NCBI GenBank assembly: GCA_001051155.2
Contig: JYIP02000003.1
Coordinates: 1,426,001-1,490,000 of the forward strand
DNA length: 64,000 nucleotides
From: Chrysoporthe austroafricana
Lineage: Eukaryota > Ascomycota > Sordariomycetes > Diaporthales > Cryphonectriaceae
Direction of reading: 5' to 3'
The stretch's first letter is position 1, and each line of letters starts with the position of its first letter. Below are positions 1 through 64,000 of the stretch, one piece after another. The position numbers and the translations under genes are program-made. The notes beneath the pieces are model-generated. The model was not told the DNA's origin and searched no databases. It worked only from the letters and a program-made list of their open reading frames with translations.

Positions 1-1
1 G

Positions 2-124
2 GTCGATTTCCCGCACGAGTACCTCGATGTATTGAAGTTGCTCGATGCGGAGCCGATCGAAGCGCACACGGTGGCTCCCGATGTCTCGTTGGGTCTCCAA
101 GGATATAATTGGCTTTATACATAG
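2..124 (+). CDS. C-terminal end of a gene cut by the window edge
   Basis: An open frame enters from the left edge and ends at a TAG at 122-124. It encodes about 40 residues ending in GYNWLYT. Most codons end in G or C, as in the confirmed genes here, which is why I treat it as a coding tail rather than chance. There is no start in the window and too little sequence to recognise a family. An AT-rich stretch follows, as expected for a 3' UTR. It may be only the last exon. Confidence 0.35.
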   Translation, partial: VDFPHEYLDVLKLLDAEPIEAHTVAPDVSLGLQGYNWLYT

Positions 125-558
125 ACTGATGCTGTCGTCTTTGATGCATAACCAGAGCTAGTTCTTTAATAAACATAATATCATTAGAACTGTCGTTGAT
201 CCACACGGCTGTTATACACTGTGACAAGCCGACCTGTATCCCGTCAGTATTTCATGCCGTAGTCCCCGCGGTCGCAATGCTCCTTCGACGCCAACTCAGC
301 GCGTACGTCCCAGAAGAATGCTGGCGGGTGGGCTCGACCGGACCAAAGGTAGGGGCAATTTCACATCGTGGGTCCCAAACCTATCGAGTTTTGCACTCTC
401 CCATCCAGAAGCATCTTTTCAGGATCAACGCAAAGAGTGTGTTCGTCGCATGGCATAAGAACTCAGGGGACTCTCATTATGATCAAAGAATTACAAAAGG
501 CAACGCGTCAGTCATCCACTTACGTATCCCCCCGGTACACCTCCCCCCATAACTCACT
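125..558. other. Intergenic, no gene recognised
   Basis: A 434-base gap between the left-edge coding tail and the convergent AIM6-like gene. The first 70 bases are AT-rich (likely 3' UTR). Small overlapping open frames exist on the plus strand, without a convincing start context or family resemblance. Confidence 0.5.
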
Positions 559-1506
559 CTAGCCAAGCCCCTCCCAAAAGTTCGCCGCCCCCTCCAGATC
601 ATCCACGTTCAGGATATCCACCCCGTTATCCCACAGGGTACGCCAGATGGAATTGCGCGTCCCGATGGGCCAGCCGGGCTGGTCCCAATACCGCAGCTTG
701 ATGCCCTTGGCGTGGGCGACAGCGACCTGGTCCTGCAGTAGCGCGAGCTGGCTGCTGTTGAACCCGCCGTTGGACAGCACGTCCGGGAACTGCACGCCGA
801 AGTCGGTGCTGGCGATGGGCGAGACGTCGGCGGTAATGTTGGCGAAGGTGCTGTTGAGGTAGGGGATGGGGGCGTCGTAGAAGTAGTCCCGCGGGGCGAC
901 GCCCTGGATCTGGTCCAGGGGGCTGTTGCCGGTGCCCATGACCGTGATAGGCTTGGAGGTGATGACGCTGCCGTTGAAGGTGGTCAGGTAACCGGCGTCC
1001 CGCAGGGGCTGGAGGGCCTGCACGACGTAGGGGAAGGTAGTCTCGCCGTCCGTCTTGACGTCGACGAAGAGGTAGAGGGTCTGACTCCCGTCGGTGTCGT
1101 AGACGCCGTTGTAGGTGGTCCCGTCGGTGAGGAAGCTGCTGTTGGGGTTCTGCCTCTGCAGAATGGACAGCAGGGGTTGGATATACAGGCTGTCAAAGGT
1201 GCGCTCGTTGGTGAGGGCGGACTCCTCGTGGCCGATGTGGAGGGTGCCGTTGTACAGCCAGACGTCGGCCTCGATGGACAGGGCGCCGACGGAGAGGGCC
1301 GAGTACACCGGGACGGGCCGCCAGTAGTCGTTGTGGGAGTGGAAGCTCTTGGGGATGATGCCCTGCGTCAGGGAGGTCGGGTAGGTGTACTTGGGGTCCG
1401 AGGAGGCGTTGGCGATGATGGACTGCAGAGCGGAGTTGATGGGGATGTCGGACTGGCACAGGGCCGGGCCAGCGGCCAAGGCCGCTCCCAAGATGGCTCG
1501 CAGCAT
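559..1506 (-). CDS. AIM6-like secreted phosphodiesterase (PLC-like TIM-barrel family)
   Basis: A single-exon protein of 315 residues. Residues 1-18 are a signal peptide (MLRAILGAALAAGPALCQ). Near residues 55-60 is the motif HSHNDYW, followed by GALSIEADVWL. This HND plus E-D pattern is typical of the fungal family related to yeast AIM6 (altered inheritance of mitochondria 6), which resembles glycerophosphodiester phosphodiesterase and PI-PLC barrels. Further supporting blocks are LYLFVDVKTDG, YFYDAPI and the C-terminal GVDILNVDDL. Several N-x-S/T sites fit secretion. The substrate is not established for the family. It is somewhat shorter than the yeast protein, but the end block is present and I see no break. 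Confidence 0.85.
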   Translation of the reverse strand: MLRAILGAALAAGPALCQSDIPINSALQSIIANASSDPKYTYPTSLTQGIIPKSFHSHNDYWRPVPVYSALSVGALSIEADVWLYNGTLHIGHEESALTNERTFDSLYIQPLLSILQRQNPNSSFLTDGTTYNGVYDTDGSQTLYLFVDVKTDGETTFPYVVQALQPLRDAGYLTTFNGSVITSKPITVMGTGNSPLDQIQGVAPRDYFYDAPIPYLNSTFANITADVSPIASTDFGVQFPDVLSNGGFNSSQLALLQDQVAVAHAKGIKLRYWDQPGWPIGTRNSIWRTLWDNGVDILNVDDLEGAANFWEGLG

Positions 1507-4273
1507 GGTGAGGCTGTCGAGGTGTGGTCGGCCTGTCTACTGGAGATATACACGAGTCGTCGCGATCCTATATGACCTGAAGATAATATCTGGTAGTGCA
1601 CGAGACGGCCAGGGCCTAGCAAGGAGCTTCTTAGACGGGGAGAAGCGGGGCCAGGGAACCGCACCGCGCATGCAGTTCATCCCATCTTATGAGGGGACTA
1701 TCACGACATATTTATATGTCTCGCCGAATTGTTCGGATCGTGACCTCGACCCGAGCGTCGTGATGTCACCCTTGAGGCCGGATGGACGGGCCCTTAGCAG
1801 GGGCATCGCGCGGGGGAGTTGCCCTGAGATTGACCAATAGAACAAGCACGTGGAGAACAGTTGCATGCTCTCCTGCGGGTGTGGTCGCGCGAGCCTTCAC
1901 CACACGTGCTGAAGGAGGAGAGGGGTCCCTCGCAGAGGGGCGGTCGCCGAGGCGCTCTGGAAGAGGCGGTGGGAGCCAGCCATGTGTATCTGTTCCCGTA
2001 GAATATCTACAGGAAGGTCGGCCGAGATATGGCTGCCAGGCATGCTTCCTGTGACTCCGTGGTATCCAGTCGAAGGCGGGAGAGGCAGGCTGTCCGGCAT
2101 GTGATCGTCTGCAGAGATACTGAGGCTGCCCAGCGGTCCTTAGAAGAGGGCACGAGACCAATATTTTGTCTCGTAGGCGAGCGCAACGGTGAGGACCCTG
2201 GTGATGGTCCGGGCGATGGCCCTTAGCGGGGAGCCTGTTGAAGGTACCCATTTCGAGGCTGGAGGCCAACATACGCAATCAAGCCGCAGTGCCAGCTTCC
2301 AGACTCGATGTCCCATCCGGACAAGAAGCTGATCCAATACCCAGTCGGGTCGCAGTGCAACCTGGCGACAGCATCGTGAATAGCACGGATGGCGGCACGT
2401 CACACCACCAGATCGACCATCTGGCCACACACGGGTGCTGCACACCACACGATCCGGATGCTGCACACCGAGCCAACTAGGGCAAAGGGGTTTAGGGACA
2501 CGGGAGGACGTGGAGTATGCCGTGGTAGCGGCGATGCTGCCGTGCCATGCATGCGATGGTCGTAGGGACGAGGGCGGCGGTCTGGGGGGGTGGAACATTT
2601 CATGACAGGACAACCTCGTGGAGCGTGGAGCGCCTGAAAGAGTTTGGTATTGGCCCAAGGCCAGCGCGGAGTGGGGGGAACCCTGACCCCTGCACATGCA
2701 CCATAACCTTAACCGCAGGCTCTGGTGGGAGGAGAATTGGGGAGGAGGGGAGGGCGCTGGGGGTGGGAGAAGCCCAGAATCGAGCAGGCCAGGCAGGAGC
2801 CTGATCCCCCAAGATATAATATTCGAGAGAGCGGGCTCGTATTTTCTCACATCTTGGCTCAGATTCGGGATCATCGTCATCTACGTGTTGCACGTTCGGA
2901 TTCAGTCATGAGATCAGTCAGTTATCGAGGCGGGTCTGCCCTAGCGCGACCCTCGAGCCTCGCGAGACTTGAGGAAAAATCGAGGTGACTCAGGACGCAG
3001 TACTGCTGTCATGGTATAATGCCATCATGGATGGGAGGCGAAACCTGCTGCTACATGCACAAGGGAGCCAATTTGCACAGGACAAGCGCTGTTAGCAGGC
3101 TGCCGAGTTGACCAGTAAGTATTATACACACTGAGTACGTACTGCCACTGGGCTTGTGGGGCCATTGTGCTCTTCCGTGGAGTGACAGGTTCTGGGCAGA
3201 CAGCACCGACGAATAGATACACGTCGAGTGGTCGTTCGAGAAAAATGATGGCTCCTCCCCAGCTTGGAGCACTGTACGGATGACAGAGACGCATATGCCT
3301 GGGCCTCGACCGATGTGATCTGCCTCGACACATCAACATTGACTCATCACTCTGGCCGTAGCAGGACCATCTCCTCCCCACAGACAGATCAAGAGAAGCA
3401 GAGCAGTGGAGGTGGAGAATGGGCGTCCCTACATGGGCGTCTTCCCCTCGACCCCAGGACCAGGACCTTCCCCTGAGGACGATAGCAGCCCGCCATAGAG
3501 AGGCGAGGAAGAGGAATAAGAAAAGGATGAATAATTGCTCCCGTGCTGTGAGTGAAGTACTCAGTAAAGGCCTGTGCAGACTCTCGCCTTGGAAGACTGC
3601 CTTGTGGGGGGGTGGCGCGTGATTGGCCTGTATGTCAGACACACTGGGCCATGTGCACTGTTGGCCCTCGCGTGCCCTCGCGCTGCCATGCGACCCGCCC
3701 CGGCTAGACCCGATACGGTAAAACACCGTCAAGCTGGCTGACCTCCATTCAGTCAGGTTCTCTCGAGCCGACCTCATTCCGTCTCGAGCCGTACTGGCCA
3801 GCCCGTCCATCCATCTCCCACCCACAGACGATACGACCAGCATCACGACCATAAACACGACCATAGACTTCATTGCGATACCCTGTCAAGATTCATTCTG
3901 CATAGCCCCGGGACTGCGAGCGTCTCGGTGGACTTTAGACCGGCGACCGGCACTGGCACTGGACACCCAGGACCGGAGACTGGGACTCGGCCACGGTGCC
4001 TCGACCATACATCGCATCTTGGCTCGACTCGAGGTCCTTCGAAACACCTGCCCCGCGCGATCACTGCCCGGCGGCACGGCCACGTCCCGTCGCCCGAGGG
4101 TCCCGTGACCTCGCTCGTTGTACAAAAGCTCCACCTGACGCCCGTCAACCCCACGATCTGCATGAACGCCGCCGTCCTCTACGCTCGACACATACCCCTC
4201 CACATCCTGTGCCCCGTCTGGCGTCACTCAGCTGGCGCCGTGACATAGGGGTTTCCATCACAACGCTGGCACC
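1507..4273. other. Long intergenic region upstream of two divergent genes
   Basis: About 2.8 kb separating the minus-strand AIM6-like gene from the plus-strand SAPS gene, so it should hold both promoters. Open frames of up to about 280 codons occur on both strands. They overlap each other, have arginine/proline-rich shadow-like composition, and match no family I know. The last 600 bases before 4274 are C-rich, like a fungal promoter or leader. Confidence 0.45.
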
Positions 4274-7200
4274 ATGTTCTGGCGATTCGGCGGCTACGCC
4301 AACATCTCCACCATCGACACCATCCTCGACAAGTCCGACTTCACCCTCGAGGAGCTTCTCGACGAGAGCGACCTGATCCAGGAGCTGAAGCAGCACAATG
4401 CCAAGCTCATCGACTACCTCAGGGACGAGCCAGTCCTGGTCAACCTGCTGGAGTACGTCGTCGCCCCCAGGCTGGAGCCCGTCGCCGCACCCGATGCCGA
4501 AGACGACGACAACGAGAAGGGCAAGGGTCGGGTCCTGCCCTTCTCCAGGCCCAGGGCGTCGTCACGCGCCTCCGAGCCCGAGAACAGAGAGGAGGAGCTG
4601 GAGAAGAAGCGCAACAGGTACGCCTACGTCGCTGCCGAGATCCTGGCATCCGACAACTGGTCCATCTGCGAGGCCCTTCTCGCGAACAAGGCCATGCTGC
4701 GGAACTTCTGGAACTTCCTGCGGCGGGATACCCCGCTTGACCCGCTACAGGCCAGCTACTTCACAAAGGTGAACGAGGCCCTGTTCGATAAGAAGACCGA
4801 GGAGATGATCGAGCTGCTCAAGTCTATCGAGAACGCCGTCCCCGACATGCTGCGGCACGTGGACTGCCCTATGATCATGGATCTGCTGCTCAAGATCATC
4901 AGCCTCGAGCGGACAGAGGCTGGACAAGGCATTGTCGAGGTATGTTTGCTTGACCGCGGGGGTCCCCTTCCGCCGTGCTAACCTCGTCGTCTTCTACAGT
5001 GGCTCTACACACAAGACGTCATGCCCACCCTCCTTTCCTTCCTCGGCCCCGAACACAGCTGGGCGACCCAGACCTCGGCCGGCGACTTCATGAAGGCCAT
5101 CATCACCGTCTCGGCAAACGCCTCGCAAAATGAGCAGACGTGTATCGGCCCCAATGAGCTTACTAGGCAGTTGGTGTCGAAGCCCTGCGTCGAGCAGCTG
5201 ATAGCATACATGCTGGGCGGTGGGAACGCCCTGACCGTCGGCGTAGGCATTGTCATTGAAGTCATCCGCAAGAACAACTCAGACTACGATCCCGATGTCG
5301 GCGCTGAGGCCAATGCTGTCCCTTCCAGTCGAGATCCGATCTACCTAGGAACCCTACTGCGGCTTTTCGCAGAGAACGTGCCCGAGTTCATGAACCTGAT
5401 CATGAATGCTCCGGCGCAAAAGGCACGACTTGACTCTACATTTGGCAACAAGATTGAGCCCCTCGGCTTCGACCGCTTCAAGACCTGCGAGCTGATGGCA
5501 GAGCTCCTGCACTGCAGCAACATGGGCCTGCTGAACGAGGTCGGGTCGGAGGCGCTGATAGCTGCAAGAGATGCCGAACGCCAGCGGCTTCGGGTCGATG
5601 GCAAGCTGTCCGCTATGCGCGGCGAGGAGATGCCTTCGTCTGCTGATGACCTGACAATGAGGATATCGCACTCGTCGCCCGTCGATGAAGGTCGCCTTCA
5701 GATCACCAACATTTCGGAAGATGATGGCTTCGAAGAAGTGGCTCACAGCACCGAGATGACGGAGGATACGTCGCACGAGTTCGTGAAGGCCGAGGAAGAG
5801 ATACAATCCGGCCAGTCATCGTCATTCCTGGACAAGGACGACGACGACTTTGTGGATGAGCCCCTATCGTCACCTCGGCTCAATGTACACGATGACAAGT
5901 TAGGAAAGCCGCAGTTCGACGAACCAGACCTGGTCGTTGCGCCCCTTTCCCCATCCAAGCAGAGAGCCGCCGAGGTGGACGAGCTGCCGAGCGAGCCGCC
6001 CGCGGGTGAGGCGAAGGTCGAGGATCTGGTAGAAGACTTGCAGAAGTCCATGCTCCAAGACGAGCAGGCAACGCCGGAGTTGCAGGACACAAACACCGCT
6101 GGAGACACTAGCGAGGCTTCAAGCAGTACCGGCGTGGACACGCCTGCCGAGTCCTCAATGGTTGGCTCCGAGGCCAAGCCTGACGCGGCCGAGGCCGAGG
6201 CACCAGAAGCGACAAAACCTGCCGAGCTGGCCGTTGACGATGCCGAGAAGCCTGCTCCTCTGTTTTCACCATCCAAACCGGCTGCAGAAGATGGTGATGC
6301 TGCAACGGAGGAGCAGAAAGCCACGCCTGAGGCCGAAGCAAGTCAGGTGGCCGCAGAGTCGGTGGAGCCAGCTCAACCTCAGCAGGAAGCTGGCGACGCT
6401 TCCACGGCTGATACGAAGGAAGGTCCCACGGAGGTGGATCTGTCGAATCTGCAACCTGTTGTCGGCGACTTCCTGAAGATGCAATTTGTTGAGCACAAGG
6501 TTGTCCCAACGATCCTTTCATTCTTCTTCAAGTACCCATGGAACAACTTTCTGCATAATGTCGTGTATGATATCGTACAGCAGGTCTTCAATGGGCCCAT
6601 GGACCGTGGCTATAACCCCACCCTGGCAATCTCTCTGTTCGAAGCTGCCGACATTACGAACCAAATCATCAACGGTCAACGCGCTAGTGAGGAGTCGCAG
6701 CGGCAGTCAAAGACCCGGATGGGTTACATGGGCCACCTCACACTTATCGCCGAGGAGGTTGTCAAGTTCACCGAGCGCCACCCGCCGGAGCTCCTCAGTG
6801 AGACAGTCCTACAAAGGGTTATGGACCAGGAATGGATCAACTACGTCGAGGGCGCGCTCGCCGAGACCCGGGAACGTGACAATGCTATCCTGGGAGGAGT
6901 CCGGCCCGAGGTCGCTTTGAGTAATCGTCAAGCCGGCGGCCTCGCTGCAGTGGGACTAACCGGCCTTGGCGCGACGTTTAGTAGCTCCCAAGGCGGCGGA
7001 TCTAATGCCCTCGCCGAAGCAGGACTTAACGGCAGCCTAAGCGACATGGGTGGGGACGGAGGAGGAAACGGGATCGGACCTTTCGCCATCTCTGCTGGAA
7101 CGCTGATGTCTGGCTTTGGAAGCAGCTCTGACGAAGACGAGGACGAGGAGGCTGAGAACGAGGAGGACGTCAACAATGAGGTTAGTTCTTTCCTTGATCG

Positions 7201-7870
7201 CCGTCCTAGGAGGTACTCTGGTTTGTCTTTCGCGGGCCGCCCTGCGCCCCACTCTTTCATACGTTCCGTCAGCTTGAGTGCTGTGGATGGCAGCGACGAG
7301 GAGGATGAGTATGAGGATTCAAAGGTCGAAAATCCACCGAGACGATCCACACTGCGCATCTCTCGCACGACTGCAGATTGGAATAATGCGGCTGGAATGT
7401 CGGAGAACAGCGACGAGCCCATGCCACAGTCACTCGATGATAAGTACATTCCGGGTGGTCTGGACTTCATCGCAGCCAGCAGGTCCTGGTTTTCAGGAGA
7501 CCAAGTGTTCGAAGACGTGTCGTTGGATGATGATTCGGACACGTCAATGGATCACATCTCGCCTGATGAATGGGAGGATGTCGACGAGGAAGACCACGAG
7601 GCGGAGGAGGAGCAAGCAGAAGAGGACCCTGTCCGACAAGCGGAAGATGGGGAGCAACATACAATTGTCGTTGACCAAGTGGAAAGCGACAACCCCGAGA
7701 TATCGAGCACCAGCGGCCAGACCGAGAGACCGGACCCTTCTGCGCCTCCCGAGGAAACGCGGCAGAGCGTTGGAGAATTCCTGCTCGAGCTAGCGCGGGC
7801 TCGACATGAAGCGGAAACGGCCAAGACGGGTGGTCAACTTCACAGATCGCCAAATAGCTTGCAAGCATAA
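4274..7870 (+). CDS. SIT4/PP6 phosphatase-associated protein (SAPS family, Ekc1-like)
   Basis: Exons 4274-4939 and 5000-7870 are joined by a 60-nt intron (GTATGT...CTACAG), giving 1178 residues. The start MFWRFGGYANISTIDTILD and the following LDESDLIQELKQHNAKLIDYL are the hallmark N-terminus of the SAPS family. In yeast these proteins (SAP155/185/190; Ekc1 in fission yeast) bind the Sit4/PP6 catalytic subunit and direct it in cell-cycle and TOR signalling. The helical repeat region runs through about residue 430 and resumes around residues 700-850 (VGDFLKMQFVEHKVVPTILSFFF...WNNFLHNVVYDIVQQ). Between lies an acidic, low-complexity insertion. The C-terminal third is Asp/Glu-rich (SSDEDEDEE). 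The length fits filamentous-fungal members. No sign of disruption. Confidence 0.93.
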
Positions 7871-8492
7871 TGAGGGGGATCTTGGAGTTTACTGTAGGGT
7901 TACAAGGAACTGAATTGGTTTCGTAAGAGCTGGGTTTCCAAGCATTTTGGCTTGGTGCAGCGGAGTAGCTCAGCGTTCTGTCTCTCCGACCCTGGAAAAT
8001 GCGCCAGTCTTATGTTCCAGTGGGGATGATGGACGCTGGTCTCCTCTGCTGTGGTCGTTCGGTTAAACATCATTTGTGTCGCCTGTTCGTGTTTGACTCT
8101 GCGTGGGATGATGGATTGTGGCGGCGCCTGTTTGCGTCCAGGATTCCTTCCCGGTCAACATCCTCCTTCCCGGTCATTGCTCGAACCTCTTCGACCGACT
8201 TACCTCTGGTGCCTCTATGGGCCCCGGTCTCTCGTCAACCGTCCGTGCTCTGGTGGAGATCTGATCGATCATCCCCGCTCTGTTGCCTGTTCCTCTCATC
8301 CATCTCTTTGTGTCTGCAGGACCTCCAAGTGCGATTTATAGACATCGTTGACGGGTACGCTGACAGACCTTCTAGTTCCGTGCTTACACCGACCCCCTCA
8401 ACTCCAGCGCGTCAAGTAGCCTCAACCCACCATCGATCCCTCCACCACCTCCTCCCCCACCCCCACTGAACATCCCACCTTCGCGCGCCCGC
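7871..8492. other. Intergenic between SAPS gene and acidic ORF
   Basis: A 622-base gap with no supported gene. The final roughly 100 bases before 8493 are a strongly pyrimidine-rich C/T tract, as often seen in fungal leaders. This favours an independent gene at 8493 over a last exon of the SAPS gene. Confidence 0.45.
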
Positions 8493-9338
8493 ATGGCCTT
8501 CGCTGCACGTCTAGCTTCGAAGCGCAAGGCAGAAGAGGGTGGTGGCGATGTGGAAGAAGAGAACGAAAGTGGCCTTGGACGTGGTGGTATGTCTTCGCTC
8601 CTCATACAGAGCGATCATTCCGATAGCGGACTTAGGAATCCATTCGCGGATGACGAGGACGAGGGCAGCGACGAAGGGAGCGATGAGGGTAGCGACGATG
8701 GGGATCTAGGTGCTGGATCCACGGACAGTGCCCGCGGGGGTAGTAGCTGGAACCGTGGCGGGTGGTGGCGCGGTGCACTCGGGACCCGTAAGAACAAGCC
8801 TGCCGAGAAGAATGAGAAGTTCGGCGATGGGCGAGATAGCTCCTCCGACGAGGAGATGGGAGAAGGTGCTGGAGGTGGCGGAAATAGCAGTGAGGACGAA
8901 GAGTTTGGGGATTTCGCCATGCCTGAGGGACAGGGAGGTGCGAGTGGGAGTGGCATCGATGCCGAGAGGGAGAAGGTCCTCGTGAAGCCGTTGCCTGTAC
9001 ACCCACCTGGAGCTGGCAGCGGGAGTGCCAACTCGGGAAATAAGGGCCTGATGGGTCTGTGGCCTTTTGCGAAGAAAGACAAGGATGCTTCACCTAGCAA
9101 GGAGGAGGGGGACACGGCTGAGGCAGACAAAGCTGGGGGAGGTGAGGCTGAGGGCGAGAGGACGAGTGAAGAGGATGCAGAGAAGGCCGACGCTTCTGTA
9201 GAGGTCGAGAAGGGAGAAGTGGGAGAGTGCCCTGTCGTGCTGAGCGAGGATGGTGAGAAAGTTCAGCCTGCTATTGAAGCCAAGCGTCGCACGAGCATCG
9301 AGGAGCCGGACGAGGGCGAGGATGAGGTTGTCGTCTAA
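8493..9338 (+). CDS. Hypothetical acidic low-complexity protein
   Basis: An uninterrupted frame of 281 codons starting at an ATG that follows a pyrimidine-rich leader. It begins MAFAARLASKRKAEEGGG, a short basic amphipathic stretch. Then come DSGLRNPFADDEDEGSDEGSDEGSDD, glycine/serine-rich segments, EDEEFGDFAMPEGQGG, and an acidic tail ending in DEGEDEVVV. No enzyme motif, signal peptide or membrane segment is visible. It lies 620 bases after the SAPS gene and shares its acidic Ser/Asp/Glu bias. It could therefore be an unrecognised 3' exon, but SAPS ends with its own stop and is full length. I treat it as a separate, probably largely disordered protein of unknown function. Confidence 0.55.
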   Translation: MAFAARLASKRKAEEGGGDVEEENESGLGRGGMSSLLIQSDHSDSGLRNPFADDEDEGSDEGSDEGSDDGDLGAGSTDSARGGSSWNRGGWWRGALGTRKNKPAEKNEKFGDGRDSSSDEEMGEGAGGGGNSSEDEEFGDFAMPEGQGGASGSGIDAEREKVLVKPLPVHPPGAGSGSANSGNKGLMGLWPFAKKDKDASPSKEEGDTAEADKAGGGEAEGERTSEEDAEKADASVEVEKGEVGECPVVLSEDGEKVQPAIEAKRRTSIEEPDEGEDEVVV

Positions 9339-10234
9339 GAGAGTGGCTACCAAATCACGTCTAAGGGGTGAACCAGTGGATTCTCTGTACGTATATCATG
9401 GAGTCTTGCATGGTTTTGTAATGCTGTACTGTACAGTAACGAACGACTGCGGACATATGCTGGCTCGCAGACCTAGCTAGCCACTGCGTGCATGGACTCA
9501 GGGTTGGCATCCAGTGACGGCAGGATGGGATTAATAGGGTGGGCGCGTATTGGCGGGACAGTCTGTTGTCAGTGTGTCTATTGTACTATATAGTGCGGCC
9601 ATGATATATAAAGCTCGCGTTGAGCTCGACGAAGAACGAGCCCCGGGGTCCCAGACTGTGACGGGTGAGGCGTGTGAGCTTGGTCCGGACTTGCGCAGTG
9701 GGCGCTCGCCTTCGAATTAGTCATTGCACGACGAGAGAATCTGTACAACTGTGCGGTCTCGCTTTACTGGCCCGTTCAAGCGCGGAACCGTAGAGACTCT
9801 GTTGAGCTGCGGTCCTGGTGTCAACAGTGTCCGGGAGAACCAGACCGGCTGTCAGCAGCTGACGAAGCAAAGCTCAGAGGCGAAGCACATATGTACAGCG
9901 AGCTGAAGAGCATCCTTCGGCGCCTTTCTTCCAACTCCGGCTAAGTATGTTACTTATTATTCTCTGATGATGGGTTCCGCAACGGCGGGTGTATCATTGC
10001 CCCCGTGAGCACTCGGATCTTTCATATAGGCTATCCAACCGTCCAAAGAGTTCCTCTTCTCGAAGAACAATGATACATATTAAGTCCTTAGCTGGGCTCC
10101 CTCCCACCATGCGCGACTTCTGCAACAGCCAAAAGACCCAAAGACTAAGAAAATACTAGAGAACCATCACGCTCCCTCTCAAGAATTAATTTCCCCCACT
10201 TCTCGCCTACCTGGAAATGGTGACCACAACTAGA
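9339..10234. other. Intergenic, no gene recognised
   Basis: An 896-base gap between two convergent hypothetical genes, so it mainly holds 3' ends. Contains AT-rich patches around 9950 and 10080. No supported gene. Confidence 0.45.
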
Positions 10235-10900
10235 TTACACGTGCCGAGATCGGGCTGACTGGAAAGACTGGCTGGTGCTGCTGTCTCCATTTGTGCTGGA
10301 GCCTGAGGCCAAGTATTCGTCGTTGTGGTCCGTTCCGAGCAAAGGAGCGCGAGGGTCGTCCGCCTGTGCGGCTCCTTTGCCATGACCTTCATAAGAGCCA
10401 CCTTGCGAAAAGCTCCCCCCAGCCGCCGACATGCCTTGGGGGGACCGGTACGGCTCGTTGGACTGGTGCTGGGGCGCCGTTCCGTACTGGAACCCAGTGG
10501 GCGTCTGAGGCCCGTAGGGATCCCGAAGGCGGCTTGTACCGCCCGCGCCGCCACGCGAGGCGATATCGCGGGGCCACGAGGGCCCAGCCCCGGCGGAGTG
10601 GTATGAAGAGGAGGAGGACGACAGTGGCCCGTTGGCGCCCGACGCATACTCGTTGGGCTGGTGCTCGATCCTGCGCATCTGTCCGGGCCCGTTCCGGCTG
10701 AACACGCGCTGGACGCTCAGCGGCCGCTCGTTCGGCTCGCTGCCGCTGTCGTAGGCGTAGACGGCGCCGGGATCCGGCTGCCTCTGGGCTCGGCGGCACA
10801 GGCCGGTGCAGTCGCTGAGGCTACAGAAGCAATAGCTGTTCGCATCGTCAGATCTCGGCGACGGTTCGCGGCTGTCGGTTTCGTAGGTGGCAGGAGGCAT
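10235..10900 (-). CDS. Hypothetical low-complexity protein
   Basis: A single frame of 221 residues on the minus strand. It starts MPPATYETDSREPSPRSDD, followed by a cysteine cluster, CFCSLSDCTGLCRR, near residues 25-38. The rest is rich in Ser, Gly, Pro, Gln and Tyr (SSSSSYHSAG, YGPQTPTGFQYG). There are no membrane segments and no signal peptide. The N-terminal CxC...C...C cluster is the only feature that might be a functional element; the remainder looks disordered. I do not recognise a family. The composition is biased, so a non-coding origin cannot be excluded. Confidence 0.5.
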   Translation of the reverse strand: MPPATYETDSREPSPRSDDANSYCFCSLSDCTGLCRRAQRQPDPGAVYAYDSGSEPNERPLSVQRVFSRNGPGQMRRIEHQPNEYASGANGPLSSSSSSYHSAGAGPSWPRDIASRGGAGGTSRLRDPYGPQTPTGFQYGTAPQHQSNEPYRSPQGMSAAGGSFSQGGSYEGHGKGAAQADDPRAPLLGTDHNDEYLASGSSTNGDSSTSQSFQSARSRHV

Positions 10901-12220
10901 GGTCCTTTCGGTAGGGTGTCTGTATGGTATATGTATTATGGGGTTCTATATGACTTCTGAATAGATGGGTCGTGATGTGTATATGCGTGGTTCCAAGTTG
11001 GTATAGGCTTTGGGGTATATTTTAATGTGCCTTGCAGACTGGAGAGAACAAGTGGGTGTTGAAGCAGCTGTCATATTATATACTATCTAGGTACAGAGTG
11101 ACATCGTAACTCCCAGAAGCGAGTGCCTTCGCTATCAGAGAGGTGAGCACACCCAATCGCCGCGTGACTTTTCTCTCCCCGGAAGCAACCGCAACTCGCT
11201 ACTCATAGATATGCCATAGTGATGACGACTAGGCCCCGCTGCGGACGGACTCATCTGTCTCATACTGAGCTCGAGCGTCATCGCCTTCTGCGCGCAGCAC
11301 AGTTCCGGAGGTGCATTGGTATGTCCCCTTCCTTACTTAAAGGAACAAGACCTAGTCAGACTGTCGGTCTGGGCCTATCTGAGGCTGAATATTGCGTTAC
11401 AGGAGTTTGATTACTCGTTATCTTCTTCACTATAGCGCCCATAAATCTTGTGTAGGAATATTGCTTGCTTGTCTTGGTAGACGTATATCCATCGCGCTTC
11501 GCTTGTGTCCAAGTATTCCCAACTAGTAGGTACTAAAGACTTCGCCATCAAACGTGTCTCACAGGAAATCGCACACTTAGATTACATGTTTCGAGGCTCG
11601 GATCAAGATTATTCCATCATCCACTTGGCTTGGCTGATGATATAATCATGAAGCTCGTTTCTGCTCCGAATCTGCAGGTACATGTGAAAGCGGCTTAAAG
11701 GTTGGGGGGAAATGGATGCCCAGTGGTTGAATCCTGTCGATGCTAATATGTGTAAGGTGCCTACTACGGAATATGCACCGGCCCTTATTGTCTACCATAC
11801 GTCGAAACTGAGTGAAAACTCCACTTCCCGTGGTTACAGATGTGTTGTCACATGCGTTTGCGAGAACAGAAGAAACGAAACAAACGGAAGCGCAAGAGAA
11901 AAGGAAAAGGACGGGAAAAGGACAACGGCTAAATAGGAAGAGGGCAAGAGCGCGAGAGTCGATCTATATTGTTTGCCTTTAAGGCGACTTAGTCCGATGC
12001 CTACTTTCGTTACGTTAATATGCGTTGCTGGTACCAGTACTTTGACTATCAACGCATGCAAGATGCATGCCGAACCTATTTGCCGAGTCTATAGTCACTT
12101 GGAGACCGCAGCTGGCTGCGTTTCTTGGTAAGTGCGAAGATGACTGTAAGATATGCAATACGTGCTACGAATCAACGGTGTGCTGCGTAGCCGTTTTGCT
12201 TTTTCAACAGGAATAGCAAA
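10901..12220. other. Intergenic, no gene recognised
   Basis: About 1.3 kb between two minus-strand genes, relatively AT-rich at 10970-11100 and 11400-11700. It should contain the promoter of the 10.9-kb gene. Small open frames here have no recognisable product. Confidence 0.45.
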
Positions 12221-13914
12221 TCACATGGCCCAGACAGTCTTGCGCAACCACCTCCCAACGTCCTCCACGTACGCATGCGTATCTACATGCCGCGGCTCTG
12301 TTCCGATACGAGAAGGGACGCGGTCGAATCCATGAAGTACATCCGGGACCAAAATCCACTTCACACTTGCGTCGACGCTACGACTTGTGTTCTCCCAACA
12401 CACTTCGAAGCCGAACCTGTTGCTCACACCCAGATCGTCGTCCTTGTCCTGTCCGAAGCCGCTCTGCCTAGGCTGAGAGGGCTCGGAGAGACCCTCGTTC
12501 TGCGCTAGGTGCACCTTCCCACAGATCTTCTGTAAAGGATCGTCTGCATCAGGATCAGGCACTATCCATCTTCCATGCAGCCCATCGCCCCTCTTCACGC
12601 CCCCGTCCCGGACAAGGCGACATGCCAGCCGCCAGCTCTCGTGTGCCAACATATCCAGCTCTGCTCCAACGAGGCAGACATGTCGCGGGAGCCCTCCTCC
12701 TCCGTCGCCTTCATCTGCCCAAGTCGCGAAGGTGGGACTTAAGAGGGGGTCCCTGAGATCATGCTGATATGGAGTGTAGCTCCACACATATGCCTCGTAC
12801 GTTTTCGCGAGCGGGTCGACCATCCCGTTCTGCGGCCATGGTAGACCAGGCTTGTAGGGCCTATTCTGGGCCTTGTCCGCCACAGGCCTCTCGAGGTCAA
12901 GGTAGCCCGAAATGCTCACCACCGCAGTGGGCGGTACTGCGTTCTTCCGGACCTTAGGTAGCTGGCTCAGGCTCAGCGCGAGATTTCCACCCGAATCATA
13001 GCCTAGTATCGAGATTCTACCCCTCCCCGTTGTACCTGTAGACGTCGCCCGATCGATAGGGAGACTCTCGTCGCCCAACACAGCTAGATATAGAGCCTCA
13101 AGGTCATGCAGCGCAACAGGAAATGGCGCCCGCGGCGCCTTCGAGTACGGCAGACTCACGACGAGCATGTTCTGCGAGTCTGCAAACGCTCTGTTCCATC
13201 CGTCGTCATCACGGGCCACGCCGAGGCAGAAGCCGCCGCCATGGATCGTCAGGACGGTCGGGAGGGTTTGTGGGGAAGTGAGGTTATAGGATGCTGGGAA
13301 GAAGATGCTGTCGCCCAGAGGAATTAGTCAGGCTATGCGGAGCGACGAGGAGGAGCAGAAGACATACCGCACACCAAAGCCCGGACGCACCTCATAAGCC
13401 TTTACGATATTCGGACCCCCATCCGGAGGGTAGAGCCATTCCCTCCAACCCTGAAACCACATCATCGTCTCCGTCAGCCCCTGAAGGCCGTAGACTTGCG
13501 CAGCTAGCCCGACCTTCTGCACGAGCGGCGGTGGATCCCTCTTCCTTTGTCTCCGCCTCCTACGCGGAGGAACAAGGCTGCCATCTTGTTGGAATTCTGT
13601 AGACCCCGACTGGGGTTGGGCTGTGTATGTTGGTGGCGGGCGTGTGATCGTTGAGACCGACATTGCAGTTTTCATCTGGGTATGCTGCGGCAGGACGGCG
13701 TCGTTTCTAGCTGTGTGCTTGACGGCTAGCCCGAGGCAAGTTACACCCGTTGTTGCGGTCGCGGTCGGATAAGGTAGAGGAGCTGTTCAAAAAGTCTAGA
13801 GTCAGTATCCTATCCCAAGAACGATGCTCTACGTCATCAGAGAACACAACCCACCCTTAGGTACACATGGACATAAAGCAGTGCAAACACTGCATACAGA
13901 GCTCTGGAAATCAT
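12221..13914 (-). CDS. Alpha/beta hydrolase, hormone-sensitive-lipase type (abhydrolase_3)
   Basis: Proposed exons on the minus strand are 13914-13851, 13782-13368 and 13307-12221, totalling 521 residues. The 60-nt intron 13367-13308 is secure: it joins PGFGVR to IFFPASYN in frame, with an ACTAAT branch point. The first intron has a weak GTTGTG donor. If it is wrong, translation would start at 13675 and give 464 residues. The upstream exon encodes a hydrophobic MISRALYAVFALLYVHVYL, a likely signal anchor. Oxyanion motif HGGGF is at residues 182-186, nucleophile Ser265 in GYDSGG, the acid in GAELDML and the His in VLHGF. These make a complete HSL-type esterase set, probably acting on short acyl esters. 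Substrate unknown. Confidence 0.78.
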
Positions 13915-16900
13915 GCTGAGAAGATCTAGGGGTTTTCCTCAAGCCGTGGCAAGGCTCCCAAGTCTTGGAGACCGCTCAATGCAAGCTCGGGTAAGGTGGT
14001 CCAGTCTTTCTCCGCTGAAACGTTCAGCGATTGACGAGTCCTCGAAGCGTCATGCGTTGTCATGCCCAGCTGGAATTGGGCGCGGGTTTGGGGCAAACGC
14101 CTGTAGGGGGGCCGCCGGCGTCACAGCCTCGATTCGTGAGCGTGTTCGTCCGACTGATGCCCACAGATTGGCTCCCCTGTCGGATCATCACTGAGATTCG
14201 AGGAGCTCGGGATCGAAGTGCGAGAGCGAAGTTTGTCGACGTGTCTGGCATGTGCTTGCTTACAGCTTGGCAAGATCACATTGCCCTGGCCGAAATCGGT
14301 CCCGAAGGGCCGTTCCCTATTGGAAACTTCGCGCCGTCTACAACATCAAGTGGCCCTATTCTGGACCTTGACATATAGCTGAGCCACTTGAAGTGCTTGC
14401 TGGCCTACGCAGTACAGAAATTCATTGGGAATGTGGTGTCGAAGGCACTGCTGTTCGGTGCAGTGTCACTATTGTCACTTGGCCAGGGCTGGCATGGAAG
14501 CCATGGCATATAGGCAAGGAGCCATATTAGACAGGTCGAAATCCTTCTGGAAGCGGTGTACTGGGATGATTCCCGGGACTCAGGACCCAGAAGGATCCGG
14601 AGACCCATCCACTCTACTAACACCCTCCTTCCCTGCACCACTAGGGTCGCGATGGGCGGTGGCTATAACGAGAGGCATTGATCATGGCGAGCTGAACGCT
14701 CAACGCCAAGTGCCGGCCGGGTAAAGGACTGTGATGCCTATCACCGGGCTCGGTTCCGGTGGTTCCACTCGGTGCCGGCCTGAGCTATGGCGGGAGCCGG
14801 AGGCGTACTAGGTACTGTGCGATGCATGAAGTGTTGGCTGCTAGAGATATTCCTATCTTCGCCGCAGACACCCTCCGTCAAGGCTCAATAGCCCGACCCA
14901 CTACTGCGCGCCTGCGAAGTGCACATCTGTTGTGGAAATGGTTGTCCTTGGATGTGTGAAAGATGGATAAGCGTGACAAGGCAGATACTGTAACTGCGCT
15001 AACGCAGAGCACTTGCAGTTGGCTGCAGCTGCTCGTGACACAGGTTCATGTCGGCGGCAAACGCAGCCGCAGTCGGACAGCGCATGCGCGTTGATAGGCA
15101 CCTCGTGATGATGCAGGACTGTGATTCAAAGCCCTTGGCGCGCCAGCACGGTGACATCGGGCGGGCAGGTACATACCTAGTCAGTGGGCATGTCGTTGGG
15201 AACCACGGGAGCGTCGATGGCGACTGGCGAGTTGGGGGGTCCAAAACTGAACGTGCGCGCTGAGACCGGTGGCGATCGTTACTATGGGGGCGCCGCTGTT
15301 TGGATGGAGCGGACGAGAATGCGCGGTGGGCCTGGCGCAGCCGTCGGCAAGTGACGACGACGGGACCGATATTGTGCTGTGTAGCCAGGACTCTGCCTCC
15401 GTTCATGGCTGCCAGCCCTCTCGAGGGTTCGTGACAGACTTGATATGGACGGTTTCCGATCCCGTAAGTTACGTTTCGCGAGATGAAACAAGGACGCCAA
15501 AGGCAAACAGCATGCGGCAGCGTGGAGGAGAGGCAATGGGCTGGACGGCCTTCGGAACAACCTGGGCCTGGAAGCATGCGTCCACCCAACTTTCGTTCTG
15601 TGGCGTCTTCGTATCCAGGGTCCCAGAACGTCGCCCGCTGCCCCCAAATTAGGTTGTTGGCCTAATGGGACGTATACAGCAACTACGGCCCGGTACTTCA
15701 TCTTGAGGTGAGTGTGAATTACAAGGTCGGGGTCCGTATCAGAAGACTTCCGAAATAACTCGGGATGGAGTCAACCCAACAGGTCGGTCCCTGTTGTGAC
15801 GCTCTCGGGGCCAGGACATCCTCTTCACGACACGAGCTTACCAAGGCGTAACCTAGATAGCGTCACTCGCGTGCGGTTCAGACCACGAGAGCAGGCTCAG
15901 ACGAGCCAGGGCCACCGTAGGCGGGAGGGCCCGGCGCGATGGCGGCAGCACGGGGCAGAGACGGCGTGGAGATGCCAATCTTCCAGCTGTTCTGCTCGGG
16001 GTTCCCCTGATACAAAAGGCCCCTGCCACGCCGTCTACCCGAGCCCGGCCCACATCTTGCTTCGCCCTAGGGGTTATTTCAACGTCAGGTCACCCGCGAG
16101 GCGGGCAGGGTGAGGGCATCCATACCAAGCGTGTTCTGTGGTGCCGGTATAGGTTGTGCGAGGCAGAAGGCTAAAACAGGGGACCCGAAAAACAAGATTA
16201 CTGAAGGTTGTGCTGATGCGCATGGCACTAGCGCAGAGGGCGCCCGGATCCTTCGAGCGCCGTGAATCCTACGTCCGCAGGAACCACGCAGGCCGTGGGG
16301 GAGTGCTGGCTGGGCTAAGAAGAGCCGCGGCACCCCGCCATTCTAGAGGGCCAGACCGTCTCGGCCATCCGAGTGCAGAGGGGACCGAGACCGACTGCGC
16401 TCTCGGCTAAGGAGCCGTCCGGACCTTGACCTCGTTGGTGATGGCTTCGGTCAACCATCCCGCCAGGCTCAGCCGACAGCAAACAAGGGAGGCTGGCGTG
16501 GCAAACTTCTCATCGATAGAATAAGGCCGGCGGAGAGAGACCATGCAAACGAAAGTCCTGAGGATTGGCTTTGGCCCGTGGTCCCGCCGAGCCCCGGGTT
16601 AGATCATGTGAGACGATGATGGTCTGGCCCTGCACGGACGGCCTTGCTGCCTGGCCTACTGTTGCCTGAGGATTGTGATGCGTTGCAGCGATGATGAGCG
16701 TGGCAGCGTCGCTTGGGGATGGCCATCCTCTCTCTGAAGAAGCCGACTGTAGAGATGACAGTAAGATGAAGGGGTGATCCGAAGAGTAGTGCCCAGCCCG
16801 AGGACAGTCGAGGTCCTGGACCTGTGTCTCTTGTCCCATCTCTAGTGCAACATCAGAACCAACAGCTTGGTATGGTTGATGCAACCTGCCGCGTGCTGGA

Positions 16901-16917
16901 ACTTCCCCTCGTGCCCT

Positions 16918-16940
16918 ACACCCACACCCACACCCACATG
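16918..16940. repeat. Short ACACCC tandem repeat
   Basis: Three copies of a 6-base ACACCC-type unit followed by ACATG. Too short and too internal to be telomeric; a simple sequence repeat in non-coding DNA. Confidence 0.6.
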
Positions 16941-17529
16941 CCGGGTCGAGGGGAGTGGTCGCCTGTGGTGTTTAACCAGAAACGGATGGTGAATCCTCCC
17001 GTTGGCAAGGCACACTCCGACGCCCTTGACTCGCCAGCCAGCTATTCAACGCGCTCGGTGAGTGAGTAAGTCCCTTCAGAGCCGTTGGGGATCGTCATCC
17101 GCGAAGGGTGTGGCCGAGATACGGGGCTGAGCATGGCGATAGCGAGGCGTGCGCGCGAGTCTCGTTCAGCTCTCGAGGGTGGCTCACCGTCACAGGGCTG
17201 CGACATGTCGTCATCGCTCGGGAAGCAGCCTGAACATACATGCTATGGTGGTCAGGGGGATTCACAGAGTCGCAAGGCTGATTGTGGAGTGTGGATATAA
17301 GTAGCATCCAACGGTGGCACTGTCGCACTGTTTCAATGTCGTGCGTCGGTGGCGGAGGATTTGATGAATAAAAGATTTGTCGATGGTTCCTCTTAAGATC
17401 TGACGCTGTGATAGGAATAGGACATTTTGATGAGTATGACGGCGATAGCAGGATGGAGGATGGTTCCGCCCTGTCAGAGAAGTTCAGGGAGACCCCCTGG
17501 AGCCAAGTGAAGATGAGCGCGGTGGGGTA

Positions 17530-17553
17530 GGTGGGCAGGTGGGCAGGTGGGTA
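17530..17553. repeat. 8-base GGTGGGCA tandem repeat
   Basis: Three consecutive 8-base copies; the last ends TA instead of CA. Lies in the gene-free block upstream of the NRPS-like gene. Confidence 0.7.
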
Positions 17554-19329
17554 GCTACTATAGTACTACTGAGTAAGGTAGCCAAAGGCCCCAGAGGGCG
17601 CCGCCCACGGCGGAAGCTTGGGTGGACGAGCCGTGGCCTGATTGGCCAGGGCCGCTAGATTTGCCGCGAGAGGTACCCTAGCACGCCTAGGAGCGCCTAA
17701 TTATGGCGGGCACAGCCAACTGGGGGCCGTCACCGAGCCCAGTACTGCTGTAATGCCATTGTAGTAGCACTGTAAGACTCGAGCATCTCGAGGTATCTGG
17801 CGGGGCTGAGCCCCTGCACCGCGCGACTCCGTCTGCAGCCCATGCCTCTCTCCTTGGCTTCTGTCAACCCGTCCCGTCAACCTTCCAGCACCACATCACG
17901 ATGGCATTCATCCTCGCATTCATCTTCGACGCTGCCCCCAGGTACTACCTGGCACACGGGTCACGCCCCCCGACCCTACCTACCACTGGCGGCCGGAGCT
18001 GGCAGCCACCAGCAGCCTCGGATACGCGGCTGCCAAAGCTGCGCAGGCACCAATGCCACCTCGGACTCTCAAGACAGCTCCCAGAGATCCTGGTGATGAG
18101 CTGTGGCCGCGAGAATTGGCCCAGATTAGGCATTATCTCCGGGCGTCGACTTGCTCCCGGATGATATCCGGCTGACAAGCGACAGCAACCTCGGGGGCAC
18201 GAGTCCACTTTTTGGCCCCCAACGGAGACTGGAGGGCCCCATCAAGGCGTGATAGATCAGCCAGGTCCTCGGTGCCACACGCGGTTGGTACCTCGGCGTG
18301 TCAGCAGAGTGGCAGACGGCGATCGGCTGTTCCGTCGCACAAGCAACAGCAGTGGCTGAAGGCCATCCTCCATGTCAGCTCTGCCGTCCGGTGAGGGCCC
18401 ACCGCTTGGGGCGATCCCATTCGCCCTCAGTCTGCCCTCGCAGCGTGAGATGGCGTCGGACAGCCTGGAGGACTGGGCACCAGCCACAGCCCGAGAGCCG
18501 AGACGAGCTGTGTCGGGCGCGACGAGACAGACGGCCAGGGAGAATTCACGACGATGCTATGGACAACCAGTACAAGCCGCGGGGCAGAGAGGATACAGCG
18601 CTCGAGGGCCGTCCACGCCCGTGTCCGCAGCGGGATGCCGTGGCGCCCACACTCCATCTCATCTCATGTCCACATCTCACCCAGCTCACCCACAAGCTCG
18701 CCCACTTCGTCCCCCACCCTGGTGCCTGTCCGCCAATTGTCCTCCGGCTCAACACTCGATCCCTGCCCCAGGCTTGTCAGGCTTTAGCCCACAGCCCTGA
18801 CCGTTCACCCACAGCACAATGTGTGCGTGTGCCTGTGCTGTCTTCTAGCGGCCCGCTGCGTGATCGCGTCGAGCCCACCGCCGGTCCTCGAGGGAGGACC
18901 CTTGACCGGCCGCCGCCAACCTAGTTCGCCTGACCGAGTAAACTTCGTCCGCAGGAGTCGGCACCGACATCAAGCTTCAGGCAGACAGGGAGGAGGCTGT
19001 TGCTGGCCGCGCGGGCGACCCGGGAATCCAGGTCGGACGTCCAGTGCGCCAGCTCATCCCGCTCCCCGTCGCGCGCCAGGTACCACGGCCGCCTTCGTCG
19101 CCACAGATACTGTCGCAGCTGGCCGTCCCCTCTGTGTCTGTCAGCCGCTGTGGCCGAGCCACTCGTTCGGCACCACCCTTCGTACAGTAGGGCCGGTGCA
19201 TACTGTGGGTGATGCCTGATTTGTACCATTCCTACCGCCAGCCACCGCAGGGTGACATCTGGCCTCTGGGATCCACACTCACCTGAACACCTATGTTGCA
19301 CATCCATGCTCATCTGCACCCAAGGACGG

Positions 19330-19959
19330 GGCAGATCCTTTTCCATATCAATATTCCTGCACCTACCAGGCTCTCTCTTCTCTTTGCGCCCTTGGGATCC
19401 TTTCCCTCTCCCCCCTTTCCGGTCTCTGATCTTTCCTGCTATCGTCATCGGCCCTTGTCAGCTATCTTTGGGGTCACTACTATCTTTTTCCCCGATACCC
19501 TAGAATTCCGATGGAGCTGACCTGAACGAAAGCATCTCTCTCACTCATCGCGCCTCCTCATCCCGCGAGCTCGCCCTTCTCGCCCGCCCATCGCTTGGCA
19601 TACTCTACCGGCTACCTTTCTCGGCTTTTGTCCTGGCATTACGATACCCCGTTTCTCTTTTCCTTCCTGGGCGATTCGACTATGGCGTAGATTCCTTGTA
19701 CCATTTCAGAGATACCCGGCCTGTGCACTTTACTCCCATGAGCTGCCCTGCCCTATGATGACCGAGTCAAGCCGACGACAATAGCCCACTGTACTCTCAC
19801 CTTATCCTAGTTATCGAAATAAACGCGCCGTCGACGTTGGCCGCTCCCAAATCATCTACCGTTGTATGCGCGCGCCCGCATACACTGGTACCCCTGTACA
19901 TCGCGACCCCTCCTAGCGAATTTCCTCGCTGGGGCGGGCGCTCTACGAAGACGAGACAC
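19330..19959 (+). promoter_or_regulatory. Pyrimidine-rich promoter/leader of the NRPS-like gene
   Basis: The several hundred bases before the ATG at 19960 contain long C/T-rich runs, especially 19370-19500 and 19540-19680. Such tracts commonly surround transcription starts in filamentous ascomycetes. The coding frame is open back to 19837, but without an ATG before 19960, so 19960 is taken as the start. Confidence 0.4.
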
Positions 19960-22900
19960 ATGGCGAAAGATTTCACCACGGCCGAGCGCTCCTCTACGCC
20001 CAAGCTCGTCACGAATCTAGACTCGGCGACTGCTGGTACCGACGGCCAACAGGAGAACGACCGGCCGAGTACAATCGAGGATCGCATTGTCAATTCCTAT
20101 GCCAGCTGCCTGTCAATACCACCGGACCGGCTCCGCGAGTCCCTTTCTGCAGATCGGGATGAAAATCAGTCCTCAGCAGGTTCCAACTCAAGCGACACGC
20201 CTTTGGCAAAGATAGAACGTCTGACTATCCAGACCAAGGTGTTGGCTGGTTCTAGGACGCTTGCCGACGTGGAAACTAAAGTTGTGCCGCCATCCGCGCA
20301 TTCAATGGCCGCCGAGGTCGTTGATATGGATACCTACGAGACCGAGTCCGACGTGACGGAGGGAGACCGTGATGGGCATGCCGCCGAGGAAGACGACGGT
20401 AGTTCCTCCGAGGATGATGTCGACATGCGGTCCGCTTCTATCATGATTGCGCCAGAGAAGATCCACCGCGCGAGCCGCATGGACTCAATACGGCTCAGGG
20501 CCGGGAACCAGGACTTTGACAAACACGTGCGCATGCCCAGTCTAGACGATCCACCACCGCCAATGCCGACGAACTCATTCGAGAAGCCTGGAGAGGTGGA
20601 GCTGTTCCTTGTCTCAGAAAGGGCCGTCTCTAAAGTTGTGATCCTCAAGCCACGAGCTGGGGTCTTCGAGGAGAAATTGGTCGCCTGTCTGACCCTCACC
20701 AGCATACCCCCGAGCGGGACCGATTTGTCCAAGGTCGATTTAATATCGCCAGCACAGATGTTCTTCGCAGGCACGCAGATTGCAACGCTGAAGCAGAACC
20801 TCAAGGACACCAAGCTTGTCGATGATAAGGCCATACCTGAAGTATGGATTCCGCTAGACAACATGCCTACTGTTCCCGAAACGGACAATATTGATCGGAG
20901 AAAGCTCCGGACATGGGTCCAGAATGCGAATCCGGACATATACGAGCGGGTGACGAGTATCGCCACGGACCAAACCCTGCAGCAACCAGCCAACGAGATG
21001 GAGAGGGAGGTGCAAAAACTTGTGGCGCGGGTGCTACATGTTCCTCAGGAGCAAGTGAGCATGAATTTCACATTTGGGTCTTTAGGTGGGGATGAGGCAA
21101 CAGCTATGGCACTTGTCACGAACGCACGAGTCGAGTCGATATTCCTAGAGAGCCACGAGATCCTGCACCACAACAACACCCTTGCCCATCTCGCGAGTTT
21201 GGCCACACAGCGGGGAGGTTTGGCCCATAAGTGGACCGCGGAGCAGGAGAGCAAGGCTATTGAGGGCGAGACGAGTCCAACCTCGACCTACTTCGACCTT
21301 TCACCGATGCAGAAACTCTATTTTAACACTAAGATGGGTGGCAACCTTTCGCTGCGCGACTCGGGTGACGGTAACTATAGGTTTAACTCGTCTCTTCTCT
21401 TCCGCGTCGCCAAGGGGTACAGTGTCCACGACATTTCTGCTGCCACGGACGCTGTTGTGGGACATCACGCAATGCTTCGCGCCCGGTTTGTCAACGTACA
21501 AGGCGAGTGGATGCAGCGCATATTACCAAAAGTCGACGGCTCATACTCTTTCATGCATTACACCATCAGCACTAACCAGCAGGTCGAGTCCGTTGTTCAG
21601 AATACCCAGGCGTCAATCAATGTCGAAGAGGGGCCTGTGTTCACCGTTGCGCATCTCCAGACCACGGATGGCCACCAGATGATCTATGTCGCCGCTCATC
21701 ACCTCGTTGTGGACGTGGCGTCGTGGCGGCTGATAATACAAGATATGGACGAGTTGTTGCAACATGGCAGTTTGTCGTCGCAGAGAGCGATGCCCTTTCA
21801 GAAATGGGCCGAGCTGCAGAAGCTTGACGCGCAGATGCCCTCTGGTGGCCTTCCCTTCGAGATATGTCCTGGTGATCTGGATTATTGGGGACTATTGGAT
21901 GCGCCGAACACATATGCCGATGCGAATGAGGCGAGCTTCTCGTTACACGAGGAGCTCACGTCCATCTTGGAAACAACATGCAATCAGGTGCTGAGGACGG
22001 ACTCCATTGATATTTATATCGCTGCACTGCTCCTCTCATTTGCTCAGACATTCGCAGAACGACGGATACCGGATGTATGGAATCAAGAGCATGGTCGGGA
22101 TCTGTGGAACAACGAAATCGATATTTCTGAGACAGTCGGGTGGTTCACATCTCTCTGCCCCTTGAACCAACAGATCAGTGGCAGCAGCGACTTCATCGAC
22201 GTTCTTCGCAGATTAAAGGATACCAGACGGGCAATACCTCACCGTGGCGCTCACTATTTCGCCAGCAAATTCTACTCAAACAATGACAGGAACGCGGACC
22301 TGGACTCCGCGCGACCTCCGTCACCTAACCCTCTCCAGATAGCGACTCGTGACTGGCCCATCGAAATACTATTCAGCTATGCCGGGAACATTCAGAATAT
22401 TGGCAGGGAGAACGGGGTTCTCGAGCAGATTGCATTGCCAGGGCGCACCCTCGATTCTCGCATTTCCGACATTGGCCCTGCGGTTGGCCGCATTGCTCTG
22501 TTCGAGGTCAACACGACGATTGATCAGGGTTCGGCGAAGATCAAGTTTCTATATAACCGCCACAGCAAGCATTTGGACCTGATTAAATCCTGGATCAGCA
22601 ACTACGAACATCTACTTCTCGAAGCCATCGGTCGTCTGCGATATGCAGAGCCTGAGTTGACTTTGGCCGATATCCCGCAGCTTTGGGCGACCGGCGTCAC
22701 GTATGAGGGGCTGGCTACGCTAAATAGGACTGTGGTGACCGAATTGGGACTGAGCGGCGTCAACGAGATAGAGGCTGTATATCCCGTGACGCCCGTGCAG
22801 CAGAGCATTTTGGTTAGCCAAGCGAAATCACTACAGTTCCCTGCTGGATGCGGGAGGAGGCACGGCGATGACAACGGCAACCAGTACATGACACAGCCCA

Positions 22901-25900
22901 CGAACAATGCGAATATGAACGCCTGCCATATTCATGTTATGTACGAATTTACGAGCCCGAACGGCGCTCCCGTGGACCTGGCGCGGGTGGTTTCTGCCTG
23001 GGATCAAGTTGTTGCTCATCACTCCGCATTAAGGACAGTGTTCATCGAAAGTGTCTCGGAGGAAGGCCTGTTCAATGCTGTTGTCTTGAAGCGATGGGCC
23101 CCAAATATGCTGTTCCTGGATGCGACGCCCAGTGAAGATCCGATCGACACGCTGAACAACCTTCCACCACTCACAGCTTATCCTGCAGCGAAGAGCGTGC
23201 CCAGACACAGGCTGACGGTCTGCCACTCTCCAATGAAGACAGTTGTCAAACTGGACGTGTCAGCTGCGCTGTGCGACATGATGAGTGTCAACGGGATGAT
23301 TGCGGATCTGAGGAGGGGATATGCCACAGGCAGGGCAATTCCAGTTACCAGTAGCGAGGCAGCGGTCTTCTCTTACTCTGGATACGTGGACATCATGCGC
23401 GGCCTCGACCGAGATAGAAGTATCGCCTGGTGGAAGGAGACGCTGGCAGGCATCACTCAGCCGTGCCTCTTCCCAAGACTGGACTTCTACTATGGCGGCG
23501 ATGACAAGGATCCGAGCAGGCCGAAGCGATACGACAATGTTCATACCGAGATTGCTGAGGTGGTTTCCCACAAGGTTGCAGAATTCTGCCGAGTACAGAA
23601 AACTACCACGGGCACAATACTGAGGCTAGCTTGGGGACTGGTGTTGCGCGCTGTCACGGGGAGCAGCGAGGTGTGCTTCGGGTACAGAGCCCCTGGACGG
23701 TCCGCGACGCTGGAGGGTATGAGATCTGCCGTTGGGTGTTTTGCGAACACAATCCCCGTGTCCTTCGACTTGTCCCCGTTCAAACCCCTGGCCATCCTGC
23801 TGAGGCAAATCGAGGACGGTTACAATGCCGCTCTACCACATCAGCATATCACCATGGCAGAAATCAGACATGCCCTGTGTGATGGCAAGAAGGGAGCTGG
23901 TGTCGATGTCCAGCTCTTCAACACGTGTTTTGCCTTCACCGAGGAACCAGCTGACCTGAACAGCCGCTTCACACAACCTACAACCTTGGAATTGCGGAAC
24001 GTGATGAACCACGAAACTACCGACTACGACCTCACTATAAACACGCGTTTTAGCAACGTCACAGGCCGACTAGTTGTTGACATTGGCCACTCGATCCTCT
24101 CGGAGACACAAGCTCAGAACATTACGAACACATTTGCCCGTGCCGTCACCGCCATCCTCCAGTGTGCTTCACCTGCGGCGCACATAGGTTCCCTCGATCT
24201 ATTCTCCGATCGCGACTACGCTCAGATTGTGGAATGGACTAATCCTGTCGACAGGGAGACACAGCAGCAGAGGTCTTTGCTGCACGAGCTTGTTTTCGCT
24301 CAGAGCATCTCACGTCCCGAATCTAAGGCTGTTTGCGCGCATGATGGCGACCTCACGTATCTGCAGATCGAGGTTCTCTCGCATCGACTGGCGCACGTTC
24401 TTCTCGAAGCGGGTGTCGTGCCTAACGGGAGCTCGAAGGCTGCAGTGCCAGTCATCCTCGACAAGTCCAAATGGGCACCGCTTGCTCTCCTCGCGATCCT
24501 CAAGGCTGGCGCCGCTTTCGTCCCGGTCGACGCAGATGAGATGGGCTTTGTTGCCAAGATTGCCGAACACCTTGGGCCAGCAAGCAAGGTCGCCATCGCG
24601 TGTGCGACTGCCGCCGAGGCTCTGGAACATGCCACTACTCCAGTTCCCTTGTTTGACCGTGTAATTTGTCTCGATGATGCACTCATGAAACGTCTCGAGC
24701 GCGAGGGGCCTCTTCCTGGACAGCTGTTGCCGCCAAGCAAGCCCGAAGACGTAGCCTGCGTCTTCTTCACGCCTACTTCGTCGCGATCTGTCCGTGGTAT
24801 CAGCTTCACGCATGCGTCATTGTCGACTTGTTTCCTCGCGCAAGGACCAGCGTGTGGGATTAACAACACTACTCGCGTGCTGCAGCTGTCTAGCTTCAAT
24901 GTCGATGTCGCCCTCTCTGAAGTGTTCACAACTCTCGTCAATGGCGGTGCGATGTGTATTCCGACGTCCAGAGACCGGTACAATGACTACACCGGGTGCG
25001 TGACGCGGTTCAGTGCCAATTGGAGCTACATGACGCCCTTACTTGCGCGGAAATTGAATGTGGAGCTGCTACCTACGTTAAAGACGGTCTGCTTCCGGAC
25101 ACGCGGATTGGATGAGGACACTTACGAGCCATGGAGAGGCCGAAAGAGAGTCGTTATGGCTTACGGCGCGCCGGATGTCTGTCCCCTTGGTGTCTCGTTC
25201 CTCGAGATTCACGGTCCACACCATCTCCGGGCTATCGGCCGACCCATCGCTGGCTCGGCATGGATCGTGTCTGTCGAAGACCACAGGAACCTGATGCCTG
25301 TCGGTGCAGTGGGCGAGATGGTGATTGAAGGTCCTACTCTGGGTAAGACATTCCGAAGGAGCAGTCTCGCTCCAGCAGAGGATGATGGCAAAGATTTGCC
25401 CGATACGCCCACCAGCCCTGGTCACAAGACGCCTTTCGTGCGAGGACACCAGCATCAGAAGAGCATCAGCACCATTGCGACTGAGGATACTGGTCAAGGC
25501 AAGAAGAGATATTATAAGACGGGCCACAGTGTGCGGTACATCGAGGGCGGCCTGATGGAATACGTCTCTTCCAAGCGGGATGATCTTGAGATCAATGGTC
25601 GCGTTGTCAATTTGGCGGAGCTGGAACAGCAGATTCGCCGTGCCCTGGGCCAGGGCGTTGATGTCATGGTGGAAGCGCTGGCGTTCAAGGGTGAACGTGG
25701 ACGACCCCCTACACTGGCAGCGTTCCTTGAGTTGGGTGGTGACGGAACCACTGCGATTCCACACGCCTTGGACCTGGCCAATCTCGGTGATGATATCAAA
25801 CAGCGCGTATATGTTGCAAAGAGACTGGTGAATAACGCATTGTCTGGAGTGGTACCGGACTTCATCATCCCCAAGATTTTCATCCCTGTTCGACACCTCC

Positions 25901-28900
25901 CGACAACATACTCGCTGAAGGTGAATCGACGAAAGCTGCAGAAGGTTATCAAGGGCTTGCCACGCGAGCAGCTGCTTGAGCTTTCGAAATTGGAGAATCC
26001 AGAGCGGGTGCCGGACATCAACGGCTCGAACCCGCTGCCGATGGGCGGACTGGCAGCGAAGATACGTGCTGTCTGGGCGCATGTATTGAACCTTGACGAG
26101 AACGCAATTTCCCTCGCCGACGGCTTCCTCAAGCTTGGTGGTGACGAGATATCTGCTGCAAAGGTGGTCGTTTGGTGCCGGAAAGCCAAGCTCCCTGCGA
26201 ACATCTCTGACCTCATGCGCGACATCTCACTTGGCGAAATTTGTCGCTCCAGCCCTCTTGATGTGCAGCCTAATCAAGCAATCGGCACTACTGAGCAGGA
26301 GGGAGGGATCCTGGACAAAGCGTTAGACAGCGCGATCGAGTCTATACAACAGCAACAGCAGCAGCAGCAGCAGCAGCAACAGGTCACTGCAGCCACCCAG
26401 ACTCTAACCAGCCCCGTTGCACTGATCACGCCGACGCCTCAGGTCATCGACAGGACATTCATCGATGGAATACTTGCGCCGAAGCTTCTCCTGGAGCCTG
26501 AAGTTATCCGTGACGTCGCGGAGGCCACGTCCACACAGGTTCGCTGCATCGAGACCGCCATGCTGACGCAAGGCCAACTGCGATCCTCACCGGCGTCACC
26601 GCATGGACCTGGTCTCGCGGACGTTACCTACTTCGTATTTCACTTCACCGCCGCCAGCTCAACGTCGTCTGTCTCTGCCCGCCGTATCGAGGAGGTCTGC
26701 CGCATCCTGACGTCCATCCATCCCATCCTACGAACTGCTTTTATCGCTCATGTTGAAGGGCAGAACCGTAAGCTTTATCAGGTTGTGCTGAGAAATTACA
26801 AGGCCGACTTCAAGCACATTCCGCGCGTGCAGAGTTGGCGACTTGGTGCAACACTAGAGAAGGAGATCAAGAGAGACCGTGAGACCTTGCTCACTCAATG
26901 CGATTTATTTGCCAGTCCGATTACGCGCTTCATCTTCCTGGACGCAGGCAAGACGTCGACACTAGTCCTCCGACTCTCTAAGGCACAATATGATGACGTC
27001 TCTATCGCACTCCTCGTCAAGGACCTGAGGAAGCTTTACGACGGCGGACAGAATCCGCCGCGCCGTCCCGGTTTCGCCGACTTTGTCCGCGAGGCTGCAC
27101 TTGCTCATGTCGGTGGCGAGGCAGAGCGTTACTGGCGTGGCCTGCTCGATGGCGCGGTTCCGACGCAGGTGGTGCGTCACACCAAGCCGCCGAAGCTGAC
27201 CAGCTCGGTTCGTACGCTCCGCGAATCGGTCTCGGTGAACACAATCGCCATGAGCTCGCTTGGAATTGGCTTCGACACAGTGCTCAAGGCCGCGTGGGGA
27301 ATGGTTCTTGCTACTATCTCGGGCACGCCTGACGTTCTTTTTGGTGAGGTTGTCGAAGGATGTCACTCCCGGATGCAGCAGCACCTTGGCCCCTCGAGTG
27401 TCAATCGTGGTGGCGTGCTTGGCCCTACATCAACAGTCCTGCCGGTGCGCATCTGCTTTTCGGATAACCCGACTAGCCCGCTGCACTTACTGAAGTGTGT
27501 GGCCAGCCAAAGATCCGCGGGCATGCCATACGAGAATCTGGGCATGCTGGATATTGTGGAAAAGTGCACGCCGTGGCCCTACTGGACACGCTTGAGCACC
27601 GTCGTGCAGCATCGGACCGATGCCGAGTTGCTGATGGACGGTAAGGCTAAGAGCTTTAGGCTGGGCGCTGCCTTGTGCAAGGTCAGTGTGATCGAAAGTG
27701 ATGTAATGGACATGCCGGATTTCTTGGTGCGGAGCCTCCTCAAAAATAAGCCGATCGCAGGTGCAGCTGCTTCAAATACGGCGGATAAACAAGCTGCTGA
27801 GACGCAGGCGAGATTGGCTGAAGGCGATGAAGTGTTGGAGGTGTCGGTGTCTTTCTGCGAGCAACGCGTCCCCGCCAATCTTGCACAAGAGGTCCTTCAT
27901 AAGGTTTGTGGTTTCGTGGGTCTGTTGACGGGCGTCAGTATCATGCAATCTATTGTGCCGACCGCGGCGCAGTACTCGGCTCTGGCGAAGCAGATTCCAC
28001 TCGCGAATACTATGTACGGAGGTAACCCAACCGCAGGACCTGCCGGCGTCACTTTCAACAACCCGTTCGGCGGCGGCTCAATTAGAGTGAACTTCGCACA
28101 GCTGGAGGCAAAAATGTCGCCGGACCAGGTCACGACCATTCAGTCAACTATCGAGGACGCTTGGCGTAGCACGCTTGATCCGAGAACCCTAGGTGTCCCA
28201 GAAGAGCACGTCACGTCTGCTGCATTCTATGATCTCTGGGGCTCGCTCATCCCCGCCGCTCAGCTGGCCGATTTCATCACCGATGCGATTCCGATGCGAC
28301 TGATCGGCGATCTCTCCACGAACCTCTTCAGCAACAACCTTGATGGCTTCTCGATCACGATGGAAGAGATCGTCGACAACCCGACCATGCTTGATCAGTT
28401 CCAGCTGATTGTCCGGAAGGCATTTGGTGGCGAAGGACGTGACAGACCCGGAGCCATCAAGACCAGGAGTAACAGCCTGGCGAATTCTGTGAGAAAGAGC
28501 AGCAGTCTCACCAATATGGCTGGCTCGATTCGCAGCAGTAGCCCAACTAATTTGGGCGGCGTCAACCGCGCGGGCACCATCTCCATACACGGCCCGTCGA
28601 AGTTAGGCCACAACAGGACGAGAAGTGACTCAACAGGAAATACAGGCGGATCGTCAAATGGTGACTCGCCTGCGATGGGCTCGGTGCCTGTCTTCCCTGC
28701 GCATCCTGCGGTTGCGCCACCGATCAATCATCATCCCGCACAGGCGTCAATGCGATCGCCTCCGCCTCGACACACTCGCAAAGGCAGTGATGCAAGCAAT
28801 GCTACCCACCACAGCATCACTACCGCGACGACAGCTGTTACTGCACTTGACAGTGCAGGCTTAGCGCCAGCAAGCATCATGAACACACCTCCCACGAGCG

Positions 28901-30390
28901 TCGGTAGTCCAGATCCGAGCGAGTTACCCGGCTCTGCAATCCATGGCCTCAAGCGTTCAAATAGCATCCGCCGAACTGAGGCGGGCCCGGAGTCGCCTGT
29001 CCTGGGCAATGTGAATCTCGCTACTAGCCCTCCTGTGGTGCAGACCGGGTTCGTCGCGGCTCGGAAGAAGTCCAACTTTGGCTTTGGGAGCAGCTTGCGA
29101 CGCATGGCCAGTAATGCTCTCAGACCTGGACTGCAGAACCACGGCCACAGTCACAGTTTCAGCGCTTCGAGCGGCCTGAAATCGGTTACCTCGTTGAACT
29201 CGTCGCTGAAGCCGCCTAAATCTTCCGGCTCAGACAGGGCCAGCCACAAAGACAAGGAGGTCGCGGCACCGCTCTCGCCTTGGGTGAGGGTGCAAAGTAT
29301 GGCCCCTCAGCTACCGCCTTTGTCACCGTTTACACCTGTCACGGACGATACATTCAGCCTGAATGGAAGCGTCAACACATCATCCGATGGCCAGAGGACT
29401 GGTGCATCGCCTGATCCCTCGCAGGACAGGACCAGCCGGAGTACGTCACCAGACTTGGTTCTGCAGCACACCGATGACGGAAAGGCTGGTCTGAGCGTGA
29501 GAGCTGACGAGGCCGCACAGCCGGCAAGAATCTCCGGGACTTTGGTAATGGATGAGCACGGCGAGCTGTCGCGGGCGGTGTCGTGCGAATCCCTGAAGGG
29601 AGGCGCCAGCGCCTCGCAAGGCGAGAGCACGGAGGTGTCCACTGAAGACGACGAGGAGGACGAAGACGATGAAGATACGCTCCGTGCCGAGCAAGCGCAG
29701 AAGCTCCTCGCCAGCGCGAACATTCAGGCACAGGATGGCCGAAGCAGCCCCGACCCGCAGAAGGCCACCAGACGAGCTCCAAAGCCAGAAGATCTCCCGA
29801 GCCCCAGCGCGGTTACGGAGACGTTCTACATGGAGGACGACGAGGGCTCCGAGGAGGAAGATGGCAGTCAGGCGCAGTATGACTCGTACGAGGAGTTCGA
29901 GAGCGCGCCTGCAACCCCGAAGCAGGGAGGCTCGAGGCCTACGACCACGTTGGGCTCGCCAGAAGCACAGACTCCGCCGCCTCAGAAAAAGGCCTCGGGG
30001 ACCCCTGGGTCCCCGAAACCGCAACAGTCGCCGCGGTACAGCGTCTTCCCGCGGGCCTCGCCCCAGCCCTCACCGCAATCCGCACGCACCTCCACGTCCA
30101 TATCGAAGCAGGCCGCGCCGGCACCACCAGCAGCCCAGCCGAGCGCGGCGCCCACCAGCGCGGACGCCCAGGACTTCGCGACCCTCGAGGCCGCCGAGAT
30201 GGATGATGTCGTCTCCCCGCTCACGCCAGTGGAGCGTGCGATGCTGTACAAGCAGCAAGGCTTCGGCCGCGCCCAGGGCAGGCTCCCCGCGGCCAGCAGG
30301 GTGGCGATGAACGTGAGCCCGATGACGCCGGGTTCGTACTTGCCACAGCAGCAGCACGGGCCGACGATGGGCGGCTTCCACGCTATCTGA
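19960..30390 (+). CDS. Giant degenerate nonribosomal peptide synthetase-like protein (pseudo-NRPS)
   Basis: One intronless frame of 3476 residues from the first in-frame ATG. Order: disordered acidic N-terminus (1-200); remnant of an adenylation C-subdomain ending IDRRKLRTW (about 230-325); carrier T1 with LGGDE, Glu379 in place of Ser; epimerization-like domain keeping HHLVVDVASW (580-589) and SETVGWFT; condensation domain where HHxxxDG reads SAALCDM (1101-1107); adenylation domain with TPTSSRSVRG (1604-1613) in place of TSGSTGxPKG, YGAPD (1735) and His1856 in place of Asp in the TGD motif; carrier T2 with LGGDE, Glu2063; poly-Gln; condensation domain with SKAQYDD (2340-2346), Lys in place of His; third carrier with LWGSLI, Leu2763 in place of Ser; then a Ser/Pro-rich tail (about 2820-3476). 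No carrier can be primed, so it cannot be a normal synthetase. The long open frame argues against simple decay. Role unknown. Confidence 0.9.
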   Translation: MAKDFTTAERSSTPKLVTNLDSATAGTDGQQENDRPSTIEDRIVNSYASCLSIPPDRLRESLSADRDENQSSAGSNSSDTPLAKIERLTIQTKVLAGSRTLADVETKVVPPSAHSMAAEVVDMDTYETESDVTEGDRDGHAAEEDDGSSSEDDVDMRSASIMIAPEKIHRASRMDSIRLRAGNQDFDKHVRMPSLDDPPPPMPTNSFEKPGEVELFLVSERAVSKVVILKPRAGVFEEKLVACLTLTSIPPSGTDLSKVDLISPAQMFFAGTQIATLKQNLKDTKLVDDKAIPEVWIPLDNMPTVPETDNIDRRKLRTWVQNANPDIYERVTSIATDQTLQQPANEMEREVQKLVARVLHVPQEQVSMNFTFGSLGGDEATAMALVTNARVESIFLESHEILHHNNTLAHLASLATQRGGLAHKWTAEQESKAIEGETSPTSTYFDLSPMQKLYFNTKMGGNLSLRDSGDGNYRFNSSLLFRVAKGYSVHDISAATDAVVGHHAMLRARFVNVQGEWMQRILPKVDGSYSFMHYTISTNQQVESVVQNTQASINVEEGPVFTVAHLQTTDGHQMIYVAAHHLVVDVASWRLIIQDMDELLQHGSLSSQRAMPFQKWAELQKLDAQMPSGGLPFEICPGDLDYWGLLDAPNTYADANEASFSLHEELTSILETTCNQVLRTDSIDIYIAALLLSFAQTFAERRIPDVWNQEHGRDLWNNEIDISETVGWFTSLCPLNQQISGSSDFIDVLRRLKDTRRAIPHRGAHYFASKFYSNNDRNADLDSARPPSPNPLQIATRDWPIEILFSYAGNIQNIGRENGVLEQIALPGRTLDSRISDIGPAVGRIALFEVNTTIDQGSAKIKFLYNRHSKHLDLIKSWISNYEHLLLEAIGRLRYAEPELTLADIPQLWATGVTYEGLATLNRTVVTELGLSGVNEIEAVYPVTPVQQSILVSQAKSLQFPAGCGRRHGDDNGNQYMTQPTNNANMNACHIHVMYEFTSPNGAPVDLARVVSAWDQVVAHHSALRTVFIESVSEEGLFNAVVLKRWAPNMLFLDATPSEDPIDTLNNLPPLTAYPAAKSVPRHRLTVCHSPMKTVVKLDVSAALCDMMSVNGMIADLRRGYATGRAIPVTSSEAAVFSYSGYVDIMRGLDRDRSIAWWKETLAGITQPCLFPRLDFYYGGDDKDPSRPKRYDNVHTEIAEVVSHKVAEFCRVQKTTTGTILRLAWGLVLRAVTGSSEVCFGYRAPGRSATLEGMRSAVGCFANTIPVSFDLSPFKPLAILLRQIEDGYNAALPHQHITMAEIRHALCDGKKGAGVDVQLFNTCFAFTEEPADLNSRFTQPTTLELRNVMNHETTDYDLTINTRFSNVTGRLVVDIGHSILSETQAQNITNTFARAVTAILQCASPAAHIGSLDLFSDRDYAQIVEWTNPVDRETQQQRSLLHELVFAQSISRPESKAVCAHDGDLTYLQIEVLSHRLAHVLLEAGVVPNGSSKAAVPVILDKSKWAPLALLAILKAGAAFVPVDADEMGFVAKIAEHLGPASKVAIACATAAEALEHATTPVPLFDRVICLDDALMKRLEREGPLPGQLLPPSKPEDVACVFFTPTSSRSVRGISFTHASLSTCFLAQGPACGINNTTRVLQLSSFNVDVALSEVFTTLVNGGAMCIPTSRDRYNDYTGCVTRFSANWSYMTPLLARKLNVELLPTLKTVCFRTRGLDEDTYEPWRGRKRVVMAYGAPDVCPLGVSFLEIHGPHHLRAIGRPIAGSAWIVSVEDHRNLMPVGAVGEMVIEGPTLGKTFRRSSLAPAEDDGKDLPDTPTSPGHKTPFVRGHQHQKSISTIATEDTGQGKKRYYKTGHSVRYIEGGLMEYVSSKRDDLEINGRVVNLAELEQQIRRALGQGVDVMVEALAFKGERGRPPTLAAFLELGGDGTTAIPHALDLANLGDDIKQRVYVAKRLVNNALSGVVPDFIIPKIFIPVRHLPTTYSLKVNRRKLQKVIKGLPREQLLELSKLENPERVPDINGSNPLPMGGLAAKIRAVWAHVLNLDENAISLADGFLKLGGDEISAAKVVVWCRKAKLPANISDLMRDISLGEICRSSPLDVQPNQAIGTTEQEGGILDKALDSAIESIQQQQQQQQQQQQVTAATQTLTSPVALITPTPQVIDRTFIDGILAPKLLLEPEVIRDVAEATSTQVRCIETAMLTQGQLRSSPASPHGPGLADVTYFVFHFTAASSTSSVSARRIEEVCRILTSIHPILRTAFIAHVEGQNRKLYQVVLRNYKADFKHIPRVQSWRLGATLEKEIKRDRETLLTQCDLFASPITRFIFLDAGKTSTLVLRLSKAQYDDVSIALLVKDLRKLYDGGQNPPRRPGFADFVREAALAHVGGEAERYWRGLLDGAVPTQVVRHTKPPKLTSSVRTLRESVSVNTIAMSSLGIGFDTVLKAAWGMVLATISGTPDVLFGEVVEGCHSRMQQHLGPSSVNRGGVLGPTSTVLPVRICFSDNPTSPLHLLKCVASQRSAGMPYENLGMLDIVEKCTPWPYWTRLSTVVQHRTDAELLMDGKAKSFRLGAALCKVSVIESDVMDMPDFLVRSLLKNKPIAGAAASNTADKQAAETQARLAEGDEVLEVSVSFCEQRVPANLAQEVLHKVCGFVGLLTGVSIMQSIVPTAAQYSALAKQIPLANTMYGGNPTAGPAGVTFNNPFGGGSIRVNFAQLEAKMSPDQVTTIQSTIEDAWRSTLDPRTLGVPEEHVTSAAFYDLWGSLIPAAQLADFITDAIPMRLIGDLSTNLFSNNLDGFSITMEEIVDNPTMLDQFQLIVRKAFGGEGRDRPGAIKTRSNSLANSVRKSSSLTNMAGSIRSSSPTNLGGVNRAGTISIHGPSKLGHNRTRSDSTGNTGGSSNGDSPAMGSVPVFPAHPAVAPPINHHPAQASMRSPPPRHTRKGSDASNATHHSITTATTAVTALDSAGLAPASIMNTPPTSVGSPDPSELPGSAIHGLKRSNSIRRTEAGPESPVLGNVNLATSPPVVQTGFVAARKKSNFGFGSSLRRMASNALRPGLQNHGHSHSFSASSGLKSVTSLNSSLKPPKSSGSDRASHKDKEVAAPLSPWVRVQSMAPQLPPLSPFTPVTDDTFSLNGSVNTSSDGQRTGASPDPSQDRTSRSTSPDLVLQHTDDGKAGLSVRADEAAQPARISGTLVMDEHGELSRAVSCESLKGGASASQGESTEVSTEDDEEDEDDEDTLRAEQAQKLLASANIQAQDGRSSPDPQKATRRAPKPEDLPSPSAVTETFYMEDDEGSEEEDGSQAQYDSYEEFESAPATPKQGGSRPTTTLGSPEAQTPPPQKKASGTPGSPKPQQSPRYSVFPRASPQPSPQSARTSTSISKQAAPAPPAAQPSAAPTSADAQDFATLEAAEMDDVVSPLTPVERAMLYKQQGFGRAQGRLPAASRVAMNVSPMTPGSYLPQQQHGPTMGGFHAI
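26347..26382 (+). repeat. CAG/CAA microsatellite encoding 12 glutamines
   Basis: Twelve CAR codons in a row (residues 2130-2141) in the linker between the second carrier domain and the last condensation-like domain of the NRPS-like protein. Likely length-variable between strains. Confidence 0.9.
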
Positions 30391-31211
30391 TCTTATTGTT
30401 TTTTCTTCTGTTTTTAATCTCTTCTTTTGAGAGGTCCTGTCGATTATACCATTTGCATTTCCCGGCGTTTGTCTTGCGGAAAAGGCTGCTTTGTTTGGGT
30501 AATGGAAGATGCAGATTGGAACGGTCTACGGGTTCAGCCACTTTACGCCGAAAATGTTGTCAAGACTTCATGTTATCTGGATTGCATCGCAGTGTCTTAC
30601 GCATTGATCGTCAAGTAATATCATGTGGGAATATATATGTACAATCCGAGAGCATATGCATGTTGTCTTCAAGTACCTCTTGAATCTCGTGGGAATGATC
30701 TAAGATCTAGTCCTGCTGTATGGGTCTATGTATATGTTCTGTGAAGAAACCAACATGTGCCGTTGACGCGTATATCAAATCTCATTGGGATGATGGCCGT
30801 CAGCTTCACCTCGGCCAATGCAACCGCGCCCCAGCGAGCTCTTTCATTGGACGCGGCTCTGAGGGGAAGACCACCCTCAAAGGACGTCCACCGGTCAATA
30901 TTACGCAGCTCGCACCGGCACTAGCATCTCACAACGACGTTAGTTGCAGTTCCGGAATGGTAGCCGTGAGGCCTATTCTCCGTGGTCATCATCGCCTGGG
31001 CGCAACGAAGACCACCGCCGCGCCCTTCGCTGGCGTGGCTCGCCGCGTGGGCCTCGGCGCCTTTCGCCAGCGCGAAGGGTGAGCCCACAGCCCACGACCC
31101 TGCCCCCGGCTCGCCGACGAGAGCGATCGCCGGTTGGGGGCGGGACGGCTCATCTGGGTAGCTATCTCGCGACGATAGTTGTCTCTGCGCACTCCTTCCC
31201 GCCCTGCGCCC
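30391..31211. other. Intergenic, convergent 3' ends
   Basis: An 821-base gap between the NRPS-like gene (+) and the GDSL hydrolase (-). The first 150 bases are T-rich, as expected for a 3' UTR. No supported gene. Confidence 0.5.
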
Positions 31212-32437
31212 TCACCTCCTGTCGAAACTGTCTCTTGCCGTGGGCAGACGCTCATACTTGGTCTCCGCAGAGCCCCTGCGCCTCAGCCACCGCGGCCGAA
31301 GAGCGACCACGACGAGCAGGCACAGGAACGAGATACCCATGAAGATACCGACGGGCGGCGAGGTGAGCGTGGCGACGGGGCCGAGACCGAAGGCCGACGG
31401 GGCGGCGAACCCAGGAATACCGCTCAGGGCGGGGACCTGGAGCGGTCCGGCGCCGAAGAGGAACTGCTCGTGGAGCACCTTTGTGTACGCACGGGCGATC
31501 TGGAAGTCGCCGAGGGAGTTGGGGTGTAGGCCGTCTGCCCCAGCGGGACAGGAATCGACATGGCCTGGGACGGTGATCAGCTTCTTCTTCTCCTTCTTGT
31601 TCCTCTCCGCCCTCTCGGGAGCCCTGGGTGTCTCTCGCCCGGGGAGAAGGTGGCAAGCTTACAGTCATAGTCCTCGCTGACCTTCACCATGGCCACGGGG
31701 CTCTCGGGCGTGGACAACTCGCGGACCTTGATGGCCAGCATAGCGTTGTACTCGTCGGTGGTGCCGGGGATGTCCTCGCGGCCGGTGACCAGCAGGCGGT
31801 GGCTCACGTCGGCGATGAAGATCTTCACGTCGCGGCGGCCGAGGCGGGCCATGAAGACCAGCTTCTGCATGCTCTCGAGCAGGTCGGCGGCGCCGTGGGT
31901 CCACCAGGCGAAGTCGTTGAAGCCGAGGTGCAGGACGACGAGGTCGGGCCGGTAGGCCTCGACCTGCTCCTGCAGCGCGTCGACGACGAGCCAGGCGGGG
32001 CGGCCGTAGACGGCGAAGTGGCGGCTGCCGCCGCCGGGGGAGAAGAGGGCGTCGACGCCGGGGGCGTAGGTGCCCCAGGTGGCGAGGGTGGCCGCGTCGA
32101 GGTTCGCGGCGCCGACGGCGCTGGGCAGGGTGCCGTTGTAGGGGCCGACGTACTCGAGGGCGGGGGCGAGGGGCCCGGACGGCGACGACGGCGAGGCGCG
32201 CTGGTTGTCGCGGAACCACTCCCAGAGCCGGTACCGCCAGGTGAAGTCGCCCTCGGCGCCCTGGGTGATGGAGTCGCCGCAGACGAGGACCCTGATGGTG
32301 TTCTGGGGAGGGAGCGCGCCGGCGGTGGCGCTGGTGACGCCGGCGGTGGAGTCGCCGGGGACGGCGCCGGGCACGATCAGCTGGGCCGCCGCGAGGGGCG
32401 CGAGGAGGACGGCGAGGAGGGCTATTATGGGTGGCAT
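31212..32437 (-). CDS. GDSL/SGNH-type esterase with C-terminal membrane anchor
   Basis: Exons 32437-31663 and 31564-31212 on the minus strand (98-nt intron, GTAAGC...CCCAG) give 375 residues. The start is chosen at the Met beginning MPPIIALLAVLLAPLAAAQ, a clean signal peptide; a Met 15 codons upstream is less likely. Family blocks are all present: block I VLVCGDSITQG (nucleophile Ser), block III LGFNDF (Asn), and block V DGLHPN (Asp and His), which is only restored by splicing. After the catalytic domain comes a hydrophobic segment, GIFMGISFLCLLVVVAL, followed by a basic RPRWLRRR stop-transfer tail. This predicts a type I membrane protein at the cell surface or in the secretory pathway. Secreted fungal relatives act on acetylated or acylated carbohydrates, but the substrate here is unknown. 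Confidence 0.88.
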
Positions 32438-34311
32438 GCTGGGCAGCGGTGCCGTCTGTGCGAGCAGGTCAGATCGTGTCATGTCATGTCATGACATGGC
32501 GGCGGCGGCGGCGGCGACGAGGGCTGCTTGCTGGACGAGGAGGGCGAGCTTTAAACCAGGAGAAGCAGCCGAGCGCGGGTTAGCTGGAGTCTCAGTTGGG
32601 GTTGGGATGAGACGGAGGGGAAACCGTGTTTCGGCGCTGATAGGACGGACACTTGCCAGTGATTGATTACCCAGTACATACACGCCAGTGCATACCCAGT
32701 AAGCACCCCGCGGATCGGGAAGGTCAACCGTGCCAGGCGCTGCGCTACCCCCGCGCGCCCATACCGACCCGCTGCTGACAGGCCTAGCCAGGCTAGCCCA
32801 GCACCCTAAATCAGGGAAGACGGCGGCCCTGACGCGCCCCGGCAGGCCTGGCACGCCTGGGTGGGTGGTGGGCTGGGGTCCGGCGCGATAGGGCACCCAG
32901 GCCATCCCCCGCACTCGGCCTTTGAGGGCTGCAGTAGGCCCTGATAGCGCCTCTTGGCAGGTTGTAGGTATTCCTGCGGCGCTGTATTCACTGTATCCTC
33001 CAGACGTCACAGCCTGACCCAATCGCCGTCCTCGCCAGGCTCGTCGTCCTCCCGCCCGGACAGGCCATTATCGCCGCTGTCCACGCCACAGTCCTCCCAC
33101 CCGTCAGGGCCCCCTGCCTCCTCGGCCTCAGCAGCCGGCGACGGTGGCATGTCCTCCCGCCCGGGCGGGCCGACGGCCCTCGTCATTCCCGTGGCGTCTG
33201 CACCGTCCTCCTCGACGACGTCGACAGGCACTGCTGGTGGTGCTGGTGGTGCTGGTGGCTGTAAGGCGCCCTCGCTGCCTCGCCTGCCTGCCCTGCCCAT
33301 CTCGATGTCGGCCTTCTCCCTCTAGATAGGTAGGTGGTGATGCACTGGAGGGCGCAAACGACGAGAGAGATAGATCTCTGAGAACGGGCGGTGCCTTTGC
33401 TCTCATCTATCTTATTTTCCAAGGTTGATAGACCTCCATACGCAGCAGCCTGGTGCGCAACGCTCTCAGGCTACCGCGTCGAGCTTCACTATTCTATAAC
33501 CCAGACAATGAAATGTCTAGCATCCAAGCCCTCATGACAATGCGGCTCTTGGTCTGTGTTGCAAGGAGTTTGAGTCTGACGCCGGGTCTCAGCCATGCTT
33601 TCAAGTCGGGCGAAAGGCCCTTTCGCGAGACTCTTCGAGAGGGTTCTCTCATCCTTGGAAAATGCTTTCTCGGGAAAGATCCCATAAGCTCATTCAAGGA
33701 GGTCGGTCTCGTGTACCTCTCTCTGCCCATGTCTGTGGCCAAACATGCAGATGCTCCTGTCCCTCGTGTGCTGGCAATGGCCCTCCTGGCCCGTGATCGC
33801 GTTCGAAACCATCTAGGTCTTTAGCATCCATCACGTCTGCATCATCTCCCCATCTGACAGCTGGGGGGATGGCGGCGGATCGTGTAAAAGCTTCGAGCGA
33901 TGCTTTCGATCGTTGCAGGACTGGGTGTAAAGAGACTGGGGAAGCCCTCAAGAGACATTGGATCATCATCATCAAACCCGCGACCCTGACTATGAGGCCT
34001 ATGCATTTTCGTGCTCTATGCCATGCAGTACTCATGCGTCGTCGCGCGAGGAGCCTGGCTTGCCGTTATGTGCTGCTTGATGATGTTTGGGAGAAGCCGC
34101 GCCGGTGGCTCCACCGCTGCGCTGCGAACCGCCCCCGAATGGCGCCCCGGGACGGACATCGCGGCATCTGCGCTCCGGATGGCGTAATCCGATCCTGTAC
34201 CCACACACCAACGGCAGAGCTCTCTTCGGCCGGTCGACGGTCTCGCGCCCGCCATCGCTTCCCTCAGGTCCTGTTGTCACGGCACGTCCACGGCCACGAG
34301 GCGACGACAAG
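32438..34311. other. Intergenic, divergent promoters of GDSL esterase and arylsulfatase
   Basis: About 1.9 kb. Near the esterase start, around 32477-32498, repeated CATGT/ACATG steps form an imperfect palindrome, followed by a GGC-type triplet run. An 11-base motif shared with two other intergenic regions is at 32667-32677. A minus-strand frame at 33007-33300 (acidic, Gly/Pro-rich, ending GEDGDWVRL) may be a small gene or exon, but no start or family can be supported. Confidence 0.45.
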
Positions 34312-36301
34312 ATGCATATGTGTCCGCTTCTCTGGACGGCCTGGCTGGCCGCCACAGCGCAGGCGGCCGTCCTCGACCAGGACGGACAGGCGGTGCTCGG
34401 AGGCTCGAGCACAGGCGACGGGCTTGCGAGCAGGCCAAAGAATGTCGTCTTTATACTCACGGACGACCAGGACGCGGCGATGGACTCGGTCTCCTACATG
34501 CCCCTGCTGAAGGAATATCTGGCGGACCAAGGCACCACCTACACAAACCACTTCACGACAACAGCCATCTGCTGTCCTTCGCGGGTGTCATTATGGACGG
34601 GTAAACAGCCTCACAACACGAACGTGACGGATGTAAACCCTCCGTACGGTGAGAAGCAGCCCCCTTATCCGCAGCCAGACTGAGCCCTCCCCGGGCACCG
34701 CCGGAAGGGCCGAAGCTGACGAGGCATCTCAGGAGGATATCCGAAGTTCGTGTCGCAGGGCCTGAACAGCAACTACCTCCCCGTATGGCTGCAGGCGGCG
34801 GGCTACAACACCTATTACACCGGGAAGCTCTTCAACGCCCACACCGTCTCAAACTACGACTCGCCCTATCCGGCGGGGTGGACGGCGACAGACTTCCTGC
34901 TCGACCCGGGCACGTACTCGTACCTCAGCCCGATCTACCAGAGGAACAAGGACGCGCCGGTCCAGCACCACGAAGAGCACACGTCCGACCTCATCGCCAG
35001 CAAGGCGCAGGGCCTCCTCAGCGAGGCCATCGCAGCCGGAAAGCCTTTCTTCCTCGGGGTGGCACCGGTCGCGCCGCACTCCAACGTCGATGCGGACAGG
35101 CACGCCCACCTGCCGCTGATGACGGAGCCGGTGCCTGCGAAGCGCCACGAGGGGCTTTTCGAGGGCGTCACAGTCCCGAGGACGCCTAACTTCAACCCTG
35201 ACTCGCCGAGCGGGGCGAGCTGGATCCGCGGCCTCCCGCGGCACAACGCCTCGTCCGTGGCCTACCTAGACCACTACTACCGCCAGCGCCTGCGGGCCCT
35301 GCAGGCGGTGGACGAGCTGGTCGAGGCGCTCGTCGCCCAGCTCCGCGGCGCCGGCGTCCTGGACGACACGTACGTCATCTACAGCTCCGACAACGGCTTC
35401 CACGTCGGCCAGCACCGCCTCCCGCCGGGCAAGGAGTGCGGCTACGAGGAGGACATCCGCGTGCCGCTCATCGTGCGCGGGCCTGGCGTGCCCCGGGGCG
35501 CCGTCGAGGACGCGGTGACGACGCATATCGATCTCGCGCCGACCATCCTAAAGATGGTCGGGGCGGACATGAGGCCCGACTTCGACGGCGTGGCGATCCC
35601 GAGCGGCTCGGCCCCGAGCGGCGGGCCTGTGACGGAGGCGTGGGAGACAAAACGCCATGAGCACGTCGCCGTCGAGTACTGGGGCTTCGCGCTCGCAGAG
35701 GGCGAGGGCGGTGGATTCGGTAGGTTGCCGCGCAGCCGCCTCATTATTCTCTCCTGGCGGTGCCAGAGACGCTGACAGTCACCGTCTACACAGATGGCAA
35801 GGGGAACTACGTTGTGACCAACAACACCTACAAGGCCGTCAGGATCATCGGAGACTCTTACGACCTCTACTACTCTGTCTGGTGCAACAATGAGCACGAG
35901 CTCTATGATCTCAAGGTAGGCATGCCTGGACCTAACAGGTACGAACTTGTGCTAAGCCGTTCTCGCAGACGGACCCGGGACAGCTGAATAACCTCATGCT
36001 TGCGGCCGGAACCCGACTGCTCGGCACCGACCTCGGTCTCGTCGTCGACCGTCTCGACGCCCTCATGATGGTGCTGAAATCATGCAAGGGGAACACCTGC
36101 ATCGAGCCGTGGAAGGTTCTCCATCCGAAGGGCGACGTGGAAAGCCTGTCCGACGCGCTGAAGGTGAAGTTTGATGTGTTCTACGAGGAGCAGGCGAAGG
36201 TCGCCTTCGACAGGTGTGAGAATGGGTATATCATCGATGCGGAGGGCCCACAGGCACCATACCAGTATCGCGAGGGGACGAGCTGGCATATGTGGGTATG
36301 A
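34312..36301 (+). CDS. Secreted arylsulfatase
   Basis: Four exons, 34312-34648, 34733-35719, 35767-35915 and 35969-36301 (introns of 84, 47 and 53 nt), give 601 residues. A signal peptide (MHMCPLLWTAWLAATAQA) precedes the sulfatase core. ILTDDQD carries metal-binding aspartates. CCPSRVSLWTGKQPHNTN is the C-x-P-S-R signature whose first Cys is converted to formylglycine. Further family blocks are PYGGYPKF across intron 1, GYNTYYTGKL, APHSNVD, YSSDNGFHVGQHRLPPGK, and the C-terminal NNTYKAVRI...YSVWCNNEHELYDLKTDPGQ, which spans intron 3. It hydrolyses sulfate esters, plausibly for sulfur scavenging. The 47-nt intron is short; the splice SGGGF|ETLTV is the least certain junction. No broken catalytic residue. 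Confidence 0.9.
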
Positions 36302-36910
36302 GCGGAAAATTGATCACCGTATACGCCAATGGCATCGGCTTGCAGACATTGTCCGTTTAGGGACGGTGCCTTCAGATCCAATTCCATGCTGTCGAAAACG
36401 AGCACAGCCGCATACGTCACTGGCTCCCTCTCTAGATATGCCCGGCTCGGGCTGTGCTTATGCTCTCGTGGCGCTGATCCTCGTCGTTCCCGGGTCACTA
36501 GTGCCTCCGTCCAGGCCATGGGATGCGAGTGCGAGTCTATGCGGCGCATCAAAGCGCCCCCAAGCTCAATCGATACCATAACCTCGGCCTGACTTCCGTC
36601 CGTCGGCCCAGTCGCATTCGCTCTGCGTTTCGCATGTAAACGTCACCCTCTGCGAAGCATCTTTGTAATTTGGGATCTGGGATGGATGCCGCCCAACATC
36701 AGACGAAACGAGGCCGTGCTGTGTGGCTCGCCGCCTTTGTAGAGGAATGAGCCATGATTTAAATGTCGAGCTGTTCCCACTTGGAAGGTGTTGTGTAAAG
36801 TAGTCGTCCGCATGAGATCCAGACCTAGGAAACCTTCTCCACCTCATCTACAAAGATCAGTCCCAACTATTCTCGAGCATCGCTGCTCGAAAGTAACAAT
36901 TCACCACAAG
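36302..36910. other. Intergenic, no gene recognised
   Basis: A 609-base gap between the arylsulfatase and the small spliced gene at 36911. It probably contains that gene's promoter. No other supported element. Confidence 0.5.
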
Positions 36911-37425
36911 ATGTGCTGCAACAAGAGGCGCGCTGCTGGGTATGCTACCAGCAACCCCACGGCCGGAAACCAATACTACGACGCAAGACGACGAGGCTGC
37001 GGAGGCGGTTACTCGAGCTGTCACCGACGCCCGGGCTTGGTCCGAAGTCTCCTCGGCACGGCCAAGGAGTACCGGGACAGCAAAGCCGTATGTCATTCCA
37101 CCTTGGGCCCGTCATGGTCGGGACACACTGCCACTGCCAAGCGATTCTCTATATGCCCTGGTCAGGTTGTCGGATACGTCCGCTAACACTCTAGTCTTAG
37201 GCGGCTCGTGAACAAGCATCGCGGGAGTCTGATGAGTCGTGGCCGGCAGAAAAGCAAGAACAACAAGACTACCCCGTGCCGCAAGAGACAGCGCGCGAGG
37301 TTGAAGTCCAGACGGAGGCTGACTATGAGGAGGAACATGCATATGACCTCGTGGAAGACAGCAAGGATATACAGAGCCGCCCTGAGATGCTGCCGAGATA
37401 CTCGCAGGTCATGAGGGACTCGTAA
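36911..37425 (+). CDS. Small spliced hypothetical protein (133 residues)
   Basis: Two exons, 36911-37087 and 37201-37425, joined by a 113-nt intron with GTATGT donor, CGCTAACAC branch region and TCTTAG acceptor. All phases match and both exons have coding-like codon use. The protein starts MCCNKRRAAGY and has a Gly/Arg/Cys segment, RRRGCGGGYSSCHRRPG, near residues 28-44. It continues LLGTAKEYRDSKA across the junction and ends with an acidic, Glu/Gln-rich half finishing PEMLPRYSQVMRDS. No signal peptide or membrane helix. The Met-Cys-Cys start is unusual and could be a palmitoylation site (inference). I do not recognise the family. Each exon alone is too short to stand out as an open frame. 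Confidence 0.6.
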
Positions 37426-37639
37426 GGAGAGAAATTTCGACCCACAGCTCTCATCGCTTCCGGACTTGCAAGACGCGGATGGTTTTTAAACCGCTTCTGG
37501 TCTCCTAGCACACTTAGAGAAGGCCTAGTAGGCGGAAATGGAGTCGTCATGCTCTATAGTCTATTGTATGTCTACAATGATCATCTATTCGCACACTTGG
37601 TCTCCGAAGTCTGTCTAGTGAGCATTTTTTGCCGTCCAA

Positions 37640-39104
37640 TTACCTGTTGTTCTCCCCCCACGGCGCCCCTGTGCAGTTGAAGCCCGTCGGGGCCACAACG
37701 CTGTCGCACAGGTAGTTGCTCGGCGCCGTGTTGTTGACGGTGTCCAAGATGTCGATGCCGTCAATCACGATCCCCGTGCACGGGCTGGCGCCGCTGCACT
37801 GCAGCTCCGCGACGACGTCGCTGCTCGTGGTGCCGGCCCAGTTCCGCAGCGTAAGGTCCCGGATGTTGAACTTGCTCGTGTCGCAGTTGCCCGTCGCCGA
37901 GTTGTAGCTCGTGCACTGCGTGATGGCGAAGATGCCGGTCGAGTTGTCGAGCCTGAAGTCCTCAAACGTCATGTTGGCCGCGTAGCCGAGGCCGCCGCCG
38001 CCGCCGTTGGGAGGGTAGCCCGTGCTGTTGCCCGTCCATGTCTTCACGTATGCGCCGTACCGCATCTCGTTGTTGATCGTAATGTTACGGACTGTAACGT
38101 TCTCGATGATCTCATAGGCATTGTCTATGGACTCTTGTCAGCTTGTGAACCAGTAATTTCCGATAAAAAAGGTCTCTAACTCACCGTACTGTCCAATGCT
38201 GCCGATGGCAATGCCCAGGCCAGTGTAGAAATCACAGTTCTCAATCAGAATGTTCGTACTATTGGCCTTCATACTGATGCTGTCGTCTCCATTGTCGACG
38301 ACCCAGTTTCTAAACGTGATATTGTTCACGTAGACCGTGTCCGCACCATCGGTCTATACACTCAGTGTCAGTGCTCATCTCTCCAGGACCATGGCTACCT
38401 GATTGTTAGCTTACATTAAGTGAAGAGAAGTCGAAGCCGACAGCATGTTCGGTATCGGTACTGTTGACATAGATGTTCTCCAGGAGGATGTTCTCGGAGT
38501 GAATGACTGTCATGGTCCTAATCGACGTGAGCTACAGTGGTTGGAACAGATGCGCCACGAGGGCTACTCACCACATCTGGCTCTGCACGAAGCGCAGGCG
38601 CTCGAAGACGCTGTCACTCGTACCGGTGATGGTGATCTGGTGTGGACGGCCCGGGTAGTTGTTGGTGCCGTTCACGAAGTCGTACCACACCTGCCCGTTG
38701 CCGTCGAGGGTACCGTACCCGTGGCCGTCCCATCTCACGCCCTCGCCGCCGAAGAGCCACGCGCTGGACTGGTTCTGGTATCCCACAGGCAGAGAGTGGT
38801 TCAGCCAGTACTCGATGTTAGTATCCCAGAGCAGCGTCCCCTGAAGGTCGATGTCCACGTTGCTGAGGCCCGTCGTGTTCATGACCGACTTGACGTTGTA
38901 CGTCTCGTTCAGGAAGACGACCTTGCCCCTGCTGGCGGCATCGTTGTGACCGCACTGCTCGAAGGCCTGGATAATGGCGGGCGCGTCGTCGGTGCCATTC
39001 AGGCCGGGCTGCACCACACATGTGTTCCCAGCCGAGATGAGGACTGCGGGCTGGGAGAGAACGAGAGGCACCTGCAGTGCCGCTACCAACAGCGAGCGCA
39101 TCAT
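37640..39104 (-). CDS. GH28 pectinase (exo-polygalacturonase-like), probable frameshift in exon 4
   Basis: Exons on the minus strand are 39104-38572, 38517-38415, 38353-38185 and 38125-37640. A signal peptide (MMRSLLVAALQVPLVLSQ) is followed by a right-handed beta-helix protein. Family motifs are N-T-D (212-214, across an intron), GDD (234-236), GLGIAIGSIGQY (257-268) and CDSVVAPTGFNCTGAPWGENNR at the end. Endo-polygalacturonases have GHG where this has GLG, so an exo-acting or related subfamily is more likely. In exon 4 the frame DNAYEIIE shifts by one base to NVTVRNITINNEMRYG at 38100-38102 (one extra A on the coding strand). Using a later acceptor at 38092 restores the frame but drops about 11 conserved residues (418 aa). 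It could be a sequencing error, a recent pseudogene, or a shortened functional protein. Confidence 0.8.
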
Positions 39105-40175
39105 GGTGGGCATTAGAGAGACCAGGATAGCGTTGGCGAGGAACACGCCGCGGCGCTCGAGGCGGCGTCCGGGTCTCATCATTTTTATATGTACTCCTTC
39201 TCACTTTTCAAAAAGGACCATGATATTTTGGCCAGGATGCCTGAGAGGATTCCCGAGCCCACCGCCAATCCTCAACTGCGTCACTGTGGGAGGAGATATC
39301 TGGGGGGAGGCGGGTCTGGGGCGGATCTGGGGGTGGATCCGTGGGGATGTCTTTGAGGGGTTTGCCGTGGTACGGCCGGCTTATTTGGCGCGTCTTATTA
39401 CATCTTCCGGTGCGCAGACCGGCTCGGACGGGAGGCATGACTCGAAGACAAGGCATGTGGGTAGTCCTACTGCAATCGTTGGACCAACACGTTGGTCTGC
39501 TACATCCGATAGAGCTCGCCCCGAGGAGTGTTCTTTTTTCTCTGTCCCCCCACCCTTTCATTTTCTTTTCCTCTTCCTCTTGATAAAGCCAAGATGAACC
39601 AGTAGAAGACTGTGAGTAACTAGCCTTCTAGCAACATCCGAGGTCCTTTAAATACTTTGTCTCGTGAAATGCTAAGCGTTTTTCCGGGACCCTCTGCCGA
39701 AGCCCGCTTCCAAGTTTCCGCTGACGCCCCGTCTACGGCGCTCCACACCGGATACTACCAGTAGTACTGGGTAAATTCTGCATGTTTAGTGAGGATCAGC
39801 AGACATCATGAGAAACCATACGAGATCCGTCCCACCGGCCCGGTGATGAGCCAGTCTGAATATTCAATACTTCAACAGCAACGTACCACTTACCTAAACA
39901 TGTGGAGGGAAAACCAATATAATATACCGTGCGATGTTGACCATAACAGTCTATATAATTAGACTATAGATACTTCTCAGCCAATTAGGGACGCTACCCC
40001 TCTGAGGACTACGACATAGCTTCTCCAAGACACACGCGAGTGCAAGCGGTGGTCCTCAACACTTCTGCCTCTGCAGAGAAGCGGCTTCGTACCTAGGCAT
40101 GGCACGGAAGAATCGAAAGGAAGAAGATGCAGAAGGGAAAGAAAGCATAAAGGTGCGAGTATCTAAGCAGGCTAT
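39105..40175. other. Intergenic upstream of GH28 gene
   Basis: About 1.1 kb containing the GH28 promoter and the 3' flank of the carboxylic acid reductase. AT-rich at 39880-39990. The shared 11-base motif GTACTGGGTAA is at 39764-39774. No supported gene. Confidence 0.5.
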
Positions 40176-43100
40176 CTATATGCTTAACTGTATCCACGTC
40201 CACATGCGCATCGTCTCCTCCCGGCCTAGCGGCTGGACCGTCCTCATAGCCTCTGAAGCGGCATCCGCCCGCTTAGTATCGAACACCAAACTCAAATTCT
40301 CATGTTCTCCCGAATATATGCTCTTCCAGAGATGGAGCAATGGGCGGGCTGGGTGGTCATTGAGCTCAAGAGCAATCTCGAGACGGTGCAGCCAATTTTG
40401 AGGAGAGACAATCTGGATCTTTTGCCCGACTGTCAAAGTTTTGGCTGAATCTTCTGCTTCGTTCTCGTCAGGCGGCTTTACCGATGTCTCATCTGCGAGC
40501 CAGCCGACCATGTCCGACCACGTTGGTTCTTGGTGCGAATTCAAGACATGGTATACAGGTGTCTTCTGGTACTTAGAGCCACGGGCCGGCCGTTCCAAAT
40601 TCTGGTTGAAAGAGATGTCCAAGACAGCTCTCGCGGCCACATCGGCAGGTAGCCAGCTGAGAAGCTCATCTGCCAGATCTGGGAGGCAGCCTGTGATCTT
40701 TGAAGAAGAGAGCATGATTGGGTATGCCTCTGTTGTGTTCCAAACCCCGTGCTTGTTTCCACACAGCTGGCCGACACGGATGATGACAATGGGTGCCGTT
40801 TCATCGGCGGGAAGAGTGCTATGGATTATGGTGGTGGGCATAGAGAAACTTCCGCCCACCTTCGCCGTGGTGCAGATATTTTCCGCCACCCATTTCGATC
40901 TGGAGTAGCCGAGGGGAGACGCATCCTCCGGCTCGGAGCTGAGTGTCTCTAGTATTGGGTAGCCGCCAGTACTAGCTGAAGAAACAGCTGCTGTCGACGA
41001 TATGAAGACGAATCGGGCTGCCGAGCCACCAGTAGCATCTCTCAGTTCTAAGAGATTGCGCAGACCGGTCAGTTGATCTTCGAAAGACTTCAACTTGAGA
41101 CTAAAGTTGACCGGCCATGCGGAGTGGATGATCATTGTGGCCTGGCTGGCGATTTGATTCCAGTCGGCCTCCGCAAGGCCAAGCCTGGGCTCGGAGATGG
41201 CACAGGGCATACAGGCAAGTCTTCGGGCTTTTTCATGCTCAATATTCACGCTTTCTAGTCCCCGTGATTTGAGTGATTCTGCTATACGCTGGAGTGCATC
41301 CTCGGAGCTCTGAGCTCGGACCAGACAGAAGACCCTCGAGACTGTCGAATCCTGGAGGAGCAGATCCAGGATATGGGCTCCTAAGAAGCCGGTAGCACCT
41401 GTGAGAACAACAGCACGCTCATTCTGGTGATCGAACGACCCAGTCGGTGACTGTATAGAATGCCGATACTCCTCAACTAGGTCCAACATAAGCTGTTCCT
41501 CAGAGGTCTCCTCTTCGCCGGCACCGTTAGGGACCGCCGTATCTGCTGAATTTCGACATCGCAAGATGTAACTCGACAGCCGATCGATAGAACCCTGGTC
41601 GTAAATGATGTTGAGTGGCAGAATCGTGTCCGCCCCGAAGAAGGCCCTTGAGATTCTCCTTCTAAGCCGCGAGCATGCAATCGAGTCTACGCCCTGCGCA
41701 AACAGATCCCTCGTAGAACTGACATGTCGTCCAAGAACATCGTCGAAGAGCTTTGTAAGCTCGTCCAGGACTTCGCTGTCAGGAACTTCGGCGTTGTGGT
41801 ATTCCTCTGGATTGCCCTCCTCTCCGTATGCCTCCGCAATTTCACCTGCAAACATTCTTTCAGCTTGCCGTCTCAGAATTGTACCCTTGCTACTCTTCGG
41901 TAACAGAGCGGCTTCGCTGCTCTTGTCCCTAACAATGACAATACTTCCTCTTCCTATTTTGGCGTGGCCTTGCGTCTCGTTGTTCATCTTTTCAATCGTA
42001 GGCCACACGTCATTGACGACTTGTTCATTGTTGACATACCCGACGCCCCATTTAGGAATCAGCAGCAGACCAGGAGCCTCTCGTCCTGTGCCAAAGACCA
42101 TGGCATCTCCCAGGATCTGCTTTCCCACCGTCGAAGCCAGCAGCTCGCCTTCCACAGGAGCAGGGTTGAACTTCTTCCCGTTCAAAAGCGTGATCTGCGC
42201 ATCCACCCTGCTATGATACCGCCAGGCGTTTGAAATAGTAGGATGCCGTTCGAACAAGTCTGCCGTTGCAAACGACCCGTCTGGCCTATTGGTTTTGCCC
42301 CTATGCGGCCACCCGGGCTTCACCACAAATTCGAAGAGCTGAGGACCAATCTCGCTTTCTTGTGGGCTCTGAAGCTCAAAATCGTAGTATTCTGGCTGCA
42401 GGGAAGGGTCTGCCCTCAGCCATGACCAGTCTTGATCTGTAGCGTAATCTCTGTGAGATGAAAGCAGGAAGCCACACTCGGCACTTCCAAAGCGTGAGAC
42501 GAGCCTGACATCGTTGGAGACGAGATCATCGCCCAGTGACGGGGGGAGAGCTGCTCCACCAACTCCCACGAGGTCCATCTGCTGCAGCAGGCTCATGCCT
42601 GAGGCGGGGTCATCGGATGAAGACTCTATGATCAACATTTGTAGGACATAGGGTACCGAGGTGAAGTACTTCGGAGGGCATGCACCGTGTAGATACGCAT
42701 TTGCGCGGTCGACCGCTCGGAGGACATTTTTCGCCGTGATGGGCTTTGTGCCCGGGAACAGGTGAATAGTCGCGCCGCTTGACCACGCCCGGAAGCAGTC
42801 TGCGATGCCACCGTGATACAAGGGTGTGGTAGAAAATGTTGCATGAGTATCTCCACCAGGAAGACGCGGAAGGACGCCAACTACTGCGTAGTGCGTCTGT
42901 GGAATCGGCTTCGGCAGGCCGGAGGAGGTGCCGGAAGTGTGAAAGAGGTAGGCAACTTCGCTCGGGTGGGGATTCGCAGTGACTGCGGTCGACGGAGAAT
43001 CTGACTTAAGATTGTGCAGTACGTGGCTAACATTGATAGCGAGGATGCCACTCTTTAGTTTTGTTGCGGCGTCATAATTGCGAGCATCTGCAAATACGAC

Positions 43101-43701
43101 CGAGACGTTGCAGGTGGAGCAAAGATGCTTGATGGCGTTTCCCTCCAGTTGTGGACTGTGAATGTCAAGACCCGACTTCATTGTCATAACTGGATCGAGA
43201 CAACTACTTACGCTAGAAGCATCACAGATACGCCCAATCTCATCAGACCTAGCCACGTTACGATGAATTCGGGGGTGCTCGAACAGAGCAAGCCGACGGT
43301 TGAGGAACCAGAACGGCCAGCTATTTGTATCCGTCGACGGAGCCGTACCGCGGTCGCCAGAGAATAATCTCGTAGTTCACGATACGTAAAATCTGGACCC
43401 GGTGGTCAGCCGGCTGACTGCCCACGGCATTTCCTCTTCTTGGCCTACCGGACTTCATCTCCCGCCCTTCGTCGTTATAACAACCACCGGGGAAGTTAAT
43501 AGCCGGTCTCTGCCGCAACTCTTTCGCCTGCTCGTCTATGAGATGATTGACCGTATCAAAGGGGTGTGGGTGCTGCGCATTCCATCTTGCTGCTTCGCCG
43601 AGCGTGCATGTGAAATATGTGAGGTTTGTCTCAGACGTCGCGTCGGCCCCTTTGTTGTCGTCATTCCACTTGTGGACTTGGAATCGCACTTGCTTCGACA
43701 T
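40176..43701 (-). CDS. NRPS-like carboxylic acid reductase (A-T-R)
   Basis: Exons on the minus strand are 43701-43488, 43392-43212 and 43155-40176, giving 1124 residues (a Met at 43752 is an alternative start). The two 5' introns are supported by continuous family sequence: HPFDTVNHLID...AINFP|DFTYRELRDYSL and VTWLGLMRLGVSVMLLA|PQLEGNAIKHL. The adenylation domain has HTSGTSSGLPKP (about 204-215) and the catalytic Lys near 555 in SSKGTILRR. The carrier domain has GVDSI with the phosphopantetheine Ser623 intact. The reductase domain has GATGFLG (718-724) for NADPH and Tyr882/Lys886 in YSRSK. It should activate a carboxylic acid with ATP, load it on the carrier, and release it reductively as an aldehyde. 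Head-to-head with an aldo-keto reductase, which suggests a shared pathway. Substrate unknown. Confidence 0.92.
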
Positions 43702-44190
43702 CACGAAGCACTTTGCTCTTGTCTTGCATACGAAGAACTGGTGTCGGTTCACCTACGATGAACATGCACAACACTCTGGGAGGCAAAAGACGGTAGTTTA
43801 GGGATCGGCGAGATATTGTCACGAACCACCTTCAGCGCCCCTAAGACCTCATATAAGTGAGTGTGCTCTACGATTCCAAGGTCGCCATGCGCCATTGACG
43901 CCGATTTTAAAACAGTGGGAGGGGCCTAGGCAAAATCTAGGCTAAGCCGTGACAGGGCAGCTGGGCGGTCTGAACAGAGACTAACAACGTGATGAGATCA
44001 TAGATATGACCGTTATAGAAACGGGGCTAAGTAACCCTTGTCATTCTCCGGTTTGGGAAATCAGAGATTGGGTTCCGAGCTCAAGAATTCGATCTTGGAA
44101 ATGCGGTCGCAAAGTTCTATACCCCGGACATATATCACTGGTGCACGTATAACCTGCCTTGGCCTCGACGAGGACAACCCAAGCTCAAGA
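43702..44190. promoter_or_regulatory. Probable shared promoter of the divergent reductase pair
   Basis: A 489-base region between the starts of the carboxylic acid reductase (-) and the aldo-keto reductase (+). A TATA-like CATATAAG lies near 43852. An imperfect inverted repeat GCCTAGGC...ATCTAGGCT lies near 43926-43944. Co-regulation is inferred from the arrangement only; no binding site is proven. Confidence 0.4.
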
Positions 44191-45172
44191 ATGTCAGCCT
44201 CAAAACGCAGGATTACCGATACCCTCCCCCTTGGTACGTCGCATCCAGTGCGCATGCCACAGCTAGGCCTAGGAACCTACCTCTCACCCCCTAATCGCAC
44301 ACTCGCCTCCTGCCTCACAGCCCTGCAAGCAGGCTATCGACACATCGATACGGGACAGTATTATGAGAACGAGGGTGAGGTAGGACAGGCTATTCGGCAG
44401 TCCGGCATATCTCGTGACCTGATCTTCGTCACGACTAAGATCCTTGCACCTGGCGAGGCGGCCGAGGACAACTATGCCTCATGTCTAGAAAGCATAGAGA
44501 AGATTGGAGGCAAGGGCGGTTATGTGGACTGTTTCTTGATCCACTCGCCAAGCTCCGGGAGCAAGAAGCGCAGAGAGATGTGGCTTGCTTTGGAAAGGTT
44601 GTATGAAGAGGGCAAGGCGAAGGCTATTGGGACGAGTAATTTCGGTATCGCGCAGATTGAGGATTTGAAGGATGTTGGCAGGGTCTGGCCGCCGCATGTC
44701 AACCAGATCGAGGTGAGTTCAGCCAGGGCAACCTTCGTCTCCTTCCGTTGTGTCCCATCTGCTCTCTTATACCTCCTTGTATTGTTGTCGACCGCAGCTC
44801 TAGAATGTTGCTGATGATGACCTTGTGCAGCTGCACCCATGGGCGCAGCAGAAGGAGATCGTTCAGTACTGCCAGGATAACGGCATCGTGATGCAGGCAT
44901 ACTGCCCTATAGTCCGCAACCAAAAGGCAGACAACGAAAAACTCTTACCGCTAGCAAAGAAACATAGAGTCACCACGAATCAAGTACTGATCAGGTGGAG
45001 CATCCAGAAAGGTTGGGTAAGCCTGCCCAAGAGCGATACTCCGGAGCGAATACAGCTGAATGCTGATATCTACGACTTCGACCTGGATAACGAGGATATG
45101 GCCTTGCTCAATAGCCTGGATCAGGGATCTGCTGGTGCAATTGTCATGGCGGTGGACAATTCCAATTCTTAA
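44191..45172 (+). CDS. Aldo-keto reductase
   Basis: Exons 44191-44712 and 44831-45172 with a 118-nt intron (GTGAGT...GTGCAG), 287 residues. All four catalytic residues of the superfamily are present: Asp53 and Tyr58 in DTGQYYENE, Lys83 in TTKIL, and His118 in LIHSP. Other family blocks are GTSNFG, VNQIELHPWAQQ (across the splice) and PKSDTPERI near the C-terminus, which contacts NADPH. It is cytosolic. The start is the Met 21 codons before MPQLGLGTY; the frame is open further upstream, but those residues look non-coding. Divergent from, and sharing a promoter region with, the carboxylic acid reductase, so a natural job would be reducing its aldehyde product to an alcohol (inference). Confidence 0.9.
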
Positions 45173-45366
45173 AATTTGTCAATCAAGAGACCCATAATTA
45201 CTAGCATGAGGCTAATACGCAAATCGAGCACCTGCTGAATACCCTGGATGTTAGGAAATGATACACAGGAAACAAAATTATTTTCTCAAACATACTATCT
45301 ACTAAATATTTCGGCCATCTCGTTTCCCAATAACAACCAAGTATGCAACCCTGGGCGACAAAAGTC

Positions 45367-45792
45367 TCAAACGCTCCCCTTTTGGGCCATCTTATAGTCC
45401 AGGAACATCTGCCCAAAGACCCTCCTGCCCTCGTTATCGCCAGCACCGTCAACCATCTCCTGCGCAGTGAAAAGCACCTCGAAGAGGCCGAGGCGGTCCA
45501 GCATAGGCAGTGGAGCCTTCATGGCCTCTTTCAGCCTCTCCATAGTGACTTCGTCACTCTCGGCATATGCCTTGTTGTAGGATCTGATGTTGACAAGGAG
45601 AGCACTTCAAGTTGTCAGCCTTGTAAATTCGAGTGACCTTTCTGTGCAGCCACGCTACATCTTTCTGCGATGGAACGTTTCGACATACCCAACGGTCCCT
45701 GTCTGCACGACCGAGCCATCTGCGAGAGTGATCTCAGGCATCTTAGCGCCCAGCGTGGCCGAGTTTATGTCCGCCAAATTACTATCTGCCAT
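45367..45792 (-). CDS. Small conserved fungal protein (DUF7709-like), 113 residues
   Basis: Exons 45792-45689 and 45604-45367 on the minus strand (84-nt intron, GTATGT...TTGAAG) give 113 residues. It starts MADSNLADINSATLGAKMPEI, continues LADGSVVQTGTVG|ALLVNIRSYNKAYAE across the junction, then has two predicted helices and ends YKMAQKGSV. The pattern L-DIN-x-x-TLGAK-P-x-I-x-L-x-DGS-x-VQTGTVG-ALL-x-NI is one I associate with a small uncharacterised fungal domain (DUF7709, from memory, not verified). It resembles no enzyme I know. It converges on the aldo-keto reductase with only about 195 bases between stops, making a three-gene group with the carboxylic acid reductase. Confidence 0.8.
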
Positions 45793-46429
45793 TTTTAAGC
45801 GGATGATGGTAACTTGGTAGATCGTGTACGAGGGCGTGGAAGAGTCGCAAGTACTTCGCGTGTTTACCGAGTGTTCTGGCGAATAATGCTATAACTGAAT
45901 ATGGTTGGATGTAAGAGATATGTAGGCAGCCTCTTACCTTGCAGACTACTTATACTTCAAGGGGCTTGAGTTGAGAGGCGTATGACTGTCTGATCCCTGG
46001 TGATCAGTTTTCTAGAGAGTAAGACGGAAGAAACGTCCTTGAATTGCCGAGATGCAGGCTTCGATAGCTCATCATGCCATATCCACTGTTGTAGGTCGAT
46101 CATGGAGTCCAGCTCTCTTGGAAGATCATCCTTTGCAGTCGAAACGTGGGTTCTCTACTCCACCGCGGAAGGTCCGCGGAGCCAGGAGTCGCTACACCTC
46201 GATCCTTTTTTTTTTCTCTCAATTTATTCGGGTGATGCTAATAGGTGTAAGGATTACTAGATGGTATGCTGTAAGTAATCTTCTCGTGCGTTTCTTATTC
46301 TTAGCCTCTAGTTGTATATTTTGCCCCCCCCCCTGCCAGGCCTCCAGCGCCCTCCCCCCCCCAAAAAGGAGAAAAAGAACTGTACCCCTACATCGGCCGA
46401 TTGCGAGCTCCTCTTCTCGTCCCACAGCA
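45793..46429. other. Intergenic with homopolymer runs
   Basis: A 637-base region containing the small gene's promoter and the 3' flank of the DUF1275 gene. Homopolymers: ten T at 46206-46215, ten C at 46324-46333 and nine C at 46354-46362. No supported gene. Confidence 0.5.
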
Positions 46430-47337
46430 TCAATCCTCGCCGTCTCCAGGCCAGAAGAGCCAGACTATGACGACGAAAAGCTTCATCGCCGACGCCGTCC
46501 ACAGCGCGCCGGCGATGCCCAGGTCGCTATGGGCAAACAGCCCGCCCATCAGGGCGCCCACGAGGAGCATAAGCGGCGCGCCGACCCTGCGGTTCCTCTC
46601 GGCGTTTTGCGCACGGAAGAGGTCCACGTCGCTGAACAAGTCGCAGTAGATGCTCGTCAGGACCACGCTCGTGAGGGCGTTGTACTTGAGCGCACGGCTC
46701 GTGACGGCCTGGCCGCAGGCCTGGAACGCCACGAGCGCGATGGGCAGCAGCACGTCCCAGGTAATGTCGTCGGGGCCGTAGCCCCCGGGGCCGAAGGTCA
46801 CGATGGCGGCGGCGGCGACGCACAGCGCGGTCTGCGCGGTGAAGGAGGCGACGAGCGTTGCGCGCCGCTTGGGCGAGTAGAAGCGGTGGAAGCGGCTGAA
46901 GAAGAAGGAGCCGACGCAGAAGCTGAGCAGCGACGTGCCGGACTTGATCCACCGCGTGCTCTGGGTGGGCGCCGAGAGGCCGAGGCCGATGTAGACGGTG
47001 TTGCCTGCGGTTGCGTCGTCATCAGCCCCGTAGCTCTCTGACGTGGATGTGGGACGCACAACTCACCCGTCTGCATCGACACGAAGGAGCCCCATATCGA
47101 GATGGAAGCGCTGTCCAGCAGGCCCGTGATGATGTAGCAGAAGATGAGGACGATGTCTGCCCAGTCGCGCCTGATCTCCGCCCTCGCCGCCCTGCGCAGC
47201 CGGCGGACGAGGGACTTGGGGCGAGACGAGCTCCCGTTCAGCAGCGGCTGCTCCTCGCCTGCGACGTCGCGAACGTGATTTGTCACGCCGGCCGCCACAT
47301 TCTGCGGGACAGCACCGTAGCCGCCGGACTGGCTCAT
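46430..47337 (-). CDS. DUF1275 (YoaK-type) multi-pass membrane protein
   Basis: Exons 47337-47067 and 47004-46430 on the minus strand (62-nt intron, GTGAGT...CCGCAG) give 281 residues. The N-terminal 50 residues are hydrophilic (MSQSGGYGAVPQN...EEQPLLNGSS). Then follow ADIVLIFCYIITGLLDSASISIWGSFVSMQTGNTVYIGLGL, with the MQTGN block typical of DUF1275 lying across the intron, and at least four more hydrophobic helices (SLLSFCVGSFFFSR, AALCVAAAAIVTF, VLLPIALVAFQ, LMLLVGALMGGLFA, LFVVIVWLFW). ALKYNALTSVVLTSIYCDL is another conserved block. The molecular function of the family is not established; a transporter-like role is often assumed. No signs of damage. Confidence 0.88.
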
Positions 47338-48541
47338 TTTTGGCTTCGTAGATGGGGTCAGCCCTCCCGTCGCTCGCTCGGTCAGGGTGTTGAAGAGGAG
47401 GTACCGGCCGTGATGAGGTGTCGAGGGCAGAGTCGTGGTGCCTGGAGCTCCAGCGCCGGACCTGGGAAACACACTTATACCACCGCAGCTGCGGGGGTCG
47501 TCTTGGCGGGTTCCGGGGACGGCTTCAGACGCTATCACCACGTCAACGCTCGGTGGTAGCTGCGCAATCCTGGCGTCTTCCGGTGGGTGGGAGCAGGGCA
47601 GAGCAGACACCGTGACGCCTGCCCACCGTTGTCAGACCCAGGGGCCCGAGAGGGGCACGAGGGGATCGGCTGCCCGCGAGAGACGACCGGGTTAGTGCCA
47701 GGGTCTATGTCTGGCCCGCGTCGGCGACGATCGTTCGCCGCCCTCTACTAGAGACTACCCGGGCTGGCACGGCTGGATATCGCCATGGCCATGGTCGCAG
47801 AGGACTCCTCGCCACGCCATTTCACCTCGGCGCTAACTTCAACCACACATAGTATGCATGTGCTACTGTGCCATGGTGATACAGCACCCCGGCAGCGCCC
47901 CAGGAGGGCCTGTCACATATCACCAACCCGCATATCGACGCCCCTTGTCTGTGTGCCTCCGAGGCGGGCTGCAGGATGGACGAGCTGAGCTAGGCCGGTT
48001 CCAGGAAGCCTAGTTCTGGGCGCCGTCTCGAGCTACTCCAAACCCTCAGGCGGAATCCAACCAGATCGCCTCGCCGGACCTCCTCGGTGTTTGCTCGGGA
48101 ATTCGACGTCGCACTCCAGGTCGTCCAGAGCAACCACCTCCACGCTGGGGTTCTATCAATAGCTTCCCGTGCATGGGCAACCTGGGGGAGCTGCGCAGGG
48201 TGGTGACCTTGAGGGGCTGCAGCCCGGGTCGTCAGAGGATCGCCTGATCCCCCAGTCCCGTCTGCGGGAGAGACGAGGGACCACGCGGGGCGAGCAGTGC
48301 TTGAATTATGGGCCTGCCCTTGTCTGTGCTGTCCTGGGGGCGAGCTCCCCCTGCAGGTACCTGCTCGGATGCAACGGTGACGCTATACGCTGTAGTATAT
48401 GGTACAATACAATGCGCTGGGCGCATACCCTCTCGATACAAATACGGCTGCCCCATTCCCTCCCCAACCCTCTCCTGGTCCTTGGCCGTACGCCATACTG
48501 CTCCTCCCTGCTGGAAAGGTGGTTCGATATCATCAGTCATC
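47338..48541. other. Intergenic, divergent promoters
   Basis: About 1.2 kb between the DUF1275 gene (-) and the oxalate decarboxylase (+). It must hold both promoters. Small frames on the plus strand lack family support. Confidence 0.5.
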
Positions 48542-50115
48542 ATGCTCGCCCCTCAGCTTCTCCTGGCAGCGTCCCTCGCGGGGCTGTCTCTGGCCGTCCC
48601 CCATCGAGACTCACCCCAGCAGCGTCTGGCCGCCGGTCTCGAGCTTCCGGAGAAGTACCTGACCAGCGCCAAAGCCGCAAAGAATCCATACTCGCCCGAC
48701 TACCGTGACCCGTATGACCGGGCCGTAGACCCTGACAAGGACGATGTCGACCCTCTGCCGTGGCGCAATGGCTTGGGCCAGTCCGTCCTAGGGCCCTGGA
48801 ACCCGAGCCGCTCGCGCCAGAGCCCCGACCTCGTCCGGCCGCCGAGCACGGATCACGGCAACATGGCGAACATGCGGTGGAGCTTTGCTGATTCGCACGT
48901 GAGGATTGAGGCAAGCTGCAGCCCTCCCCGGAACCTGCCAGCCCCTTGCGAGAGCCTGTCGTGAGCGCCCCTGCTGACGGCGCCGTGCGCGCCCTACAGG
49001 AGGGAGGCTGGACGCGGCAGACCACCGTGCGCGAGCTGCCGACCTCGAGCGAGCTGGCCAGCGTCAACATGCGGCTGGGCGAGGGCGTCATCCGCGAGCT
49101 GCACTGGCACAAGGAGGCCGAGTGGGCATATGTTCTGGACGGATCGGTGCGCATCACCGCCCTGGACTATGAGGGAGGCAACTTCATCGATGACCTCGAG
49201 AAGGGCGACCTGTGGTATTTCCCCAGTGGCGTGCCGCACAGCCTCCAGGGCCTCAGCCCCAACGGCACGGAGTTCCTACTCATCTTCGACGACGGCCGCT
49301 TCTCGGAGGAGAGCACCTTCATCCTGACGGACTGGCTTGGTAGGCTCCTCTCTCCTGCGCCCCCCCTCCTTCTCCCGAGGCTGCATGCACGCTGACGTCC
49401 GCCTTGCACAGCGCACACCCCCAAGGCCGTCATCGCCGAGAACTTTCACCTCGCCCCCGAGGTCTTCAAGCACCTCCCGCCCGGTGAGAAGTACATCTTC
49501 CAGGGGTCCAACCCGGGCTCCATCGACGAGGAGCGCCCGCAGGGCAAGCACGTCAAGACGTCCAAGCTCAACTTCTCCCACAAGATGCTGGCGCAGGACC
49601 CGATCGTAACGTCCGGCGGCGAGGTCCGTATCACCGACTCGACCAACTTCCCCATCTCCAAGACCGTCGCCGCCGCGCACGCCGTCATCCAGCCCGGCGC
49701 GCTGCGCGAGATGCACTGGCACCCGAACGCCGACGAGTGGAACTTCTTCATCCGCGGCAAGGCGCGGATCACCATCTTCGCCGCCGAGGGCACGGCTAGG
49801 ACGTTCGACTACGTCCCCGGCGACGTGGGCATCGTCCCGAGGAACTTTGGCCATTTTGTGGAGAACATCGGCGACGAGCCTGTCGAGATGCTGGAGGTCT
49901 TCCGGGCGGACCAGTTCCAGGACTTTTCTCTCTTCCAGTGGATGGGTGAGACGCCGCAGCGCATGGTTGCCGATCACCTGTTCAAGGACGACCCGGAGAG
50001 CGCGAAGAAGTTCCTGGCGGAGATCAAGGACGCCAAGAAGGATCCTGTCACGAAGTTTAGGGTGAGTTTTGACAAGACACAGGGTGGAGATGATGAGGAG
50101 GAGAAGGAGCTGTAA
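48542..50115 (+). CDS. Oxalate decarboxylase (secreted bicupin)
   Basis: Exons 48542-48910, 49000-49339 and 49412-50115 give 470 residues. A signal peptide ([18 protein letters not shown]) is followed by two cupin domains. The first has [10 protein letters not shown] (His158, His160, Glu164) and the second [11 protein letters not shown] (His338, His340, Glu345), the Mn-binding sets of oxalate decarboxylases, which turn oxalate into formate and CO2. Intron 2 is ordinary (GTAGGC...GCACAG). Intron 1 (48911-48999) uses a GCAAGC donor. Splicing there gives SHVRIE|EGGWTRQ, the conserved S-H-x-R-I-E-x-GGW block, whereas the alternative GT donor 12 bases earlier also stays in frame but deletes VRIE. 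The protein ends with an acidic DDEEEKEL tail. Likely extracellular, detoxifying oxalate or controlling pH. Confidence 0.93.
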
Positions 50116-51517
50116 GGCGTGTTCTCAGTTCACTCATCCCGCTTTATGTGACAATGATCACTAAGCGAGATTTTCGTGAGGAACGAATTTGAAGACTGTG
50201 CAGTGTAATCTTTTGTATGTTACAAAGACGGGCGGAAGGAGAGTCGTTTAGCAGAGAGATGTCATTGTCGCTCGTTCTTTTGGGGTCGATCCTACGATGG
50301 AGCGGGATCGCCTGGGCTTCATTTGGCGATGATTAGTCTCTGCCATCGATACATATCTCGCAGCAGGCTCCCTGCTCGGAGTGTTCTGCATAAAAGTTCA
50401 TGATCCGAAAGCAATGCGTAAATTTACAAGCATCAAGGAATACTATTACAACATATTGCGTGACTGGCGTATATAGCAGACACTAGCAAAACTCAATCCG
50501 AAATGAATCGGGAGACCGCTCCATAATCTAGGTATTTTATATCGATCTATACATCGATACTTGACTTTTCACAACTTTGGAGGTCTCAAATGTGCTCACA
50601 TCGACACTGCGTAGGAAACAGGAATATCTATCTCTATTTGCAGGATTAGGGCTGACAATAAAATGAAAACATGCAGAGTGTTGACCTGCTCCAATTGTCG
50701 ACTTGATTTGCCGGGAGCTGGTAATTTTTTATATTAGTAAATATCATATCGTGGCAGTAACAGGCCGTTAGAGGGCGAAAGATTCTCTTGGTGGCTCTCC
50801 AAAGCACTTGAGAGCTGGCGATGGCCTTTCTTGCCTAATAGACTTGCGGCCAAGAACAATAATCTCTTATAATTAAATGAGACCTGTGCTCTGAACTTAA
50901 GTCACTGTGTCACTTGGAGGCTTTGGGCCAAAGTGGACTATAGTGTATGTCAATGGGGAAAAATAAATACGGTATCCACCAAGCGAGACCTCTGGGTCAA
51001 TTTTACCTTTGGAAAGTGGCTCGGATTGGAATAATCCAAAGCGTCTTGCAAGTGTTTCTGAGGCAATTTTCGAACGGGAGAAGAAGGCCAGGGATAGGGC
51101 CGAGGAGGATTCACCATATTATAGGTAATAAATGTGAGTTGTCCGATTACTGGCCTGGTGATCCGTCCCGATATCCTGGCCAGAAAATGCGGCACAGAGC
51201 CTCGCGTCTCTACCAATCAGATTGAAAGTTGTACGAGAAGGTCCCGGGTCTTCTTTGCAAGCATCACTGACGAGAATTCCCTCGATAATGGGACCCTCGT
51301 CGGAGGATTCAACTGCTCCTTTCAATCCCGGCGTCCCCACAAAGGGCGATCCTCAGGGGAATGGACGGTTGGCCAACAATAATGGAGATGGTCGTACGAT
51401 CGAGATGATGTAAAAGTAAAGAAATATAAGTTTCCAATGATTCGCTGCAAGGGATTCCCGGGTGTAGCTTCCTTGATAGTGGCCTCTTGTCTATTGACGA
51501 TAGTCTGGGACCTCAAT
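50116..51517. other. AT-rich intergenic region
   Basis: About 1.4 kb, clearly more AT-rich than the flanking genes (for example 50400-50760 and 50860-50960). Many TA steps and no long open frame of good quality. It could be a decayed, possibly repeat-induced-point-mutated relic, but I see no transposon motif. A few short frames around 51100-51400 have no match. Confidence 0.5.
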
Positions 51518-52816
51518 ATGCCCTCCTCACAGCAAAGTCTCCTCGCCCTGGCGGGCATGCTGGTCGGCGCGACAGCCCACAGCATTGACGGAGCCAAGAG
51601 GTCGTCTCCCAGCTCTATTGAGGCCGCCTTCGCCTCGCTAGAGAGCATCTACAACTCAACCGAAAGCCTGTCAGCCTTTGTCACTGAGCTCGTGCTCGAA
51701 GGTCTGACGACCACCAGCCTCGTCGATGTCGAGACCTATGTTGTCGGCCTAGCCTCGGGGGAAGAAAGCGACGACAATGACAACACAATCGAGCCTTCGC
51801 CGGCTATCTACCCTTATGTGTCAGAGGACGATGCGCCGTACGACTTCGACGAGGACACGCTCCGTAGTGCTATTTACATCCCTCCGGGCTTCCAGTACGG
51901 CGCGACCGGTGCACCTCAGCCCGTAATACTCTGCGGTGGGACCGGGAACCCGGGTTATGTGAGCTTCGCCGGATCCTGGGTCCCGCTTCTCCAGGGAAAC
52001 GGGTCGTTTGGTGACCCGGTCTGGCTGAACGTCCCCGGCAACCTCAACGACGACTACCAGGGGAACGCCGAGTACGTCGCGTACGCCATCCACTACATCT
52101 CGAGCATCAGCAACGGCAGCCAAGTCGCCGTGTTCGGCTTCTCGCAGGGGAACCTCGACGCGCAGTGGGCGTACAAGTACTGGCCCTCCACGCGGACCGT
52201 CGTCTCGGACCACGTCGGCTTCTCGCCCGGGTACAAGGGCAGCCAGCTCGTCAGTGCGCTCCTGGGGTCAGTCCCCCTACCTCCAGGATGGCTGCAGGCC
52301 GAGTGGATGAGCGATTTCGTCCGGACCCTGATCGCCGACGACGGGGACTCCGCCTACGTGCCCACGACGCTCATCTACTCGGCCACTGACGAGGTCGTCC
52401 AGCCGCAGACCGGGCCCAACGCGTCGGCCGTGCTGGCCGACGTGCGTGGCGTGGGCGTGACGAACGCGCAGGTGCAGGATGTGTGTTCCGGGCAGATCGG
52501 GGGCATGTACTACGGGCATGAGACGATCATGGTCCATCCTCTCGCGTTTGCGCTGGCGAAGGATGCCCTCGCCAATGATGGTCCTGGTCTTCTGTCGAGA
52601 GTCGATACAGATAGTGTTTGCGGGAGTTACCTGGCGCCAGGGTTAGAGCTGGAAGACCTGTTCTTGACGGAGGACACGCTTGTGTATTCTTTGGCCACAT
52701 TGATGATGAGTCCGGATAAAAGCCTGACGGAGCCGGCTATCAAGAGTGAGTTCTTTTCGCAGCCCCCGGCTCTGGCCCGTATATCAACTGACGAAGTCAT
52801 AGGTTATGCGCAGTGA
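51518..52816 (+). CDS. Secreted CalB-type lipase (alpha/beta hydrolase)
   Basis: A single exon; starting at MPSSQQSLLALAGMLVGATAHS (a signal peptide) it has 432 residues. An in-frame Met at 51437 would add 27 residues. Key blocks resemble Candida antarctica lipase B: PVILCGGTGNPG near the oxyanion region; VFGFSQGNLDAQWAYKYWPSTR with nucleophile Ser209; FSPGYKGSQL; YSATDEVVQPQ with Asp291; and YGHETIMVHPLA with His334. The catalytic triad is complete. An acidic, Ser-rich N-terminal segment (residues 20-110) precedes the core, and about 70 residues extend beyond it, making it larger than the roughly 317-residue mature CalB. Expected activity is hydrolysis of lipids or other esters outside the cell. 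GFSQG replaces the unusual TWSQG of CalB. Confidence 0.88.
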   Translation: MPSSQQSLLALAGMLVGATAHSIDGAKRSSPSSIEAAFASLESIYNSTESLSAFVTELVLEGLTTTSLVDVETYVVGLASGEESDDNDNTIEPSPAIYPYVSEDDAPYDFDEDTLRSAIYIPPGFQYGATGAPQPVILCGGTGNPGYVSFAGSWVPLLQGNGSFGDPVWLNVPGNLNDDYQGNAEYVAYAIHYISSISNGSQVAVFGFSQGNLDAQWAYKYWPSTRTVVSDHVGFSPGYKGSQLVSALLGSVPLPPGWLQAEWMSDFVRTLIADDGDSAYVPTTLIYSATDEVVQPQTGPNASAVLADVRGVGVTNAQVQDVCSGQIGGMYYGHETIMVHPLAFALAKDALANDGPGLLSRVDTDSVCGSYLAPGLELEDLFLTEDTLVYSLATLMMSPDKSLTEPAIKSEFFSQPPALARISTDEVIGYAQ

Positions 52817-53445
52817 AGTGAAAGAAATTCGAGAATTTTGGGCAGCAACAAATATGAAGGGAACGAATTTGAAAAAGACTTTAGCCTCCAAGCCGTGCCC
52901 ACAGAAGCTGTGAGAGATCTCTTCGACACGCTGAAAGGATTTCAAGTAGAATCCTATCCGTTCAATACCACAACCTCCTTGTCTTTGCAGTGTCTCTAAT
53001 GCCTATTTGATACCTAGGTAGACTCGTGGAAATATGGAAAAAAAGACAGGCTGAGCGATGAGTAACCAGATATGACGATAGTCTGGCATTGCGTTGTTTA
53101 ACCTCAACTCAGATCAAAGTGGCGCCCTCGGCCGGAACTCGAGACAACAGCCTGCAGGGCCCGCGCTGAGCTCTTGGGCTATGGACCCGCAGCCGCAGTG
53201 CCCAGACGTGCTAGAGAAAGGATTCAACGCCACAGCCGTTGCATCAGGGTCAAGGTGTGCCTAGGTAAAGTCTGTACTTTGGTAACACGTGGGTAAATAC
53301 AAAGAATCATGCTGGAGCCAAATTATTTATACTCATTTCACATGAGATGCTAACCTGATCTGGTTAGGTCCACCCTGGGTACCGAGGCACTGGGAGCTCG
53401 GAATCTTGTTGACAGCTTTCGGGGAATCCGGGTTTTGAGCATCAC
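52817..53445. other. Intergenic, promoter of citrate synthase gene
   Basis: A 629-base gap between two plus-strand genes. Contains a palindromic TACCTAGGTA at about 53014-53023, a motif type that recurs in several gaps of the window. No supported gene. Confidence 0.5.
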
Positions 53446-55092
53446 ATGTCGGCGGACTGCTTTTATCCTCACCTCGATAGCCTGATCTCGCACGCCTTTC
53501 ACGTCCCTGGGGCACCAGATCATCTTTTCGAGAAGGTGACGAGTCCGGAAGAAGCACGCCCGATCGTCTCCAGAACAAACCTGCCGGAAATGGTCATCGT
53601 CAGCAAAAAGGCGCCGCGTCCATCGCTGACTGTGGTGGACAACCGGACTGGTCGGGCGTATGAGGTCCCTATCAAGAACAACTCGATTCTCGCCACCGAC
53701 TTCAAGAAGATCAAGGCCCAGCCGGACGGCGACAGGGCTGAGGATGAGACCGAACAAGGCCTCCGCGTGTACGACCCGGCATACATGAACACGGCCGTCG
53801 TGCAGAGCAAGATCACGTACATCAACGGCCAAGATGGCATCCTCAGGTACCGCGGGTACCCGATCCAGCAGCTCGTGGACAAGAGCGACTTCCTCGAGAC
53901 GGCGTTTCTGCTCATATACGGCGAGCTGCCAACGAAGCCGCAGTATCAGCAGTGGTCGGAAGAGGTCATGCACCACACGTACGTCCACACTGACATCGAG
54001 AACATGTTCAAGAGCTTCCGGTACGACTCGCACCCCATGTCGATGTTGGCATCGGCCTTTGCCACCCTCGGCGCTTTCGCGCCCGAGGCCAATCCCTCTC
54101 TCGCCGGCCAGAAGCTCTACACAGCCGCTGCGACGGGAAACCTGGAGGCCCTCCAGATGCTGGACAAGCAGATTCTCCGGATCATCGGCAAGGCCCCTAC
54201 TCTCGCCGCGGCTTCGTATCGGATGCGGCAAGGCCGGCCGTTCAACCGCCCTGCGCAGGGCCTGTCCTACACCGGCAACTTTCTGTACCTGCTCGACAAC
54301 CTGTCAGGCTACGAGTACCGGCCTCATCCCGTCCTCGAGAGGGCGCTAGATGCGCTGTTCATAATCCACGCGGATCACGAAGTTAACTGCTCGACGGCGA
54401 CGGTCTTGCAGGTCGGAAGCTCCCTGGTCGACCCGTACTCCGTCGTCGCCGCCGCGTGTGCAGCTCTGTACGGCCCATCGCACGGGGGCGCCTCCGAGAG
54501 CGCCATTCGCATGCTGATAGAGATCGGCTCGCCTGAGAACGTCCCAGCCTTCATGGAGAAGGTCGAGAAGCGGGAGCGGGTGCTCGTCGGCTTCGGCCAC
54601 CGGGTGTACAAGAACGTAGACCCGCGGTCCACGGCGATCAGGAAGCTGGCGGAGGAGGTCTTCAAGGTCACGGGCCGGAACCAGCTTCTCGACACCGCGC
54701 TGGCCCTGGCGGACTACGCGCGGAAGAGCGAGTTCATGCGGAGCCGGAACCTGTACCCTAACGTGGACTTCTACTCCGGCCTGATCTACCAGGCGATGGG
54801 TTTCCCACTGGATTTCTATCCTGTACTCTTTGCCGTGCCCCGATGCGTGGGATGGCTGGCTCACTGGAGGCAGCAGATGCTGCAACCAGGCGGGGTTAAG
54901 ATCTGGAGACCTAGGCAGATATACGTTGGAGAGAGTGAGAGGGAGTACGTCGAGGCGGACAAGCGAGCTGAGAAGGCAGCGGCAACTGTGTTCGACGCTC
55001 CCGTCAAGGTTGAGCATGGAGGCGACAACAAGAGGCACACACTAGCTTCTTACAAGGATGAAACTGGCCTGTGGAACAAGAGCCGGTTGTGA
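53446..55092 (+). CDS. Citrate synthase family protein, likely peroxisomal
   Basis: A single exon of 548 residues from the first Met; a Met at 53590 (500 residues) is equally plausible because conserved sequence starts only at LTVVDNRTGRAYEVPI. Catalytic residues are present: His346 in GPSHGGASE, His385 in GFGHRVYKNVDPR and Asp441 in NVDFYSG. HADHEVNCST and GILRYRGYPIQQLV are further family blocks. The protein ends SRL, a variant of the peroxisomal targeting signal SKL, and no mitochondrial presequence is evident. It should condense oxaloacetate with acetyl-CoA (or another acyl-CoA) in the glyoxylate cycle. About 75 extra residues at the N-terminus and the segment PRCVGWLAHWRQQML suggest a paralogue rather than the main mitochondrial enzyme. 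No polyketide synthase is nearby, so an alkylcitrate pathway is not supported. Confidence 0.9.
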   Translation: MSADCFYPHLDSLISHAFHVPGAPDHLFEKVTSPEEARPIVSRTNLPEMVIVSKKAPRPSLTVVDNRTGRAYEVPIKNNSILATDFKKIKAQPDGDRAEDETEQGLRVYDPAYMNTAVVQSKITYINGQDGILRYRGYPIQQLVDKSDFLETAFLLIYGELPTKPQYQQWSEEVMHHTYVHTDIENMFKSFRYDSHPMSMLASAFATLGAFAPEANPSLAGQKLYTAAATGNLEALQMLDKQILRIIGKAPTLAAASYRMRQGRPFNRPAQGLSYTGNFLYLLDNLSGYEYRPHPVLERALDALFIIHADHEVNCSTATVLQVGSSLVDPYSVVAAACAALYGPSHGGASESAIRMLIEIGSPENVPAFMEKVEKRERVLVGFGHRVYKNVDPRSTAIRKLAEEVFKVTGRNQLLDTALALADYARKSEFMRSRNLYPNVDFYSGLIYQAMGFPLDFYPVLFAVPRCVGWLAHWRQQMLQPGGVKIWRPRQIYVGESEREYVEADKRAEKAAATVFDAPVKVEHGGDNKRHTLASYKDETGLWNKSRL

Positions 55093-56157
55093 CCCGAGTC
55101 ATCTCGCGTCATCAGCTGATCATTTCAAGAGAGTCAGTCTATTGAGGGTCTGGAGTCCTGGCATCCACCGCATTAATTAGCACTTCTGCGGAAATAGAGG
55201 CGTTGTCATGACTATTTTTCTTCGTCAAGCTGCTTTCATCTTGTACCATCACTCGATTGCCTCCTTCCAAGGTCCAGATAATTAGAAGTCGCAACATTCT
55301 GCTGTTACCGGTGGCTCATTCTGCCCTGTGCAATGGGATGGCGATGCTTTACTTTCCCACAGCTTTGGGTCCCATCACTCCTACGTAGTGCCTGTTGGCA
55401 GGATGTAATATTTGAGTTTTGCATTGCCTGGGTAGGACAATTGGTATACATAACAATAAATTCAGTGGCCGGGCATGTTGTCTTCTTATTCAAGAGGCGA
55501 TGGTGCTTGTACACCTACTAGTATGAGTCGAGGGTGCCCTGAACCTTGGATCGTTGGCCGCGTCACCCTTGGCTACTCAGTGCGTTTAGCCGTCCTTGTT
55601 CATGATATACATATACTTCCGGACTTCTCCTAATCAAGAAATTATGACGAGTCGCTTGCGTCCGATTAGGTACGTACCACACAAGCATGTGACGTGGGGC
55701 TACCAAGGTACATAGTACATCTATCGGCTATGATTGGAATCATGGCTTATTTGAACGTCGTTTGCCCCAAGCTCCAGGAGAAATGGACCGCTATGATGTT
55801 ATGTACATGGTAGACAACAATCGTCCCCGCCGTAGTCTTATCATATATGCGTCGCAAAAAGAACCGGCCCACCCTGGATGCAACAATATTTTCCTACCTC
55901 GCGACTGGGGTCTTCAGCCAACGTGCTTTTAACCTTGAAGGCATAGCGCCTTGGCTCCAATCAATTTCGACGCTGTGCTCTCTCAGTGAAGGAAAAACAC
56001 ACATTCCAAGCTCAGGCCCCTGGAGCACTTGTAGCCTGCGTCAACTCCTACTTGTCTCGTGACCAGCCGAGTCCCACTTTCGACAAGCATATTAGGTACT
56101 GGGTAAAGGTAGGGCCAGGTCGGCCTCAAGCACAACCCCAGTATTGACATCGTGTCT
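55093..56157. other. Intergenic, convergent 3' ends
   Basis: About 1.1 kb between the citrate synthase (+) and the GNAT gene (-). Moderately AT-rich with no supported gene. The shared 11-base motif GTACTGGGTAA is at 56096-56106. Confidence 0.5.
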
Positions 56158-56904
56158 CTAGGTAGACCTCGGATTTGCCACGATCGTCCCACCCCATCGT
56201 ACAAGGTTGCCCTCGCGCCCCTCGCGCCAGTCGAAGCTGGTGAAGAACCCCTCGTGAGACACGGGACCCTGTCTGAGGACCGCGGGAAAGAAGTGGGAGG
56301 CCGCGATGTTAGTATCTTCCCACATCATCTCGATGCATTCGGTAACCTCGTCACCAGGCTCCTTGTCTCCAGCCACGAATGGGAGCAGCTGGTGCCTTCT
56401 CCGCTCCCGAGGAAGGTCCCAGAACGAATCCAGCACTGCGTTGAATGACTCGGTCCCGTAGCCTTGCCTTCGGTGCTCCGGCTTTATCAAGATCTCGATC
56501 CTTGTCCAGCCCGAGGTCGGGCAGTCATCCGTGTCGGGGAGACCAACCTCACCGATGAGTTCCCCGGTAGACTTCAGGAAAATCCCAAAGTACCAGTGGC
56601 GCTCGTCGTACGGCGCCTGCAGCCGAGCGAGGTTCTCACGGCTTTCCTCCAGGTCCCGGTCCACGCGGCCGCGTGACGGCGAGTGGACCTGCGTGTCTTC
56701 CGCCCGGCGGAGCTCGTGGAATGCATCAAGGTCGGACGGCCGCAACGGCCGAATGGTGAGTCGCTCAGTCTGGATGTCGGGACGGGACGAGATGGGGGGC
56801 AGTGGCCGCTGTGGGAGTTTGATCTTGTAGCTGAACCAAGGTGTCACACTAATGCTGTCCCAGAAATCCTGTTGGAGATCGACGTTGACCTTCTTATCGG
56901 GCAT
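56158..56904 (-). CDS. GNAT-family N-acetyltransferase
   Basis: A single exon of 248 residues. After about 45 residues comes the typical opening TERLTIRPLRPSDLDAFHELR. Next are WYFGIFLKSTGELIGEVGLPDTDD (strand 4 region), then ILIKPEHRRQGYGTESF, the acetyl-CoA pyrophosphate-binding motif (R-x-x-G-x-G/A). These match the RimJ/RimL-like (acetyltransf_3) branch. The C-terminal 70 residues, with WEDTNIAASHFF, correspond to the last helix where the family often has N-x-x-S. There is no signal peptide, so it is cytosolic. The acceptor substrate cannot be read from sequence. The start at 56904 (MPDKKVNVDLQQDFW) has a good context. Confidence 0.85.
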   Translation of the reverse strand: MPDKKVNVDLQQDFWDSISVTPWFSYKIKLPQRPLPPISSRPDIQTERLTIRPLRPSDLDAFHELRRAEDTQVHSPSRGRVDRDLEESRENLARLQAPYDERHWYFGIFLKSTGELIGEVGLPDTDDCPTSGWTRIEILIKPEHRRQGYGTESFNAVLDSFWDLPRERRRHQLLPFVAGDKEPGDEVTECIEMMWEDTNIAASHFFPAVLRQGPVSHEGFFTSFDWREGREGNLVRWGGTIVANPRST

Positions 56905-58216
56905 GGTCGCAGTATCTTTCTCTGCTCAAGGGGCTCTAGGTCGAGTTGCCCAGCTAGTCAAACTTTTCGTGCTAGGCGGGAGCCCTGAGAGGCCCTGCGT
57001 ACGTGAGTTTTGTCGATGGGATATTTGAGAATCAGACGTCGTCAAATGTGAGAAAACTGCTTTAATAGATTGCTAAAGTAGAACGGTAGGCGCCTGGGTG
57101 CTTTTCTGCGAGGATGGAATAATAAATGAGGAGGGATCTCGGGTGAGTCGCGCTGTTGTCGCAAGAACCATGGACCGTTCGATGCGAGCCGACCCGACTT
57201 AGAAAGGAGCACCTATATCCAACCCTGCTTCCTTACCCACCGCGGTGGATATCTTCCGTGGGGCCATGCATTCCCCTGGTACCCTGTTTACCACCAACAT
57301 GGCCCAGCCGTTGGGTTCTTGGAAACGTAGCAACAAAATCAAGCTCGACTAAGGAATCCTTCGCCGGCCGCTTCAGGAAAACGTGGTGAACCCTGGACTT
57401 TCGCACTCGCGGAACTCGCTGATCAGGTGGACCTGAGCTTCTCTCCTGACGCACTTGCTTCTGTGCCCAGAAATGACGCGTTAGATAGCACAGGCGACTA
57501 TTGGCCCTGCTGCTTCCAGCACACTAGCTGTATACATCGGCGGACGCAGCAACAAGGATCACGCGACAAGATAACTCCCCCTTTTGGAATGGGGGGCTAG
57601 GTAGGCCTATGGTAGCAATGACTTCGTGTAACCATGGATACTAAGTGCTAAGATATTCGTTGGTATGACCTTGCGTCGCAACTATTCGCAGGCAGTCAGA
57701 GGGTCCAAGGCATGCTGTATACGAAGCAATCAGGTGATCCGCAACAGGTCAACCAGCCAACAGCCCAGTCATCGTCGGCCCCGTTGGCGGCCCCGTTGGC
57801 GGCCCCATCGGCGGCGCCTCCAGATGGAACGTCCGCATGCCCAACACGTCCATGGTGGTCCGTTGAACTGGATACCCCTCAGCCATGTAGACCCATCCAA
57901 ATTATGCAGGTGAGCTCCTCGGCTCCAGTAACCTGTTTTCTTGAACCGCTATTTGCAGGAGAAGAATCCACGCTCAAGTCTAGAGCTTAGCACGGAATAC
58001 TACCCTCAATACGTACGGCAACTGGACCTCTCGCCCAGATGCCGACGTAAAAATTCGGGCCGTAACTGTAAGGTCTTCTCGCCGCCCTGGGATACCTCGA
58101 GACACTATCAATCTTAAATACCTCAGGGAACTCCCTGCTCTCCTGTATGTAGACTTCAGACTAGAATCCTGGGCTGCTCTTCTATACGTGATCAGCAATA
58201 TACTTATCTCGACATC
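56905..58216. other. Intergenic upstream of terpene synthase
   Basis: About 1.3 kb between divergent genes. A frame at 57712-57905 containing the Ala/Pro repeat (APLAAPLAAPSAAP, then PWWSVELDTPQP, before a GTGAGC donor-like site) might be an extra small gene or exon, but nothing joins it to the terpene synthase. Otherwise no supported gene. Confidence 0.45.
57777..57812. repeat. 12-base tandem repeat
   Basis: Three copies of GGCCCCGTTGGC, the third with two changes. If translated in the open plus-strand frame it would give Ala-Pro-Leu/Ser-Ala repeats. Confidence 0.8.
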
Positions 58217-59537
58217 ATGCGTTTAAATTTGGGCTCCCACGACTATGTCCAGACCCTCAAGGGGCAGAAGCTGAAGTTCCCCAACTTCGACGGCCTCCTA
58301 AAGGATTTCCCCCGGGGCATCAGTCCTCACTATGAGCTCCTCAAGGAGATGACCAATGCCGAGCTCAAGATGTGAATTTCTACCTACAAACTTGACAAGT
58401 ATCGATAGATTGCTAACCAGGCGCTACCTTCAGACTCCTAGGTCCTGGTCCACGTTATGATGCTCTGGTAGCATGCGACTGTGCTCTGAACTCAGCCCTT
58501 TGGTGGCCTAACGCCAGTTTCGACGCCCTCCGGCTGAACGCACACTTTGTGGCCTTTGTAAGTCTGGCCCTGTAGACTCACTCAACTAGCCTGGGCTCTC
58601 TGATTAATCTGATGGATCCCCGCTACCTAGCTTTATGTCTGGGATAACGAGATGGACAGTCCGGAATTCTGCGATCTCAGCACCGACCTCGAGGCCGCCG
58701 AACAGTTCCGGGCGGCAACCATTGAGCACGTCAGGAGGTACTTCGAAGACCAGCGTCCACAAATCAGTATGAGGGCCGAGGACGTGCATACCGCGATTGC
58801 CAGTTTCAACCTGGTCGGAGAGGCCGGGGCGTTTAGGTTGACACGCGGTCAGAGGAAACTGTTCATGGATGAGATCATCCGTTACATCAACGCCTGTGGG
58901 GATGAGCAACGATCAGAGCTCAGCGGCAACGCGCCTTCTATCGACCGGTATCTTACAGTGCGGATGGGCACCAGCGCAGGTGCAGCAATTGCCGCGACTA
59001 TCGAGTAAGTAGATCCAACAGATCTGATCCTCAGTGGCCACCCTTCCCACCAGTAGACCCATCCTACCTAATTGGCCCCCTTCTCAAGCTAGGCAATGCT
59101 AGACTAGTGGTTGACGGCCGAGACCCAGATATATGGTTGGGGTCGATCTCGGAGACGAGCTACGCAATGACGAGGACATCGTTCGTCTCCGTGAGGCCAC
59201 CAACTGTATCGTTTCCATCACCAACGATGTCTTCTCCCTGCGCCGGGAGCTCATGTTTCCCTTCTACAACAACGCCGTCGCGGTCCTGTACCACGAGCAC
59301 AAGGAGCTCGCCGCGGCCGTCGACGCAACGTACAGAATTGTGGCCAAGAGCGTGGCCGACCTCGAGGCGACATATCAGAGGCTGCTGGCGCGCTACCCGG
59401 AACGGAGTGCGGACATCGACGCCTTCGTTTTCGGCGCCAAGAGCATGTGCACTGGCAACATCGAGTGGAGCAGGCGCATCAAACGATATCACCTGGGGAT
59501 CCCCAATTTTGACGGCACAACTGAGATTACCATTTAG
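58217..59537 (+). CDS. Class I terpene synthase
   Basis: Exons 58217-58371, 58434-58557, 58631-59004 and 59129-59537 (introns of 62, 73 and 124 nt) give 353 residues. All phases agree and each junction restores conserved sequence, for example AATIE|YMVGVDLGDELRND. The aspartate-rich metal motif is at residues 98-102 in YVWDNEMD, a D-N-x-x-D variant of DDxxD. The second metal motif NDxxSxxxE is intact (Asn250, Ser254, Glu258 in NDVFSLRRE). A C-terminal RIKRY fits the R-Y pair that contacts diphosphate. Size and motifs match fungal and bacterial-type single-domain (terpene_syn_C_2) enzymes, which usually cyclise farnesyl diphosphate to a sesquiterpene. No P450 or prenyltransferase lies nearby. 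Product unknown. Confidence 0.88.
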
Positions 59538-59907
59538 CGATCAAATAATGCGCAAAGCCTCATTCCAGAGAGCCTAGTAGCCGCCGCTCGAAGCTGTTGA
59601 TGATAGCTGATGGACTAGAGATGAGGTCATTGCATGATGAAACCCAGAACCGTGGCAGATATTCAGTCATTATAACCATGAGTCGATATTAGACACGACC
59701 AACAGAGAATGAGAGGATTTAGATAATATATTAATAATGTGTAGCTTCTCGTCGCACGCTATACAAACATGCAACAACTTCTAAAATAACACAAATCTAA
59801 GACGTTAACTATCAAGATACCTTAGCCTTAAGAATGAATTGCATCCTATTTCGCGCGCCCTACGAGCTCTTTCAGCTCGACAACGATGGTTAAGGCAATC
59901 GCACACT
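59538..59907. other. AT-rich intergenic, convergent 3' ends
   Basis: A 370-base gap between terpene synthase (+) and chitosanase (-). AT-rich at 59690-59830. No gene seen. Confidence 0.55.
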
Positions 59908-61123
59908 TCAGCTCGAAGCGCAAGTGTTACTTGAACAGACCATGTTGCCGGAGCAGTCGTCGTCAGTGGTGCATGAGGAGCCTATCGAAGCGTTAGCACT
60001 TTGCTGAAGTGATGAGCTCGATGCAAAATGCAATCTGCACTAGGACACTTGCCTGAACAGTGCCCTGACCAGCTGCATTCCTCAGTGCCATCCCTTTGGT
60101 TGCCGCCACCGCTGGGACTCGAGTTGCCGGAAGCAGAAGGATGAGATGACGCTGCATTTGAGGCTTTGGTAGATCCAGATGCCGATGGCGTGGATGCAGA
60201 ATTAGAAGCGGCACTCGAGTCTGAAGAGCCAATACGCTGCATGAGCTTGCTACCGAGTGACTCTAGGCTGCTTTCGAAGTCGTCAGAGCTTGTAGCCTCC
60301 CAATCTGCTCCACCAGCACCAGGCACCGCGTCGGTTCCGTTAAAGGCAATGTAAAGCACGTCCAAGTCAGAATGGCCGTTGTTACCCGTTATAGAGTCAC
60401 CGAAACAGAGGGTCGCCGTAGAAATGGCGGACTCTCCGACCATGGCTTTGGAGCCATTATCGTCCCCATTAGTGTCTCCCCAGATGCCGAAGATCTCGAT
60501 TCTCATCAGCTTTGCCAGAACTTGTAGCAGGGACTATCTTGACTCACCACCTGTTTGTTGCATACGACAGCCATTAGGCTCAGAGGTTCGATTCCGTACT
60601 TGGTGGGATCGAAGGTCTTGTACCCAGGGGTATTGCCATCGTTAGAGTTCCCAAACACAACGTAAGTATGAATATATGGATTCAGATTTGAGATCCCTTT
60701 TCCATAGCTTTTTACAGTGTCTTCGAAAGATGTATCACTTTGCGTGTCTCCAGAATTTCCACATCGGCCGTCGTTCGCACTGCTCGAAGGCTCGTCCTGG
60801 TTGCCATCACAATCAATGTCCATATCAGCCAGGTTTCCACCACTGCCTTGAAGGTAAATTATTCCATAGTCATCAAGATGGTCCTGGCAATATGAAAAGT
60901 CTATAGAGTGTTAGCGTGGTTGCTTACCAGAGGTGCTATCAGATATTTGATTACCATTCGTTCCATCGCCAAGAGCGTAGAAGCCAGTCGCTGCCTTGTT
61001 CTTGCATTCGCCTTGAGCGACGATGCTATCATAGAGACTCTGAACATTGGCTGGTATGCTGACTGCAGCAGAGGTGGCAATAAACAGTAAGCCGAGGCCT
61101 AGAAACTTGAGTGAGCCATACAT
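59908..61123 (-). CDS. GH75 fungal chitosanase with Cys-rich C-terminal module
   Basis: Exons on the minus strand are 61123-60955, 60900-60548, 60494-60053 and 59981-59908, giving 345 residues. A signal peptide ([20 protein letters not shown]) leads into the GH75 domain, recognised by [93 protein letters not shown] and [12 protein letters not shown]. It cleaves chitosan outside the cell. A Ser/Ala/Gly-rich linker (about 250-305) connects to a C-terminal module with [12 protein letters not shown] and CSGNMVC, reminiscent of small Cys-rich binding modules. The last intron (60052-59982) uses a GCAAGT donor; only with it does the Cys module continue. Introns 1 and 2 are 54 and 53 nt. Confidence 0.9.
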
Positions 61124-62083
61124 GGTGTTAAGACTGAAATTATAATGCAGCGGTGAAAGCGAGTCTTGGTATTCATTTTCTGTTATCAACACATCAAAGG
61201 GCTGGAAAGCAGCTCTCTGATATAATTAAGAGAAAGCTGGAGTCTCGATAGCTGATGCGCAAAATTTGCCCGTGAATGGAAACAGACAAAAATGGTGTTA
61301 CTAGAAGTATGGCATTGTGGCGGCTCAGTAAGCGATGTGCCTATGTTCTGAAACAAAAGCGCGAGGTATTGGTAATGGGCCATCAAGTTAGGCGAACTGA
61401 TGGCCTGAAAGGCCCAATTATCCGGCCAGAGGAGGAAACAGGCTCAGAAAGTGACCCGGCTCCCCCGTTATACTATTGCAGGAAGAATATTAGATGATGA
61501 GACGGTGTCAGCCAGGCCGGTTCGTGGGCTTCATTACTGTGCCCCTCGTCAATTTTACCGCTTACCTCACGTCAATCCCCGGCGCTGAGCCCTCACAATT
61601 CAAATAACACTCAGTGGCTTTTTGCCGCCCCCAGGTCAGATTGTCACGGATGAATGTACCGGTAGTAAAAGCTGCGGCCTAACTGCGTGGTCGTGGACCT
61701 GAAACCGGCCGTTCAGGTGTCCCGATGTTCAGGTCGAGGGCTAATACTTAGTGGAGTGTCGACCAGTCAGATGATTGAAGGTGTCGTTTGTATCACCTAA
61801 ATAGGCTGCCGTATCTGTCAACTAACTTGAGAGGATGCTGGCAGTTTTCCCCCGAAAACGCAAGGTGGGGGCTTCCAACTACCAGAGCAAGAAAATTTAG
61901 TGCATCTTTGGTCATTCATAACGTCATTGTATATACTAGAGGTTGCGATATTTGAGCGACTGGGCTCAAGATCTAGGAGTTGTCGGCAATTCCTAGTGCT
62001 GCGGCATTTACCGTTCACTCTCGTGGCATCAACCTCAGATATCTCGTGCCCTTGGGCGAGGTTCGAAGAAGTTCCCAAGCCTT
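61124..62083. other. Intergenic upstream of chitosanase
   Basis: A 960-base gap containing the chitosanase promoter and the 3' flank of the carboxylesterase. Mixed base composition, no supported gene. Confidence 0.5.
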
Positions 62084-63901
62084 TCAGATATGGAAAGCCT
62101 CAACATTAGCAAAGAGGTACGTGTAACTGTCATTCCTGAAATCATCCGTCAAATAGGTCGAGGAATCTGCTGAGAACCACGCTAACTGGTTACCACTCCC
62201 CGTGTCCACCCATTGCGGCCAGTCGGGGTAGTCGCCGTAGCCTTCGTTAGGATCTAGGTTGTAAAGAAAGTTATAGTAATACGTGCGGATTTCATTTGCA
62301 GCGTAATTGTCGTATATGCCAAAGAAAACCTGTATCAAGTCACTGCCATGGAAGGTTCCCAGATAAGGGGTGCCGTAGTCGTAAGAAGCCAGATAACTCC
62401 AGGATGGCACGTTAGGGTTCACGGCACTTGTAGAAGCGAGAAAACCCCGACGCGTGAGGGTGAATACTAGATCGCCGAGAACAGCAGCAATTCGTTTGTA
62501 TTGAGGGTACAGCTCATTAAACAACCCGGTTCTGAAGGGCGAGCCGGAAACGATATCGTCTGGATAAGTAGCGAGAAGATCTTCGATCTGAGTCGTTGTT
62601 GCATCATGGAAGTAGATGGTGGAGAAGTAGGTTACCAGATCCTCGGTCGTTGTCACGTTCTCTGTGAAGAGCGAGAAGATTGTTCCTTCATCCTCTTGGT
62701 CACCAATGATCATGGGCACAGCCGCGTATTGTCCATTCTCAGCCAGAATCTCCGGACTGTCTGGGAGGGCGGTCCCATCAGGTCTCGGCAGGTAGGATAA
62801 GGCGACTGAGTCGTACCCGATGAAACCGGGAACGGAGTTTGCTGCGTTGAGAAAGTCTTCATACGCCAGTCCGCGAAGGCAGTCCAAGGTGTCATTCGCC
62901 GAGGAGCATCCGGCAGTCTCAACAACAGTGTCATACACGACCTGGCCCTTAGGGCAGTCGACGGGGTCCGCAGGAACGATACTTCCGCTGTCCATAATCG
63001 CTGCTCGGAACAAAGGCTGGCCATTGTAAGTAATGTTGCCTCCATACAGGGCCATTTGGTCGAAAACGCTGATGGCACCGGCAGACTCTCCCCACAGAGT
63101 CACTTTGGTCGGGTCACCGCCGAATGCCTCTATGTTGTCCGCGACCCATTCTAAGCCCATCCTCTGGTCGAGAAGACCGAGGTTTGCCGAGCCGTCAGCG
63201 AGGATTTCAGCCCCTGGCATGAAGCCAAATCCGCCTACTCTGTAATTGACTGCGACGAAGACGAAAGGCTGATCCTGGTCTATAGCCTGGCTTAGAATGC
63301 TGGAAGGGTCATAGAGAGACGACCATCCGAGCTGTCTTTACTCAGCATTTCGTTCCGAAGTAACGAGGGAACAAGACAGCCTCACCTCGAAGGCACCACC
63401 AAAGATCCAGAAGAGCACCGGCAGACCTGCACCAGCCTCTGTTCCAGCTGGTCGGGCGACGCTGACGGTTAAGCAATTCTCCGTCTGTCCAGTAGCAGTT
63501 TGGAACGGCGGCGAGTCAAGCAGGTATCCTGCAATTTCCAAGAAGAGGCTTTCATCACTGTCGGTTGCTACTAACATCTGAGGGCAAGCCGCCGCGGCTC
63601 CTGAGGCATCGAACGCGTCGCCGAGGTTTGTAGAAAGCTTCTGTGGAGGCTTGAGGCGTAGTGAGCCTGTTGGGTCGTCGGCAAAGTAGATACCGCCGTA
63701 GCTCTCGACACTGCCAGAAACTGAGCCAACAACCGTATTCGAAGGCGAAATAACAACAGTCGGCGACGTTGCTCGGTCCTCAATTACCGGAGACGGGCCC
63801 AGAGCTGGCCCAGAGCTGGCAGGCAGAACCAGAGCCTGGACACTGAGGGCAGCAACCGCCGCGATCAGCAGCGACCACCTCATCTTGCTTGACTGACTCA
63901 T
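62084..63901 (-). CDS. Secreted type-B carboxylesterase/lipase
   Basis: Exons 63901-63386 and 63331-62084 on the minus strand (54-nt intron, GTGAGG...GACAG) give 587 residues; a Met at 63883 is an alternative start. A signal peptide ([17 protein letters not shown]) precedes the alpha/beta-hydrolase fold. Family landmarks are [12 protein letters not shown] (the E-x-C-L motif), [13 protein letters not shown] for the oxyanion hole, [27 protein letters not shown], and GESAGA with nucleophile Ser255. Later come a probable acid in [10 protein letters not shown] and the His in GTFHGSDL. The set is complete. It likely hydrolyses lipids or other esters outside the cell; Candida rugosa-type lipases are relatives. 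Substrate preference cannot be read from sequence. Confidence 0.9.
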
Positions 63902-64000
63902 GAGCTGGTCGGTCTTTGAGATGCACCTGAAACACAGCAGTTTAGACTAAGTGGCACGAGGGAGAGGCGTCTACCGGAGCATCTCGTCTCATCCGTCCTT

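Follow-up and report, generated by a model that had tools for sequence, protein, structure and literature searches.

One of the closest described counterparts of the gene considered here has been catalogued among NRPS genes. FGSG_10523 of Fusarium graminearum is listed as 'NRPS 3' and as not expressed in the wild type or the kmt6 mutant (table 2 of PMC3814326). On the assumption that the same numbering applies, NRPS3 occurs in ten of ten genomes of the F. solani complex (PMC10455376) and is widespread in the F. incarnatum-equiseti complex, where it is placed in the EAS subfamily and does not figure in the set of genes given as pseudogenised (PMC6480918). The parts of these inventories available to us list it alongside the other NRPS genes without any mention of inactivity.

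A single gene of Scedosporium apiospermum, SAPIO_CDS8684, is described as encoding a protein of 2,708 amino acids with the order E-C-A-C, 'surprisingly' without a carrier domain, and is annotated as a pseudogene; it scores 45–49% against Colletotrichum and Verticillium proteins, and a sequence filed under Aureobasidium pullulans is 94% identical, with a carrier domain that Pfam did recognise (PMC6737921). Compared by description only, SAPIO_CDS8684 very probably belongs to the family reported here. The accessible part of an account of the Ceratocystidaceae describes two NRPS genes, both of siderophore type (PMC6563098), so that a gene of the present kind may be dispensable.

Gene organisation and surroundings

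The gene lies within a 64,000-nucleotide stretch of Chrysoporthe austroafricana DNA, the window. A first-pass annotation had claimed a frame of 3476 codons free of stops, and this is confirmed, from an ATG at 19960 to a stop codon ending at 30390. The encoded order is T0 remnant, A remnant, T1, E, C, A, T2, CT-type C and T3, followed by a tail thought to be disordered (Table 1). Pfam recognises three condensation stretches, one AMP-binding stretch and two carrier stretches. The T0 remnant and the epimerization (E) domain had been overlooked.

Table 1. Features of the pseudo-NRPS gene, in window coordinates
Feature	Position	Strand	Residues	Remarks
Pseudo-NRPS gene	19960..30390	+		3476 codons; intron not seen
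T0, N-terminal carrier remnant	20065..20289	+	about 36-110	GGDS loop gone in lineage; boundaries by eye
A-domain C-terminal remnant	20587..20964	+	about 210-335	Intact giants align collinearly from residue 211; NIDRRKL at 310
T1 carrier	20992..21204	+	345-415	Glu379 for Ser at 21094-21096; predicted fold, PCP-E match
E domain	21277..22674	+	440-905	HHxxxDxxSW at 580-589; Gln709 (22084-22086) for EGHGR Glu; Ser806 for FNY Asn
C1 condensation domain	22912..24228	+	985-1423	Ala1102 for second His
A domain	24277..25959	+	1440-2000	P-loop degenerate, 24769-24798; His1856 for A7 Asp; Ser1871 for A8 Arg
T2 carrier	26047..26259	+	2030-2100	Glu2063 for Ser
Terminal fungal CT-type C	26542..27639	+	2195-2560	Lys2341 for catalytic His; best solved fold TqaA CT
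T3 carrier	28120..28359	+	2721-2800	Leu2763 for Ser; adjoining Ser2762 conserved
Ser/Pro/Ala-rich tail	28540..30387	+	616 residues long	Thought disordered; VSPLTP motif near end

AlphaFold models, each made from the window stretch with 39 of the 120 first-search homologues, show the anticipated folds, with a mean pLDDT of 83.3 for T1-E, for which the best solved matches are the PCP-E didomains of TycA and GrsA, and 78.7 for T2-CT-T3, which is matched best by the CT domain of TqaA. The tail is mostly about 600–700 residues long in Diaporthales and up to about 330 in the other members sampled. Of the Diaporthales tails of more than 60 residues, 37 of 37 carry a VSPL motif; the figures are 44 of 83 for the remaining first-search tails and 28 of 77 for those of the second search. 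Glutamine codons form a run of 12 (26347–26382) in the stretch that separates T2 from CT.

A biosynthetic cluster around the gene was considered and rejected; 20 flanking frames were scanned, 14 have a Pfam match, and with one exception none is an obvious NRPS partner. The exception, about 10 kb away, is an NRPS-like frame of A-T-R type on the reverse strand (40179–43376) that combines an AMP-binding, a carrier and a NAD-binding (reductase) domain, the carrier serine being kept (GVDS). Elsewhere in the window, both on the forward strand, are two adjoining open stretches encoding a SIT4 phosphatase-associated (SAPS) protein (4244–7867) and two adjoining cupin stretches, perhaps one bicupin gene (48910–50112). 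Scans for tRNA genes and Rfam families gave no hits. The idea of a close paralogue elsewhere in the genome was likewise rejected, as E-domain and T2-CT-T3 queries gave at best 23–31% identity over parts.

Catalytic residues across the family

A first search for homologues, at E ≤ 0.001, yielded 484 proteins, and a second, with a Hypocreales member as query, 1105 matches; the best 120 of each were used, and relatives were assigned to orders by inference from the names given. The best 120 of 484 include Diaporthales members (Cryphonectria, Cytospora, Diaporthe, Gnomoniopsis and Discula) with 69–87% identity to the window protein over 90–100% of residues 200–2850, proteins of Sordariales, Magnaporthales, Coniochaetales, Glomerellales and Microascales at about 36–48%, and those of Xylariales, Lulworthiales (Zalerion) and one Hypocreales at 34–37%. 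Neurospora intermedia and N. tetrasperma are represented among them; the Neurospora gene NCU04531 may be the orthologue. The best 120 of 1105 add Fusarium, Claviceps, Metarhizium and others, including FGSG_10523 (P0288); this protein is 49% identical to the Cosmosporella member P0121 over 92%, and the family is thus homologous to Fusarium NRPS3. FGSG_10523 differs from the window protein in being without T1 and in having glutamine at the E-domain histidine. Some database records name members 'synthetase 12' instead. No named member from outside the Sordariomycetes was seen among the matches listed, many of them unnamed entries, and the sequence filed under Aureobasidium pullulans, mentioned above, is a caveat to this; rarer states and members from other classes may escape samples of the best 120 of 484, 120 of 1105 and, for a longer query, 120 of 223.

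Seven core residues, namely the three carrier serines, the E-domain glutamate, the histidines of C1 and CT and the A7 aspartate, were scored in 194 near-complete sequences out of 208 aligned, 14 short ones being left out. None of the seven is kept in 177 members, one in 14 and two in three (P0104, P0079 and P0086), two being the maximum. Taken singly, the C1 histidine is intact in 12 of the 194, the T2 serine in three, the A7 aspartate in one, and the E glutamate, CT histidine and T3 serine in none; the T1 serine is found in four, with the caveat that 67 sequences are gapped there and that one of the four, P0289, is doubtfully aligned. The T1 column is absent altogether from 78 of 87 second-search sequences, mostly of Hypocreales. 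Many relatives with the same losses are proteins of about 2400–3600 residues. Comparison with relatives at the named positions, the check that the first-pass annotation had proposed, thus shows losses common to the family. Among 12 stretches taken from further NRPS genes in this assembly, ten carry a canonical carrier motif (L044 and L045 are those without) and ten a canonical A3 motif, as judged by patterns that sought canonical forms only. With 194 near-complete relatives sharing the loss, chance or misassembly is not the explanation.

At the carrier domains the serine is replaced by Glu379, Glu2063 and Leu2763, as had been claimed, and the corresponding position of T0 is never serine in the 81 of 121 sequences with a pattern match, the window protein being among the 40 without one. 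The three carriers differ in how the site behaves. It is acidic at T1 in 110 of 121 sequences, drifts freely at T2 (95th rate percentile) and is hydrophobic and slow at T3 (16th percentile); the losses need not have been simultaneous or have had a single cause. That at T3 was ruled out as a special feature of the family, since the last carrier of otherwise canonical large proteins reads LGGDII or SGGDLI (P0123, P0127 and P0128; the pattern matched in three of seven scanned).

The E domain retains HHLVVDVASW, which agrees with the HHxxxDxxSW of active epimerization domains, and the second histidine is kept in 162 of the 194 near-complete members, although it is replaced in 28 of 73 aligned second-search sequences, including three of the four Fusarium sequences inspected. 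The motif had suggested an intact, active domain. This was dropped given the glutamine (Gln709) in place of the EGHGR glutamate, a residue absent from all 194 members but found in every one of 29 E domains from 11 large fungal proteins and in five of five bacterial ones. Alignment to the solved TycA E domain sets Gln709 on the EGHGR glutamate and confirms the register; in one TycA structure (9bfg) the position itself reads alanine. Glu710, one place past the usual glutamate, is found in 120 of 121 sequences and Arg713 in all 121. The asparagine of the FNY motif is serine or threonine in 114 of the first 121 sequences and is asparagine in 49 of 73 aligned second-search sequences. On these residues we think the domain inactive, though the shifted Glu710 could serve.

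In both condensation domains the second histidine of HHxxxDG is lost, at Ala1102 and Lys2341 as first annotated. The first histidine is likewise missing (Ser1101 and Ser2340). However, serine is normal at this place in C1 of intact relatives (all 12 segments taken from six giant synthetases, described below), and R[LI]SHAQYDG is the reading of the terminal CT in five of five intact giants aligned, so only the second loss is informative. The 12 members that retain the C1 histidine are all named Colletotrichum, and two of them also have serine at T2.

The adenylation (A) domain has TPTSSRSVRG at residues 1604–1613, as reported, where TSGSTGxPKG is expected. On the ATP side this P-loop is lost, the A7 aspartate has become histidine, the A8 arginine serine, and GGE reads RTR. 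Across the family the A8 arginine is kept in none of 194 near-complete members, and the A3 loop has at most seven of nine canonical letters, with two to four in 150 of the 194. The 31 A domains used for comparison were picked by their A3 motif and agree there by construction; A7 and A8 are independent of that choice. Residues of the A5 Tyr323 and Glu327 type serve ATP and metal. The former is tyrosine and the latter aspartate or glutamate in 121 of 121 sequences, so the division between a lost ATP side and a kept amino-acid side is not clean.

The amino-acid pocket is nearly fixed. With numbering that we take to be that of GrsA, Asp235 is present in 207 of 208 sequences, Tyr278 in 204, Phe301 in 208, Pro330 in 202, Leu331 in 205 and Lys517 in 195, whilst positions 236, 239, 299 and 322 vary. 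In the window protein the retained residues are Asp1649, Tyr1690, Phe1712, Pro1742, Leu1743 and Lys1987. The mean rate of the ten pocket positions is 0.25 compared with 0.76 for the A domain (P = 0.00015, 20,000 random draws from the whole domain), some slowness being expected because the pocket adjoins slow motifs. The pocket is the most specific clue to function, and could point either to a ligand or to a packed core; the fixed residues can be core packing, and Tyr278 and Phe301 may fill the pocket.

Constraint and relation to intact synthetases

Site rates were estimated from 120 sequences, P0103 being dropped. The folded domains (0.74–1.08) are slower than the linkers, the A-domain loop and the region after T3 (1.27–1.99). 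Mean values are 0.78 for T1, 0.83 for E, 0.92 for C1, 0.74 and 0.83 for the two parts of the A domain, 1.08 for T2, 0.76 for CT, 0.93 for T3 and 0.97 for the A remnant, compared with 1.27 after T3, 1.40 and 1.99 in linkers and 1.69 in the A-domain loop. The family forms a clade of 195 tips with support of 0.994. Mean root-to-tip distances are 0.80–0.93 in Diaporthales, Colletotrichum and Xylariales; the window copy, at 0.912, is not accelerated relative to P0002 (0.951), P0003 (0.926) and P0005 (0.930), which argues against a fresh pseudogene. Members from the second search, mostly Hypocreales with some from other orders, are faster (mean 1.53, 75 tips). As a group they are not monophyletic (181 tips for 75), a result owed at least in part to the proteins from other orders among them.

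The nearest large relatives, among the best 120 of 223 matches to the longer query, are giants of 6.8–7.9 kaa (P0123–P0132, about 2000–2900 bits), which from their architecture are presumably of the Pes1/ChNPS4 type; two Aspergillus proteins (1383 and 1268 bits) and then bacterial proteins (best 650) follow. Over T-E-C-A-T-C the giants align collinearly to the window protein at about 25–30% identity. Their canonical motifs run A-T-E-C-A-T-C, A-T-E-C-A-T-C, A-T-E-C-T-C-T, though in some of them the patterns missed single motifs. In 12 of 12 segments from six giants the serine, histidine, aspartate, arginine and E-domain glutamate are intact at the matching places (P0103 and P0037 were dropped from this comparison). 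Like the window family, the giants lack the serine of the last carrier, in the three where it could be seen; unlike it, they have canonical catalytic motifs everywhere else.

Collinearity and a tree of E-C units both indicate a shared E-C-A-T-C lineage. In that tree, which holds 22 of 121 family sequences, the family is a 100% clade joined at 88% to the three E-C units of the giants, themselves a 99% clade. A tree of E domains alone differs, in that P0134 of Aspergillus pseudoustus is the partner of the family there (89%). That tree still included P0124_E1 and P0132_E1, two false pattern matches removed only afterwards, and P0133 was excluded from the E trees. In view of this difference, the family is likely, not certainly, sister to the giants. 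On the better tree it appears to have split off before the giants tripled their E-C units. Coniochaeta sp. 2T2.1 has both kinds of protein, which makes them paralogues. Each is present there in two versions (P0076 and P0078, P0130 and P0131), as if from two haplotypes or assemblies. A search with E domains found no giant in the C. austroafricana genome, where the best match elsewhere scored 38 bits.

Interpretation and comparison with known systems

We consider, with a probability of roughly 0.7, that the gene is one of an ancient family of pseudo-NRPSs that make no peptide and act as a non-catalytic platform for binding partners, possibly with a ligand in the A-domain pocket. The sequences show a stock shared with the large, motif-intact A-T-E-C-A-T-C synthetases of fungi and the loss of the residues needed to activate an amino acid (A), to tether it (T0–T3), to condense (C1), to release by cyclisation (CT) and, very probably, to epimerize (E), whilst the domain folds and the amino-acid pocket were held under constraint in all lineages sampled. 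Peptide would no longer be made, and the dead domains would bind partners and perhaps a small ligand. The first-pass annotation had already proposed a pseudoenzyme, and losses common to the family, folded domains slower than linkers and a window copy that is not accelerated support this; catalytic residues are gone and the protein is conserved. The pattern that it had named as telling against a pseudoenzyme, canonical orthologues beside a relaxed window copy, is not what the family shows. The scaffolding, signalling or regulatory roles it suggested are conjecture. Set against retention are the faster second-search members, most of them without a T1 column, the listing of FGSG_10523 as not expressed, the pseudogene annotation of the probable Scedosporium member and the two siderophore-type genes described for the Ceratocystidaceae.

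It is possible, if on the unlikely side, that the A domain is a sensor of an amino acid or related ligand, binding it without ATP and reporting through the dead assembly line. The near-fixed pocket beside a lost P-loop, A7 aspartate and A8 arginine is what such a sensor might look like, but Tyr278 and Phe301, both bulky, may block the pocket and the A5 residues are kept as well. Similarly doubtful is a fuller version, in which an NRPS disabled and fixed early in the Sordariomycetes became an ATP-independent sensor of amino acids or related small molecules, its ATP-binding and tethering parts discarded, its pocket frozen in every lineage sampled and its dead carriers and C domains transmitting or scaffolding the signal. 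An E domain that still works in trans as an epimerase or racemase, on the carrier of another protein or a free thioester, with the rest as scaffold, is improbable. HHxxxDxxSW with its second histidine, Glu710, Arg713, the FNY asparagine of many second-search members and the PCP-E didomain fold would suit it; the EGHGR glutamate missing from every member and replaced by Gln709 in the structural alignment, the serine or threonine of most first-search members at the FNY asparagine and the second histidine lost from many second-search ones argue the other way. That a product is still made by non-canonical residues, with Ser2762 of T3 serving for example as a displaced attachment point, or with carriers in trans, is very improbable. 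Ser2762 is kept in 112 of 121 sequences, P0104 has serine at both T1 and T2, and the Colletotrichum members with the C1 histidine could be cited in its favour. However, Ser2762 is alanine, threonine or cysteine in 32 of 208 sequences, no member retains the CT histidine, and from the state of A7 and A8 substrate activation is not expected in any member.

The lost catalytic residues, the absence of the T1 column from most second-search sequences, the reported silence of FGSG_10523 and the annotation of the probable Scedosporium member as a pseudogene might instead point to a recent or decaying pseudogene. This is highly unlikely and was rejected, given an open frame of 3476 codons, many relatives of about 2400–3600 residues with the same losses, constrained domains and no acceleration of the window copy. 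Sequencing or assembly error is a negligible prospect; nothing was found in its favour, independent proteins share the same states, and the canonical motifs in other NRPS genes of the assembly led us to reject it. Database names and gene inventories call the gene a peptide synthetase in many fungi and so imply a product for a protein unable to make one by a known route. If it is retained for another job, then a whole assembly line and not one domain alone is open to repurposing, and the protein would be among the largest pseudoenzymes known to us.

The first-pass annotation knew of no described system of this kind, a claim that holds in part. No paper describing a conserved, inactive NRPS family was found in a search outside which most subscription papers lie, and the main texts of PMC4198257 and PMC5996196 do not mention the gene; accounts of Pyricularia, Hypoxylaceae and Clonostachys gave no lead in the passages available to us. 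Against the claim, the Scedosporium E-C-A-C gene without a carrier is in print and the Fusarium member is catalogued as an NRPS. As far as its accessible text goes, the 2019 Scedosporium report (PMC6737921) covers a single gene and not a family-wide loss; what is new is the family-wide pattern.

The X domain of glycopeptide NRPSs offers a parallel. It is inactive and recruits other enzymes. In the part of the literature available to us it is described as a C-type domain that reads HRxxxDG (PDB code 4TX2, PMC11546977), so the likeness lies in a C fold with an altered catalytic motif. The X domain, however, is one domain within a working synthetase, whereas the window protein is wholly dead.
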